This document shows, in pieces, positions 1-64,000 of a stretch of 64,000 bases of DNA (position 1 is the stretch's first letter; the number at the start of each line of letters is the position of its first letter). Location: contig NZ_KQ954254.1 of NCBI RefSeq assembly GCF_001519065.1, positions 62,001 through 126,000 on the forward strand. The letters run 5' to 3'. This DNA comes from Novosphingobium sp. FSW06-99 (lineage in GTDB: Bacteria; Pseudomonadota; Alphaproteobacteria; Sphingomonadales; Sphingomonadaceae). The notes beneath the pieces are model-generated. The model worked only from the letters and a program-made list of their open reading frames with translations, ran no database searches and was not told where the DNA came from. The position numbers and the translations under genes were made by a program.

Positions 1-182
1 GGCTCATGCGTTCGGGAACGGGGCGGCGCTCTACCCGATGGCCGCTCGGCATCGGGGCATGTGCAACATATCGGTTCATAGATGCCATCACCGGCTCTCC
101 CCGCCTGACCGACATATTTTAATGCTGTTTACGCCGGACGTGCCGGAGCCGGACTTGTCTGGTGCGTCTTGTGCGACTCGCA

Positions 183-221
183 GCGTATGCCTGTTGTCGG
201 CAACTGGCAACAGGCATACGC
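183..221. repeat. 14-bp perfect inverted repeat in the bchF control region
   Basis: GCGTATGCCTGTTG (183-196) is followed after 11 bases by its exact reverse complement CAACAGGCATACGC (208-221). The loop contains a second GTTG/CAAC pairing, so alternative folds are possible. No T-run follows, so it is not a classical terminator. It could be an operator or an RNA structure; the function is inference. Confidence 0.7.
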
Positions 222-255
222 CGCCATTGCCGGGCAAAGTGTCAAAAAAAATGGA

Positions 256-295
256 CGTCAATTTCAGTTGACACTTGTCGAGGCGGGGATAATCT
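256..295 (+). promoter_or_regulatory. Candidate bchF promoter with overlapping PpsR/CrtJ-like site
   Basis: TTGACA at 268-273 and TAATCT at 290-295, spaced 16 bp, form a sigma-70-like promoter. The palindrome GTCAA-N6-TTGAC at 257-272 lies in the frame CGT-N12-ACA (256-273), one base from the PpsR/CrtJ consensus TGT-N12-ACA. It covers the -35 box, as expected for repression by exclusion of RNA polymerase. The site is seen in the sequence; regulation by PpsR is inferred from other purple bacteria. Confidence 0.55.
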
Positions 296-327
296 GGAGC
301 CGACAACAAGAGGGCAGGCGAGAGGCG

Positions 328-2140
<1,813 letters not shown>

Positions 2141-2141
<1 letters not shown>

Positions 2142-3641
2142 TGCAACTGACCGTCTGGACATACGAGGGGCCACCCCATGTCGGCGCGATGCGGATCGCC
2201 ACCGCGATGGATGGCGTGCACTACGTGCTCCACGCGCCGCAGGGCGATACTTATGCCGACTTGCTGTTCACCATGATCGAACGCCGGGGCAAGCGCCCGC
2301 CGGTGACCTATACCACCTTTCAGGCGCGCGATCTGGGCAAGGATACCGCCGAACTGTTCCAGAAGGCGGCGCGCGATGCCTTTGCGCGGTTTGCCCCGGC
2401 GGCGATGCTGGTGGGCGCGTCGTGCACTGCCGAGCTGATCCAGGACGATCCGGCGGGTCTGGTCGAGGCGATGAACCTGCCGTGCCCGGTGGTCGCGCTC
2501 GAATTGCCCAGTTACCAGCGCAAGGAAAACTGGGGCGCGGCTGAAACGTTCTATCAATTGGTGCGCAAGCTGGCCGCGGGCACCACGCCCGCGCGGGGCG
2601 CACGGCCCAGCGCCAATATCCTGGGCCCCACCGCACTCGGGTTTCGCCATCGCGACGACGTGATCGAGATCACCCGCCTGCTCGACCGGCTGGGCATCGC
2701 GGTCAATGTTACGGCGCCTCTGGGGGCCAGCCCGGCCGATCTGGCACGGCTGGGCGATGCGGATTTCAACATCTGCCTCTATCCCGAAATCGCCGACACC
2801 GCCTGCCGCTGGCTTGAACGCCAGTTCGGCCAGAAAACCGTGCGAACCGTGCCGATCGGCCACGGCGCAACGTGTGATTTCGTGGCCGAAGTGGCGGCGC
2901 TGGCCGGGGTCGATGCAGGCGCCGTGCTCGATACCTCGAACCTGCCGTGGTGGAGCCGCTCGGTCGATTCGACGTATCTGACGGGCAAACGCGTGTTCAT
3001 CTTTGGCGATGCCACCCACGCGATTGCCGCCGCACGCGTCGCCCGCGACGAACTGGGTTTCACAGTGGTCGGGCTGGGCTGTTACAACCGCGAATTCGCG
3101 CGCGACCTGCGCGAGGCGGCCAGACTTTACGGCGTCGAGCCGCTGATCACCGACGATTATCTTGAAGTCGAAGAGGCGATCCAGGCGTTGCAGCCCGAAC
3201 TCGTGCTGGGCACGCAGATGGAGCGCCATATCGCCAAACGCCTGCGCATTCCCTGCGCGGTGATTTCCGCGCCCGTGCATGTGCAGGATTTTCCCGCGCG
3301 CTATTCGCCGCAGATGGGGTTCGAAGGCGCCAATGTGCTGTTTGACACCTGGGTCCATCCGCTGGTGATGGGGCTGGAGGAACATCTGCTGACGATGTTC
3401 CGCGACGATTTCGAATTCAGCGATCACGCCGGCGCCTCGCATCTGGGTCACGGCACCCCGGCCGAGATCGTTGCCGCACCGGTTCAGGCGGCCAGCGGCT
3501 GGTCCGCCGAGGCCGAGCGCGAACTGCTGAAAATCCCGTTCTTCGTGCGTGGGAAAGCACGGCGGAACACCGAGCGCTATGCCACCGAGCTGGGCATAGC
3601 CGCCATAACGCTCGAAACGCTCTACGATGCGAAGGCGCATT

Positions 3642-3652
<11 letters not shown>
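2141..3652 (+). CDS. bchB: Light-independent protochlorophyllide reductase subunit B
   Basis: BchB is the second half of the NB catalytic component of dark protochlorophyllide reductase. At 503 residues it is full length. Recognisable signatures include the N-terminal [18 protein letters not shown], the cluster-ligand region [16 protein letters not shown] near residue 95, and a C-terminal domain with [17 protein letters not shown], typical of BchB/ChlB. The start shares its A with the bchN stop, and the 3' end overlaps bchH by 11 bases. It acts in the cytoplasm with BchL (7319-8224). Confidence 0.96.
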
Positions 3653-8224
<4,572 letters not shown>

Positions 8225-8225
8225 G

Positions 8226-8912
8226 ATGACCACGGCGACCTACGACCGGTTTCGCGGGAACCTCGAAACCTATTTCGACCGCACCGCAGCCCGCGCGTGG
8301 GAACAGTTGACGTCGGACGCACCGGTCAGCGGGATCCGCGCCACCGTGCGCGCCGGGCGCACCGCGATGCGCGATACGCTGCTGTCGTGGTTGCCCGCCG
8401 ACATGCGCGGGGCGCGCCTGCTCGACGCCGGCTGCGGCACCGGCGCACTGGCGGTCGAGGCGGCGCAGCGCGGGGCCGAGGTGGTGGCGATCGATGTCGC
8501 CGGCAGCCTGGTGGCGATCGGGCGCGACCGGGCACCTGCGGGGCTGCACATCGATTGGCGGGTGGGCGACATGCTCGATCCGGCGCTGGGACATTTCGAC
8601 CATGTCGTGGCGATGGATTCACTGATCCATTACAAGCCCGCCGATAGTGTCGCTGTGCTGGCGCGGCTGGCCGACATCACCCATGCATCGATCGCGATGA
8701 CGTTTGCGCCGCGCACGCCGCTGCTGATGGCGATGCTGGGCATGGGGCGGCTGTTTCCGCGCGGCGACAAATCGCCCGCGATCCTGCCGGTGCGCCAGGA
8801 TCACCTGTGCCGCGCCATCGGTCAGGCCATTCCGCGTGCGCGGATTGGCCGCAACCGGCGCATTTCCGCCAGTTTCTACACCAGCCACGCATTGGAGATC
8901 GTGACCCGATGA
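8226..8912 (+). CDS. bchM: Magnesium protoporphyrin IX O-methyltransferase
   Basis: BchM methylates the C13 propionate of Mg-protoporphyrin IX with S-adenosylmethionine, giving the substrate of the AcsF cyclase. The 228-residue protein has the SAM-binding motif LLDAGCGTGALAVEA near residue 60 and the acidic motif II EVVAIDVA. The C-terminal half has the BchM-type FAPRTPLLMAM segment. It starts 1 base after bchL and its stop overlaps the lhaA ATG (ATGA). Length and context match the family fully. Confidence 0.94.
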   Translation: MTTATYDRFRGNLETYFDRTAARAWEQLTSDAPVSGIRATVRAGRTAMRDTLLSWLPADMRGARLLDAGCGTGALAVEAAQRGAEVVAIDVAGSLVAIGRDRAPAGLHIDWRVGDMLDPALGHFDHVVAMDSLIHYKPADSVAVLARLADITHASIAMTFAPRTPLLMAMLGMGRLFPRGDKSPAILPVRQDHLCRAIGQAIPRARIGRNRRISASFYTSHALEIVTR

Positions 8913-10408
8913 GCTATCTGGCTGCCCTGAAGGCATCGCTGGCGCCGCAAGCGGGCGCGATCAGCCGCATCGAAAGCCTCAAGACCGGCGCCTTCTGGAA
9001 CCGGCTCGGTACGCGCTTTCTGCCGTTTGCCGATGCCGCGACCGAGGATCTGCCGCTGGGGCGGATATTGCGCCTGTCGCTGTTTCAGGTCTCGGTGGGC
9101 ATCGCGGCGGTGTTGCTGACCGGCACGCTCAACCGGGTGATGATTGTCGAATTGGGCATGTCGGCCAGCCTGGTCGCGGTGATGGTGTCGCTGCCCTTGC
9201 TGTTTGCGCCGTTGCGCACGCTGATCGGGTTCAAATCGGATCACCATGCCTCGCTGCTGGGGTGGAAACGCGTGCCCTATATCTGGTTCGGCACGCTGTT
9301 GCAGTTTGGCGGGCTGGCGATCCTGCCGTTTGCGCTGCTGGTGATGACCGGCGGCGGCACCGGCCCGGCGTTTGTCGGGCAAATGGGTGCGGTAGTCGGC
9401 TTTCTGCTGGTGGGTGCCGGCATGCACACCACCCAGACGGCGGGTCTTGCGCTCGCCACCGATCTGGCGCCCGAACAGGCCCGCCCGCGCGTGGTGGCGC
9501 TGCTCTATGTCATGCTGCTGTTCGGCACGATGGTCGCGGCGCTGGTGATCGGGCGGCTGCTGGCCGATTTCACCGCGACCCGGCTGGTGCAGATCGTGCA
9601 GGGCGCCGCCGCGCTGACGATGGTGCTCAACGTGATCGCGCTGTGGAAACAGGAACCGCGCAACCGCGAGGCAACCCGCAACCGCGAGGCGCAGCCTTCG
9701 TTCGGCGAAGTCTGGGCGGTGTTCATCGCGCGGCCCAGGACGATGCGCCTGCTGGTCACGGTCGGGCTGGGCGCGGCGGCCTTCACCATGCAGGACGTGC
9801 TGCTCGAACCTTATGGCGGGCAAGTGCTGGGTCTGTCGGTCGGGGCCACCACCGCGCTGACCGCGCTGTGGGCGGTGGGGATGCTCACCGGCTTTGGCTA
9901 TGCGGCAAAGAGCCTGGGTGAGGGGGGCGATCCGCACCGGCTGGCCGGGTTTGGCGGAGTGGCCGGGATCGGCGCGTTCCTGCTGGTGCTGTTTGCCGGG
10001 CCGCTCCATTCGGTCACGCTACTGGAAATCGGGGCGACGTTCATCGGGCTGGGCGGCGGGCTGTTTTCGGTCGGCACGCTGACCGCGGCGATGGCGATTT
10101 CGGATACCGACACACTGGATGGCCGCACCGGTCTGGCGCTGGGCGCGTGGGGCGCGGTGCAGGCGACCAGCGCGGGGCTGGCCATCGCGATCGGTGCCTT
10201 TGCCCGCGATCTGGTGTCGCATGCGGCGATGGCCGGGCAACTGGGCGCGACGCTGGTCGACCCGTCCACCGGCTATGTGTTTGTCTATGGTGTCGAGATC
10301 GTGCTGCTGTTTGCCACGCTGGTTGCGCTTGGCCCGTTGGTCAGGAGCGAGGCGATCCGTCCCGTGCCGGCCGGCACCCGTTTCGGCCTCAGCGAATTTC
10401 CGATTTGA
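8909..10408 (+). CDS. lhaA: Light-harvesting 1 assembly protein LhaA (BCH/PucC family transporter-like)
   Basis: LhaA assists assembly of the LH1 antenna around the reaction centre. It belongs to the BCD/PucC branch of the major facilitator superfamily. The 499-residue protein has about 12 predicted hydrophobic segments, with family motifs RTLIGFKSDHHASLLGWKRVPY (residues about 95-117), LATDLAPEQARPRVVALLYVML and GRTGLALGAWGAVQATSAG. The ATG at 8909 overlaps the bchM stop and begins the family-typical MSYLAALKASLAPQ; an upstream in-frame start would add 34 unrelated residues. Its position between bchM and puhA is the standard arrangement. No LH2 genes are present, so LH1 assembly is the likely job rather than LH2. 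Confidence 0.93.
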   Translation: MSYLAALKASLAPQAGAISRIESLKTGAFWNRLGTRFLPFADAATEDLPLGRILRLSLFQVSVGIAAVLLTGTLNRVMIVELGMSASLVAVMVSLPLLFAPLRTLIGFKSDHHASLLGWKRVPYIWFGTLLQFGGLAILPFALLVMTGGGTGPAFVGQMGAVVGFLLVGAGMHTTQTAGLALATDLAPEQARPRVVALLYVMLLFGTMVAALVIGRLLADFTATRLVQIVQGAAALTMVLNVIALWKQEPRNREATRNREAQPSFGEVWAVFIARPRTMRLLVTVGLGAAAFTMQDVLLEPYGGQVLGLSVGATTALTALWAVGMLTGFGYAAKSLGEGGDPHRLAGFGGVAGIGAFLLVLFAGPLHSVTLLEIGATFIGLGGGLFSVGTLTAAMAISDTDTLDGRTGLALGAWGAVQATSAGLAIAIGAFARDLVSHAAMAGQLGATLVDPSTGYVFVYGVEIVLLFATLVALGPLVRSEAIRPVPAGTRFGLSEFPI

Positions 10409-10421
10409 AAGGGGAAATCTG

Positions 10422-11189
10422 ATGCATCCCAATCTTGTTGGCGGGATCGATGTCGCCTTGCTGGTATTCTGGGCCTTCCTGGCGTTCTTTGTGTGCCTGA
10501 TCTTCTATCTGCGCCGTGAAGATCGCCGCGAAGGCTATCCGCTGGAAGACGAGGCGAGCGGTCGGGTCGATACGGTGGGCGGCGTGCTGCACACCGCGGC
10601 GGCCAAGACGTTCAAGCTGCCATTTGGCCATGGCACGGTGTCGGCGCCGGCATGGCGCCGCGAACCGGTCGATATTGCCGCACAGCGGACCGATCGCTTT
10701 GCCGGTGCGCCTTATGCGCCGACCGGCAACCCGCTGGTTGACGGCATCGGCCCGGCCGCCTGGGCCAATCGTGCCAAGCGCCCCGATCTCGACATGGAGG
10801 GCCATCCGCGCATCGTGCCGCTGACCACGGCCACCGGGTTCAGCATTGCGCGTGCGGATTCGGATCTGTCCGGCTGGCCGGTGGTGGGTGCCGATGGCCG
10901 CGTGGCCGGGCATGTCAGCACGCTGTGGATCGACAAGGCCGACCGGCTGGTCCGCTATATTCAACTGGGCGCCGAAGGCGGGCCCCTGCTGGCGCCGATG
11001 ATGATGGCCAAAGTCGATCGGCGCCATCGCCGGGTGGTGATCGACGCGCTCAACGCTGCGCAGTTTGCGGGCGTGCCCCGGCTGGAGGCGACCGACCAGA
11101 TCACGCTGTACGAAGAAGAACGCGTGCAGGCCTATTTCGGCGGCGGCTATCTTTACGCCAATGCCGATCGGCAGGAGCCACTGCTGTGA
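10422..11189 (+). CDS. puhA: Photosynthetic reaction centre H subunit
   Basis: PuhA caps the cytoplasmic face of the L-M reaction centre and shapes proton delivery to QB. The protein has 255 residues: a short periplasmic N-terminus, one transmembrane helix (about residues 10-32, ALLVFWAFLAFFVCLIFYL), then a large cytoplasmic PRC-barrel domain with ADGRVAGHVSTLWIDKADRLVRY-like sequence. A strong ribosome site (AAGGGGAAA, about 10408-10416) precedes the ATG. Its stop overlaps the GTG start of puhB. It works with PufL and PufM encoded on the opposite strand at 18-20 kb. Confidence 0.95.
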   Translation: MHPNLVGGIDVALLVFWAFLAFFVCLIFYLRREDRREGYPLEDEASGRVDTVGGVLHTAAAKTFKLPFGHGTVSAPAWRREPVDIAAQRTDRFAGAPYAPTGNPLVDGIGPAAWANRAKRPDLDMEGHPRIVPLTTATGFSIARADSDLSGWPVVGADGRVAGHVSTLWIDKADRLVRYIQLGAEGGPLLAPMMMAKVDRRHRRVVIDALNAAQFAGVPRLEATDQITLYEEERVQAYFGGGYLYANADRQEPLL

Positions 11190-11824
11190 ACGAATATGAA
11201 AACGAGCCGATCCGGGGCCTGCCCGGCATGCTGCCACCGGGCGAACAGATCGTGTGGCAGGGATCGCCCCAATGGCGGGCGTTGGCACGCGGTGCGTTCC
11301 GGACGCGGCTGGTCATGGGCTATTTCGCGCTGCTTGCCGCCTGGGCGCTGGTTTCGGCCTGGTCGGCGCATGGCACCTGGCTCGGCGTCGAACTGACCGC
11401 CGGGCTGGGGCTGACCTGCGTGGCAGTGCTGCATGTGCTGGCGTTGTTGGCGGCGCGTACCACGGTCTATACGCTGACCAACCGGCGGATCGTGCTGCGC
11501 ATCGGCATCGCCGTGCCCAAATGCATCAATCTGCCGCTCAAGATGATCGGCGCGGTCGATCTGGCGCTCCATGCCGATGGCACGGGCGACGTGCCGCTGG
11601 TGATTGCGGGACCGGCGAAGCTGGGCATCCTGGCGCTGTGGCCCCATGCGCGGCCGTGGAGGATTGTCACCCCGCAACCGATGCTGCGCGCGATCCCCGA
11701 GGCCGGGGCCGTGGCCGCGCAGATTGCCCGCGCCTGCCGTGCGGTCAATCCGCAGGGTCACGCCGTCTTATCCGGCACGCCCGCGCCGCGTGCGCCCGCG
11801 TTTGCAGAGGCGATCGAGGCATGA
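11186..11824 (+). CDS. puhB: Photosynthetic complex assembly protein PuhB
   Basis: PuhB helps assemble the reaction centre, probably as a dimer interacting with PuhA. The 212-residue protein carries a PH-like/DUF2244-type profile (GEQIVWQGSPQWRALA), then membrane segments near residues 40-60 and 70-92, and YTLTNRRIVLRIGIAVP. The GTG at 11186 was chosen because AGGAG (11173-11177) lies 8 bases ahead and the codon overlaps the puhA stop. There is no in-frame ATG near this position. It is followed by puhC with an ATGA overlap. Confidence 0.9.
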   Translation: MNEYENEPIRGLPGMLPPGEQIVWQGSPQWRALARGAFRTRLVMGYFALLAAWALVSAWSAHGTWLGVELTAGLGLTCVAVLHVLALLAARTTVYTLTNRRIVLRIGIAVPKCINLPLKMIGAVDLALHADGTGDVPLVIAGPAKLGILALWPHARPWRIVTPQPMLRAIPEAGAVAAQIARACRAVNPQGHAVLSGTPAPRAPAFAEAIEA

Positions 11825-12300
11825 GCACGCACAGCCACGCCGACATGCTGCCGCGCGGCACGCTGATCACCGCCGGGGCGCTGGTGCTGTTTGCGTTCAC
11901 CGCCACCGCCACGGTGCGGCTGGCGCATATTCCCGCCGCCGCATCGCCGGTGGCGATGCGCGCGGCGCAGCATCTGGTGCCGGTCGAACAGCGCAATCTG
12001 CGCTTCACCGATCGCCCCGATGGCGCGGTGGTGATCGCCGACACCGACCGGGGCGAAAATGCCTCGATCATCGAACCGGGGCAAAAGACCGGGTTTATCC
12101 GGGGGGTCATGCGCGGGCTGGCGCGCGATCGGCGGATGCGCGGCATCGGCGACCGGCCACCGTTCAATCTGGCGCTCTATCGCGATGGCGAACTGTCGCT
12201 GACCGATACCGCGACGGGGCGCTCGATCGAACTGACCGCGTTCGGTTCGACCAACCGCGCCGCGTTTCTGGCGCTGTTGCCCAAAGGCGGGGTGTCATGA
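11821..12300 (+). CDS. puhC: Photosynthetic complex assembly protein PuhC
   Basis: PuhC is a membrane-anchored factor needed for normal RC-LH1 organisation. The 159-residue product has one N-terminal transmembrane helix (about residues 12-32) and a soluble, probably periplasmic domain with the family pattern RNLRFTDRPDGAVVIADT and GQKTGFIRGVMRGLARDRR. This is the normal compact length for the family. The start overlaps the puhB stop and the stop overlaps the next ORF. Identification rests on context plus these motifs. Confidence 0.85.
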   Translation: MSTHSHADMLPRGTLITAGALVLFAFTATATVRLAHIPAAASPVAMRAAQHLVPVEQRNLRFTDRPDGAVVIADTDRGENASIIEPGQKTGFIRGVMRGLARDRRMRGIGDRPPFNLALYRDGELSLTDTATGRSIELTAFGSTNRAAFLALLPKGGVS

Positions 12301-12593
12301 TCGGGCTGCGCCGCATCCGTTTCGACACGCCGTGCACGATCGAGGTTGAACACAGCGACCGGCAATTGTGCGCGCATGTCGAACTGGCGGGTGGCGTGTC
12401 GATTGGGCCGGGCGACACCGTGCATGTGCATGGCGCGCCGATCAGCCTGGGCTTTGGCGAACGCCGCGTGATCGAACGCATGGCGACGGTCGAACGGGCC
12501 AGCACGCTGGGGCGCCTGTGGACCAAGTTTGCCGGCCATTTCGAGATGACCGAGCTGTGGGAAGTCAGCTTTACCGACGAGGCCATGCCATGA
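12297..12593 (+). CDS. Small conserved PGC protein between puhC and acsF, function unknown
   Basis: This 98-residue soluble protein has no name that I recognise. It lies between puhC and acsF with 4-base overlaps on both sides (ATGA at 12297-12300 and 12590-12593), so it is almost certainly translated as part of the operon. It is rich in beta-type sequence ([36 protein letters not shown]) with no membrane segment or cofactor motif. A similar small ORF occupies this position in other alphaproteobacterial PGCs. A role in RC assembly or in supporting the AcsF cyclase is only suggested by position. Confidence 0.8.
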
Positions 12594-13660
12594 ACGCGAT
12601 GACCGACATCAAACCGGGGGCAAGCAGCGACCTGATGGCCGCTGCTTGCAAGGAGACCATCCTGTCCCCGCGGTTCTACACCACCGATTTTGCCGCGATG
12701 GACCGTATCGACGTGTCGGGGGTGCGCCGCGACTGGGATGCGCTGATCGCCGAAATGGTGGGTGATCCCAACAAGCTGCATTTCAAGCGCACGCAATCGT
12801 TCGATGGCGTGATCGAAAGCCTGCCCGACGGTCTGCGCCAGGAATTCGTCGATTTTCTGGTCAGTTCGCTCACCTCGGAATTTTCCGGCTGCATCCTCTA
12901 CGCCGAAATCGCCAGGCGCGTGACCAACCCCGATATCAAGCAACTGTTCCGCCTGCTCAGCCGCGATGAAAGCCGCCACGCCGGGTTCATCAACGAAACG
13001 CTGAAGGATGCGGGCATCGGCATCGATCTGGGGTTTCTGACCAAGGCCAAGAAATACACCTATTTCCGGCCCAAGTTCATTTTCTATGCGGTCTATCTCA
13101 GCGAAAAGATCGGCTATGCCCGCTATATCACGATCTTCCGCCATCTGGCGCGGCATCCGGAATTGCGGTTCCACCCGATTTTCAACTGGTTTGAACAATG
13201 GTGCAACGACGAGTTCCGCCATGGCGAAGCCTTTGCGATCCTGTTGCGCACCGATCCCAAGTTGCTGACCGGGGTCAACCGGCTGTGGATCCGGTTCTTC
13301 CTGGTGTCGGTCTATGCCACGATGTACGTGCGCGATCACAACCGGCCCGCCTTTCACAAGGCGCTGGGGATGGACCCGACCGAATACGATCACAAAGTGT
13401 TCAACGTCTGCTCGACGATCAGCCGGCAGGTGTTCCCCGTCGTGCTCGACAGCGATTCCCCGCGTTTCCGCGCCGGGCTGGAACGCATGCGGCGCATCGC
13501 GGGGCGGATCGATGCGGCCCGGGCCCAAGGCGGGGTGATCGGGGCGGTCAAGCGCGCCGGGTTGACGCTTGCCGCCGGGGCGACCTTTGCCGGGCTCTAT
13601 TTCACGCCGGTCAAACGCAATGTCGCGCCTGCCACCGTGCGGCTGGTCCCGGCCTGGTGA
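12590..13660 (+). CDS. acsF: Mg-protoporphyrin IX monomethyl ester oxidative cyclase (aerobic)
   Basis: AcsF uses O2 at a diiron centre to form the fifth ring of the chlorin, converting Mg-protoporphyrin IX monomethyl ester to divinyl protochlorophyllide. The 356-residue protein shows the diiron carboxylate ligands in [12 protein letters not shown] and [11 protein letters not shown], plus an upstream glutamate in the [15 protein letters not shown] region. The ATG at 12590 gives the family N-terminus. No anaerobic cyclase gene bchE occurs in the window, which points to strictly aerobic bacteriochlorophyll synthesis. It overlaps both neighbours. Confidence 0.95.
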
Positions 13661-14460
13661 TCGTTCCCCCGCTCCTCTTTGCGTTCCTGATGTGGTTCAT
13701 CGGCACGGCTGCGATCGTCTGGCTCGACAGCCGTCCGCGCGCGACTTACGCGACCAGCCTGACTGTGTGCGGGGTGCTGGCGCTGGCGGCGATCCGGCTG
13801 GTGTGGGCGCAGGCCGGGGATGCCAGCGCGGCGGGCGCCTATACCGGGTTTGCGGCGGCGATCGTGATCTGGGGCTGGCACGAAATGAGCTTTCTGATGG
13901 GCATCGTCGCCGGGCCCAATCGCGCGCCATGCCCGGAAGGGGCGACCGGCTGGCGCCGGTTTTGTGCGGCCACCGCGACAGTCATCCACCACGAACTGGC
14001 GATTGCGGCAACGGCGATCGTGCTGTTTGCGGTCACCTGGGGGCAGCCCAACCAGATTGCACCGTTGACCTTTCTGCTGCTGTTCGTGTTGCGGCTGTCG
14101 GCCAAGTTCAACCTCTATCTGGGCGTGCCCAATCTCAGCGACGAGGTGTTTCCCGATCATCTCGCCTATCTCAAAAGCTATTTTCACAAGGCGCGTTGCA
14201 ATCCGCTGTTCCCGTTCTCGATCGTGCTGGGCGCGGCGATCACCGTCCGGGCGTGGCAGGCGGGGCAGGGCGCGGCGGCGGGCAGCGGGGCGTGGGCCAG
14301 CGGCATGCTGCTGGCGGGCCTGGCGGCGCTGGGCGTGGTCGAACACCTGTTTCTGGTGCTGCCGCTGCGCGACGCCAAACTGTTTCAATGGGCATCATCA
14401 CCATCAGCCGGCCCTGCAAAGCCGGCCATCCTCTTTGAGCAAGCGGGGAAGATCAAATGA
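13657..14460 (+). CDS. puhE: Putative photosynthetic complex assembly protein PuhE (DUF3623)
   Basis: PuhE is a multi-pass membrane protein of the PGC linked to assembly or control of bacteriochlorophyll synthesis. The GTG at 13657 overlaps the acsF stop and gives 267 residues with about seven hydrophobic stretches. Family signatures are [23 protein letters not shown] (residues about 70-92) and [14 protein letters not shown]. There is no in-frame ATG upstream that fits. The C-terminal 20 or so residues are proline/alanine-rich, and the stop overlaps the hemA ATG. Confidence 0.88.
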
Positions 14461-15677
14461 ACTACGAGGCCTATTTCACCAGCGAACTCGCGCAGCTCAA
14501 GGATGACGGTCGCTATCGCATCTTTGCCGAACTGGAACGCAAGGCGGGCGCCTTTCCCGCCGCGCAACAGTATGTGGGCGACGATTCCCGCCCGGTGACG
14601 GTGTGGTGCTCGAACGACTATCTGGGCATGGGCCAGCATCCCGCCGTGCTGGGCGCCATGCATGAAACGCTCGATCGCTGCGGCGCGGGCGCGGGCGGCA
14701 CGCGCAACATTTCGGGCACCACGCACAGCCATGTCCTGCTCGAAGCCGAACTGGCCGACCTGCATGGGAAAGAGGCGGCGCTGCTGTTCACGTCGGGCTA
14801 TGTTTCGAACTGGGCGGCGCTGGGCACACTGGGCGCGCGCATCCCCGGCTGCGTCATCCTGTCCGACGCGCTCAACCACGCCTCGATGATCGAAGGCATC
14901 CGCCACAGCCGCGCGCCGGTGCAGAAATTCGTGCACAATTCGCCCGAAGATCTCGACCGGCGGCTGTCGGCGCTCGATCCCTCGCTGCCCAAGCTGGTGG
15001 CGTTTGAAAGCGTCTATTCGATGGATGGCGATATCGCGCCGATCGCCGAAATCCTCGATGTGTGCGAACGGCACGGGGCGATGAGCTATCTCGACGAAGT
15101 CCACGGTGTCGGCCTCTATGGCCCACGCGGCGGCGGGGTGGCCGAACGCGAAGGGCTGATGGACCGCGTGACCGTGATCGAGGGCACCCTGGGCAAGGCG
15201 TTCGGGGTGATGGGCGGCTATATCGCCGCCTCGGCCGCGCTGTGCGATTTCGTGCGCAGCTTCGCCAGCGGGTTCATCTTTACCACCGCATTGCCGCCCG
15301 CGCTCGCCGCCGGGGCCACCGCCAGCATCCGTCACCTCAAGCACAGCAACGTCGAACGCGAACGCCACCGCGACCGCGTGGCCCAGGTGCGTCGCCGCCT
15401 CGATGCGATGGGCATCCCCACGCTCGACAATCCCAGCCATATCATCCCGATCATGGTGGGCGATGCGCACAAGTGCAAACGCATCAGCGACTGGTTGCTG
15501 GAACACCACGGCATCTATCTGCAGCCGATCAACTATCCGACCGTTCCGGTCGGCACTGAACGTCTGCGGCTGACCCCGTCGCCGGTGCACACCGATGCCG
15601 ATATCGACAAGCTGGTGTCCTCGCTCAGCGAAATCTGGTCGATGTGCGAACTGGCCCGGCGCGCGATGGCGGCCTGA
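14457..15677 (+). CDS. hemA: 5-aminolevulinate synthase
   Basis: HemA condenses glycine with succinyl-CoA to 5-aminolevulinate, the first step of tetrapyrrole synthesis in alphaproteobacteria (Shemin pathway). The 406-residue enzyme begins [20 protein letters not shown] and contains [30 protein letters not shown] and the pyridoxal-phosphate lysine in [13 protein letters not shown] near residue 248. It ends the bchF operon, so precursor supply is co-expressed with the pathway. A 12-bp hairpin 6 bases after the stop is the likely terminator. Confidence 0.96.
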
Positions 15678-15682
15678 TCCCC

Positions 15683-15709
15683 GCGCGGGCGCGCCGGGCG
15701 CGCCCGCGC
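15683..15709. terminator. Hairpin between convergent hemA and DUF3422 gene
   Basis: GCGCGGGCGCGC (15683-15694) pairs perfectly with 15698-15709 around a 3-base loop. It sits exactly between two convergent genes and abuts the DUF3422 stop codon. Only a weak T-tract follows on the + strand, so termination may be partial or bidirectional. Confidence 0.65.
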
Positions 15710-16962
15710 TATTTCAGCATGTGGCGTTTCATCCGGTACAGGGCAAATGTCACCAGCAGCAGCACCAGCGGCACCGCGATCGCCATGGCCACGTCGTGCG
15801 AAACGATCGTCACCACGCCCAGCACATGGCCGATCAGCGCGACCAGGTAATAGCTGATGGCCACCACCGACAGGCCTTCGACGGTCTGTTGCAGGCGCAA
15901 TTGCAGATCGGTGCGGCGATCCATCGATGACAACAGATCGCGGTTCTGCCGCGCCAGCGCGATATCGATGCGTGTGCGCAACAAGTCGCTGGTCCACGCC
16001 GCGCGGCGCGACAGATCGTCAAGCCGGGCCGAAAAGCTGTCGCAGGTGCGCACCGCCGGGATCAGGCGGCGCTCGGTGAAATCGTCGAGCGACTGGTATC
16101 CGCGCACCCCGCCGATGTGCAGGCTGACCAGCCGGTCTTCGCTCAATTGGGCGTAGGCGCGCGTCGCGCTCATGCGATAGCGCGTTTCGGCCACCAGCCG
16201 CGCCAGTTCGGCCGACAGAAAGCTCAATTCGTCGAGCAGCAGATCATCTTGTGACGACCGTTCGGACACGCCATGGGTCAGTTCGGCCAGCCGCGCCTGC
16301 AACTGGCTGACAGAGGGGGTCAGTTGCTGCGCCAGCGGCAGGCCGAGCAGGGCCATGTTGCGGTAATTGCCCAGTTCCTGCAGGCGCATGAACAGTTGCC
16401 CGGGCTCGTCGTGCTGCAACCCGCGATCGTGGATCAGCAGGCGGCCGTAGCCATCGGCGTTGAGCCGGAAATCCGATGCAATCCGCGCCAGCCCATCCGC
16501 CACATCGCACACCACGGTCGATTCGGCGGCAAACCAGCGCGGCAGATCGAGCGCCGTCGGTTCCCATTCCGCCCCGGCGACGAGCGCAATCTGGGTCGAC
16601 CGGATGATCTCACCCGGCATCCCGGCATAGAGCCTGTCGCGCACCGGATCGAAATCGGCCGGGTTGAACGGTTCGGCGCTGATGCCGGGGCGCAGCAGGG
16701 TGTATGTCGCGAATTCGGTATGGCGTTCCCACACCAGCGTCACCCCGTCGATCGACAGCACGGCATATTTGGCCGACAGCGGCACGATCACCGTGGCCAG
16801 CCGTTTCAGCGCCTCGACATGCGCGCGCGTGTCGTCGGTGTTCGCCTCGCCCAGCACGGTGACGACCTGCATCATGCGGCAGGGTGCGGCCATGCGCGGC
16901 ATGCGGCGCACATGCATTTCCGCCGACAAGGCGCCGCGCAGCGGATGATCGCGGATCGTCAT
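15709..16962 (-). CDS. DUF3422 family membrane-anchored protein
   Basis: This 417-residue protein matches the DUF3422 family (predicted membrane-anchored, function unknown). The N-terminus carries the family pattern HPLRGALSAEMHVRRMP. The central part is helical and likely coiled-coil (ELGNYRNMALLGLPLAQQL, TELARLVAETRYRMSA). Two hydrophobic helices at the C-terminus (about 365-410) anchor it. The gene lies downstream of pufC on the same strand with a 58-bp gap containing a hairpin, and faces hemA. Whether it is a photosynthesis gene or an insertion at the junction of the two PGC halves is open. The family also occurs in non-phototrophs. Confidence 0.85.
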   Translation of the reverse strand: MTIRDHPLRGALSAEMHVRRMPRMAAPCRMMQVVTVLGEANTDDTRAHVEALKRLATVIVPLSAKYAVLSIDGVTLVWERHTEFATYTLLRPGISAEPFNPADFDPVRDRLYAGMPGEIIRSTQIALVAGAEWEPTALDLPRWFAAESTVVCDVADGLARIASDFRLNADGYGRLLIHDRGLQHDEPGQLFMRLQELGNYRNMALLGLPLAQQLTPSVSQLQARLAELTHGVSERSSQDDLLLDELSFLSAELARLVAETRYRMSATRAYAQLSEDRLVSLHIGGVRGYQSLDDFTERRLIPAVRTCDSFSARLDDLSRRAAWTSDLLRTRIDIALARQNRDLLSSMDRRTDLQLRLQQTVEGLSVVAISYYLVALIGHVLGVVTIVSHDVAMAIAVPLVLLLVTFALYRMKRHMLK

Positions 16963-16984
16963 ACGCGGCCCGATCCGGGGTCAT

Positions 16985-17014
16985 GCCCCGCCTCGCCCAT
17001 GGCGGCGGCGGGGC
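16985..17014 (-). terminator. Hairpin downstream of pufC
   Basis: GCCCCGCC (16985-16992) pairs with GGCGGGGC (17007-17014), with further GCC/GGC pairing inside the loop. It begins just after the pufC stop in the direction of transcription. No clear T-run follows, so it may slow polymerase or protect the puf mRNA 3' end rather than end transcription fully. Confidence 0.4.
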
Positions 17015-17020
17015 GCATGG

Positions 17021-18154
17021 TCACTTCATGGCCGGTTGTGCAGCGGTTGCATTCATCGCCAGTGGCACCGGCGATGCGGGAGCCACCGGCGTCGCTGCGG
17101 CGGAGGCCGCGCCGGGTTTGACAAAGGCGGGGATCGGCCCCCACAGCGCCGGGGCCTGTGCCAGCATGCTGACCCCGCCCAGCGGCTTGTTCTGCCCCTG
17201 GTGGCAGGTCATGCAGTTGACTTTGTAGGGGTCGCCCAGCGGGCCCTTGCGGTCGTGGTTGTCGGGGAACACCGATTTCAGCGAGCTGATATAGGTGTTG
17301 TTGATATCGCGGACCATGCGGATGCCATACCAGGCGGTCGCACGCTGCGGCCGGCTGAGGTTCCATACGCCAAAGGCCTGCGTGTTGTGGCAGAACGTGC
17401 AGTTGACCCCCAACGCCTTGCTCATGTGCATCATCAGGCCATAGGTCTTTTCGGCGGTCTGCACCGAGGCCCCGGTGCCATCGTATTTGGGCAATGCGGT
17501 CGTGCCATAGACGCGGATATTGTTCGATCCGTACAGATAGTCGGCAAACCCGGTGGTCGGCAGATCGGAATAGGCCGCGTCCGGGCTCAGTTCGTTCTGG
17601 TCATGGCGATTGCCCAGGATCGATCCCGGATGCGGGGCCCCGGTGGGCAGGGCCCACTTGTAGGCGGGAACGCCATTGCCGCGATGGCAGGTATAGCAGG
17701 TCACGCCCACTTTCTGGACATGGGGCGACCAGGTCGAATTGATCGCCTGGGTCATCTGCAACATCCGTCGCGCGACGACTTTGGTGTATTTTTCGTCCGA
17801 GGCCATGTTCTCTGGGTTGTGGCAATAGGCGCAGCCCTGTTCGGGCGGGGCGATCCACTGGCTGATCTCGGCCATCAGATGGTTGAACCGTTCGGTGCTC
17901 AGCCCGCTCAGCACTTTGACATTCTGATAGGTCTCGCCCGCCTTGGGCCCGCCATCGGGTGGCAGCGGATAGGGCGCATCGGGGATCGCGGCGGTCTTGA
18001 TCATGTGCCGCACATCGACGATCTGGTCGAGTCCCGCGCCGCGATAGCCGTTCTGCGTGGTCTGCTTGGGGCCAGGTTCGCACCCGCCCAGCATCATGAT
18101 GCCGAGGCCGCCGACCGCCATCAGGGCGGTCCTGGTAAGATCGATGCGGTTCAT
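17021..18154 (-). CDS. pufC: Reaction-centre tetraheme cytochrome c subunit
   Basis: PufC is the periplasmic cytochrome that re-reduces the special pair. The 377-residue precursor has a lipoprotein-type signal with the lipobox MMLGGC near residue 28, then four heme-binding CxxCH motifs: CAYCH, CYTCH, CTFCH and CMTCH. A flexible Ala/Pro-rich tail follows. The ATG at 18154 overlaps the pufM stop (ATGA) and starts [14 protein letters not shown]. Presence of pufC means the reaction centre does not rely only on soluble cytochrome c2. The gene ends the pufBALMC unit. Confidence 0.95.
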
Positions 18155-19125
18155 TTCGGTGCTCCCGGCAAAGTTGCGGGATCGATCACGCCCGTGCCCG
18201 GATAACCCGGCGCGTAGTGGTGCATGACGGCCCACAGATACCAGTTGTCGACGACGGTGCCGGTTAGCAGGATGCCGATGCCGCCGGTCAGCGGGGTCAG
18301 CACGGCAAACCACCATGCCCAGCGGTGGATCGATTCCATCGTGGCGTTGAACCCCATCGTCCAGCGCCAGAACAGCGCCGCGCGTTCGGAGGCGGTGCCG
18401 CGATCGGTGATCTGTTCGATTTCGCGTTCGCCGCCATAGCGGCCCACCGCCAGGATCGTCGCGCCGTGCATCGCAAACAGCAGCGTCGAGCCATAGAGGA
18501 ACGCGATCGACAGGCAGTGGAACGGATTATAGAACAAGTTGCCGTACCGGATCGAAAACGCCGCCGTCCAGTCGAGGTGCGGAAAGATGCCGAACGGCAC
18601 TGCTTCGGCCCAACTGCCCATCAGCATCGGGCGGATGAAACCCAGCGTCAGGATCAGGAAGATGCCCGCCGCAAAGGCCCAGGCGACATGCGTGCCCATG
18701 CCCAGCGACCGCGCCCGGCGATAAGTGCGCAGGAACCACAGCAACAGCGACGTTGTCATGCAGAACCCGGCGATCAGCCACCAGCCGCCTTTGTCGAGCG
18801 GAACGAACATCGAAAATCCGTATTCGGGCCCCGGCGGTTCCAGCGCAAGCCAGGGCAACTGGCGCACGAACTGGATCGGGTTCCAGTTCACGCTGGCCCA
18901 CATGTTGAGCCCGATGATCTCGAACGAAAGAAAGGCGAACATCAGCGATGCCATGCCCAGCGTGCCGAGATAGACCGGCCCGATCTGGGCATTGCCGAAT
19001 TTGCCCATCCAGTAATTGTAGAAACCGGTACCGGTGCGGGTGAAGCTGGCGTCACGCAAGGGAGGGCCGGCTTCTAACGGGCCGCGCACTTGCACCTGGG
19101 TGAACATGTTTTGATAGCGTGCCAT
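18151..19125 (-). CDS. pufM: Photosynthetic reaction centre M subunit
   Basis: PufM pairs with PufL to hold the bacteriochlorophyll special pair, the bacteriopheophytins, the quinones and the non-heme iron. The protein has 324 residues and five transmembrane helices. The special-pair histidine lies in [14 protein letters not shown]. Iron ligands are in [11 protein letters not shown] and in [12 protein letters not shown], with the glutamate in [13 protein letters not shown]. The gene starts 15 bases after pufL with a GGAGGAG-type ribosome site. Confidence 0.96.
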
Positions 19126-19140
19126 CGGGAATGCTCCTCC

Positions 19141-19965
19141 TCAGGACCAGATCGGCAGGTTGAGCCACCAGTTCCACCATTCGGGCCAGCCATGCGTCCA
19201 CAAGGGGCCGGAAATGATGATGCAGATCGCGCTCCAGAACCCGGCCGACAGCGCCAGGAACAGCCCGAGCCGGTGAATGCCCAGCGTCCCCACCGAATAG
19301 CCGATGGTGTCGCGGAAAAAGGCATCTTCGTATTCGGGCGATTTCACCGCTTCGCCCGGCGCCGGATTGACCGACGACAGCACGAGTGCGCCGTGAAAGG
19401 CGAGCGCGCCGCCAGTGACGAAGAAAAAGCTCACCGCGATCATGTGGGCGGGATTGTAGTGGAAATGCAGGTACTGATACCCGGTGTTCGACACCCAATC
19501 GAGATGGCTGAAAATGCCGTAGGGAAAGCCGAAGCCCCACGCGCCCAGCAGGAACGGCCGGATCACCTCCAGCGAGACATAGGCAAAGATCGCAAAGCCA
19601 TAGGCAAACGGCACATGATAGCCGATGCCCAGTTTTCGGCAGATCTCGACCTCTCGCAAGGCCCACGAGACAAACGCCCCGATCGCGCAGATGGTGATGA
19701 TCTGCCAGAACCCGCCTTCGCGCAGCGGCGCCAGGCGCAAACCGTAACTGATATCGGGCGGGGCGATGCTGATCAGCCACGGGTTCCACGTCGGCCCCAG
19801 CGAGGCTGCGTAGAAGATCAACGCGGTGCCCAGCGACGCGGTGATCGCGGTCGTCACGCCGAAGAAACCGACAAAGAAAGGGCCGACCCAGAAGTCGAAC
19901 AGGTCACCGCCGATGAGCGTGCCTCCTCGCACCCGGTATTTTCGCTCGAAGCTCAGCAGCGCCAT
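19141..19965 (-). CDS. pufL: Photosynthetic reaction centre L subunit
   Basis: PufL carries the active electron-transfer branch of the type II reaction centre. The 274-residue product begins [20 protein letters not shown], has five transmembrane helices, the special-pair histidine in [13 protein letters not shown], and iron-ligand histidines in [10 protein letters not shown] and [11 protein letters not shown]. Sequence GGAGAC lies ahead of the ATG as the ribosome site. A stable hairpin (19981-19996) lies just upstream, as in other puf operons. Confidence 0.96.
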
Positions 19966-19980
19966 CGCACGTCTCCGCCT

Positions 19981-20055
19981 CCCGGCAGGGGCCGGGTCTT
20001 TTTGTCATTGGAGTGTTGGCGAGTGACGAAACCGGTATCGGGGCCCGGTCTCGTC
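19981..20055 (-). promoter_or_regulatory. Two intercistronic hairpins between pufA and pufL
   Basis: Hairpin A: CCCGGC (19981-19986) with GCCGGG (19991-19996), next to the pufL ribosome site. Hairpin B: the arm at 20025-20035 pairs with the arm at 20045-20055 (11 bases each, one mismatch). In Rhodobacter, hairpins at this place protect the pufBA mRNA segment from 3' decay and give more LH1 than reaction centre. The same role here is inference from position. Hairpin A is followed by TCTTTTT on the + strand, but no + strand gene ends here. Confidence 0.6.
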
Positions 20056-20121
20056 AGCTCCCCGTCGCGCGTGTGCGCGACATATCAACGGACCTCGCGC
20101 GGATGCGCGACATCGTTGCCG

Positions 20122-20301
20122 TCAGGTTCCCGCCGGTGAGGCCATCGCCGAAGCGACCGCCTTCTTGTGCGGACCGTCCAGCCAGTTGTAGCGATCGGTG
20201 CTGAGCAGGATGAAGTGAATCAGCAATGCCAGCACAAACAGGAATACAAACAGCGCGACCAGCGTGCGACGCGGGTCGAATATCAACCAAATTCTCCACA
20301 T
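20122..20301 (-). CDS. pufA: Light-harvesting 1 alpha polypeptide
   Basis: This 59-residue polypeptide begins [18 protein letters not shown], followed by one membrane helix. The bacteriochlorophyll-ligating histidine is in [16 protein letters not shown] (about residue 29). It forms the LH1 ring with PufB around the reaction centre. It is read on the minus strand between pufB and pufL, with AAGGAA about 10 bases ahead of the ATG. Length and motif are typical of alpha subunits. The C-terminus (about residues 40-59) is polar. Confidence 0.95.
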
Positions 20302-20360
20302 AACGTGGTTCCTTCTCGTTTACTGCCCAGGTTTCGGTGCCAGACCCTTTTGACCGGGTC

Positions 20361-20513
20361 TTAGAGCCAGGGGCGCCAGTTCCAGACCAGCACGTGTGCG
20401 ATAATCGCCACGAGGGTGAAGATCAGAAAGCTGCTGACAAACAGCTTGTGAAATTCCTTGGCTTCTTCGGGGGTCAGGTATGTGCCCGGTCCCAGCTTTT
20501 CTGGATCACTCAT
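20361..20513 (-). CDS. pufB: Light-harvesting 1 beta polypeptide
   Basis: PufB has 50 residues: a polar N-terminus with the family pattern YLTPEEAKEFHKLFVSSF, then one membrane helix with the bacteriochlorophyll-binding histidine in VAIIAHVLVWNWRPWL. GGAGAC seven bases before the ATG is the ribosome site. It is the first gene of pufBALMC and lies 124 bp downstream of bchZ. There is no room for, and no trace of, a pufQ gene in that gap. Confidence 0.95.
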   Translation of the reverse strand: MSDPEKLGPGTYLTPEEAKEFHKLFVSSFLIFTLVAIIAHVLVWNWRPWL

Positions 20514-20637
20514 AGTTGCGTCTCCATTGTTCCCGACGAGGGCAGGAGCGTGTTTGGCGCTCCCCGACGGCATCCACGCGGGCCCAGTGCCTGCGAGGAT
20601 CTGTGAACCCGCGCTCGGCGGGAAAGGCGAGCCGCGC

Positions 20638-22083
20638 CTATGGGTCGCGGCTTTCATGAACGGCGAGCGCCAGGCGCTCGGTACTGACAGAGGCTTCGCC
20701 CGCCCGGCGCGCGGCGCGCTCGGCGGCATCGCGGATGCGTTTGGCCATCGAAATGCGCACCAGCACCGGTGCCCGTTCGACCATGGCATCGAGTTCGCTC
20801 TTGGCCGCGGCGTCCCAGGCCAGTTCGCGCTGCATGCGCGCGGGCGTGGCGTCGGCCTTGTCGAGTTGACCCGCCAGCGGCAGGATGTGGAACAGCGCGT
20901 CGAACAGCGCGTTGCACACTTCCTGCACCAGATAGGTCGCACCGGCATAGCCCATGAACGGGGTGCCGGTGTGGCGGCGGATGACCGCGCCGGGAAAGCT
21001 GGCGGGGATATAGACCCCGCGCCCGCCCGCCTCGGCCATGTACATCCGTTCGTTGAAGCTGCCGAACAGCACCAGCGGCGGGTTGGTTGCGATCATCGCC
21101 TTGACCGCCTGATTGTCGGATTTGCTGCCCGCACAGCGCGATATGGCAAAGGTGCAGGGCAGGCCCATGTCGTCTTCGAGGAAGTGGCGGATGCCGCGCG
21201 CATAGGTATCGGTGGCGACAATGCCGAAGCTGGCCGTGCCGAAGAAATCCTGGGTGACCGAACGCCACAGATCCCACAACGGCTTGATCGTGGTGTGCTT
21301 TTCCCGCGCGATGAACGGTTCGGGATCGAGCCCGGTCAATTCGCCCAGCGTGCGCAGGAACAGCGTGGTCGAGGTCAGCCCGATCGGCGCCTGCAGATAG
21401 GGCCGTTCCAGCGCTTCGCACAGGCCGCGCCCGAATTCGCGATAGAGGCACACGTTGACATGGGCATTGGCCAGCTTGCGCACGTCGGCCAGATGGCTGC
21501 CGAGCGGAAAGACCATGTTGATCTCGGCACCGATGCCTTCGACCAGACGGCGGATCTCGGCCAGATCGCTGGGCATGTTGAACGTGCCGTACATCGGCCC
21601 GATCAGGTTGACGCGCGGCTTTTCACCCGGCTTTGGCGCGCGCACGGCCGGGGCTTTCTTTGGCCCGAACTGGGTCCACAGCCAGGTCAGCGCGCGGTCG
21701 GCGGCCTGCCACTGGTCCTCGTCGATCGTGCGCGGCAGAAACCGCTGGATATTGGTGCCTTCGGGGGTGACGCCGCCGCCGATCATTTCGGCGATCGATC
21801 CGGTCACCACCACTGCGGGCAGATCGGGATCGAGCGTTTTCCACGCCCGCTTCATCGCGCCTTCGGTGCCGTCGCGGCCGAGTTCCTGTTCGCCAAGGCC
21901 GGTCACAACGATCGGCAATTCATGCGGCGGCAGGCCGTCGGTATAGTGCAGCACCGAAGTGACCGGCAGGTTTTCGCAACCGACCGGGCCGTCGATGATC
22001 ACCTGCAGGCCCTTGATCGCGGTGAACGCATAGACCGCGCCCCAATATCCGCCGGCCCGGTCGTGATCGAGGATGAGCGTCAT
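20638..22083 (-). CDS. bchZ: Chlorophyllide a reductase subunit Z
   Basis: BchZ with BchY forms the catalytic component of chlorophyllide a oxidoreductase, which reduces ring B to the bacteriochlorin level. The ATG at 22083, two bases after the bchY stop, gives 481 residues starting [20 protein letters not shown]. Cluster-related cysteines are visible in [12 protein letters not shown], and the NifK-like fold pattern is clear ([17 protein letters not shown]). Upstream in-frame residues belong to the bchY 3' region and were left out. The C-terminus has the BchB-like [15 protein letters not shown] region. Confidence 0.95.
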
Positions 22084-22084
22084 G

Positions 22085-23599
22085 TCACACCCCCACGCTT
22101 TCTTCGGCCTTGGCCGCGGCGATGCGTTTGGCGGCAAAGCGCGCCTTGAACTCGGGATGATCGACCGGCATGTCTTCCCACACGCCTGCCGCATGACCGG
22201 TGCCGACCCCGTCGAAAAACGCCGTCATGCGGTCGAACCGGTGCCGGTTGGCCAGCGCGGCATTGACCACCATGGCCAGACTGCCCGCGCCGGCCGGGCC
22301 CATCAGCGGGCGCGCCGAGATCAGGTTGGTGAAATAGAGCGCGGGGATCGATTTCTGCTTGGCGTGCTGTACCACCGGGGTCGTGCCGATCGCCAGATCG
22401 GGCCCGAATTCCTCGACCGCAGCAATGTCCTGTTGCAGGCTGGCGCGAAACTGCACGCGGGCGCCGTGCGCTTCGAGCCATTCGCGATCGGGATCGGACC
22501 ATACCGTGCGCGGGCAGGCCGTCCCGACATAGGGCACCTCCGCGCCGCTTTCGATCAGCAGTCGCGCCACCAGCAGTTCCGACCCTTCATAGCCGGACAC
22601 CGTGATCCGGCCCTTGATCGGGCGGGCCGCCAGGGCCCCGGCGATGGCCGGCAGAAAGGTGTTCTTGGCCAGATCGATGGTGTGTTGCGCCACGCCGCAG
22701 GCGCGCCCGATGGCATCGAGCCAGGCCGCCGTGCCATGCTGCCCGACCGGCGCGGAACCGACCACGGTGCGCCCGGCGGCTTCGAATTCGCGGACGCTGG
22801 CGGTGTAGAACGGGTGGATCGCGCCGACCGCTGCGCAATCGAGCGCCGCATAAAGCTCGCGCCATTCGCGCGTCGGCACCACCGGCCCGGCGGCCAGCCC
22901 CAGCGGCGCCAGCAGCACGCCGATACCCGGCGGATCGGCGGGGAACATTTCGCCCAGCAGGGTCACGGTGGGCCGGTCGGGGCGTTCACGCGGCGCGGCC
23001 ACGGGGCCCTGTTCGGCCTCTTTGCGGGCATAGGACAGCATCGCCCCAGCCAGCACGTCCTTGGCCTCGGCATGGGTCGGCACGCCGAAACCGGGCACAT
23101 CGATGCCGATCACGCGCACCCCGTTGATCTGGTCGGGCAGCAGTTGCAGCGGCACGCCCGACGCGGTGGGCACGCACAAATTGGTGACGATGATCGTGTC
23201 GTAGAGTGCCGGATCGGCCAGATCCTGCACCGCATCGCGGATGTCTTCGAACAGTTTGCCGGTGACCAGCGTTTCTGAGCTGAACGGCACATAGCCGACG
23301 CTGCGTCTGGCACCATAGAAGTGCGCGGTGAACGTCAGCCCATAGACACAGCAGGCCGATCCCGACAGCACGCTGGCGGTGCGCCGCATGCGCAAACCCA
23401 CGCGCAGCGAACCGAATGCGGGGCACATCGATTGCGGTTGATCATGCGGACCTTGCGGATAATCGGCGGCATAGCGCGCCAGAATGTCCGACTTGCCGGC
23501 CTGAACGGCGGCGGCGCGCAGCGTGTCGTGCGATCCGCAGGCCCCGTCCGGCGCAAGATCGATGCGATCGCGTTCGCGTGGGGGGGTGATCACATCCAC
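22085..23599 (-). CDS. bchY: Chlorophyllide a reductase subunit Y
   Basis: BchY is the partner of BchZ in chlorophyllide a reductase. The 504-residue protein has cysteines near the N-terminus that may ligate the [4Fe-4S] cluster ([32 protein letters not shown]). It also has the [17 protein letters not shown] segment of the nitrogenase-like fold. The start (ATG at 23599) lies 3 bases after bchX, and bchZ follows after one base. The set bchC-X-Y-Z shows normal order for purple bacteria. Confidence 0.95.
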
Positions 23600-23602
23600 C
23601 GG

Positions 23603-24586
23603 TCAGACCTCGTCATAGACGACTTCGAGGCTGGGCTTCGTCACAAAGGCCCCTCCGCGCATGTCGGCCTGGGTGGCGGGTTTCAGCGAGAAATCGGCGC
23701 CCGTCACATCGGCGCTGAACAGGCCGAGCAGTCCATCCTGATCGAGCGGGGCGGGGCGCAGCGGCGGCGCGCTGGCGACATTGAGCGCCAGTTGCTCGAA
23801 CAGCGAGGCCCATTGCCCGCCGGGCTTGCCGATGATCTGGTAGTTGGCGCTTTTCTTGCGAATATCTTCGTTGGCGGGGATCGCGGTCAGCACCGGGATG
23901 CCCACGGCTTGCGCAAAGGCATTGGCTTCGCCGGTGCCGTCGTCCTTGTTCAGGATCATGCCCGCCACGCCAACATTGCCGCCCATCTTGCGGAAATATT
24001 CGACCGCCTTGCACACGTTGTTGGCGACGTAGAGCGATTGCAGGTCGTTCGATGCGACCACGATCACTTTCTGGCACATGTCGCGCGCGATCGGCAGGCC
24101 GAACCCGCCGCACACCACATCGCCCAGAAAATCGAGCAGGACATAGTCAAAGCCCCATTCGTGGAAGCCCAGTTTTTCCAGCGTTTCAAACCCGTGGATG
24201 ATCCCACGTCCGCCACAGCCGCGCCCGACCTCGGGGCCGCCCAGTTCCATCGCGAACACGCCGTCGCGTTGAAAACAGACGTCCTCGATGCCGATCTCCT
24301 CGCCCGCCAGTTTCTTGCGCGAAGAGGTCTCGATGATCGTCGGGGTCGATTTGCCGCCGAACAGCAGGCTGGTGGTATCCGATTTGGGATCGCACCCGAT
24401 CAGCAGCACGCGCTTGCCCTGCTGCGCCATCATGTAGCTGAGATTGGCGAGCGCAAACGATTTGCCGCTGCCGCCCTTGCCATAGATCGCGATGATCTGG
24501 GTCTGGCTGGTGACCGGCCCGGTGTGGACGGGATCGGGCTCTTCATCCGCTTCATCGCGCAACTGTCCGGGATCGAGCATGCTCAT
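23603..24586 (-). CDS. bchX: Chlorophyllide a reductase iron protein BchX
   Basis: BchX is the NifH-like ATPase feeding electrons to BchYZ. The 327-residue protein has the P-loop AIYGKGGSGKSFALAN near residue 35, and the cluster cysteines in EVGRGCGGRGII and [13 protein letters not shown]. The Ser/Phe after the P-loop lysine distinguishes it from BchL. The ATG at 24586 overlaps the bchC stop. Its extended C-terminal tail of about 35 residues is usual for BchX. Confidence 0.95.
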   Translation of the reverse strand: MSMLDPGQLRDEADEEPDPVHTGPVTSQTQIIAIYGKGGSGKSFALANLSYMMAQQGKRVLLIGCDPKSDTTSLLFGGKSTPTIIETSSRKKLAGEEIGIEDVCFQRDGVFAMELGGPEVGRGCGGRGIIHGFETLEKLGFHEWGFDYVLLDFLGDVVCGGFGLPIARDMCQKVIVVASNDLQSLYVANNVCKAVEYFRKMGGNVGVAGMILNKDDGTGEANAFAQAVGIPVLTAIPANEDIRKKSANYQIIGKPGGQWASLFEQLALNVASAPPLRPAPLDQDGLLGLFSADVTGADFSLKPATQADMRGGAFVTKPSLEVVYDEV

Positions 24587-25509
24587 AGTTCACTCCAATC
24601 GAGGACCATTTTCAGACAATCGGGATCGTCAAAGGCCTGGGGATAGGCCTGCGCCGCCTGCGCCGCCGGGCGCACATGGCTGATCAGTCCGCCCAGATGC
24701 AGCGCGCCGCGCGCGATCAGCGCAGTGGTTGCGGCAATGTCGGCGGGGGTGAATTCGGCGGCGATGCGCAGCCGCGCCTCGCGCATGAACGCGGCGGGAA
24801 AGGCGAACGACAGGCGGTCGTAAAACCCCGCCAGCACGATCTCTCCCCCTTTGCCAAGGCGGGGGATCAGCATGTCGAGCACATCGTGGGCGCCGCTGGC
24901 GTCGCAGATCGTGCGATAATCGTGGCGCGTGTCGGTTGCCGGATCGATCACCGGATAACCGGCCGCCTCGCGCCGCGCCGGGCTGGTTTCCCACACCACC
25001 GGGGCCGGGGCGCCGGTGGCAATCACCTGGCGCGCAAGCAAACGGCCCAGAATGCCATGGCCGACGATCAGATCGGGCGCCGGGCCGCTCGCCACGGCAT
25101 GATGCGCGGTGGCGGCCAGCGCCAGCAGGATGCCGTCGCGACCCAGCGTCGGTTCGATACGCACCGCACGCGCGGCGGGCACGATCACCGTCCTGGCGGT
25201 GCCGCCGAACAGACCGCGTGCATCCTGATAGCAATTGGCGCCCGGCACGAACACGCATTCGCCGATGCGGTCGCGCGCGTCCGGCCCGGCATCGACGATA
25301 TGGCCCACCGATTCATAGCCGGGGACGAGCGGATAGCCCATGCCGGGAAAATGCGGCATGCGGCCGGTCCACAACAGCTTTTCGGTGCCCGAGGAGATGC
25401 CGCTCCAGTCGACTGCCACGCGCACATCGTCGCGGTCCATCGGATTGAGCACAAGCGGCCGCATCGCGATCCGTTCCGGCGCTTCCAGGATGACCGCCAA
25501 CGCGTTCAC
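24583..25509 (-). CDS. bchC: 3-hydroxyethyl bacteriochlorophyllide a dehydrogenase
   Basis: BchC oxidises the C3 hydroxyethyl group, made by BchF, to the acetyl group of bacteriochlorophyllide a, using NAD+. It belongs to the medium-chain dehydrogenase superfamily. The motif WSGISSGTEKLLWTG and PGMGYPLVPGYESVGHIV are diagnostic. I place the start at the GTG at 25509 (VNALAVILEAPERI) because GGGGGAC lies about 8 bases ahead and homologues begin here. The ATG at 25611 would run through two PpsR boxes. That gives 308 residues, the usual length. It leads the bchCXYZ-puf unit. Confidence 0.93.
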   Translation of the reverse strand: MNALAVILEAPERIAMRPLVLNPMDRDDVRVAVDWSGISSGTEKLLWTGRMPHFPGMGYPLVPGYESVGHIVDAGPDARDRIGECVFVPGANCYQDARGLFGGTARTVIVPAARAVRIEPTLGRDGILLALAATAHHAVASGPAPDLIVGHGILGRLLARQVIATGAPAPVVWETSPARREAAGYPVIDPATDTRHDYRTICDASGAHDVLDMLIPRLGKGGEIVLAGFYDRLSFAFPAAFMREARLRIAAEFTPADIAATTALIARGALHLGGLISHVRPAAQAAQAYPQAFDDPDCLKMVLDWSEL

Positions 25510-25557
25510 ATGCACGTCCCCCGAGTCAGGAAGCTCCGGTTGAGCTCCGTTTACGAC

Positions 25558-25601
25558 TGTCACTGTAACTTGACATAAAGCAATGTCAAGAATGGTGGAC
25601 A
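25558..25601 (-). promoter_or_regulatory. Tandem PpsR/CrtJ boxes at the bchC promoter
   Basis: TGTCACTGTAACTTGACA (25558-25575) and TGTCAAGAATGGTGGACA (25584-25601) are both perfect TGT-N12-ACA palindromes. Their starts are 26 bp apart. The second contains a minus-strand TTGACA (-35). Paired boxes at bchC are the hallmark arrangement for cooperative PpsR/CrtJ binding in purple bacteria. The sites are seen directly; the regulator gene is outside the window. Confidence 0.85.
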
Positions 25602-25607
25602 GTTGCC

Positions 25608-26732
25608 TCAACAGGTCGCGACAATAATCCGGGCGGTCAGCGGCATCGCGGTGCGCAGCAACCGCGATTGCGCAAAACCGGCGGTGCGCAGCATGGCGCG
25701 AATCGCCTCGGGGCTGCGTGGTCGGCCAGACCCCATCGCCAGCAGATAAAAGCCGAAATAGGCATCGCCCGCAGGCTCTGCCCCAGGGGTCTGCGCCATC
25801 GGTTCGGCAATCAGCAGCGTGCCGCGCGGCGGCAAGGCGGCGCGAATATTGCGCAGCAAGGCCAGCGCCGGGCCATCGTCATGATCGTGCAGGACCCGGA
25901 TCAGCGAGATGATGTCATACCCCTGCGGCAAGCGATCGGCGAGAAAATCGCCGTCCCGGATCTGCACGCGCGAACCCATGCCGGCCAGGTCGAGTCGCGA
26001 CCGCGCGCGCCTGCCCACGGCGGGCAGATCGTACAGCGTCAGTTCGAGCACGGGCGCCCTGGCGCCGACCGCGGCCAGGAACGCGCCTTCGCCGCCACCC
26101 ACGTCGAGCAATCGCGTGTGGCGATGAAATGGATAGGCATCAAGCACTTGTGCAGCAATCATGGGCTGCGATGCGGCCATCAGCGCCGAATAGGCAGTCA
26201 CTGCCGCGGTGTCGCCACTGCCCGGCGATTCGGCATAGCGCCACAAGCCCGACAGTGCGCCGCCACCACCGCCACGGCGCAACAGCGCCACCGGATCGGC
26301 CAGATCGGCATAGAGCAAGTGGTGGTGAGCGACCATTTCGACAATGCCGCGATTGCCCAGCAGGGCCGCGCCGTCGCTGCCCAGGGCCCAGCCCTGGCCC
26401 AGCGGTTCGACCAGCCGCAGCGCCGCCGCACCGCGCAGCAGGCGCAACGCGCCATCATCGGGCAAGGCGCAGCGGGCGGCGATTGCGGCGGTGTCGAGCG
26501 GGCCCTCGGCCAGCACGTCGAGCAGGCGGGTTTCGACACAGGCGGCCAGGATCTGCGAATACGTGAACCCCGCCACCAGATCGAACAGCGCCCGCGCCCG
26601 GCGCCGTGCGACCGGGCGGGTCAGCATGCAGCGCGCGGCGAACCGCTGAAAGCCGGGGCTGGCCAGCACGCGATTGCGCCAGGCGATCCAGCGGCCTCGC
26701 CAGCCATAGTCCAGACTTGTTTGCATTTGCAT
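25608..26732 (-). CDS. crtF: Demethylspheroidene O-methyltransferase CrtF
   Basis: CrtF methylates the C1 hydroxyl of carotenoids on the way to spheroidene or spirilloxanthin. The 374-residue protein has the O-methyltransferase fold with a SAM site in LLDVGGGEGAFLAAV (about 210-225), then TLYDLPAVGRRAR, and the late motif ISLIRVLHDHDD. The ATG at 26732 lies only 1 base from a PpsR box and has no clear ribosome site; an in-frame ATG at 26726 is an alternative. The gene is followed by the bchC control region. Together with CrtC and CrtD it gives the methoxylated carotenoid end group. Confidence 0.9.
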   Translation of the reverse strand: MQMQTSLDYGWRGRWIAWRNRVLASPGFQRFAARCMLTRPVARRRARALFDLVAGFTYSQILAACVETRLLDVLAEGPLDTAAIAARCALPDDGALRLLRGAAALRLVEPLGQGWALGSDGAALLGNRGIVEMVAHHHLLYADLADPVALLRRGGGGGALSGLWRYAESPGSGDTAAVTAYSALMAASQPMIAAQVLDAYPFHRHTRLLDVGGGEGAFLAAVGARAPVLELTLYDLPAVGRRARSRLDLAGMGSRVQIRDGDFLADRLPQGYDIISLIRVLHDHDDGPALALLRNIRAALPPRGTLLIAEPMAQTPGAEPAGDAYFGFYLLAMGSGRPRSPEAIRAMLRTAGFAQSRLLRTAMPLTARIIVATC

Positions 26733-26733
26733 G

Positions 26734-26751
26734 TGTCAATTCTAATGGACA
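26734..26751. promoter_or_regulatory. PpsR/CrtJ box between divergent crtF and crtD
   Basis: TGTCAATTCTAATGGACA is a perfect TGT-N12-ACA palindrome in the 57-bp gap between the crtF and crtD starts. One box could therefore serve both directions. A minus-strand TTGACA lies inside it. Confidence 0.75.
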
Positions 26752-26789
26752 CATGCTAGCCTTGCGTCAACGAAAGGATGCGTGGCGGC

Positions 26790-28343
26790 ATGAACGAGCA
26801 CGTGGTGGTGATCGGGGCGGGCATCGGCGGGCTGGTCAGCGCTGCCTTGCTGGCTGCGCGCGGCTGCGACGTGACCGTGGTAGAGGCAGGCGCGGGGCCC
26901 GGTGGCAAGCTGCGCTCGGTCATGGTCGATGGCCAGGCGATCGATGGCGGGCCGACGGTGTTCACCATGCGCGGCGTGTTCGCCGACATTTTCGCCCGGT
27001 GCGGGGCCACGCTCGAAGACCATGTGACGATGCACCCGGCGACCATTCTGGCCCGCCACGCCTGGGGCGCGGATCGGCTCGACCTGTTTGCCGATCCGGC
27101 CGCCAGCGAGGCGGCGATCGGCGAATTTGCCGGTGCCCGGGCGGCGCTGGGCTATCGTGCGTTTCGCGCCGAGGCAAAGCGCATTTTCGACGCGCTCGAT
27201 CGACCGTTCCTGCGGCGGACCAACACCGATCCGATCACGCTGGGCTGGCGGATGGGGCTGCGCGGGTTTTCCGACTATTGCACCTTGCGGCCCTATACGT
27301 CGCTGTGGCGGGCACTCGACGGCTATTTCGAAGACCCGCGCCTGCGCCAGTTGTTTGGCCGCTATGCCACGTATTGCGGATCGTCCCCGTTCGATTGCCC
27401 GGCCACCTTGATGCTGATCGCACATGTCGAGGCGAGCGGGGTCTGGCTGATCGAGGGGGGGATGCATCGCCTGGCGCAGGCGCTCGAAACGCTGGGGCGC
27501 AGGAACGGCGTCTGCTTTCGCTATGGGGCGCCCGTGTCGGAAATTGCCGTCGAGCGCGGGCGGGCGAGCGGCGTCGTGCTGCGTACCGGCGAACGCATCG
27601 CGGCCGGTGCGGTGGTGTGCAACGCCGATCCCTCGGCGATCGGCGCTGGCCGCTTCGGTGCGGCGGCGCGCCGCGCAACCACGGCAGTGCCGCTGCGGCG
27701 GCGCTCGCTCGGCGCGATGGTGTGGACCGGGCATGCGCGCGTGCACGGCTTTCCGCTGGTGCGCCACAACGTGTTCTTTTCGGACGACTATGCGGCGGAA
27801 TTTGTCGCGCTGGCCCAGGGTCGGCTGGCTGGCGCGCCCAGCGTCTATATCTGTGCGCAGGATCGCGATGGCCCTGACCATGCGCCTGCGGGTGACACCG
27901 AACGTGTCCAGATCATCGTCAACGCGCCGCCGCTTGGCGACGTCAGCCCCATCACACCAGCGGAGATCGCAACATGCACACGGCACATGCTGGAGAGGGT
28001 CTGGCAGAGCGGCCTTTCGCTCGAACTGGCGCCCTCGACGGTGCTGACCACGCCGGGCGGGTTCGAGACGCTGTTTCCCTCGACGGGTGGAGCCCTCTAT
28101 GGACCGGCCTCGCACGGGTGGGCGGCCTCCTTCCGCCGGCAGGGCAGCCGGACACGGATCCCTGGGCTCTATTGCGCGGGCGGGAGCACCCATCCGGGCG
28201 CGGGCGTGCCGATGGCCGCGCTTTCCGGCCGGCTAGCCGTCGAATGCCTGCTGTCGGACCGCGCTTCGACGTTGCGGTCGGTCCGGGTGGCTATGCCTGG
28301 TGGTATATCGATGCGACCAGCGCAGACGGTGCCCACGGCCTGA
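26790..28343 (+). CDS. crtD: Hydroxyneurosporene desaturase CrtD (1-hydroxycarotenoid 3,4-desaturase)
   Basis: CrtD introduces the 3,4 double bond into 1-hydroxy carotenoids. In the 517-residue protein the FAD-binding VVIGAGIGGLVSAALLA is at the N-terminus. The phytoene-desaturase-type C-terminal signature GLYCAGGSTHPGAGVPMAALSG is near residue 470. The ATG at 26790 has an AAAGGA-type ribosome site. The last 34 codons overlap the crtC start by 100 bases in another frame. The tail after AVECLL is arginine-rich and unlike the family, so the overlap may be a recent extension. Confidence 0.92.
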   Translation: MNEHVVVIGAGIGGLVSAALLAARGCDVTVVEAGAGPGGKLRSVMVDGQAIDGGPTVFTMRGVFADIFARCGATLEDHVTMHPATILARHAWGADRLDLFADPAASEAAIGEFAGARAALGYRAFRAEAKRIFDALDRPFLRRTNTDPITLGWRMGLRGFSDYCTLRPYTSLWRALDGYFEDPRLRQLFGRYATYCGSSPFDCPATLMLIAHVEASGVWLIEGGMHRLAQALETLGRRNGVCFRYGAPVSEIAVERGRASGVVLRTGERIAAGAVVCNADPSAIGAGRFGAAARRATTAVPLRRRSLGAMVWTGHARVHGFPLVRHNVFFSDDYAAEFVALAQGRLAGAPSVYICAQDRDGPDHAPAGDTERVQIIVNAPPLGDVSPITPAEIATCTRHMLERVWQSGLSLELAPSTVLTTPGGFETLFPSTGGALYGPASHGWAASFRRQGSRTRIPGLYCAGGSTHPGAGVPMAALSGRLAVECLLSDRASTLRSVRVAMPGGISMRPAQTVPTA

Positions 28344-29176
28344 CCATCATCGCGTTTATCGGCAGCGTGTTTTCGCCCTATTACAAGTTCAGCGGGCGTG
28401 CCCGGCCCGACAACCATTGTGCGATCAATGTCGCACTCAATGGCCCACGCGGATCGGCCTGGGCAATGACCGAGCGCCCGGCCAGCCGGGTCAGCCGTTC
28501 ACCGGTCCATCTGGCGGTCGGGCCCAGCGGGATCTATTGGGACGGCGCGACACTGGTGATCGAGATCGCCGAAGTGTCGGCACCACTGCCCTACAAAGTG
28601 CGCGGCACGGTGCGGATCACCCCTGAAATGATCGGTTCGACCGCGTTTGCGCTCGATCCCGCCGGGCGGCATCGGTGGCATCCGGTGGCGCCGCGCGCGC
28701 ATGTCGAAGTGGCGATGACGCATCCCGGGGTGTGCTGGTCGGGGCCCGGCTATTTCGATTCGAACTTTGGCGACGAACCGCTCGAAGACGGCTTCAACGA
28801 CTGGCACTGGTCTCGCGCGCATCTGCGGGATGATGTCGCGGTGTTGTACGACGGGCAGCGGCGCGATGGCACGCCGTTCGATCTGGCGCTGCGGCTCGAC
28901 CGGCAGGGCAACTGGCACGATGCATTCCAGCCCGCGCCCGCCGCCCTGCCGCGCACCGGCTGGCTGGTGAAACGGGCCACGCGGGCCGATGCGGGATCGA
29001 CCCCGCGCGTCGTCAAAACGTGGATCGATGCCCCGTTCTATGCGCGTTCGATGCTGGCCACCCGGTTGTTCGGCGAAGACGTGCGCGCCGTGCATGAAAG
29101 CCTGTCGCTCGGGCGTTTCCGCTCACCGATCGTCCAGTCCATGCTCCCCTACCGCATGCCGCGCATCGTCTGGTAG
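28244..29176 (+). CDS. crtC: Carotenoid 1,2-hydratase / hydroxyneurosporene synthase CrtC
   Basis: CrtC adds water across the terminal 1,2 double bond of acyclic carotenoids. The 310-residue product starts MPAVGPRFDVAVGPGGYAWW, as in the family. It contains VFSPYYKFSGRARPDNHCAIN, the tryptophan-rich FNDWHWSRAHL, and the C-terminal MLPYRMPRIVW. The ATG at 28244 was chosen over the upstream in-frame start, which would read through crtD. The final 54 bases overlap a convergent small ORF (29123-29314). Confidence 0.92.
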   Translation: MPAVGPRFDVAVGPGGYAWWYIDATSADGAHGLTIIAFIGSVFSPYYKFSGRARPDNHCAINVALNGPRGSAWAMTERPASRVSRSPVHLAVGPSGIYWDGATLVIEIAEVSAPLPYKVRGTVRITPEMIGSTAFALDPAGRHRWHPVAPRAHVEVAMTHPGVCWSGPGYFDSNFGDEPLEDGFNDWHWSRAHLRDDVAVLYDGQRRDGTPFDLALRLDRQGNWHDAFQPAPAALPRTGWLVKRATRADAGSTPRVVKTWIDAPFYARSMLATRLFGEDVRAVHESLSLGRFRSPIVQSMLPYRMPRIVW

Positions 29177-29314
29177 GCGCGCCTTGCGGGCCTGTTCGCC
29201 AGCCTTGTCCCTGGCGATCTCGCGATTGACCGAGACAAGTTGCCAGATCCCGATGCCGAGCGCGGGAATGCTGCAGATCGCCATGTCGAATAGGCTGAAA
29301 TAGGCACTGCTCAT
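29123..29314 (-). CDS. 63-aa single-pass membrane protein downstream of bchO
   Basis: I do not recognise a named family. The ATG at 29314 overlaps the bchO stop (ATGA), so translation is probably coupled to bchIDO. The N-terminal half is hydrophobic (YFSLFDMAICSIPALGIGIW), giving one membrane helix. A charged tail follows with the pattern REIARDKAGEQARK and an end resembling RHAVGEHGLDDR. The last 54 bases run antisense to the 3' end of crtC. It is short for compositional tests, but coupling, membrane profile and position make a real gene likely. Confidence 0.6.
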   Translation of the reverse strand: MSSAYFSLFDMAICSIPALGIGIWQLVSVNREIARDKAGEQARKARLPDDARHAVGEHGLDDR

Positions 29315-30198
29315 CGGTTGGCCTCCTGTGCAAAGGGGATGATCAGGGCGACAATCTCCTGCGGTTGTTCCTCGTGCGCAAGATGGCCCAGATCGGGCAG
29401 GGTGATCAGCAAGCCCTGTTTGACGATGCCTGCCACCTGGCGCGCATGGGCGATCGGGATCGCGGCATCGCGCGCGCCATGGATCAGCAGCAGCGGGGTG
29501 GCCAGTCGCGGCAGATCGCGGCGCAGCGCCGCCAAGTCCCATTGCGCCATCATCGTCACCGCGCCCGCGCAATGCGCAGGCGTGGCAAACAGGCTTTGAT
29601 ACCAGGCGATCCCTTGTGCATCGATCCGCGATCCCGTGCTGCGCGCCAGAAAGCGCGCCGTTTCGCCCGAGATACGTGCGGTGCGGGCAAACAGATGCGG
29701 CGCCAGCGGATTGACGAACAGCATCCGCGCCAGCGACGGAAACAGCACCCCGGCCAGCCCCGCAATCGGCAGCAGTGCGGCGCCGAGGCCGATGATCGCG
29801 CGCGGGCGCGCAATGCCGTCGATCGCCATGCGAATGCCGATCGCCGCCCCGGCGGAATGGCCCACGATCACCACCGGATCGGCGCCCAGCGCCGCCATCA
29901 GATCGCCCGCCGCGCGCGCCATCGCGGGCATCGTCAGACCGCCGCCGGGGCGCCCGCCGGTAAAGCCATGCCCCGGCAGATCGGGCGCGATCACCCGGAA
30001 ATGCGTGGCCAGCAGCGGCGCCAGATCACGCCAGCTATGCGTGGCGGCGCCGGTGCCGTGCAGCAGCAGCAGCACCGGCGCGGTATCGTCGCCCAGCACC
30101 TGCACATGCCAGCGGAGCGGGCCCACGGTGACAAACCGGCTGGCCGTGCGGTTGGGCCAGGCGTGCCCTTCGACATCCCAGCGCGGCGCCTGGCTCAT
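29311..30198 (-). CDS. bchO: Magnesium chelatase-associated alpha/beta hydrolase BchO
   Basis: BchO is an alpha/beta-hydrolase-fold protein found with bchI-bchD; its reaction is unknown but it supports Mg chelation. The ATG at 30198 overlaps the bchD stop and gives 295 residues. The oxyanion motif LLLLHGTGAATHSW, the nucleophile elbow VGHSAGAAIG, the likely acid in HGARDAAIP and the histidine in LPDLGHLAHEE are all visible. The catalytic triad thus looks intact. Confidence 0.92.
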   Translation of the reverse strand: MSQAPRWDVEGHAWPNRTASRFVTVGPLRWHVQVLGDDTAPVLLLLHGTGAATHSWRDLAPLLATHFRVIAPDLPGHGFTGGRPGGGLTMPAMARAAGDLMAALGADPVVIVGHSAGAAIGIRMAIDGIARPRAIIGLGAALLPIAGLAGVLFPSLARMLFVNPLAPHLFARTARISGETARFLARSTGSRIDAQGIAWYQSLFATPAHCAGAVTMMAQWDLAALRRDLPRLATPLLLIHGARDAAIPIAHARQVAGIVKQGLLITLPDLGHLAHEEQPQEIVALIIPFAQEANR

Positions 30199-31889
30199 CC
30201 CGGTTGCGCCCGGCCGATCGCGGCGTGCATCGCGCCGGCATCGGCGCGCGGCAGTGGCAGATAGCGCGCGCCCATCGCGGCGGCGATCGCGGCGCCTTCC
30301 GGCCTTGGTCGCGCCGACGTGTCGACAAAGGCCGCCGGAATGCCCGCCAGCCGCATCGCCGTTGCCTCGGCGGTGGCATCGGCCTCGGCCTGGCTGCGCA
30401 CGGCGCGGCCATCGGCGGCAATATTGGCGCGCCCGTCGGTCAGCACGATCACGAATGGCGTGCGCCCGCGCGCCCGCGCCGCCTCGGCCAGTTCGCGCGC
30501 GGCGGCCAGCCCTGCCGCCAGGGGCGTGCCACCGCCGCCGGGCAATTCGGCCAGCATCCGCCGCGCGCGCGTCAGGCTGCGCGTGGGGGGCAGCAACAGA
30601 TCCGCCCCCGGCCCGCGAAACGCCACCAGGGCGACATGCGCACGTTTGACATAGGCCTCGGCCAGCAGCAGTTCGACCGCGCCTTTCGCCTCGGCCAGCC
30701 GTGCCGCCGCCGCAGAGCCGGATGCATCGACGGCAAAGATGGTCAGCACTTCGGCACGGGTCTGAAACCGTCGCACACGCAGATCGTCGCGCCGGATCAC
30801 GATGCGGTCGGTCGCACCGCGCAGCCTTTGCCAAGGCGCGGCCGCGCGCAGGGTGTCGATCACGCTGAGCCGCCTGCCGCCACCGGGCACGCCAGCGGTT
30901 GCCCCCATCGGGCGCCCGCGCAACGCCGATTTGCGCCGCGCGCCCTTGCCGCGCATGGCATTGGTACGCGCCCGCCGCGCGCTGCCATCGGCAATGCGGG
31001 TCAGCAGGTCTGCGGGTATGGCGGCCCGGGCGGCCTCCAGCACCACATCCTCGATCGGGCCGGGCTCGCGCTGGCTTTGCTCGCCGTCATCGCGCTCGTC
31101 CGCTTCGGCATCGGGTGGCGGTTGATCGGGGGGGGCTTCATCGGGCGTGGCGGGCATGCGCGTGGCGCGCGGGGCCAGCACCATGCGCGCGGCAAAGGCC
31201 AGATCGGGCAGGGTGATCGCGTGCCGCCCGGCCAGATGCGCGCGCGCCCGGGCCGCGCGCAAGGCAAACAGCGCGGGTCGTACCGAATCGATCCCCAGCG
31301 CGGCCGCGGTGCGCGCGATGATGTCGATCGCTTCGTACGGCGACACGCTTTCGCCGGCCTCGTCAGCGGGTGCGGGGGGCGTCGGCGCGCACAGGTCCGC
31401 CAGATCGATCCAGAACGCCATGCGTTCGGCCAAGGCGGCGGGTGGGTGCTCTTCGAGCGCGATCCCGTCGTCGAGCGCCATGATCACGAACCGGGCCGGG
31501 GCCTGGCCATCGCGTTCGGTCACCACCGTGCCGGTATCGATCACCGCTGCGATCCGCGCGGCCACGGCATCGGGCAGGCGCTCGGCCATCGGCACGATCA
31601 CCATGCCGCCATGCGCTGCCTGCAACAGGCCGCTGCGCGTGACCGCTTTGCCCTGCGCCAACGTGGCGGTCAGGTCGATCCCGCCCAACAGGCCGTCATC
31701 ATCGATATGGGTCGGTATGCGGCGCACCGGCGCCCCGGCGGGCAAGGCCTCGCGCAGATCGGTCACCAGGGTTTCGCGCAGATCGCCACCCCCGCGCACG
31801 ATCAGGCCGCCCAATCCGGGATCGATCGCGCACAGCCGCGCCGCGATCCGCGCATCGCCAAACCGATCCGGCGCGTGCGGATCGGGCAT
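30195..31889 (-). CDS. bchD: Magnesium chelatase subunit D
   Basis: BchD with BchI forms the AAA+ ring that drives Mg2+ insertion by BchH. The 564-residue protein has an N-terminal AAA-like domain lacking a good P-loop, then an acidic proline-rich linker (DEAPPDQPPPDAEADERDDG, about 330-350). A C-terminal von Willebrand A domain carries the metal-site motif VDASGSAAAARL and later LTDGRANIAADG. The ATG at 31889, 2 bases after bchI, begins MPDPHAPDRFGDARIAARL. Order bchI-D-O is standard. Confidence 0.94.
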   Translation of the reverse strand: MPDPHAPDRFGDARIAARLCAIDPGLGGLIVRGGGDLRETLVTDLREALPAGAPVRRIPTHIDDDGLLGGIDLTATLAQGKAVTRSGLLQAAHGGMVIVPMAERLPDAVAARIAAVIDTGTVVTERDGQAPARFVIMALDDGIALEEHPPAALAERMAFWIDLADLCAPTPPAPADEAGESVSPYEAIDIIARTAAALGIDSVRPALFALRAARARAHLAGRHAITLPDLAFAARMVLAPRATRMPATPDEAPPDQPPPDAEADERDDGEQSQREPGPIEDVVLEAARAAIPADLLTRIADGSARRARTNAMRGKGARRKSALRGRPMGATAGVPGGGRRLSVIDTLRAAAPWQRLRGATDRIVIRRDDLRVRRFQTRAEVLTIFAVDASGSAAAARLAEAKGAVELLLAEAYVKRAHVALVAFRGPGADLLLPPTRSLTRARRMLAELPGGGGTPLAAGLAAARELAEAARARGRTPFVIVLTDGRANIAADGRAVRSQAEADATAEATAMRLAGIPAAFVDTSARPRPEGAAIAAAMGARYLPLPRADAGAMHAAIGRAQPG

Positions 31890-31891
31890 GG

Positions 31892-32863
31892 TCAAGCCAC
31901 CAGTTCCTCCAGCGCGCGTTCGATGCGCGTGGTTGAGCCTGTTTCGTCGAGCACATTGCGGCGCAGCCGGTGGCGCAACGCCATCGGCGCGACTGTGGCG
32001 ATATGGGTTGCCGTTACCACATCGGCGCCATCGAGCGCGGCCAGCGCACGCGCCGAACGCATCAGCGTCAGTTCGCCGCGCAGGCCATCGGCGCCAACCG
32101 CGATGCACAGCCGCGATGCCAGCATCAGCACATCATCGGGCACAGTGACCGTGGCCAGCGCGGCGCGGCCGCGCGCGATCTTTTTCAAGGTCTTGCGTTC
32201 TTCGCGGCGCCATTGCTCGGCAAATTCGTCAGGCGTGCGTTCAAATGCGTCGCAGCGTTTGAGGATTTCCACCCGTTGTTTCAGATCCTGCGGCGTGCGC
32301 ACTTCGACCGACAGGCCGAACCGGTCGAGCAATTGCGGGCGCAATTCGCCCTCTTCGGGATTGCCGCTGCCGACCAGCACAAACCGCGCCGGGTGCCGCA
32401 CGCTCAACCCTTCGCGCTCGACCACATTTTCGCCCGACGCCGCCACATCGAGCAGCAGATCGACGATGTGATCCTCCAGCAGATTGACTTCATCGATATA
32501 CAAAAACCCGCCATGTGCGCGCGCCAGCAGGCCCGGTTCGAACGCCTTGACCCCGGCGCCCAGCGCGCGTTCGAGATCGAGCGCACCGACCACGCGGTCT
32601 TCGGTTGCGCCAAGCGGCAGGTCGATGAACGGCACCGGCATGGTTGCCCCCGCCTTGGCCATCCCCGTGCTGCCATCCTGATAGCCGCCATCGGTCACCG
32701 GAATCGGCGGCAGCAGCGCGGCCAGCGCGCGCACGGCGGTCGATTTGCCGGTGCCGCGATCGCCAAACACCATCACCCCGCCGATGCGCGCATCGACAGC
32801 CGCCATCAACAGCGCGCGCTTCATTTCGTCCTGGCCGACGATCGCGGAAAAGGGGAAGGACAC
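31892..32863 (-). CDS. bchI: Magnesium chelatase ATPase subunit I
   Basis: BchI is the AAA+ ATPase motor of Mg chelatase. Walker A is GDRGTGKSTAVRAL near residue 37 and Walker B FLYIDEVNLLEDH; sensor and arginine-finger regions follow. No in-frame ATG exists near the family N-terminus. Homologues begin close to FPFSAIVGQDEMKRAL, so I use the GTG at 32863 (VSFPFSAIVGQ, 323 residues). GTG at 32869 or TTG at 32875 are also possible, and none has a clear ribosome site. It is the first gene of bchIDO and divergent from tspO. Confidence 0.92.
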   Translation of the reverse strand: MSFPFSAIVGQDEMKRALLMAAVDARIGGVMVFGDRGTGKSTAVRALAALLPPIPVTDGGYQDGSTGMAKAGATMPVPFIDLPLGATEDRVVGALDLERALGAGVKAFEPGLLARAHGGFLYIDEVNLLEDHIVDLLLDVAASGENVVEREGLSVRHPARFVLVGSGNPEEGELRPQLLDRFGLSVEVRTPQDLKQRVEILKRCDAFERTPDEFAEQWRREERKTLKKIARGRAALATVTVPDDVLMLASRLCIAVGADGLRGELTLMRSARALAALDGADVVTATHIATVAPMALRHRLRRNVLDETGSTTRIERALEELVA

Positions 32864-32877
32864 ACGCACGCCCAACG

Positions 32878-32911
32878 TGTAACATGCGCTGGACGTTCCG
32901 CAAGATGGACA
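32878..32911. promoter_or_regulatory. Two overlapping near-consensus PpsR boxes between bchI and tspO
   Basis: TGT-N12-ACG at 32878-32895 and CGT-N12-ACA at 32894-32911 each differ by one base from TGT-N12-ACA. They overlap by two bases and occupy the space between divergent bchI and tspO. The single mismatches make this weaker than the bchC and crtD boxes. Confidence 0.4.
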
Positions 32912-32919
32912 AATCAGAC

Positions 32920-33390
32920 ATGACGGTCCCGATACTCGTTGCCGCCGCCGTGGCGGTCCTGCTGGGCGGGCTGGGTGGCCTGATGACGCCGATCGACGGC
33001 TGGTATCGGGATTTGCGCAAACCCGCATTGCAACCGCCCAACTGGCTGTTCGGCCCGGCCTGGACGGTGATCCTGGGGCTGGCCGCGTGGTCGGCGGTGA
33101 TCGCCTGGACAGCGGCGCCCGATGGCTCTGCCCGCATGACCGTGGTGATCCTGTTTGCCACCAACGCGGTGTTCCACGCGCTGTGGAGCCCGCTGTTCTT
33201 TCGCGCGCGCAGGCCCGACTGGGCGCTGATCGAGGTCGTCTTCCTGTGGGCCTCGCTGGTGGCGCTGGTCGTCGGGCTATGGCCCATCTCGCACCAGGCA
33301 AGCGCGCTGATCGTGCCCTATCTGCTGTGGGTCAGCTTTGCCTCATGGCTCAACAGCGCGATTGTCCGGCTCAACCGCCCCTTCGCCTGA
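32920..33390 (+). CDS. tspO: TspO/MBR family tryptophan-rich sensory protein
   Basis: TspO is a five-helix membrane protein that binds porphyrins and, in Rhodobacter, represses photosynthesis genes in oxygen. The 156-residue product has the family core GWYRDLRKPALQPPNWLFG followed by VWSP-like LWSPLFFRARRPDWALIEV and five hydrophobic stretches. Starts at 32884, 32905 and 32920 are all possible. I chose 32920 because it gives the usual length and clears the candidate PpsR boxes. It marks the right edge of the PGC. Confidence 0.88.
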   Translation: MTVPILVAAAVAVLLGGLGGLMTPIDGWYRDLRKPALQPPNWLFGPAWTVILGLAAWSAVIAWTAAPDGSARMTVVILFATNAVFHALWSPLFFRARRPDWALIEVVFLWASLVALVVGLWPISHQASALIVPYLLWVSFASWLNSAIVRLNRPFA

Positions 33391-33446
33391 CCCGCACGAC
33401 ACCCCGCCTGCAAGCATGGCGCAATTCGGGTTCACATCGAATGGCC

Positions 33447-33557
33447 AGAGCTTGCCACCGGCAGGCATAACCAAAAGGAACATCCCGCCCCATCGGCCAT
33501 TTTGACGGCCGTTGGGTCTGGCTTGGCATTCCTTGTGGCGATGTCTGTCAGCGGCAT
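33447..33557 (-). pseudogene. Integrase N-terminal fragment, frameshifted
   Basis: From the ATG at 33557 the frame reads MPLTDIATRNAKPDPTAVKM, close to the start of the intact integrase at 56468-57700 (MPLTDIAIRSAKP). After ADGAG the match moves to another frame (FLLVMPAGGKLW versus FVLVQPSGGKLW), which shows a frameshift. The similarity ends about 37 codons in. It is a relic of a second P4-type integrase, oriented like the intact one relative to a tRNA-like remnant 160 bp away. Confidence 0.8.
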
Positions 33558-33718
33558 TGTACCCCCAGCAAATCCAGCGCCTGGGTCCCTAAAATACCCC
33601 CAATCATACCCCCAACTGCGGGGGGCTGTTGGCGAACGAAGGCAGCGGCCAGCGGCGGAATGTCGCTGGAATACCTTGGATTTCTTGGGGTTTGTAAAGA
33701 CGTCAGCGGACAGGGAAA

Positions 33719-33735
33719 TGGAGCGGTGAAGGGAA
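33719..33735. repeat. Decayed attachment site (tRNA-Gly 3' end remnant)
   Basis: TGGAGCGGTGAAGGGAA matches the tRNA-Gly 3' end TGGAGCGGGTGAAGGGAA at 57897-57914 apart from one missing G. Flanking similarity extends leftwards (GGATTTCTTGGGGTTT versus GGATTTCCTAGGGTTG). This is probably the left end of the tRNA-Gly island. Confidence 0.7.
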
Positions 33736-34331
33736 CCACAAGTCATCCTTAAACATCTGCAAATCAACAAAATGCTGCAGTGCAGCAAAAAATATGGCCC
33801 CGAGGCTTGGCCCCAGTCCCTTTCCGCAATTCGGGTTCGAAGCACAAACTGGGACGGCTATATCAATTGCGCAACATCCCCCGAATTCTGGTCTCTACGT
33901 CAACCTAGTTCGGAGTCCTGGACCGCCCAAAGTGTACCCGGCTTGGGGACTGGCGGAGCGGTTAGCACCAACTAGGCTGCCGATTCGTACATGGTCGTCC
34001 CCTCGCTTCATGCGAGCCTTGATCATGCCCTCGGACGGTACAATGAATGGGGCCAGCAGGATGGGTATCATGCTGCCGACATAGGACTCCTCACTAAGGA
34101 GAGGATCTCTCGGTGTGTCGTTGGGCGGGGGCGGGAGATCGAAACGCTAGGTCGGCAATTCATCATCGCCTGGCAGGTAAATCTGCAGGACTATTGTGGA
34201 TGGCGGCACACGGCGAGTTGCTGCGCGTCGATTTGGAGTGAGTGCGGCGGCGGCGGTTCGTCTGAGGCACAACTGGCACCCGCGCCTTGGCACCTTGACA
34301 GCCATCCGGAAAAGGGGTGCTAAGGGCACCT
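33736..34331. other. Island left edge, no supported gene
   Basis: These 600 bases hold several overlapping open frames, none with family resemblance or a ribosome site. GCAATTCGGGTTC near 33826 repeats a copy near 33424. The G+C content looks lower than that of the PGC. I see decayed island-edge DNA and nothing else. Confidence 0.5.
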
Positions 34332-34394
34332 GAAAATCGGTAGGTTCTTTGACACCTGTAAATTCGCTTACGATTGAATATCTTGCAAACAAGT
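34332..34394 (+). promoter_or_regulatory. Leader of CRISPR array 1
   Basis: GAAAATCGGTAG (34332-34343) and TTCTTTGACA (34345-34354) recur in the array 2 leader at the same distance from the first repeat. TTGACA can act as a -35 box for pre-crRNA transcription to the right. The degenerate last repeat at the far end supports this as the leader side. Confidence 0.75.
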
Positions 34395-36131
34395 CTGTTC
34401 CCCGCACGCGCGGGGATGAACCGGAGCCAATCCCCATGCCATTGCCTTCGATCCTCTGTTCCCCGCACGCGCGGGGATGAACCGGAGCTGGGCCTGCCAG
34501 GTGACCTCAGGCCACACTGTTCCCCGCACGCGCGGGGATGAACCGCTGGCCCATCCATTCCATGCCCAGTCGCTTCACTGTTCCCCGCACGCGCGGGGAT
34601 GAACCGTATCCTGACAACGACATCCCTGGCTGTTGCACCTGTTCCCCGCACGCGCGGGGATGAACCGGCAATCCGGTCGATCCCGGCGCCGCGCTATGGC
34701 TGTTCCCCGCACGCGCGGGGATGAACCGGATCGCGTAATGGACCAGGTCCGCATCGACGTCTGTTCCCCGCACGCGCGGGGATGAACCGTATCAAGCGGG
34801 GCTGCGCCGGGTGCGTCGATCCTGTTCCCCGCACGCGCGGGGATGAACCGGCCAGGCTGTTGAGCGTGGTCGAGCCATTGGCCTGTTCCCCGCACGCGCG
34901 GGGATGAACCGCCTTCGTTGGCGATCTCTTCGTCGGAGATTGCCTGTTCCCCGCACGCGCGGGGATGAACCGATCGATGGGCTGTACCTCAACCAGTCAG
35001 GGCTCTGTTCCCCGCACGCGCGGGGATGAACCGTCGTGTAGCCGCCGCCGCAATTTACCGTGGTGCTGTTCCCCGCACGCGCGGGGATGAACCGCACCGT
35101 ATGATCCGGTGTTGAACTTGCCCGACCTGTTCCCCGCACGCGCGGGGATGAACCGCAGCGCATCCAGCGCGCCCGCGCCACTGGAATCTGTTCCCCGCAC
35201 GCGCGGGGATGAACCGCAGCCAGGCCGCGAATGTGGCGCATTCGAACACTGTTCCCCGCACGCGCGGGGATGAACCGTCTTCGCGCTGCATCATTTCGGT
35301 GACGAAGCCCTGTTCCCCGCACGCGCGGGGATGAACCGTGTCCGGGCCTTCGTATTCGGTGACCACGCGCCTGTTCCCCGCACGCGCGGGGATGAACCGG
35401 GCCTCCACAGCAGCGACCCTAGCGGGGATGGCTGTTCCCCGCACGCGCGGGGATGAACCGGCGATTTGCCCATATGCCCCGTTGTCGATGATCTGTTCCC
35501 CGCACGCGCGGGGATGAACCGCTGTGGGAAGTTACCCGCGTGCCTGATCTTGCCTGTTCCCCGCACGCGCGGGGATGAACCGCCTACGCGGGCACCGACC
35601 CGGTAGCCCAGGGGCTGTTCCCCGCACGCGCGGGGATGAACCGCCGCTTGTTGCTTGCTCGCCTGTGCCGATAGTCTGTTCCCCGCACGCGCGGGGATGA
35701 ACCGACGGAAAGCGCCATTCTACAAGGGTTTACGTGTTGTTCCCCGCACGCGCGGGGATGAACCGGTAAAACGCAGACCGCCGCGCAGTCTTCGTCGCTG
35801 TTCCCCGCACGCGCGGGGATGAACCGGATTAGTATCGTGCAGTACGCTCCATCGAACGCTGTTCCCCGCACGCGCGGGGATGAACCGACGGCCTTGGCGC
35901 TGTCGGACGCGGTCGGCGCCTGTTCCCCGCACGCGCGGGGATGAACCGCAGATCCGCTTGTACAGACCATCGGCCAGCGCCTGTTCCCCGCACGCGCGGG
36001 GATGAACCGGGAGAGGAACTTTGGGACATGGTGGGCGACCCCTGTTCCCCGCACGCGCGGGGATGAACCGATCGACGCCGCAGAACGCGATTTCGCCGTA
36101 CACTGTTCCCCGCACGCGCGGGGATAAACCA
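34395..36131 (+). CRISPR. CRISPR array 1, type I-E, 29 repeats and 28 spacers
   Basis: A 29-nt repeat recurs every 61 bases with 32-nt spacers. It starts CTGTTCCCCGC, has the palindromic core CCCCGCACGCGCGGGG, and ends with the 8-nt handle ATGAACCG. The period holds over the whole array (28 x 61 = 1708 from first to last repeat start). The last repeat (36103-36131) ends GATAAACCA, so the array reads left to right, away from the leader. Repeat 23 (35737) begins with T instead of C. Spacer origins cannot be judged here. Confidence 0.98.
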
Positions 36132-36213
36132 AGATCTGGAACGGTAGTCAGCCCTTTGACACCGGAGCCTTTGCATTCCATTCTTGGGTCATCTGCGACA
36201 AAGGGCCGAACCA

Positions 36214-38724
36214 ATGTTGACCAGCCTGCTGGCGTGGCCCGGCAAAAGCCCGCGGGACGAGGGTGGGGTGTTTCACCCGGCCGCCTATCATATGCTCGAC
36301 GTGGCGGCCGTGGCGGTGGAATTGCTGGCGGTGCCCGGGCTGGGGCCGGGGCATACGCTCGCTCGGGATGCGCGCGATGCGCTGGTGTTGCTGACCGCGC
36401 TGCACGATCTGGGCAAGATCAACCCCCGCTTTCGCGCGATGCTGCTGCAAGGCGACAGCCAGGGGACCAAGCGGCATTGGGAGGTTTCCGAAGCCTATCT
36501 GTGCGCCAGCGACATCCAGCGCGATCTGGCCGCGCATCTCGATTGTTCGCGTTTTGCGCTCGAACCTTTGGCCTCGGCCACGGCGGGCCATCATGGGCGC
36601 CCGGCGCGGATCGACAAACAAAGTCTGAAAGAACTGGTCGCGGGGCAGGGGGCCGGGGCGTTGGACGATGCCCGCGCGCTGGTGGCCGCGCTGTGCGCGC
36701 TGTGGCCCGATGCGCGGTTGACCGGTTGGAGCGCAGCGCAGGCGCGTGCGCTCAGTTGGTGGTTTGCCGGGCTGGTAACCGTGGCCGACTGGATCGGGTC
36801 AAACCCCGATTGGTTTGCGCCATGCGCGCCGGGCCCGGATCTGGCCGCCTATTGGCGCATGGCACAGACGCGCGCGGCCTTTGCCGTGACGCAAACCGGG
36901 CTGCTGCCGCCGGGCGTGGTTGATCGTGCGCTGTTCGATTTCGCACTGCGGCCCATGCAGCAGGCGGCATCGCGCGTGCCCTTGCCCGATGGCCCCACGC
37001 TGGTGTTTGTCGAAGATGAAACCGGCGCGGGCAAGACCGAGGCGGCGTTGATCCTGGCCCAGCGGATGCTGTTGGCCGGGCATGGGGCAGGGCTGTTTTT
37101 CGCGCTGCCAAGCATGGCCACCGCCGATGCCATGTTTGCGCGGGTGGAACAGCAGATCGGGCGGATGTTTGTCGCCCCGCCCTCGCTGGCGCTGGCGCAT
37201 GGCCGGGCGGCGCTGTCGGCACGGTTTCGCGCCTTGCGCGATCGCGCGGCGGTGTCTGATGATGTGGTCTGTGGCGAATGGATCGGCGATAACCGCCGCC
37301 GCGCGCTGTTGGCCACGATTGGCGTGGGCACGGTCGATCAGGCGCTGTTGGCGGCCTTGCCCACGCGCTTTGCCACGCTGCGCCATTGGGGGCTGGCGGG
37401 CAAGATCCTGATCGTGGATGAAGTGCACGAACTGGGCGATGCCTACATGGACGAAGAGCTGCGCCAGCTTTTGCGCCTGCACGCCATGGCGGGCGGCTCG
37501 GCCATTCTGATCACGGCGACCCTGCCACGCCATCAGCGCATGGCGCTGGCCCAGGCCTTTGCCCAGGGGGCAGGGCAGGCCATGCCGATCGATGATGATC
37601 CGGCCTATCCCGCGCTGACCGTGGCGGGCGGGGCGGCCTTACGCGATTTTCCGCCACGCCTGGCCGAAAAAGGGGTGGTGGGTATCGAGCGGCTTGGCAG
37701 TGTCGAGGCCGCGCTCGATTGCCTGGCCGAGGCGGCGGGGCGAGGGGTGGCCTGTGTATGGGTGCGCAATGCCGTGGATGATGCGATTGCCGCGCGCGAG
37801 GCGCTGCGCGCGCGCGGGATCGAGGCCGACCTGCTGCACGCCCGTTATGCCCTGTGCGATCGCAAGCGGATCGAGGCGCGGCAGATGGCGCGCTTTGGCC
37901 GCGATGGGGATGATCGCGCGGGCCGGGTGCTGATCGGCACGCAAGTGCTGGAATCGAGCCTCGATCTCGATTTCGATGTGATGATCAGCGATCTGGCGCC
38001 GATGGCCGCCCTGATCCAGCGCGCCGGGCGATTGTGGCGCCACATGGCCCGGCGGCCCGCCCCGGATCGGCCCGTGCCGGCCCCCGTGCTGCACGTCGTG
38101 TCGCCCGACCCGGCGCAAGTCGAAGATGCACGCTGGCTGCAGGCGCTGCAACCGGGGGGCGCCTTTGTCTATCCCGTGGCCGATCAGTGGCGCACTGCCG
38201 ACACGCTGTTTCGCGCAGGGCAGATCGTCGCGCCCGCCGATCTGCGTGGGCTGATCGAGGCGGTGCATGGTACCGAACCCGGCCCCATTCCCACCGCGCT
38301 GGATGCCGCCGAGCAAGAAGCCGATGGCGAACGCATGGCCCGCGCCAGCCACGGGCGGCAGAATGTGATCAAACTGGGCGAAGGCTATCGCGGCGGCGGC
38401 GGGGGCGAGGACGATCGCGAATATCCCACTCGCCTTGGCCGGGAAACCCGCACGCTGTTGCTGTTGCGCCCCGACCATACACCATGGGCGCAAGAGGCGG
38501 GTGCCAGCATGATCGAGCGCGAAGCCCTGAGCGAGGTCAGCGTGGCCGCATCGCGCCTGCGCGGGCTGAACCTGCCGGGCGGGGACGATCCGGCGTGGCG
38601 TGCGCTGACCGCCGACTGGCCGGGCTGGCGCCGGGCCAGCGTAACGCCCTGTGTGGTGGGCGACGATGGGGTGATTGTGCCTGGATTGCGCTATCGCGCT
38701 GATACCGGGCTGATCCTTGGCTAG
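36214..38724 (+). CDS. cas3: CRISPR-associated helicase/nuclease Cas3 (type I-E)
   Basis: Cas3 is recruited by Cascade to degrade target DNA, with an N-terminal HD nuclease and a superfamily 2 helicase. In the 836-residue product the HD motif is ALHDLGKIN (about residue 64). The Walker A-like DETGAGKTEAAL is near 270, the DEVH box in IVDEVHELGDAYMD near 402, and motif III ITATLPRHQR near 433. The ATG at 36214 with AAAGGG upstream was preferred over 36184. It lies 82 bp after array 1; a 124-bp promoter-bearing gap separates it from casA. Confidence 0.95.
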   Translation: MLTSLLAWPGKSPRDEGGVFHPAAYHMLDVAAVAVELLAVPGLGPGHTLARDARDALVLLTALHDLGKINPRFRAMLLQGDSQGTKRHWEVSEAYLCASDIQRDLAAHLDCSRFALEPLASATAGHHGRPARIDKQSLKELVAGQGAGALDDARALVAALCALWPDARLTGWSAAQARALSWWFAGLVTVADWIGSNPDWFAPCAPGPDLAAYWRMAQTRAAFAVTQTGLLPPGVVDRALFDFALRPMQQAASRVPLPDGPTLVFVEDETGAGKTEAALILAQRMLLAGHGAGLFFALPSMATADAMFARVEQQIGRMFVAPPSLALAHGRAALSARFRALRDRAAVSDDVVCGEWIGDNRRRALLATIGVGTVDQALLAALPTRFATLRHWGLAGKILIVDEVHELGDAYMDEELRQLLRLHAMAGGSAILITATLPRHQRMALAQAFAQGAGQAMPIDDDPAYPALTVAGGAALRDFPPRLAEKGVVGIERLGSVEAALDCLAEAAGRGVACVWVRNAVDDAIAAREALRARGIEADLLHARYALCDRKRIEARQMARFGRDGDDRAGRVLIGTQVLESSLDLDFDVMISDLAPMAALIQRAGRLWRHMARRPAPDRPVPAPVLHVVSPDPAQVEDARWLQALQPGGAFVYPVADQWRTADTLFRAGQIVAPADLRGLIEAVHGTEPGPIPTALDAAEQEADGERMARASHGRQNVIKLGEGYRGGGGGEDDREYPTRLGRETRTLLLLRPDHTPWAQEAGASMIEREALSEVSVAASRLRGLNLPGGDDPAWRALTADWPGWRRASVTPCVVGDDGVIVPGLRYRADTGLILG

Positions 38725-38783
38725 TTGCGCTGCGAATTATAAATCGTTTGCAGACACTATTTTGGAATCAGTTGGGATCAGTA

Positions 38784-38811
38784 TTGACACGTAATCGGTG
38801 TGACCGATAAG
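38784..38811 (+). promoter_or_regulatory. Candidate Cascade-operon promoter with internal operator
   Basis: TTGACA (38784-38789) and GATAAG (38806-38811) are 16 bp apart. Between them sits the perfect inverted repeat ATCGGT-GTG-ACCGAT (38794-38808). Placement inside the promoter suggests an operator. A direct repeat of ATCAGT lies just upstream. The start point is inferred. Confidence 0.55.
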
Positions 38812-38848
38812 CCTGTTCCGCAACGGCAAAGACGTGAGCGGGCGAGGC

Positions 38849-40401
38849 ATGTTCAATCTTCTGCACGAATATTGGATTCCCGTCATTACACGCACCGGGC
38901 GGCGCCTGATCCGCCCGTTCGATATTGTCGATCCGGCCGTGTTGTGGCCCGATTGGCCGCGCGCGGATTTGAATGTGGCCTGTCTGGAACTTCTGATCGG
39001 CATGGTGGCCATGGCCGATCCGCCACGCGATCCCGAAGATTGGGATGCCCGCCGCCGCCCCGATGCGGCCCGTTGGGCCGAGCGGCTTGGCGCCTTTGCC
39101 GATGCCTTTGCGCTGGATGGGCCGGGCCCGCGTTTCATGCAGGATCTCGAACCGTTTGAAGTGGGCGTGAAACAGCCCGGCTCTGTCGATATGCTGTTTA
39201 TCGATTCCGCTGGGGCAAATGCGACTCCCAATAACACCGATTTGATGGTGCATCGCGGTCGCTATGCCGATTTGTCGATGGGCGAGGCCGCCATGGCGTT
39301 GTTTACGCTTCAGGCATATGCGCCTGAAGGGGGGCGGGGATATCTTACTTCGCTCCGCGCAGGTGGGCCCTTAAGCACGCTGGTTGTTCCGGGTGGTGAG
39401 CCCAATCTGTTCGATGTGATTTGGGCTAATGTGCCCGATGGGCGACCAGGAAATCCTGACGATTTGCCATGGATGAAGCAAACTCGCGCGTCAAAAGTTT
39501 ACCCGCCTGCGATGGAGACTTTTAGCGCGGTCGAAGTTTTTTTCGGAATGCCGCGTAGAATACGGCTGATTTTCAGTGAAGATCGAGTTGTTGGGGTTGA
39601 GCAGCGTCAGTATGGAAATAAATATGAAGGATGGGTCCACCCACTCTCGCCATACTATCGTAATAAAGCCGGAGAGATGGCGTTTTGCCAGCGTGCTGCA
39701 ACGTGGAATGCGGGGTATCGTAATTGGCTTGGTGTCGTTTGTCAGGCTGACGATGCCTATTTGCGCGATAGAGCATTAGCGCTACGACAATATGATAACC
39801 GCGCAGATTTCGATGAAAAATATTCGGTTCTTGTGAGTGGATGGGCAACAAATAGCGCAAAAATACTTGATTTTGTTTGGTCTCGAGAGCCAACATTTGT
39901 CTTATCAGACACGAAATCCGCAATTTTGCGAGGTGTCATACGTGCCGCTGAGGTCGCTCAAAATGAAATGATAAGTCTCATGGCAATATTGAGTGGTGCA
40001 CGAAGGAAGGCAGAATTAAAGTCCAAGGGTCTACCACAAGATTATAAGCCCTCAGATTGGAAATGGGGAGGATCTTGCGAAAGTAACATGGCCGACGCCT
40101 TTTACGTCAACACAGAAGCTGCGTTTCTCGAGCATATGGTTTTGATCCGTCAGGGAATTAGTGTGGGCGAGACATGGCTGGCAGTATTGCGTGATATGGT
40201 GCTAAATCTCTTCAATCATGAAGCGGCTAGAGCTTTTACCTCTCAAGATGCTGCTCGCATCCACCGAGCACTTTTCGTGCGAGAGCGTCTGCTGTCCATG
40301 CTGGGCGGATATTCGAAATCGGGTGTGGCGCTGTACGAGCATTTGCGGCTCGAACCGCCAAAGCCTGCAGCCAGACCGGCCAAAGCAAAGGGGATAGCAG
40401 C

Positions 40402-40405
<4 letters not shown>
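38849..40405 (+). CDS. casA: Cascade large subunit Cse1/CasA (Cas8e)
   Basis: Cse1 recognises the PAM and recruits Cas3. The 518-residue protein begins MFNLLHEYWIPVITRTG, as is typical; a GTG five codons upstream (38834) is possible. The middle holds the family pattern DLMVHRGRYADLSMGEAAMALFTLQAYAPEGG, and later WVHPLSPYYRNKAGEM. From about 39300 to 40300 the DNA is clearly richer in A+T than the start of this gene and than its neighbours (by hand count, 23 G/C of 60 at 39841-39900), yet the frame stays open. This suggests that part of the gene was replaced by recombination. Confidence 0.93.
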
Positions 40406-42728
<2,323 letters not shown>

Positions 42729-42732
<4 letters not shown>

Positions 42733-43439
42733 GCCGCTATCTTTCGCGGCTGACCTTGCGACGCGATCCTGCGCTCGATGCCTTGCGCGCGCTGTTGCAG
42801 CCCGATGATGCCGGGCGGCTGCTCGATGCCAATCATCGGCTCGTTTGGGCGGCCTTTGCGGGCGATCCCGATGTCGAGCGCGATTTTTTGTGGCGGGCAG
42901 AGGGTGAGGGGCGGTTTCTGGTGCTGTCGGCCCGGGCGCCGGTCGAATCCGCCTTGTTCGAGCCGCATGCGATCAAGCCCTTTGCCCCCGTGCTGAATGC
43001 AGGCGACCGGCTGCATTTCAGCCTGCGCGCCAATGCCACGCGCGCGCGGGCGATGGGGCAGGGGGTGCGCGGGCAGCGGGTCGATGTGGTGATGGATGCG
43101 CTGCATCGCATGGGCGCGGTCGATCGGGCCATAGCGCGCGATGGCGCAGCGCATGGTGCGGCGCTGGACTGGATGGCGGGGCAGGGCGCAGACCACGGGT
43201 TTCATCTGGCGAACGATCAGGATGGCGCGCCGGTGCTGAGCGTTGTTGACTATGCCGTGATGGCCATTCCCGGCCACAGCGGGCGGCGGCGCGGGCAGCC
43301 GCAATTTGGCGTGCTGGATCTGGCGGGCACATTGGTGGTGGATGATCCGGCGGCGTTTGTGGCCAAGCTGGCCCGGGGTTTCGGCCGGGCGCGCGCCTTT
43401 GGCTGTGGCCTGATGCTGATCCGCCGGGCCGGGGGATAG
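42729..43439 (+). CDS. cas6e: crRNA endoribonuclease Cas6e (CasE)
   Basis: Cas6e cuts pre-crRNA at the base of the repeat hairpin and stays bound to the 3' stem-loop. The 236-residue protein begins SRYLSRLTLRRDPALDALRAL. A histidine near residue 23 (DANHRLVWAAF) fits the catalytic position of the family. The glycine-rich end FGRARAFGCGLMLIRRA is the usual Cas6e C-terminal motif. It must process two repeat variants that differ only in the loop. Confidence 0.93.
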
Positions 43440-43446
43440 GCACGGC

Positions 43447-44689
<1,243 letters not shown>

Positions 44690-44693
44690 CGCG

Positions 44694-44754
44694 GAAAATC
44701 GGTAGAGTCTTTGACATCGTAAAACTGCTGTGAAATCAGACCTTTCCACGAAGT
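44694..44754 (+). promoter_or_regulatory. Leader of CRISPR array 2
   Basis: GAAAATCGGTAG (44694-44705) and TCTTTGACA (44708-44716) match the array 1 leader. Both leaders end in AAGT directly before the first repeat (ACAAGT and CGAAGT). The shared leader suggests both arrays are served by the same Cas1-Cas2. Confidence 0.75.
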
Positions 44755-45576
44755 CTGTTCCCCGCGCGTGCGGGGATGAACCGGCGCCTACACCATTGCG
44801 CAGGACTTCCCGCGCCTGTTCCCCGCGCGTGCGGGGATGAACCGCCTATCTGCTATGTCGTCAGGGCCCATCCTGTCTGTTCCCCGCGCGTGCGGGGATG
44901 AACCGGTTTGCGCCCTCGACAAAGCTGGCGATATCGACTGTTCCCCGCGCGTGCGGGGATGAACCGACGGCCTGCACGTGCATTTGCCGCAGCTTCCCCT
45001 GTTCCCCGCGCGTGCGGGGATGAACCGTCTCTCCCGGCGTCACCGAGACGGTGCCGGAGCTGTTCCCCGCGCGTGCGGGGATGAACCGAAGTTCCTTGCC
45101 AAGAAAAGCCCGAAATTTCCCTGTTCCCCGCGCGTGCGGGGATGAACCGCCGATCACGCAAATCCCCTATCTCGATCAGCTCTGTTCCCCGCGCGTGCGG
45201 GGATGAACCGCGGCGCTGGGCAACGACATGGCGATGATCGCCCTGTTCCCCGCGCGTGCGGGGATGAACCGCAACGTCTCCACGCTTGTCGGCGCTGCTG
45301 GCGCTGTTCCCCGCGCGTGCGGGGATGAACCGTGATCACCGTGGCGGGGCTGGTGGCGATGTTGCTGTTCCCCGCGCGTGCGGGGATGAACCGCGGTGCC
45401 ATTGCAGAGCACGCGCCCGGTGACCCTGTTCCCCGCGCGTGCGGGGATGAACCATAATAGCACCGCTGCGACCCGTCGATGGTCGACTGTTCCCCGCGCG
45501 TGCGGGGATGAACCGGCCCCGCGCCCCCGCAATCCTCAACCCGCGCGCTGTTCCCCGCGCGTGCAGGGAAGAATCT
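44755..45576 (+). CRISPR. CRISPR array 2, type I-E, 14 repeats and 13 spacers
   Basis: The unit is again 61 bases (29-nt repeat, 32-nt spacer). The repeat core is CCCCGCGCGTGCGGGG, differing from array 1 only in the hairpin loop. The handle ATGAACCG is the same. Repeat 12 (45426-45454) ends in A instead of G. The last repeat (45548-45576) is degenerate (GTGCAGGGAAGAATCT), so the leader is on the left. Confidence 0.98.
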
Positions 45577-45756
45577 AATTCGACGGTCACAGGCTCGCGG
45601 TTGAAAGTCCGGCGCAATATGCGATGACAGGCTTGCTGGCCCGAGGTAGAAAAACGCTATTGCGACGCGGACATGGCTTTGGCCATCTCTGAGATGAGGG
45701 ATACTCGGCGACCCTCCGGGCCAGCATCGCAGGACCTTTGGGGCAGGGCCCGGGCG

Positions 45757-45890
45757 CTATTGGGCAAGGGCGCGGCGGCCGTGGTCGCGCAAGGTGCCTT
45801 GCGGGTCGACATAGCGGTACAGCGTTACCGGTTTGATGCCCAGTTCGTGGCATAGCTCGGCCACGCTGGCGGCCCCGGGCGCGCGCTGCG
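45757..45890 (-). pseudogene. Serine recombinase (resolvase/invertase) C-terminal remnant
   Basis: Read leftwards, the frame gives PGAASVAELCHELGIKPVT followed by LYRYVDPQGTLRDHGRRAL and a stop (45757-45759). This resembles the helix-turn-helix end of resolvase/invertase proteins. A stop codon lies just upstream and no catalytic domain is found, so only a tail survives. It is debris of a mobile element beside array 2. Family assignment rests on a short stretch. Confidence 0.5.
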
Positions 45891-45982
45891 GCTAATCCGG
45901 CCAGCGAGGCGAATATTCCAAACGACTGGCAGCCATCGGCCTTGGACACGCGGGCATGGCGGATCAGCAGGTTTCACAAACG

Positions 45983-46013
45983 ATCATAAAGGGTGGCGGC
46001 AACGATTTATGAT
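45983..46013. repeat. Inverted repeat upstream of the hipB-like gene
   Basis: ATCATAAA (45983-45990) and TTTATGAT (46006-46013) form an 8-bp inverted repeat with a 15-base spacer, about 145 bp upstream of the hipB-like start in an AT-richer stretch. It could be an operator for autoregulation; this is inference. Confidence 0.35.
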
Positions 46014-46157
46014 AACGCACCGGAGGGTACCGCACGCGGGGGGCGGCGTTTCAAAAATGATCGATATAAGAGGCATAAAGTCCATATTTGGAGGTTATAA
46101 CAGTCATTATCTTGCCTTTTCACACCGTGCCCGTTATTGGTGGGGTTGGAGAAGGCG

Positions 46158-46493
46158 ATGAACCACCATCCGCGCACGTATTCACGCGTCACGCATCAAA
46201 CGCTGGCCTTGCTGGGCGGGCGCATTCGCCTTGCGCGCAAGCAGCGCAAGATGTCCGAGGCGGATCTGGCCGAGCGGGTCGGGATCGCGCGCAGCACTTT
46301 GCAGGCGATAGAGAAGGGCCATCCCACGGTCGAAATCGGGCTGGTGTTCGAGGCGGCGACGCTGGTCGGGGTGCCGCTGTTTGTCGATACCCCTGCGCGT
46401 CTTGGCACAGAGCTGGCGCGGGTCAGCGAAACCATGGCTTTGCTGCCACGGTCGGTGCGCCGCGCGCGCGGGGATCTGAACGATGATTTCTGA
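46158..46493 (+). CDS. XRE-type helix-turn-helix protein (HipB-like antitoxin)
   Basis: The 111-residue protein has an XRE helix-turn-helix in the middle (RIRLARKQRKMSEADLAERV, then GIARSTLQAIEKGHPTVEIG). The start ATG at 46158 has GGAGAAGG just ahead; 46137 is an alternative. It overlaps the hipA-like gene by 11 bases. In HipBA systems the small HTH protein binds the kinase and represses the operon. That role is inferred from the pairing. Confidence 0.8.
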   Translation: MNHHPRTYSRVTHQTLALLGGRIRLARKQRKMSEADLAERVGIARSTLQAIEKGHPTVEIGLVFEAATLVGVPLFVDTPARLGTELARVSETMALLPRSVRRARGDLNDDF

Positions 46494-47772
46494 GGCGGGG
46501 CGCGCACGGGTCGAGCCGGGCGAGGCCTTTGTCTGGATCTGGCTGCCGAGAGCGATGCAGCCGGTGATTGCGGGCCGGATCGTGCGTGATGGCGACACCT
46601 ATGCCTTCAATTATGGCCGGTCGTATCTGGCGCGGGCCGATGCCGTGGCGATCTATGCGCCGGAATTGCCGCTGCGGCGCGGGCTGATCGAGCCAGAGCC
46701 GCCGCTGGAGATGGCCGGGTGCCTGCGCGACGGCGCGCCCGATGCATGGGGGCGGCGGGTCATCATCAACCGGCTGACCGGGTTGGGGGGTGAGGCGGCG
46801 CACCAGGTCGATTTTGACGAGCTGACGTTCATGCTCAATTCCGGATCGGACCGGATTGGCGCGCTCGATTTCCAGCTTTCGGCAGAGCGCTATCAGCCAC
46901 GCGAGCAGGAAAATGCAACGCTGGACGATCTGATGGACGCGGCCGACCGGGTCGAGCGCGGCGAACCCGTACCACCCGCGCTCGACAAGGCGCTGTTTCA
47001 CGGCAGCTCGATCGGGGGGGCAAGGCCCAAGGCTCTGGTCGAAGATGGGCGCGACAAGTTCATCGCCAAATTTTCGAGCACCGGCGACACGATGTCGGTG
47101 GTCAAGGCGGAATTTTTGGCGATGCGGCTTGGTGCGGAGCTGGGGCTGGATGTCGCGCCTGTGCGTCTTGCGCGGGCCAGTGGCAGGGATGTCTTGCTGG
47201 TGCGCCGGTTTGACCGGGAATGGACCGGCGAGGGCTGGGCGCGGCGCGGCATGGTGTCGGCGCTGACCATGCTGGGCCTTTCCGAAATGCAGGCGCGCTA
47301 TGCCAGCTATGGCGATCTGGCCGATCTGGTGCGCGCGCGCTTTACCGAGCCACGAGCTACCTTGCGCGAGCTGTTTGGCCGCATGGTGTTCAATGTGCTG
47401 ATTGGCAATACCGATGATCACGCGCGCAACCACGCTGCATTCTGGGACGGCGCGCGGCTGACGCTGACCCCGGCCTATGACTTGTGCCCTCAACCGCGCG
47501 GCGGACGCGAGGCCAATCAGGCCATGCTGATCCATGGGCCAGACAAGCGCAGCCTGCTGGAAACCTGCCGCCTGTCTGCGCCCCAATTCCTGCTGAGCGA
47601 CAACGATGCGCGCGCGCTGATCCGCGCGCAGATCGGCGGGATCATGGCGCAATGGAACAGCATTTGCGACGAGGCGGAACTGGGCACGATCGATCGCGCC
47701 TTTCTGTGGCGGCGCCAGTTTCTTAACGACTATGCGTTCGAGGGTTATATCGACGGCGCGCCCGGGCTTTGA
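46483..47772 (+). CDS. HipA-family serine/threonine kinase toxin
   Basis: The 429-residue protein matches the HipA family. The N-terminal subdomain has MAGCLRDGAPDAWGRRVI, the P-loop-like GSSIGGARPKALV and the lysine of FIAKFSS. The catalytic NVLIGNTDDHARNHAAFWD carries the expected aspartate, and PAYDLCPQ is the metal-binding DFG-like motif. Classical HipA phosphorylates glutamyl-tRNA synthetase and causes dormancy. The substrate here is unknown. Confidence 0.88.
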   Translation: MISEAGRARVEPGEAFVWIWLPRAMQPVIAGRIVRDGDTYAFNYGRSYLARADAVAIYAPELPLRRGLIEPEPPLEMAGCLRDGAPDAWGRRVIINRLTGLGGEAAHQVDFDELTFMLNSGSDRIGALDFQLSAERYQPREQENATLDDLMDAADRVERGEPVPPALDKALFHGSSIGGARPKALVEDGRDKFIAKFSSTGDTMSVVKAEFLAMRLGAELGLDVAPVRLARASGRDVLLVRRFDREWTGEGWARRGMVSALTMLGLSEMQARYASYGDLADLVRARFTEPRATLRELFGRMVFNVLIGNTDDHARNHAAFWDGARLTLTPAYDLCPQPRGGREANQAMLIHGPDKRSLLETCRLSAPQFLLSDNDARALIRAQIGGIMAQWNSICDEAELGTIDRAFLWRRQFLNDYAFEGYIDGAPGL

Positions 47773-48001
47773 TCGGGCAGGGTTTTGTCCGGGGCTATGC
47801 CAAAGCCTGGGCCCGCGCGCCCTTAGAGTATCCGTGATGATCAAGCGATAGATTGCTGCCAGCAGCGGTCGGCTTTGAGCAAACTTTGGAAGGCTTCCAG
47901 TCGCTGGTACGCGCTAATTTCCGGCTGACTTACCCGTTCTTGGGGGCCTGAAAGGCTCAGGCCTCCATCGCGATCGGGGCGGTCTTTGCCACAGCTGTCC
48001 T
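47773..48001. other. Gap between hipA-like and alpA-like genes
   Basis: No supported gene is found. A minus-strand frame (47841-48053) ends with EISAYQRLEAFQSLLKADRC, which looks protein-like but overlaps the AlpA gene and has an unconvincing start. It could be a degraded tail of an integrative-element protein. Confidence 0.35.
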
Positions 48002-48190
48002 TCAGCCCAGATGAAGACCGTTGAGCCAGGCATCGATGGCACTCTGCCGCCATCCGACACAGCGTTCAGCGATACGGATCTGACGCGGGAAAGTGCCAGC
48101 CTGCATCCTGCGATAGAGCGTCGCCCGGCTGAACCCGGCGATCTTGAGAACCGCCCTGAGGCGCAAAATGCGGTCGGGTGCCGTGTCCAT
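48002..48190 (-). CDS. AlpA-family transcriptional regulator
   Basis: This 62-residue protein has the MerR-like AlpA pattern: LRLRAVLKIAGFSRATLYRR, then a basic turn and RIAERCVGWRQSAIDAWLNG. AlpA proteins control integrase or excision genes of P4-like and CP4-57-like elements. It is 8 kb from the island integrase and on the same strand. It probably regulates an element gene; the target cannot be seen. Confidence 0.85.
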   Translation of the reverse strand: MDTAPDRILRLRAVLKIAGFSRATLYRRMQAGTFPRQIRIAERCVGWRQSAIDAWLNGLHLG

Positions 48191-48607
48191 GATGAGGTCT
48201 CCATTGGTGTTGTCCGATGGGCTTCATGCAGTATCTGGCGAACCCGCTGGAGAGACTTTACCCGGCCAGAGATGGCCAGTTTCAGCCATTCGATTGGCAC
48301 CTGGGACCAGGGCGCCTGTTTGCAGCAATCGCGCGTGACGCGATCGGGTCGGACAAGGGCTGGGTCATGCGGACGGCGCGCCTGGGCGCGCCGGCGTTGG
48401 GCCTTGCGGCCCCGGTCGGCCGGGTGGGCGTCGCTGCCCGTTAGACCCGGCGCGGCATGCTGCAACCCCGGCTGCGCCGGGGTGCTCCTCTTCGTTCCGC
48501 CCCCTTTGGGGTGCAGCCCGCCTCCTCGCCGGGCCTGCTGGTCCGCTCCTGCCGCCCACCCGCCCGACCGGCGCCGGGTCATGGCGGTTTGGGAGAGGAG
48601 GTGGATC
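48191..48607. other. Region upstream of ardC with a GC-rich hairpin
   Basis: No supported gene is found. CCCCGGC-TGC-GCCGGGG (48466-48482) is a perfect 7-bp hairpin. The rest is GC-rich and holds the ardC ribosome site (GGAGAGGAGG, about 48592-48601). Function is unknown. Confidence 0.5.
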
Positions 48608-49591
48608 ATGGCCATGTTTGGTGCGCATGCGCAGCGTTGCGTGGCGAGGGTTGCAGGGGCTGGTGAAGCACGGCCCCGGCCCATGGAGGAACTCTACGAC
48701 CGGGTGACCCGGCGGATTGTCGCCGAGCTGGAGGAAGGGCGACTGCCATGGGTGCAGCCATGGAATAGCGCAACAGTGCTGGCGGGCCTGCCGTGCAATG
48801 CGGTGAGCGGTCGGGCCTATTCGGGGATCAATATCCTGATCCTGTGGCACGCGCTGTTCGAAGGCGGGTTTGCCGCGCAACGCTGGCTGACGTTCAGGCA
48901 GGCCGAGGCGCTGGGCGGGCACGTCCGCAGGGGCGAGCGGGGGGTGACGGTCTGCTATGCCGATCGCTTCACGCCGAAGGACGCGCAGAACGGCGAGGGA
49001 GGCACGCCTGCCAGCGATGGCGAAGCCGTGCGGCAGGTGGCATTCCTCAAGCGCTTTACCGTGTTCAATGTCGCGCAATGCGAAGGCCTGCCCGATGCAT
49101 TGACCTTGCCCGAGGGTGATACGCCGCGCGGCGATGCGGTCACGGTGCCCGAAGCCGAGGCGCTGGTTGCAGCAAGCGGGGCGCGGGTCTGCATCGGTGC
49201 ACCCCATGCCTGCTATGTGCCATCGGCAGACCGGGTCGAAGTGCCACTGCCGCGGGCCTTCGGCGAGCCGATCAATTTCTATCGCACCGTGCTCCACGAA
49301 CTGGGCCACTGGACCGGGCACCCGACCCGGCTTGATCGCGACCAGTCAGGCCGCTTTGGCAGTGCAGCCTATGCACGCGAGGAACTGGTTGCCGAACTGT
49401 GCAGCGCCTTTGCCTGTGCCGCGATGGGGATCGTGCCGACCGTGCGGCATGCCGACTACATCGGTGCATGGCTGGAAGTGTTGCGCGCCGATAACCGCGC
49501 GATCTTTCGGGCCGCCAGTCAGGCCAGCAAGGCCGCCGATTACCTGCTGGCATTCCGGCCGCAGGCAAGCGCGCCGGAGGCAGTGCCGTGA
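48608..49591 (+). CDS. ArdC-like antirestriction protein / zincin-like metallopeptidase
   Basis: ArdC proteins of conjugative elements bind single-stranded DNA and protect incoming DNA from restriction. The 327-residue product has the N-terminal DNA-binding domain (about 25-160: LYDRVTRRIVAELEEGRLPW and VQPWNS, then SGRAYSGINILILW). A C-terminal M78-like peptidase carries the HExxH motif in VLHELGHWTGHPTRLDR. The ATG at 48608 follows a strong ribosome site. The stop overlaps the next gene. It marks this part of the island as derived from a mobile element. Confidence 0.9.
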   Translation: MAMFGAHAQRCVARVAGAGEARPRPMEELYDRVTRRIVAELEEGRLPWVQPWNSATVLAGLPCNAVSGRAYSGINILILWHALFEGGFAAQRWLTFRQAEALGGHVRRGERGVTVCYADRFTPKDAQNGEGGTPASDGEAVRQVAFLKRFTVFNVAQCEGLPDALTLPEGDTPRGDAVTVPEAEALVAASGARVCIGAPHACYVPSADRVEVPLPRAFGEPINFYRTVLHELGHWTGHPTRLDRDQSGRFGSAAYAREELVAELCSAFACAAMGIVPTVRHADYIGAWLEVLRADNRAIFRAASQASKAADYLLAFRPQASAPEAVP

Positions 49592-49824
49592 CCGCGCCCG
49601 ACGACGACGGCCCGGATCCCGAGGCCAGGGCGGCGCATCTCGCCCGGGTCGAAGCGGTCATCATGCGCATGCCGAAGATGACGCGGGCAATCTTCATCGC
49701 CCGGCGCTTCCATGATCTGTCGATCGCCGAGATTGCGCACCAGACCGGTCTGTCGCGCAAGCAGATCATGCGCCATCTGAACCGTGCCGTCGCCCATATC
49801 CATGACGCCTTTCGCGAAACATAG
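49588..49824 (+). CDS. Sigma-70 region 4-like helix-turn-helix protein
   Basis: The 78-residue product (GTG start, GTGA overlap with ardC) resembles region 4 of ECF sigma factors: RMPKMTRAIFIARRFHDLS, then IAEIAHQTGLSRKQIMRHL. It lacks region 2, so it cannot act as a full sigma factor. It may be a DNA-binding regulator coupled to ardC. Function is inferred from the fold only. Confidence 0.75.
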   Translation: MTAPDDDGPDPEARAAHLARVEAVIMRMPKMTRAIFIARRFHDLSIAEIAHQTGLSRKQIMRHLNRAVAHIHDAFRET

Positions 49825-49904
49825 CGGGGCGTCCGGTTCCTTCATCCCCGCCGCCAAGCGGAACCCGCTTGGCGCGCGCGGGATTTTGTCGGTAGAGACA
49901 GGAC

Positions 49905-50798
49905 ATGCGCACCGATCTCGACCATCTGCCACAGCCCAAGCAGCGCGAGCTTGAGCATGTCGTGCGGGTGATCTTCGAGGAATTCGAGGCCGCCCATGCG
50001 CTGGGCACGCTTCGCTGGAAGAAGCAGGGCCGCATTCTCAAGCTGGTGCTCTATGGCAGCTATGCGCGGGGCGGCTGGGTCGATGATCCCATCGGCGGCT
50101 ACAAGTCCGATTACGACATCCTTGTCGTCGTCAACGACGAGCGGCTGGTCGATTTCGAATACTGGTCGGCAGCCGAGGACCGGCTGATGCGCGACATGAC
50201 CATCACCGGCACGCTGTCGGCACCGGTCAATCTGATCGTCCATTCGCTGACCGACGTGAACCAGCAACTGGAGAAGGGGCGACCGTTCTTCATCGACATC
50301 GTGCGTGACGGGATTGCGCTCTACGAGGCCGAGGGCTTTTGCTTCGCCCAGCCGCGCGACCTTCCGCCCGAGGAGGCCAGGGCAGAGGCGCTGGCCCATT
50401 TCGACAAGTGGTTCCCGAGCGCCGATGCTTTTTTGGCGTCTGCAAAGTTCTTGATTGAGCGCGGCGACACAAACGAGGCGGCATTCAATCTACATCAGGC
50501 TGCCGAGCGACTGTACCACTGCGCGCTGCTGGTGCTGACCCTTTACAGCCCCAAGTCGCACAAGCTCAATTTCCTGCGCTCGCATGCCGAGGAACTGGCC
50601 CCCGATCTGGTTGCCGCCTGGCCGCGCAGCGACAAGGTCAGCCGGCGCCGCTACGAGCTGCTACGCCAGGCCTATGTCCATGCGCGCTACTCACCCCATT
50701 ACGTCATCACCGAAGAGGAGCTCCTCTGGATCGCCGAACGGGTCAGCGAATTGCAGCGTCTCGTTGACGCCGTTTGCCGTCGTCACCTCGACCTGTAG
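49905..50798 (+). CDS. Fused MNT nucleotidyltransferase-HEPN protein
   Basis: The 297-residue protein joins two halves of a toxin-antitoxin type. The N-terminal MNT nucleotidyltransferase has LYGSYARGGWVDDP and the metal-binding pair in YKSDYDILVVV (about residues 48-78). The C-terminal HEPN domain (about 170-290) includes AAFNLHQAAERLYHCALLVL and RRRYELLRQAYVHARYSPHY. In two-gene systems MNT modifies and neutralises the HEPN RNase. Fusion suggests built-in control. A strong terminator follows. Confidence 0.85.
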   Translation: MRTDLDHLPQPKQRELEHVVRVIFEEFEAAHALGTLRWKKQGRILKLVLYGSYARGGWVDDPIGGYKSDYDILVVVNDERLVDFEYWSAAEDRLMRDMTITGTLSAPVNLIVHSLTDVNQQLEKGRPFFIDIVRDGIALYEAEGFCFAQPRDLPPEEARAEALAHFDKWFPSADAFLASAKFLIERGDTNEAAFNLHQAAERLYHCALLVLTLYSPKSHKLNFLRSHAEELAPDLVAAWPRSDKVSRRRYELLRQAYVHARYSPHYVITEEELLWIAERVSELQRLVDAVCRRHLDL

Positions 50799-50826
50799 CC
50801 TATCCCACCCCGACACACCTTGAGCT

Positions 50827-50859
50827 GCCCTGAGCCGAGCTGCGGTTCAGGGCATTTTT
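50827..50859 (+). terminator. Rho-independent terminator after the MNT-HEPN gene
   Basis: GCCCTGAGCC (50827-50836) pairs with GGTTCAGGGC (50844-50853), a 10-bp stem with one G-T pair, followed by ATTTTT. It lies 28 bases after the stop codon. Confidence 0.85.
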
Positions 50860-51213
50860 GCGTGCTGGCGCTGCGCGGTGGCATTGGCGGCCGGGCTTCT
50901 TGAGACGGCTTGGGAGAAAGGCATCGGGGCGGATTGGGGGGTAGGGAGGTTTTGCAAGATAAAGGCAGTGCCTCCGGGGCACTGCTAACTTACTGTCTGC
51001 ACATCCTTTTTGCAGGAGGCATGGCCTTTGTGGGTGGAGGCTGGTTTGTCACCGACCCTGTCTGGGCATTCGGGGCAACGGAAACCCGGCGTTTGCCCCC
51101 ATTTTCCCTCACCGCAAATCCCGGTTTTCGGCCAATGAGCTCGACTCGAAAGTGGCTCCCGGATCGATTGCCAGACAGGGATATTCAGCCGTTCCGGAAG
51201 CTGGATCTGGCGG
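50860..51213. other. Gap between MNT-HEPN and HNH genes
   Basis: No supported coding sequence or RNA gene is seen in these 354 bases. Open frames are short and unlike known families. Confidence 0.5.
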
Positions 51214-52110
51214 TCAATGCTTGAAGCAATTGTCGCGATGCCATGCGAGGAAACTCGGGTGTGGGCGATCCATCGTGCGGGACGGAGCCACGGCAAAACC
51301 GGTCCGGTTGACAAGCGACCGTATGCTCGCCGGATCGTTCGTTTGCCGGCTGATCATGATCTCCAGGTCGTCCTTCAGGCTGATCAGACCACGATCGAAC
51401 ATCCAGTGGACCGTGCCCGAAAGCGCGATGCCGTTGCTCACGATATCGGGCCCGCCATGTTCAACGGGACGGATGTGGGCTGCTTCGACTTCGGCCCTGC
51501 CACCACCGTTGATCAGCTTCAAACCGGTCACTGCACAACGCGCATCATAGGCGGTGACAATGCGCCGCCGGAACAGGCGATCGCGCACCATGCGTGACGC
51601 CAAAAACGCCACCCGATCGCGCTCAATTTCGTGCTGAAAGGGCACGCGCTCCTGCCGGAAACTGTTGCCCGCATCGCTGTCGACACGGGGCAGAAAGTCG
51701 TCGTTTTCGGCCGTGCCGAGGTCGATGATCCGGTTGAAATCGGCGATCGAAAGCGGCCGCACGGCCGATTGCGCCCGTCCGGAAATCCGTCCGGCATCAT
51801 TGAGAACCCCGCGCTCGACGATGCCGGTTGCGCCATTGAAAGGCACGTGATTGACGAAGTCGAGATAGGTGCCTGGCTCGATCAGCGCGAGGTACATATC
51901 GGGCGCCGTTGGGTCCGGCACGACTTGCTCGACCTTGGCCGTCGCGAAATAGCCACGGCTGCCGCGCACCTTGCCGGGCTCAAGGTAGATGATCCAGTCG
52001 CCGATGCAGGCGCTCGCGCGACCCAGGTATTGCTTGGGGAACTGGTATTGCACGGCTGGGCTGTCATCGTAGATCGAATCCGATCGATGCATGAAGATGC
52101 CCTTTGCCAT
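51214..52110 (-). CDS. HNH endonuclease
   Basis: The 298-residue protein has a C-terminal HNH nuclease domain: CAVTGLKLINGGGRAEVEAA, then HIRPVEHGGPDIVSNGIALS and HWMFDRGLISL. The N-terminal part (about 1-130) has a beta-rich pattern (DWIIYLEPGKVRGSRGYFAT) that could be a DNA-recognition or SRA/YTH-like domain. No methyltransferase is adjacent, so it may be a modification-dependent nuclease. This is inference from the lone nuclease. Confidence 0.82.
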   Translation of the reverse strand: MAKGIFMHRSDSIYDDSPAVQYQFPKQYLGRASACIGDWIIYLEPGKVRGSRGYFATAKVEQVVPDPTAPDMYLALIEPGTYLDFVNHVPFNGATGIVERGVLNDAGRISGRAQSAVRPLSIADFNRIIDLGTAENDDFLPRVDSDAGNSFRQERVPFQHEIERDRVAFLASRMVRDRLFRRRIVTAYDARCAVTGLKLINGGGRAEVEAAHIRPVEHGGPDIVSNGIALSGTVHWMFDRGLISLKDDLEIMISRQTNDPASIRSLVNRTGFAVAPSRTMDRPHPSFLAWHRDNCFKH

Positions 52111-52315
52111 GGGTTCAACATAACGACATGCCGACTGATTGGATACGTGCCGTCGCTTGTGATGGGCGCGTTTACCCGTCCCGTTATCTTGGCATAAAAG
52201 CAGTCGAAATCGGACAAGCTGTCATCGACCTTGCCGCTCGGCCGTTCGACCGGGCGGAGTTCCGGTTCGTGTTTCCAAACGTGATGGGCGCGACCTGGGA
52301 CATTCCTGCCTGTCA

Positions 52316-52543
52316 GTGCCGCTACTGAGAGTGTCCGACTATTTTGGGAGCCGACATTCGGCGGTTGTTCGCACCACCGACAGTTATTTGGGCAAGCTGC
52401 GTCGCACGCTTGATGACGCGGGAGAGGCTGGAATGCCCCAAAAGCGTTTGCTGCGTTCGCTAAACCACACCGGAGATGCTCGCATCTTTCCTACTCCGAA
52501 AGATTCGACTATATTGGGAGTTGAAATGAAGGAGCCGAAATGA
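52316..52543 (+). CDS. Possible small protein coupled to the NUDIX gene
   Basis: This 75-residue frame (GTG start) has a stop that overlaps the NUDIX ATG (ATGA at 52540-52543). It is soluble and basic, with SYLGKLRRTLDDAGEAGMPQ and LLRSLNHTGDARIF. I recognise no family. The start is uncertain; an internal ATG at 52433 is another choice. A near-repeat (CGACTATTTTGGGAG / CGACTATATTGGGAG) occurs inside it at both ends, so it might instead be a regulatory region. Confidence 0.35.
   Translation: MPLLRVSDYFGSRHSAVVRTTDSYLGKLRRTLDDAGEAGMPQKRLLRSLNHTGDARIFPTPKDSTILGVEMKEPK
52336..52350 (+). repeat. Direct repeat copy 1 upstream of the NUDIX gene
   Basis: CGACTATTTTGGGAG matches CGACTATATTGGGAG at 52506-52520 in 14 of 15 bases. 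Both stand on the same strand, 170 bp apart. They could be promoter or operator elements. Confidence 0.55.
52506..52520 (+). repeat. Direct repeat copy 2, 20 bp before the NUDIX start
   Basis: CGACTATATTGGGAG contains the -10-like TATATT and lies 20 bases before the ATG at 52540. See the copy at 52336-52350. Confidence 0.55.
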
Positions 52544-53001
52544 CCAGAATGTGGATTCACAAGGTCGGACTGGCGGCCATCAGCGACGGCCATTTGCTCG
52601 TTGCCAGGAAGCGTAAATCCGACATTTTTATCCTTCCTGGGGGTAAGCCCGAGGGGAACGAGAGCGATCTTGAAACCCTCGCGCGCGAGATTGACGAGGA
52701 ACTGGGGTGCCGGATCGTCGATCCGTGTCTTTTGCGCGTCTTCAAAGATGTGGCCGCAGGCGTCGCCGACTCGGTCGTTGTTGTCCGCCTTTATAGCGCC
52801 ACGCTTGTCGGTGAGCCGCAGCCGTGCTCGGAGATCGAAGAGCTCGCTTGGATCAATATCCGCTCGCCCCGCGCCATCCGTCTGGCGCCGAGCATCGAGA
52901 ACGGAATTCTACCCTACCTCCGCAAGCGAAGACGTTCAAAGACCGGATCGGCCCGCCGAGCGCCCGACGAAGCCGTCCAGGGCTTGCTGGAGCTCATTTA
53001 A
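52540..53001 (+). CDS. NUDIX hydrolase
   Basis: The 153-residue protein holds a full NUDIX box: GGKPEGNESDLETLAREIDE followed by ELG, with the metal-binding glutamates in place. NUDIX enzymes cleave nucleoside diphosphates linked to another group; the substrate here is unknown. GGAG lies near the start codon. The 3' 66 bases overlap a convergent kinase gene. Its placement next to a nucleotide-kinase-like gene suggests shared nucleotide metabolism. Confidence 0.85.
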   Translation: MTRMWIHKVGLAAISDGHLLVARKRKSDIFILPGGKPEGNESDLETLAREIDEELGCRIVDPCLLRVFKDVAAGVADSVVVVRLYSATLVGEPQPCSEIEELAWINIRSPRAIRLAPSIENGILPYLRKRRRSKTGSARRAPDEAVQGLLELI

Positions 53002-53496
53002 CGTACCGTCATTGCCGAGAGTGTAATCGGCTGCCGCCATGAGCGCGGCTGTTCCCAGCAACTCGATTTCGTAGCGGTCGCGTATTTCGAGATCCTCCGG
53101 GCTCAGCGGTCGCAGCGTTCGCGCGGACAAGCGGTTGGCGCGTTTTTCGAGAGCGGTCTCCACGGCGACAGTCACAAGCCTGTTACCAAATGCTTCGCGA
53201 TAAATTTCACTTTCCTCAGCGCAGTAGATCGCATCCACTAACGCCGTGCCTCTCGCAGACAGGACAGAGCGGATCGTCGGCAAAGCCCGACTTGCAAGAG
53301 CGCCCATTCCCTCTGCCTGACGAAGTTCGTCACGAACAAGCCTCTCACTGGCCGCCGTCCGAGGCAATTTCCGCCGTTCAACTTCGGCTGTGACAATCGC
53401 TCCGACATAAACCCGCATGCCAAAGCCGCGCTGCTCAAGGATCTCGATAGAGGTCGTTTTCCCCGCCCCAGCAAGACCGCACAGTCCAACAAGCAC
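52936..53496 (-). CDS. P-loop kinase (dephospho-CoA/nucleotide kinase-like)
   Basis: The 186-residue protein begins with a P-loop, MLVGLCGLAGAGKTTSIEIL. The middle has a lid-like ALEKRANRLSARTLRPLSPE, and the end AADYTLGNDGTLNELQQALD resembles the tail of dephospho-CoA kinases and related nucleotide kinases. It is a lone divergent copy rather than the housekeeping enzyme. It is followed by the 3' end of the convergent NUDIX gene and lies 7 bases after the DUF3850 gene. Confidence 0.75.
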   Translation of the reverse strand: MLVGLCGLAGAGKTTSIEILEQRGFGMRVYVGAIVTAEVERRKLPRTAASERLVRDELRQAEGMGALASRALPTIRSVLSARGTALVDAIYCAEESEIYREAFGNRLVTVAVETALEKRANRLSARTLRPLSPEDLEIRDRYEIELLGTAALMAAADYTLGNDGTLNELQQALDGFVGRSAGRSGL

Positions 53497-53503
53497 GGCC
53501 GCT

Positions 53504-53842
53504 TCAGGCGTCCGTAAGATGAGCGATGCTCAAAATGCAGAAGTCTGGACTCAGGGCCTCTTCTGAAAGCGCGCACGGACGGTCGGCCGAGGTGATGTAA
53601 GTCACGACGACCTTCTGCTCCCGACCCGTGTAGCAACCGCGCACCGGGTCGAATTCTCTCAGCAGGAGGCGATCGCCGGCGCGAAAATCGCGATCGGTGG
53701 CCCGGCGGAGGTCATGCCGTTTTCTACCCTCGGCGATTTCGGTGAAAAACGCGGTCCAGCACTTCAGCACGTGAGTGGTCGCTTCCCGCTCCCCCTCGCG
53801 TCTGAATCCCGGGGTGTTCGCCAAGCGCCGTTCAAGCATCAA
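53504..53842 (-). CDS. DUF3850 (ASCH/PUA-like) protein
   Basis: The 112-residue product has the DUF3850 pattern: a helix ending in EGRKRHDLRRATDRDFRAGD, the strand RLLLREFDPVRGCYTGREQK and VVVTYITS. ASCH/PUA-fold proteins bind RNA or modified bases. It lies 10 bases after the FAD protein gene and 7 before the kinase gene, so the three form a likely operon. Confidence 0.75.
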   Translation of the reverse strand: MMLERRLANTPGFRREGEREATTHVLKCWTAFFTEIAEGRKRHDLRRATDRDFRAGDRLLLREFDPVRGCYTGREQKVVVTYITSADRPCALSEEALSPDFCILSIAHLTDA

Positions 53843-53852
53843 GTCTCATTCC

Positions 53853-56036
53853 TCATGCGCCTGGAGGCGTGGTTGCATCAGTCGTAGCGGGCGCAAGATC
53901 TGTGTGGTCAAAGTTTAGCACGAACTCGCGTAACACCAAAGGCGGTTCGACGTTTTCCACGATCGTCAGGGCGGTGGTGCCCGACGTTTCGGCCGCAGAC
54001 GCACACGCCGAATCGAGGAGCGGCTCGAGCTGGACATTCCGCAGTCGACCGAGCGAAATGCCGTTGGGAGTCTCCACGGACCGCGCCCATGCCTGAAGCA
54101 CTGCGCAAACTTCCCCGATCATATCGTCGTTGAGGAAAAAAGCCTCGTCGCGACTGTCGAGATACAAAATGGCGGTAACTGGACTTGGCGCATAGTGTCG
54201 ATGCTCAGGCTGGAGGATTGGGATCGCCAAGACAAACCTAACTTCTGGCATCATCTTGCGCGCAGCTTCATGCAGCTTGAGGTCGGCCATTCCGGCCTGA
54301 AGATCCTCAGCCTTTACATCTTTTAGCGTTCGGACGATCCGACGTGTTCGATAGGCCGCCCCAATGGTCGCAGCGGTTGCGGGAAAAGTTCTCCCGGCCG
54401 TCGCACTCGCCTTTTCCAATCCTTTTCCGAGATAGTCGCAAGCCTGCTGGAGAAGGTCATCGCCGTGGATCGAGAGCGTCCGGTGCAGAGTGACGCGAAA
54501 GTGCTTAGCTGCTGGCTGCATGCGCTCGACGACGCCGACAATAGCGCCACAGAGGCTAGTGGCGACAAGCGCCGTCGGCCCGGGCAGATATTCCTTGCGC
54601 CATTCGCGGCGCTGCTCGTCACCGATGGTGCCGGTGTCTTGTTCCCGCCCAGTATAGCCAAAATATCCGCCCGGCCACATTGGCAGGGCAGTTTGTAATC
54701 CGAAGGTTTTCGGATCGGTGCTGCGTTGCTGTTCGATGCGTCCAAACAATTTATCAGGAAGCATGCGCTTCAGATGGTCAAGTGGACGCACGCCGTGCCG
54801 CTCGATCACGGTGTCGTTCTCGATTGCAAAGCGCGCTTTCAACGCCTGCGTCTTCTCAGTCGAGGGTGCAAAGCCGCCGCATCGATAGAGTAGGAAGACG
54901 AGTAACGCGTTTTGAAAAGACATGCGGCTGGTCGCCGGCTCGAGCAGTTCCGCGACGTTGCGTACTAGGAGTTGTAGGACGACGTCCGTATCTCGTCTCA
55001 ATCGCCGATCAAGCTTGGCGATTACCGCCAACATGTCATCGCGATGGGGAGATTTTTCGGACAGGAGCGCTTCAAACCGGTCGAACAAACCCGTCGCTTC
55101 ATTGAGGAAGTCTTCCCGCATAGCCTTTAGTTCGGCAACGAGGCCGGCCCTGTTGCCAAAAAGCTCTTCCAGAATGCGATCCTGCCGGAATTGCGAGATA
55201 CGAATGCGCAGAAGGTCGATCATCGCCCCGTCTCCCTGCCCGGACAGCAGGAACGTCCGCCGGGGCTCATTCAGGCTGGGCTGTCCGAGCGTCTCGTTGC
55301 GCCAGTAGGAAGCCTTGCTTGCTTCGAGGCCGAATCCAACCGCAAGCACGACGGCGTCAAAGACCTCCGAAGACCCACGCGCGGCGCCCTCCGTTTCGCG
55401 GATCGTACCATCGGCAGCTCGGCGCTTTTCGCCCACCCACTCGATTCGGGCCTTGCGCTTATCCTGTTCACACGGCGTAAGCTGAAGGTGTCGAGTGTTA
55501 CAAAACAGATGGACCGACTCCTCGTTCTCGACTATTTGAGCCCACTCGCCCAGTACCTGAACGACAACGTCCGAAGACCTTGCCGCAGTCCAGTTAAGAA
55601 CCGGAAGCATCGCGGCGCTGGCCTCGCTTCCGTCAGCGGGCCAGTCATAGATGTGCGGGTGTAGCCAGCGGGTGTCGCTTCCCTGCTGAAGCGGTAAAAG
55701 CGTGTCGCGCTGCTCGAAGATATATAGCTCACAAGCCGCCCCTTTGCGAAGCAACCCTGCTGCGAACGTCAGGCCAGCAAAGCCTGCGCCGACAACCGCA
55801 ATACGGCACGGCGGATCACTCCTCTGCACGGGCACGATGCCGGTCTCGATGAGCGACCAAGCGAGATTGAGAGCCCGAGTTTGCTGACTGAGCACTGTCA
55901 CCCTGCTATCGAAGGAACCGAGCGCATACAGGGCTGGCTTGTGGTCCAGCAGGTGCGAGGATGCGGTGGTGCCCGCAAGTCTATTGCGCCGTATTACGCC
56001 TTCCGAGGCTGGGATTCCGCTCATTGTACTACCCAT
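53853..56036 (-). CDS. Large FAD/NAD(P)-binding oxidoreductase with C-terminal GAF-like domain
   Basis: The 727-residue protein has an N-terminal FAD site IAVVGAGFAGLTFAAGLLRK (about residues 78-97), then TRWLHPHIYDWPADGS and a second dinucleotide-binding stretch AVVLAVGFGLEASK. A long helical middle follows (about 280-500). The C-terminus (about 590-680) has VRFVLAIPILQPEHRHYAP and TAILYLDSRDEAFFLNDDMI, resembling a GAF sensor domain. ATGs at 56036 or 56024 could start it. I know no characterised member. It leads the DUF3850-kinase operon, and the DNA is less GC-rich than the PGC. A sensor-oxidoreductase role is inference. Confidence 0.7.
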   Translation of the reverse strand: MGSTMSGIPASEGVIRRNRLAGTTASSHLLDHKPALYALGSFDSRVTVLSQQTRALNLAWSLIETGIVPVQRSDPPCRIAVVGAGFAGLTFAAGLLRKGAACELYIFEQRDTLLPLQQGSDTRWLHPHIYDWPADGSEASAAMLPVLNWTAARSSDVVVQVLGEWAQIVENEESVHLFCNTRHLQLTPCEQDKRKARIEWVGEKRRAADGTIRETEGAARGSSEVFDAVVLAVGFGLEASKASYWRNETLGQPSLNEPRRTFLLSGQGDGAMIDLLRIRISQFRQDRILEELFGNRAGLVAELKAMREDFLNEATGLFDRFEALLSEKSPHRDDMLAVIAKLDRRLRRDTDVVLQLLVRNVAELLEPATSRMSFQNALLVFLLYRCGGFAPSTEKTQALKARFAIENDTVIERHGVRPLDHLKRMLPDKLFGRIEQQRSTDPKTFGLQTALPMWPGGYFGYTGREQDTGTIGDEQRREWRKEYLPGPTALVATSLCGAIVGVVERMQPAAKHFRVTLHRTLSIHGDDLLQQACDYLGKGLEKASATAGRTFPATAATIGAAYRTRRIVRTLKDVKAEDLQAGMADLKLHEAARKMMPEVRFVLAIPILQPEHRHYAPSPVTAILYLDSRDEAFFLNDDMIGEVCAVLQAWARSVETPNGISLGRLRNVQLEPLLDSACASAAETSGTTALTIVENVEPPLVLREFVLNFDHTDLAPATTDATTPPGA

Positions 56037-56467
56037 CTGAATGCAATCTCATGCGACCGGGTCGTCTCCGGTATCGAACAGCTTTAGATGTCCACTAAAG
56101 TGCACCTACCTTTTCGTGATAACATGCCGATAAAGCCATATCAGCTCGCTGTTTCAATCGAAAAATGGATTGGGCGTTCACGCGTTCAAGATCTTCGTCG
56201 TTCGGACGGATGTTTCTTCGTCGCCAAGCCGCAACAGGTGGTACGTGACTGCCCGGGTGGCAGCTTCGGTCAGATCCGGACCTACTCGCCACCATGGCTG
56301 AGCGGCAACATCTGGTCGGGTGCTGCCGTAAGTTGCCGAACGGGCTTCGCGCTCGCGAACGGCGGCTATCACAACCTCAGGACCGAAGCCTCCAGGCCAG
56401 CGACCGACCCAATTGCGGCGACTCTGTTGAAATGAGCTTTGCCGCCTCCGTGATCCGCGCAACATAG
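56037..56467. other. Gap between FAD protein and integrase
   Basis: Two opposing open frames cover this stretch (56088-56435 on +, 56178-56465 on -). Neither shows a family, and they cannot both be real. The minus frame (about 95 aa, ending RLGDEETSVRTTKILNA) is the more protein-like. I see no repeat or RNA gene. Confidence 0.4.
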
Positions 56468-57700
56468 TCAGATCGCCACCGTCGCCGGAAACGGCAAGAT
56501 TGTGGCCCCATTGCGCAAGCTATCCAAAAGGTCCGACCACCATTGGGCCATTGCGACACGTTCCTTCCAGTGCGTGCCACGGTGGTAGGCGGCGCGCACC
56601 TTGTCGCTGTCACCATGCGCCAATGCCCGTTCGATGGCGTCCGATGACCACTTCCCCGATTCGTTGAGCAATGTGCTCGCCATTGCCCGAAATCCATGCG
56701 CGGTCATTTCGTTGGTGGAATAGCCCAACCGGCGTAGCGCCGCATTCAAGGTGTTCTCCGACATCGGGCGCGCCCGTGACCGCATCGACGGAAAGACGTA
56801 GCCCGCTGCGCCCGTGATTGACCGGATCTCGTTCAGGATCGCGATGGACTGGCGTGACAACGGTACATGGTGCGGCTTGCGCATCTTCATCTTCTCGGCC
56901 GGGATGATCCACACGGCAGCCTCGAGGTCGATTTCGTCCCATCGCGCGTGGCGCAGCTCCCCTGGCCGGACGAACACATGTGGGGCGAGTTGCAGCGCCC
57001 ATTTTGTCATGCCCTGCCCTTCGTACCCTTCGATCGAGCGCAGGAGATTGCCCACCTCGGTGGAATCGGTAACCGCTCCATAGTGGGTGACGGTCGGCGT
57101 CGTCAGGGCTCCGCGCAGGTCGCGGGTCGGATCGGACTTGAGGCGGGCCGTGGCCACAGCATAGCGGAACACGGCGCTGGCCAGTTGCAGGGTACGCCGC
57201 GCACTTTCGAGCTTGCCGCGCTTTTCGATCTTGCGGATTGCCGCAAGGGCATCGATCGGCTCGATCTCGTGGATTGGCATCCGGCCAATCGAGGAGTCCA
57301 GCAAACTGAGCAGATATTCGCAGCGCGTTGCCGTGGCTACCGCCCAGGCCCTGTCGCCATCCCGTCGACGCTTGCGGCAATATTCGGCCGCGATGCTGGT
57401 GAAGGTGTTTTCAGCCAGCGCGCTCGCGCGCAGCTTGTCACGTTGCCTCTCGATCGCGGGGTCCTTGCCTTCGGCGATCAGGTCCCGCGCTTCGTCACGC
57501 TTCTTGCGGGCATCGCGCAGGCTCACCTGGGGGTAGGTCCCGAAGCTGAGCTTCTTTTCCACGCCAGCGTAGCGATACTTCATCCGCCAGAGTTTTCCAC
57601 CCGACGGTTGGACCAGAACGAACAGGCCCTGCATGTCGCACAGCTTGTAGGCCTTCTGGCGGGGCTTGGCGCTCCGAATCGCTATATCTGTCAAAGGCAT
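56468..57700 (-). CDS. P4-type tyrosine recombinase (island integrase)
   Basis: The integrase cuts and joins DNA at the tRNA attachment site. The 410-residue protein has the DUF4102 N-terminus (MPLTDIAIRSAKPRQKAYKL), an SAM-like core-binding domain and a catalytic domain. The arginine is in FVRPGELRHARW, the lysine in KMKMRKPHHVPLS, the HxxR in HGFRAMAST, and the tyrosine in AAYHRGTHW. All key residues are intact. It starts 197 bases from the tRNA-Gly 3' end, the usual geometry for such islands. Confidence 0.93.
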   Translation of the reverse strand: MPLTDIAIRSAKPRQKAYKLCDMQGLFVLVQPSGGKLWRMKYRYAGVEKKLSFGTYPQVSLRDARKKRDEARDLIAEGKDPAIERQRDKLRASALAENTFTSIAAEYCRKRRRDGDRAWAVATATRCEYLLSLLDSSIGRMPIHEIEPIDALAAIRKIEKRGKLESARRTLQLASAVFRYAVATARLKSDPTRDLRGALTTPTVTHYGAVTDSTEVGNLLRSIEGYEGQGMTKWALQLAPHVFVRPGELRHARWDEIDLEAAVWIIPAEKMKMRKPHHVPLSRQSIAILNEIRSITGAAGYVFPSMRSRARPMSENTLNAALRRLGYSTNEMTAHGFRAMASTLLNESGKWSSDAIERALAHGDSDKVRAAYHRGTHWKERVAMAQWWSDLLDSLRNGATILPFPATVAI

Positions 57701-57896
57701 AGACCGGGCCCTTCATTGGCGTGGCCCCTGGGGTTGGGGGCCACGGACAAGAATCGGCCGGTAAATCTCGCAAAGTGGCCCCCATCTGTGAGAGCTGTCC
57801 TGGAATTCCACGCGATCCAACGAGCCGAACGACCCGAAAATTACCGCGGATTTCCTAGGGTTGCAAAGGGGGTGGGGATGTCCTGAGACCGGAAAC

Positions 57897-57914
57897 TGGA
57901 GCGGGTGAAGGGAA
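57897..57914. repeat. Right attachment site inside tRNA-Gly
   Basis: TGGAGCGGGTGAAGGGAA is the 3' end of the tRNA gene (CCA end, acceptor and T-arm) and matches the decayed copy at 33719-33735. It is the likely attR of the 24-kb island. Confidence 0.7.
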
Positions 57915-57970
57915 TCGAACCCTCGTCGTAAGCTTGGGAAGCTTCTGCTCTACCATTGAGCTACACCCGC
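57897..57970 (-). tRNA. tRNA-Gly (anticodon CCC)
   Basis: Read on the minus strand, the acceptor GCGGGTG (57970-57964) pairs with CACCCGC (57907-57901), followed by T and an encoded CCA. The D-arm is GCTC-AATGGTA-GAGC. The anticodon loop TTCCCAA gives CCC. The T-arm contains GGTTCGATTCC. The gene is intact despite island insertion because the element carries the 3' end. Confidence 0.93.
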
Positions 57971-58141
57971 CCGTTGTCCGGGCAGGGGCCCCATCGCATG
58001 GGGTGGGGGTTTGCGTCAAGCGGGGGTGTGGTGGGTTGGCGTGTTTAGGGTGGGGTGCCCGCATGGGTCGGGCGCAATGGTCTTGACCGGGGCCGGGCGC
58101 AGCGGGCACACGGGCGCTGCCAACTACTATGGAGGGGCCTG

Positions 58142-58513
58142 ATGTTCAGTCACGTGATGATCGGTGCGAATGACATCGACGCTGCAAAGCAATTCTATGA
58201 TGCCACGTTTGCGACTTTTGGCGTCAAGCCGGCGATTGTCGATCCCTATGGGCGGCTGGTCTATCAGGACAAAGGCCAGATTTTCATCGTGACCAAGCCG
58301 ATCGACGGCAATCCGGCCTGCGGGGCTAATGGCGGAACGATCGGCTTTGCGATGACCCCCGAACAGGCCGATGCCTGGTGGCAGGCGGGCAAGGACAATG
58401 GCGGCACCGCGATCGAAAATCCCCCGGGGCCGCGCGAAGGCAGCCCGTTTTACCTTGCCTATCTGCGCGATCCTTCGGGCAACAAGCTGTGCGCGCTGCA
58501 CGCGCAACGCTGA
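58142..58513 (+). CDS. VOC family (glyoxalase-like) protein
   Basis: The 123-residue protein has the two-module beta-alpha-beta-beta-beta fold of the vicinal oxygen chelate family: MFSHVMIGANDIDAAKQFYD at the start and YLAYLRDPSGNKLCALH at the end. Metal-ligand positions (an early His, a late Glu or substitute) are partly conserved. GGAGG lies ahead of the ATG at 58142. Members range from dioxygenases to glyoxalases, so the substrate is unknown. Confidence 0.85.
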   Translation: MFSHVMIGANDIDAAKQFYDATFATFGVKPAIVDPYGRLVYQDKGQIFIVTKPIDGNPACGANGGTIGFAMTPEQADAWWQAGKDNGGTAIENPPGPREGSPFYLAYLRDPSGNKLCALHAQR

Positions 58514-58626
58514 TCGATCGATAAGAGTCCTGATGGCACGTTCGGGGCAGGACGCGGGATTGACCTGGCCGCGCGTCCTGCCCCACTGCGTATGCACACG
58601 ATTCAAGCCTGATGCGGGAGCAGACA

Positions 58627-59466
58627 TTGGAAACAGTTTCGACCTCGAAAGCCCATGGCGGTACGCTGGGCGTCTATCGCCACGCGTCGGCCACGACCGG
58701 CACCGACATGACCTTTTCGGTGTTTGTGCCGCCGCAGGCCGTCAGCGGCGCGCGACTGCCGGTGCTTTATTATCTCTCAGGGCTGACCTGCACCCATGCC
58801 AATGTCACCGACAAAGGCGAATATCGCCGCGCCTGTGCCGAACTTGGCGTGGTGTTCGTGGCGCCCGATACATCGCCACGCGGCGACGGGGTGGCCGATG
58901 ATCCGGCCGGGGCCTATGATTTCGGGCTGGGCGCGGGGTTTTATGTCAACGCCACGGCAGACCCGTTTGCGCGCCATTACCGCATGTGGGACTATATTGC
59001 CGATGAATTGCCCGCGCTGATCGCCGCCGGGTTCCCGATCGACCCGGCGCGTGCGGGGATCACCGGGCATTCGATGGGCGGGCACGGCGCATTGACGCTG
59101 GGGCTGACCTATCCCGACCGGTTCCGTTCGCTGTCGGCCTTTGCGCCGATCGTGGCGCCGGGTCAGGTGCCGTGGGGGCACAAGGCGCTGGCGGGATACC
59201 TGGGTGACGACCGCGCGGCGTGGCGTGCGCACGATGCCGTGGCGCTGATCGAGGGTGGCCGTCGTCCGGCGGGCGACATTCTGGTCGATCAGGGCGATGC
59301 CGACGGGTTTCTGGCCGAACAGTTGCGCCCAGAATTGTTGCGCGCGGCGGCCGACGCGGCGGGCATCGATCTCACGCTGCGGCTGCAGCCGGGCTATGAC
59401 CACAGCTACAACTTCATTTCGACATTCATGGAAGACCACATTCGCTGGCACGCCGCGCGGCTGTGA
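58627..59466 (+). CDS. fghA: S-formylglutathione hydrolase
   Basis: FghA hydrolyses S-formylglutathione to formate and glutathione in formaldehyde detoxification. In the 279-residue protein the nucleophile elbow is GITGHSMGGHGALT, the acid lies in LVDQGDADGFL, and the histidine in PGYDHSYNFIS. I chose the TTG at 58627 (reading METVSTSKAHGG) because GGGAG lies 6 bases ahead and homologues begin here. The ATG at 58612 would add five residues. Confidence 0.92.
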   Translation: METVSTSKAHGGTLGVYRHASATTGTDMTFSVFVPPQAVSGARLPVLYYLSGLTCTHANVTDKGEYRRACAELGVVFVAPDTSPRGDGVADDPAGAYDFGLGAGFYVNATADPFARHYRMWDYIADELPALIAAGFPIDPARAGITGHSMGGHGALTLGLTYPDRFRSLSAFAPIVAPGQVPWGHKALAGYLGDDRAAWRAHDAVALIEGGRRPAGDILVDQGDADGFLAEQLRPELLRAAADAAGIDLTLRLQPGYDHSYNFISTFMEDHIRWHAARL

Positions 59467-59486
59467 TCCGCGCTGGCCGGGGACGT

Positions 59487-59933
59487 CTAGCGAACGTCCT
59501 TGGCCACCGCGTCCAGCAGGCCGTTGACGAATTTGGCCTCGCGCGCGTCAAAGAACGCGTGGGTAACGTCGAGATATTCGTTGATCACCGTGCCCACGCC
59601 GATATCGGCGCGCGCGACCAGTTCATAGGCCCCGGCGCGCAGGATCTGCAGCATGGTCTTGTCGAGCCGGGCCAGCGACCAGCCTTCGGCCAGCCGCGCT
59701 GTCAGAACGGCGTCGATTTCCTCGCGCCGGGCAATCGCGCCGCGCACCAGATCGTCGAAAAACGCCACGTCGGCGTCGAGATATTCGACATCCTCGATCT
59801 CGCGGCCCAGCCGGTGGCGGTGGAATTCGTCGATCAGCGTGGTCAGTTCGGGCGATTCCATGTCGAACTGGTACAGGGCCTGGACGGCGGCCAGCCGCGC
59901 GGCAGAGCGCGCCTTTGCTTCGATACGGCTCAT
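59487..59933 (-). CDS. nusB: Transcription antitermination factor NusB
   Basis: NusB binds boxA RNA with NusE (S10) and supports antitermination, mainly in rRNA operons. The 148-residue helical protein has the family start RSAARLAAVQALYQFDMESP, then the end VINEYLDVTHAFFDAREAKF with FVNGLLDAVA. Its ATG overlaps the hisD stop, so both are expressed together. Confidence 0.93.
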   Translation of the reverse strand: MSRIEAKARSAARLAAVQALYQFDMESPELTTLIDEFHRHRLGREIEDVEYLDADVAFFDDLVRGAIARREEIDAVLTARLAEGWSLARLDKTMLQILRAGAYELVARADIGVGTVINEYLDVTHAFFDAREAKFVNGLLDAVAKDVR

Positions 59934-61222
59934 ATTCCCAGTCTCACTTCGATGGACCGCGCGTGCGCGGTCAGCCCTTCGGCATTGGCCAGTTCGATCG
60001 CGGCCGGGCCGATCGCGCCCAGCGCCGCATCGCCCAGCGCGATGAAGGATGTGCGCTTCATGAAATCGAGCACCGACAACCCCGAGGCAAACCGCGCACG
60101 GCGTCCGGTCGGCAACACGTGGTTGGGCCCGGCGACATAATCGCCGATCGCTTCGGGGGTCATCCGGCCCAGAAACACCGATCCGGCGTGGCGGATCTGC
60201 GCAAACAGTGCATCGGGATCGTCGGTGGCGATCTCGACATGTTCTGCGGCGATACGATTGGCCAGCGCGGGCGCCTGGTCCAGGTTGTCGACCACGATCA
60301 CCGTGCCATGCCGGTCCCAGCTAGCCCGCGCGATCTGCGCCTTTGGCAACAGTGCCAGTTCGGCGTCGACCGCAGCGATCACCGCGTCGGCAAATGCGCC
60401 GTCGTCGGTAATCAGGATCGATTGCGAGGTCGGATCATGTTCGGCCTGGCTGAGCAAGTCGGCGGCAATCCACACCGGATCGTTGCGGCCATCGGCAATC
60501 ACCAGGATTTCCGACGGGCCCGCGACCATGTCGATGCCGACCACGCCGAACAGTTGCCGCTTCGCCTCGGCCACCCAGGCATTGCCCGGGCCGGTGATCA
60601 CGTCGACCGGGCGGATGCGCGCGGTGCCATAGGCCAGCGCGGCAATTGCCTGCGCGCCGCCGATCCGCCACACTTCGTCCACCCCGGCCAGATGCGCGGC
60701 GGCCAGCACCAGCGGATTGACCGTGCCATCGGGGGTGGGCGTGGCGATTACCAGCCGTTCAACCCCGGCCACTTTGGCGGGAATCGCGTTCATCAGCAGT
60801 GACGAGGGATAGGCCGCAAGCCCGCCCGGCACATAGAGCCCGGCGCCATCGACCGGCCGCCACACCGCGCCGAGGCGCACCCCGGTTTCGTCGGTATAGT
60901 CCCGGTTTTCCGGCAGTTGCGCGGCGTGATAGGCGCGGATGCGCGCTGCCGCGAGTCCGAGTGCGGCGCGCAAGTCGGGGGTCAGCGCATCATAGGCTTC
61001 GCGGCAGGCCTCGGCGCCGATCGACCAGTCGTGATCCGATTGCGGCACAAACCGGTCAAACCGCGCGGTATAGTCGGCGAGCGCGGCATCGCCGCGTGCG
61101 CGCACATCGGCAATGATCGCGGCGACATCGCGGGCAACCCCGGCATCGCTTTCACGGCGATCATCGACCAGCCTGTCGAACGCTTCGGCAAAACCGGCAT
61201 CGCGGGTGGCAAGACGCAGCAT
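59930..61222 (-). CDS. hisD: Histidinol dehydrogenase
   Basis: HisD performs the last two steps of histidine synthesis with NAD+ and zinc. The 430-residue protein has VYVPGGLAAYPSSLLMNA, the IDMVAGPSEILVIAD motif, the zinc-site LLSQAEHDPTSQSI and the catalytic region AAEHVEIATDDPD. The length is normal. Its ATG overlaps the hisG stop by one base. Confidence 0.96.
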   Translation of the reverse strand: MLRLATRDAGFAEAFDRLVDDRRESDAGVARDVAAIIADVRARGDAALADYTARFDRFVPQSDHDWSIGAEACREAYDALTPDLRAALGLAAARIRAYHAAQLPENRDYTDETGVRLGAVWRPVDGAGLYVPGGLAAYPSSLLMNAIPAKVAGVERLVIATPTPDGTVNPLVLAAAHLAGVDEVWRIGGAQAIAALAYGTARIRPVDVITGPGNAWVAEAKRQLFGVVGIDMVAGPSEILVIADGRNDPVWIAADLLSQAEHDPTSQSILITDDGAFADAVIAAVDAELALLPKAQIARASWDRHGTVIVVDNLDQAPALANRIAAEHVEIATDDPDALFAQIRHAGSVFLGRMTPEAIGDYVAGPNHVLPTGRRARFASGLSVLDFMKRTSFIALGDAALGAIGPAAIELANAEGLTAHARSIEVRLGI

Positions 61223-61887
61223 CAGGCGGCCTTTCGCGCGGCAACGAGTTCGCGGAATGCATCGACCAGCCCGCCCAGTCGCGCGCTGTCGGTCTTGAGC
61301 GCGGCGCGGTTGACGATCAGCCGCGCCGAAACCGGCATCAGACGGCTGGTTTCCACCAGGCCGTTTTCCTTGAGCGTACGCCCGGTCGAGACCAGATCGA
61401 CGATGCGGCTGGCCAGCCCCAGCATCGGCGCCAGTTCCATCGCACCGTTCAGCTTGACCACTTCGGCCTGCACGCCCAGCCGTTCGAAATGGCGGCGGGT
61501 CAGATTGGGGTATTTGGTGGCGACGCGCGCATGGCTTTCATGCGCGGCGGCGCCGCTTTCGACCAGGCCGACCGGTTCGGCCACGCTCAGCCGGCAATGG
61601 CCGATGTCGAGATCGACCGGCGCATAGAGATCGGCATAGTCGAATTCGTCGATCACGTCGGACCCGACGATCCCGGCCTGGGCCGCACCATGCGCGACGA
61701 AGGTCGCCACGTCGAATGCGCGCACCCGAATCAGCCGCACATCGGCGCGATTGGTGGCAAAGCTGAGTGCGCGCGAGCTCTTGTCGAAGAACTCCGCTTC
61801 GGGCACTACGCCTGCCTGTTCGAGCAGGGGCAGCGCTTCATCGAGGATGCGGCCCTTGGGCAGGGCAAAGATCAGCGTCGCGGTCAT
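61222..61887 (-). CDS. hisG: ATP phosphoribosyltransferase, short form
   Basis: HisG joins ATP and PRPP in the first committed step of histidine synthesis. The ATG at 61887 gives 221 residues, the short HisG form that needs the HisZ regulatory subunit (not in view). Visible motifs are [20 protein letters not shown] and the PRPP-binding-type [19 protein letters not shown]. It is the first of hisG-hisD-nusB. Confidence 0.95.
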
Positions 61888-61932
61888 GACAGTCACGCGC
61901 CCTATGGCAAAGGGCCGGAAAGGGCAACCCAA

Positions 61933-62994
61933 GTGCAACCGACCGAGCCCAACCCTCACGTGATCCAGGCCCTGCTGTGGCAGGCCGAATATACCGTCGA
62001 AAACCGCGCCCCGATCACCGGGCGGGTGGTGCGCGCGATGCTGCCGCTGCTGACCGGGCCGACCCGCGTTGGCCACCGGCTGGCGACCTGGCCCGACAGC
62101 GCAACGAAAGATGCCCTGCCGCTGCGTCTGGCGGGGGGTATCCATCATCTGCACCTGACCGGGCGCGATGACCGGTTGGCGCCGATCTATGCCGGCACGC
62201 TGACCGATCAGCATGCCGTCGATGCCACGGTCGGCGCGGTTGTTGCCGATCACGACGATGCGCTGCTGCCTTGGCTGGATGGTCCGCCGCAGACCAACGA
62301 GGCGGGGCGGTCGGCCAGCATCATGGCGGCGCTGTTGTGGCTGTCGGCACGGCTGGGGCCGCATTTCGAACTCAACGAACTGGGCGCGAGCGCGGGGATC
62401 AACACGATGCTCGACCGGTTCCGGTTCGATCTGGGCGGGGTTACGGTCGGGCCCGAGCCATCGCCTGTGCACATCGTGCCCGAATGGAAGGGGCCTCCGC
62501 CACCTGTCGCGACGGTGACGATCGATGCGATTCGCGGGTGCGATCGCGCGCCGGTCGATCTGACCGATCCGGCGCAGGCCTTGCGGCTGAAGGCCTATAT
62601 CTGGCCCGATGCGCCCGAACGGGTGGCCAGGCTCGATGCCGCGATCGCGCTGGCACAGGTGATGCCGCCCCGGCTTGACCATGCCGATGCTGGTGACTGG
62701 ATCGGCGCGCGTCTGGCCGCGCCGCAGGCGGCCGGCAGCACGCGCGTGGTGTTCCATTCGATCGTCTGGCAATATCTGCCCGAGGCCACCCGCGCGGCGA
62801 TCACTGCGGGGATCGAGGCCGCCGGTTCGCGGGCCAGCCCTTCGCGCCGGCTGGCCTGGGTGCAACTGGAGACCAACCGCACCACGCTGCGCCACGATTT
62901 GCGCGTGCGCTATTGGCCGGGCGGGGATGGCGAAGTGGTGCTGGGCAGCGCACATGCCCATGGCGCCTGGGTCGAATGGCTGGGGTTGGATTAA
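61933..62994 (+). CDS. DUF2332 family protein
   Basis: The 353-residue protein matches the DUF2332 family of unknown function, with [20 protein letters not shown], the glycine-rich [17 protein letters not shown] (methyltransferase-like) and [17 protein letters not shown]. No in-frame ATG fits; the GTG at 61933 follows a purine-rich AAAGGG. It is divergent from hisG and expressed on its own. Confidence 0.85.
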
Positions 62995-63022
62995 GGCCCC
63001 TCTGACCCCGTCCGTTTTCAAT

Positions 63023-63041
63023 CCTCCCCGGCACGGGGAGG
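63023..63041. repeat. GC-rich hairpin between DUF2332 and LtrA genes
   Basis: CCTCCCCG (63023-63030), a GCA loop and CGGGGAGG (63034-63041) form a perfect 8-bp stem. It lies between convergent genes and may act as a terminator. The surrounding text looks like intergenic repeats common in sphingomonads; that is recollection, not a search result. Confidence 0.5.
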
Positions 63042-63059
63042 GGGATGATTGGTTCTGGA

Positions 63060-64000
63060 TTAAACCGGCAGGCCCCAGCCACGGAACCGTTCGCGCCAGC
63101 CGCCGTGGAACGATCCCCATTCCCACACCACCACCACCAGCAAGGCGCCGTCGCAGGCCATTGTAAACCCGGTCGCGGTCCATCCGACCAGGCGGGCCGA
63201 GGCACATAGTGCAATCAGCAGCAACAACCCGATGCCGTGGCTGAGCGGGGGATTGCCGAGCGGGCTCGACATGCGTTTGAACAGCGCCAGGCTGATCAGA
63301 AACCCGCCCAGCCCGCCGCCGCATGCCGCGATCAGCGCCGGGCCTGCCACCGCATCGGGTCGGGCCATCAGCAGCGCGTCGGCCACCGCAGCGGCGATCA
63401 CCCCGCCCACGATCGGCATGTGCAGATACGTATAGGCATTGCGCGCGATGCGCCCGACATCATCGCTGCGCGCGATGTACCGCGCCCCGCGTTCGGCACC
63501 GATATCGAAATAGATCCACCACATCAGCACCGAGCTGGCAAAGGCGGCCAGGAACGCCAGTGTGCGCTCCATATCGGGCACCGCCTCGGCAAACGCCGCG
63601 CCCGTCACCACGATCCCTTCGCCCAGCGCAATCAGCACGAACAGCGACGCGCGTTCGGCCATGTGGCTGCCCGAAATGTCCCAGTCCTGCGCGGTCGACC
63701 GGCCCAGCCCCGGCACCCGGAAAAACGCAAAAGGCCCGGCATATTCGATGGTCAGCGCCACGCTCCACAGCGCGAACTGGCCTCCGCGCGTGGCCACCAG
63801 CGCGCCCGCCAGCCAGAACGGCGCGGAAAACACGAACCACATCGCGATGCGCGCCATGTTGCGGCTGCCCGACGGGTTGTCGCCTGCCATCGCCCAGACC
63901 ATGAACAGATTGCGCCCGAATTGCAGCGCGCCATACGTCAGCGCAAACACCAGCGCATGGTGATCGCCGTCGAACGCGCGCGGCAGCACCGCCGCCAGCA
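63060..64000 (-). CDS. Low temperature requirement A (LtrA) family membrane protein, partial
   Basis: The visible C-terminal portion (about 313 residues) is highly hydrophobic, with about eight membrane segments and the LtrA-family motifs [20 protein letters not shown] and [17 protein letters not shown]. The N-terminal part, including the family's opening motif, lies beyond the right edge. The function of LtrA proteins is poorly known. An ATG at 63989 is unlikely to be the real start. Confidence 0.85.

Follow-up and report, generated by a model that had tools for sequence, protein, structure and literature searches.

Here, we identify a four-gene cassette in Novosphingobium sp. FSW06-99 as a candidate anti-phage module. 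The cassette lies in the block 52316–56036 of the 64,000-nucleotide stretch of DNA analyzed (the window), encodes a FAD-GAF protein, a DUF3850 protein, a P-loop nucleotide kinase and a NUDIX hydrolase, and is mobile, traveling between bacteria, plasmids and predicted viral DNA. In the reading that we favor, and to which we assign a probability of about 50%, a flavoenzyme would act as the effector under the control of a GAF ligand sensor, the kinase and the DUF3850 protein would produce or read a nucleotide signal, and the NUDIX hydrolase would erase this signal. We infer the defense function from the neighborhood of the cassette and the logic of its domains, and suggest a toxic effector, a nucleotide ligand and the accessory enzyme roles set out below.

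The block consists of four open genes with the composition proposed in an earlier note, which had also described three tightly spaced minus-strand genes converging with a NUDIX gene; the ORF coordinates confirm this arrangement (Table 1), with gaps of 10 bp (FAD-GAF/DUF3850) and 7 bp (DUF3850/kinase). The kinase and NUDIX genes share 66 bp at their 3′ ends, and 52316–52539 holds no gene of the four-gene set. The G+C content of the block is 0.59, compared to 0.62 to 0.73 in most 2-kb steps of the window, and it is equally low (0.58 to 0.60) at 38–41 kb. The integrase by the tRNA-Gly gene likely represents the element that carries the block and lies outside the cassette. The far end of this element was not found because the 3′ end of the tRNA-Gly gene (23 bases) occurs once in the whole genome and no repeat of at least 16 bases of 57601–57990 occurs elsewhere in the window. 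The neighboring HNH endonuclease was considered as a fifth member and rejected, because, among the loci compared, such a gene is found with the cassette in the window and at locus L007 (66% homologue) alone.

Table 1. Features of the block and its surroundings, in window coordinates
Feature	Position	Strand	Remarks
FAD-GAF protein	53853..56036	−	727 aa
LmuA-matching stretch, FAD-GAF residues 31–386	54879..55946	−	PADLOC PDLC03858, 3.7e-73
GAF domain, FAD-GAF residues ~485–672	54021..54584	−	predicted fold matches PDE6 and other GAF domains
DUF3850 (ASCH/PUA-like) protein	53504..53842	−	112 aa
P-loop nucleotide kinase (AAA_18)	52936..53496	−	186 aa, GTG start
NUDIX hydrolase	52540..53001	+	153 aa, convergent with kinase
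Tyrosine integrase	56468..57700	−	adjoins tRNA-Gly(CCC)
tRNA-Gly(CCC)	57897–57970		beside integrase
Type I-E cas genes	36.2–42.7 kb
HNH endonuclease	51214..52110	−	C-terminus resembles phosphorothioate-DNA restriction enzyme, under that model's cut-off

The FAD-GAF protein joins an N-terminal flavin/NAD(P) oxidoreductase of the LmuA (Lamassu/ABC-three-component) effector kind to a C-terminal GAF domain. The matching LmuA model, PDLC03858, of the FMO type, is covered up to position 351 of 827, and the C-terminal part of LmuA is absent from the window protein. Against the Pfam FAD families, the protein scores slightly under the cut-offs (DAO, 1.4e-5, 25.2 bits vs 27.9), and its relatives at L016 and L020 exceed the DAO cut-off. 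The flavin half carries GxGxxG at residues 83–88, the acidic residue E108 and a second dinucleotide motif, SGQGDGA, at 265–271, the marks of flavin monooxygenase-like oxidoreductases; alignment A5 shows this pattern in each of its 11 FAD-half rows. Structure prediction gives the C-terminal half a fold like that of GAF domains (Z 11.7, 145 residues, rmsd 3.4). The model has intermediate confidence (pLDDT 72, pTM 0.50), its Foldseek matches are local (TM ≤0.24, best E 6e-5), and the most conserved stretch of the protein, LPLQQGSDTRWLHPHIY (114–130), is poorly predicted in it. By sequence, Pfam GAF has no match in the window protein, the other fused proteins, L008 or L024, and the GAF half of the split relative L022 matches GAF_2 only weakly (0.015). 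PHROG profiles left the FAD protein unmatched. Among 396 genomes of the order and 385 of the class, its own included, the full-length protein was found in its own genome only.

The cassette is conserved at several levels. First, all four genes occur in identical order, with a convergent NUDIX gene, at eight distinct loci (window, L006, L007, L014, L015, L017, L020 and L023), whose hosts are the window organism, the Sphingomonas group, the Rhizobium group and Methylobacterium. Second, the fused FAD-GAF gene is present at 13 loci, i.e., these eight plus L016, L018, L019, L021 and L040 (L041, identical to L020, was left uncounted; L018 and L021, 98.9% identical, were both counted). The DUF3850 gene lies directly downstream at 13/13 of these loci and a kinase of either type is present at 11/13. 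This is the co-occurrence that the earlier note had proposed to search for, and the opposite of homologues occurring mostly alone or in metabolic operons, which it had named as contrary evidence. Third, the four proteins diverge in step: their pairwise identities over the eight complete loci correlate with r of 0.88 to 0.97, and in none of the six pairings is the observed correlation reached by more than 9 of 40320 label permutations. Fourth, three pairs of loci (L014/window, L015/L017 and L007/L023) have DNA homology that ends at the cassette borders or close to them, bearing out the suggestion of separate transfer. In the first pair, which includes the closest relative found (L014, 81% protein identity), DNA homology is confined to bases 52509–55928; thus, the block moves as a cassette. 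The contig that carries L041 is 53 kb long and predicted to be viral, and at L040 the FAD-GAF and DUF3850 genes lie between portal and head-protease genes; these two loci were recovered from viral contigs with alignment A1 as the query, and none was confirmed there with a single-protein query. Because the genome scan required exact 8-residue patterns (47 stretches matched, 11 confirmed), it misses members.

The DUF3850 protein is well supported by Pfam (PF12961, 62.3 bits vs a gathering score of 22.9, 5e-17) and matches phrog_986, “RNA-binding protein” (3.9e-24), but no PADLOC model. The gap between the FAD-GAF and DUF3850 genes varies from −26 to +57 bp across the eight complete loci. A DUF3850 domain of the same Pfam family is described as fused to a CTPase fold (PMC12704722), whereas that of the cassette is a separate small gene. 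A partner so small, adjacent or overlapping, and the only one present at all 13 fused loci, could point to a toxin–antitoxin-like pair, in which the FAD-GAF protein is a toxic flavoenzyme, the DUF3850 protein an antitoxin or an RNA/nucleotide-sensing regulator, and the kinase and NUDIX hydrolase optional tuning. At L019 and L040, the FAD-GAF/DUF3850 pair alone was found and neither kinase nor NUDIX gene was detected; thus, the latter two are not indispensable. Moreover, RNA binding and cleavage have been reported for a bacterial ASCH protein (PMC5615036). However, DUF3850 is missing in three split relatives, the antitoxin gene would come after the toxin gene rather than before it, and the kinase and NUDIX proteins are tightly coupled with the other two over the eight loci, arguing that they are more than accessories. 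We consider such a pair unlikely.

The cassette kinase matches AAA_18 (1e-8, 36.2 bits vs a cut-off of 29.4; Pfam) and phrog_10255, “kinase” (1.3e-11); its Walker A motif and several arginines are invariant, and its predicted structure (pLDDT 91) has an NMP-kinase fold. The nearest solved structure is that of the UPF0200/adenylate-kinase-related SSO1041 (3lw7, 3h0k; TM 0.83/0.90, profile E ~1.6e-15), an archaeal protein with 22% identity to the cassette kinase and with AMP named in the crystal title. The kinase is also weakly similar to the N-terminal part of anti-phage dCTP deaminase models, outside the deaminase part (4.2e-6, PADLOC; 1.7e-5, NCBIfam, far under the NCBIfam cut-off); the cassette, by contrast, has no deaminase, and depletion of dNTPs is not implied. 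The kinase family also occurs outside the cassette, with standalone, fused and plasmid-borne members, and it recurs in nucleotide-centered settings that include the dCTP deaminase-like models. Its profile has seven matches in the 396 genomes of the order, one of them in the own genome and five as C-terminal domains of 625–649-aa proteins, one of which was scanned by Pfam and has an RNase_H_2 N-terminus. The seventh, a standalone member (G145), lies beside GTP cyclohydrolase II and near an integrase-looking gene. A further member, on a Nostoc plasmid, has a DNA methyltransferase gene on one side and a radical SAM gene on the other. The L020 kinase recovers three records among 72,556 plasmids at E 0.001, including L006 and L007, and the window kinase recovers nothing at E 0.01 among 50,697 phage records (tblastn).

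L016, L018 and L021 (Pseudomonas, Paraburkholderia) lack the AAA_18 kinase and NUDIX genes and have an upstream deoxynucleoside kinase gene that overlaps the FAD-GAF start (PF01712, 2.2e-7 in L016 and 1.5e-6 in L018; L021 by homology to both). The cassette-type kinase was not found in the corresponding whole genomes (G778, G780 and G783; E up to 1e-8). This replacement of one kinase by another points to a nucleoside or nucleotide as the ligand. The NUDIX protein is recognized by Pfam (2.6e-10), by the PADLOC candidate model PDC-S07 (1.1e-11) and by phrog_1198 (1.1e-12). Its Nudix box, for which the consensus is GX5EX7REUXEEXGU, is intact (window residues 35–57), and R49, E50, E53, E54 and G56 are invariant in 8/8 rows. 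With a predicted GAF fold in the C-terminal half, FAD motifs, AAA_18 and NUDIX all found, the earlier description of a sensor-like redox protein combined with nucleotide enzymes holds.

Based on these domains, we suggest that the flavin half, an FMO-like, NAD(P)H-using oxidoreductase, would be the effector, and that the fused GAF domain, predicted to bind a small ligand, would act as its switch. The kinase and the PUA-like DUF3850 protein would make or recognize this ligand; the likeliest candidate is a nucleoside or nucleotide with a pool that would shift as a phage breaks down host DNA or produces modified nucleotides. The trigger of the putative anti-phage system may be a nucleotide. The NUDIX hydrolase would remove the ligand, keeping the effector off in healthy cells. 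Upon activation, the flavoenzyme would deplete the cell of reducing power or form toxic oxidized products, and growth would stop. More tentatively, the cassette could constitute a new type of nucleotide-signaled immunity, with a redox flavoenzyme as the effector in place of a nuclease, NADase or pore, in which its own kinase phosphorylates an infection-altered nucleoside or nucleotide, the GAF domain reads the product and the convergent NUDIX hydrolase quenches it; the cassette kinase would then be exchangeable between NMP-kinase and deoxynucleoside-kinase types. Kongming, composed of the deaminase KomA, KomB and the SIR2-like KomC, differs in composition: no SIR2 or deaminase domain was matched by Pfam or PADLOC among the seven genes of the block and its surroundings that were scanned. 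The likeness to Kongming is an analogy of logic, with no sequence relation seen: in that system, nucleotide kinase activity gives rise to a nucleotide signal, which activates an effector that consumes NAD (PMC12774641, PMC12948488). There, the kinase is the phage's deoxynucleotide kinase and the effector a NADase, whereas here the kinase is part of the cassette and the effector a flavoenzyme.

Defense genes neighbor the cassette or its split relatives at several loci, i.e., CRISPR I-E in the window, a type IIG R-M system and LmuA/LmuB at L006, DISARM-type genes at L016, a helicase named ZacC by PADLOC at L017, a full dCTP deaminase near L020 and L023, and DndH-like genes near L022, L023 and L024; this list comprises chosen, mostly large neighbors given to PADLOC and is not a controlled enrichment against matched loci. 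PADLOC had no match among the scanned neighbors of L014 (four genes), L015 (one) and L019 (three). Separately, a neighbor at L018 matched PDC-S02 candidate models and a PD-(D/E)XK model, and one at L021 gave a weak E1-E2 match (PADLOC); both were left out of the defense count. Other flanks are metabolic or of other kinds: L015 adjoins lepA, L019 is near malate/lactate dehydrogenase, and L007 has ABC transporter genes at its flanks, with ACC deaminase beyond the HNH gene. In the vicinity of L014 are genes for a nucleoside deoxyribosyltransferase fusion and an 8-oxoguanine-glycosylase-like protein. The metabolic flanks at some loci, the neighbors of L014 and the plausibility of the partners as nucleotide enzymes would fit salvage or sanitation of nucleobases or nucleotides on mobile DNA with no role in defense, the flavoenzyme oxidizing or reducing a modified base, the kinase salvaging it and the NUDIX hydrolase cleaning the pool. 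We find this improbable given the rare and patchy occurrence of the FAD-GAF protein in its order and class, the cassette-wise transfer and the role of the flavin half elsewhere as part of ABC-three-component systems.

The last point rests on the LmuA match and on relatives of the flavin half in 28 plasmid records, 12 of which are annotated as ABC-three-component system protein. Two of the 28 carry the full cassette, four are from Sinorhizobium medicae, of which the one inspected (L008) is of the split type, and 22 are others. The five of the latter that were examined (L009–L013) comprise two ABC-three-component loci, two with another three-gene set and one with no recognized partner; the flavin halves of L009 and L010 adjoin “ABC-three component system middle component 1” and an AAA ATPase. 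Two of three weaker matches in the order (L003–L005) lie in a three-gene set resembling that of L011/L012, as judged from gene sizes. In the split relatives L008, L022 and L024, FAD and GAF are encoded by adjacent genes without DUF3850, and L022 and L024 have a DndH/HerA-like ATPase in common.

According to a review, the effector domains of LmuA include a double-Rossmann dehydrogenase domain (PMC10586767). The cassette has the flavin half in common with LmuA, but differs from Lamassu in that a GAF domain replaces the C-terminal part of LmuA, and in having a constant DUF3850 partner plus kinase and NUDIX proteins without adjacent LmuB or LmuC. Lamassu membership is rejected because Pfam and PADLOC, applied to seven genes of the block and its surroundings, detected no LmuB. 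A Lamassu offshoot that uses an LmuB/LmuC pair encoded elsewhere, as the LmuA match and an LmuB gene near the cassette in L006 might suggest, is highly improbable, given that the L006 LmuB owns an LmuA of another type (PDLC03848), that the LmuB model has only a weak match in the own genome (50 positions, 1.3e-4, in a 1154-aa frame) and also matches in 14/14 control genomes, and that the C-terminal part of LmuA is replaced. The earlier claim that no named system has this composition stands in that PADLOC places the four proteins in no shared system, but not for the flavin half, which already bears the name LmuA. Among the papers listed in literature searches on Lamassu flavin proteins, GAF-NUDIX, deoxynucleoside kinase-FAD or flavin and abortive infection, no title or abstract describes the four-gene set, which looks undescribed within the scope of those searches.

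In the anti-phage module that we propose, the flavin effector domain of Lamassu/ABC-three-component systems would do without the SMC-like sensor and instead be fused to a domain that senses small molecules. The four-protein cassette offers a compact handle on what such flavoenzymes do to cells, and the different nucleoside kinase present where the cassette kinase is missing makes the identity of the ligand directly testable. If confirmed, the cassette would add a redox effector to nucleotide-signaled immunity.

All four genes of the block were found where the earlier note had placed them (Table). The three minus-strand genes are separated by gaps of 10 and 7 bp, and the 3' ends of the kinase and NUDIX genes share 66 bp. 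The G+C content of the block is 59%, compared to 62 to 73% for most of the window, in which a second low-G+C stretch lies at 38 to 41 kb. Integrase and tRNA-Gly genes are located just past the FAD-GAF start. Elsewhere in the window, open frames on both sides of the type I-E cas genes contain the recurring peptides GSSPHARGT and FIPARAGN, which resemble translated CRISPR repeats. A 118-aa HTH gene overlaps a 429-aa gene in a pair that is HipBA-like by appearance, for which PADLOC gives weak candidates only. A plasmid-type gene within the island codes for an ArdC-type anti-restriction protein with ArdcN (1.5e-38) and zincin-like domains. One further gene carries what look like both halves of a HEPN-MNT pair in a single protein (HEPN, 4e-13).

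Features of the window (positions in the window)
Feature	Position	Strand
Repeats flanking cas genes	near 34.5-36.1 kb	
Type I-E cas genes Cas3, Cas8e, Cas7e, Cas5e	36184-42732 (36.2-42.7 kb)	
Repeats flanking cas genes	near 44.8-45.5 kb	
HTH gene and 429-aa gene	46137-47772	
ArdC-type anti-restriction gene	48011-49591	
Nucleotidyltransferase-like plus HEPN gene	49905-50798	
NUDIX gene, convergent	52540-53001	plus
P-loop kinase gene	52936-53496	minus
DUF3850 gene	53504-53842	minus
FAD-GAF gene	53853-56036	minus

By tblastn of plasmids, all four genes were detected in identical arrangement on two rhizobial plasmids. When 84,980 species genomes were scanned for patterns from a three-row alignment, 11 further loci emerged, i.e., nine with a fused FAD-GAF gene and two with adjacent FAD and GAF genes, and a scan of viral contigs added two more (L040 and L041). 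Because L041 is identical to L020 across all 12,130 bases of the locus, the distinct fused loci number 13 (the window, L006, L007, L014-L021, L023, and L040; L018 and L021 are 98.9% identical). The co-occurrence that the earlier note had proposed to look for was evident among these loci: DUF3850 directly follows FAD-GAF in 13 of 13, 8 of 13 also have the AAA_18 kinase and convergent NUDIX genes, and 3 of 13 (L016, L018, and L021) have a deoxynucleoside kinase gene that overlaps the start of FAD-GAF; no kinase of either kind was found at two (L019 and L040). In whole-genome searches (E ≤1e-8), the cassette kinase was single copy in the window's own genome and those of L014, L015, L017, L020, and L023; the genomes of L016, L018, L019, L021, L022, and L024 gave no match. 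The cassette is rare in its order and class. Full-length FAD-GAF was found only in its own genome among 396 genomes of the order, in which three others match part of the flavin half, and likewise among 385 genomes of the class, in which one other matches over 73 positions with an internal stop (2.7e-7).

Pairwise protein identities across the eight complete loci are correlated among the four genes (0.88 to 0.97); in every pairing, no more than 9 of 40,320 permutations equal or exceed the observed correlation. In three locus pairs (L014/window, L015/L017, and L007/L023), shared DNA ends with the cassette or extends <200 bases past it, the L014/window homology spanning window positions 52509-55928. 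This supports the separate transfer suggested in the earlier note and indicates that the cassette moves as one piece between unrelated surroundings.

In the flavin half of FAD-GAF, the FAD motif GxGxxG is at residues 83-88, E108 is the acidic residue, and SGxGDGA at 265-271 is a second dinucleotide motif, a pattern kept in 11 of 11 FAD-half rows of the protein alignment A5. The AlphaFold model (pLDDT 72, pTM 0.50) has a flavin-enzyme-like N-half and a GAF-like C-half. The N-half matches flavin monooxygenases locally (DfoA, 6e-5; PvdA, 8e-4; FMO5, 1e-3; TM ≤0.24) and the disulfide reductase YpdA (Z 11.0, 241 residues, rmsd 6.1); the C-half matches GAF domains (PDE6, Z 11.7, 145 residues, rmsd 3.4). 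The family's most conserved motif is LPLQQGSDTRWLHPHIY, over which the model is poor.

Related flavin halves occur in other settings. At plasmid loci L009 and L010, one adjoins an ABC-three-component middle component and an AAA ATPase. A different three-gene set (L025:6680-11428, L026:2328-7327, L011:4776-9944, and L012:4866-10073), grouped solely on gene order and size, combines a 533-604-aa FAD protein with proteins of 253-287 and 779-885 aa; the four partner proteins scanned, from L011 and L025, have no Pfam match. In L022:7995-15206 and L024:6682-13977, a sister arrangement without DUF3850, separate adjacent FAD and GAF genes are found with an 86-aa gene in convergent orientation and with a protein of 1561-1567 aa whose C-terminus is a DndH/HerA-like ATPase; this looks like a second, larger system built on the same FAD+GAF pair.

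The kinase model (pLDDT 91) is nearest to the UPF0200 adenylate-kinase-related SSO1041 (TM 0.83/0.90, profile E ~1.6e-15), DUF3850 has a match in the ASCH-type chain 3iuw (1.7e-13), and 8 of 8 NUDIX proteins have an intact Nudix box. The kinase family also appears in other contexts. In the window's genus, the set of three genes at L039:6977-9499 combines it with GTP cyclohydrolase II (4e-35) and with an NTPase_1 protein (4.5e-27) whose N-terminus is apparently hydrophobic. The set lies ~80 bp from an integrase-looking gene and is possibly another nucleotide-centred conflict system. On a Nostoc plasmid (L028:4995-7099), it lies between DNA methyltransferase and B12-binding radical SAM genes with helicase genes on either side, possibly another modification or defence set. 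The 625-649-aa proteins of L032-L036 have the kinase fold C-terminally; L032, the one scanned, has an N-terminal RNase_H_2 domain.

The neighbour scan covered chosen genes per locus and gives a list rather than a controlled enrichment. Around fused loci and split relatives (L008, L022, and L024), it includes a type IIG R-M enzyme and an LmuA/LmuB pair (L006), DISARM-type genes (L016), a helicase called ZacC by PADLOC (L017), anti-phage dCTP deaminases (L020 and L023), DndH-like ATPases (L022, L023, and L024), an endonuclease-effector domain (L021), and restriction-type nucleases of the HNH (L007) and PLD type (L008; by Pfam only, with no PADLOC match). No defence-type genes were found among the tested neighbours of L014, L015, and L019; housekeeping or metabolic genes lie near L015 and L019. 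Just upstream of the L014 cassette is a gene cluster (L014:4409-7441) containing a PfkB-nucleoside deoxyribosyltransferase fusion together with an 8-oxoguanine-glycosylase-like gene. Two loci are on predicted viral contigs, L041 (53 kb) and L040, in which FAD-GAF and DUF3850 sit between portal and head-protease genes. On the 9.3-kb L040 contig, three separate frames (L040:3-4771) all match the portal family phrog_2662, an unusual repetition that may stem from the assembly or from rearrangement of a phage.

The PADLOC model for LmuA, the Lamassu effector, spans FAD-GAF residues 31-386 (3.7e-73). This flavin domain is the sole feature shared with Lamassu, and we rejected membership because the SMC-like LmuB is missing beside the cassette and the C-terminal part differs. 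Identity with Kongming was rejected on composition. In Kongming, dITP, made via a kinase, triggers NAD depletion (PMC12774641); the likeness lies in the logic of a kinase-dependent nucleotide signal switching on an effector, for which Kongming is a precedent. No description of the four-gene set was found in the literature searched.

In the simplest model, the kinase would make or complete a nucleotide-derived signal, GAF would read it, DUF3850 would serve either as a co-sensor or as a signal-processing enzyme, NUDIX would erase the signal, and the flavoenzyme would act as redox effector in a putative anti-phage role. Three features point to this model. First, a flavin domain that elsewhere is an effector is here joined to a ligand-binding fold. 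Second, it is partnered by a nucleotide kinase, by a protein of PUA-like type, and by a nucleotide pyrophosphatase. Third, a deoxynucleoside kinase can replace the cassette kinase. Two loci manage without kinase and NUDIX, which counts against this model and also fits its main rival, a toxin-antitoxin-like core of FAD-GAF and DUF3850; a plain salvage pathway ranks second among the rivals. Altogether, we rate the cassette as a putative nucleotide-centred conflict system in which known domains form a mobile combination not previously described in the literature searched.
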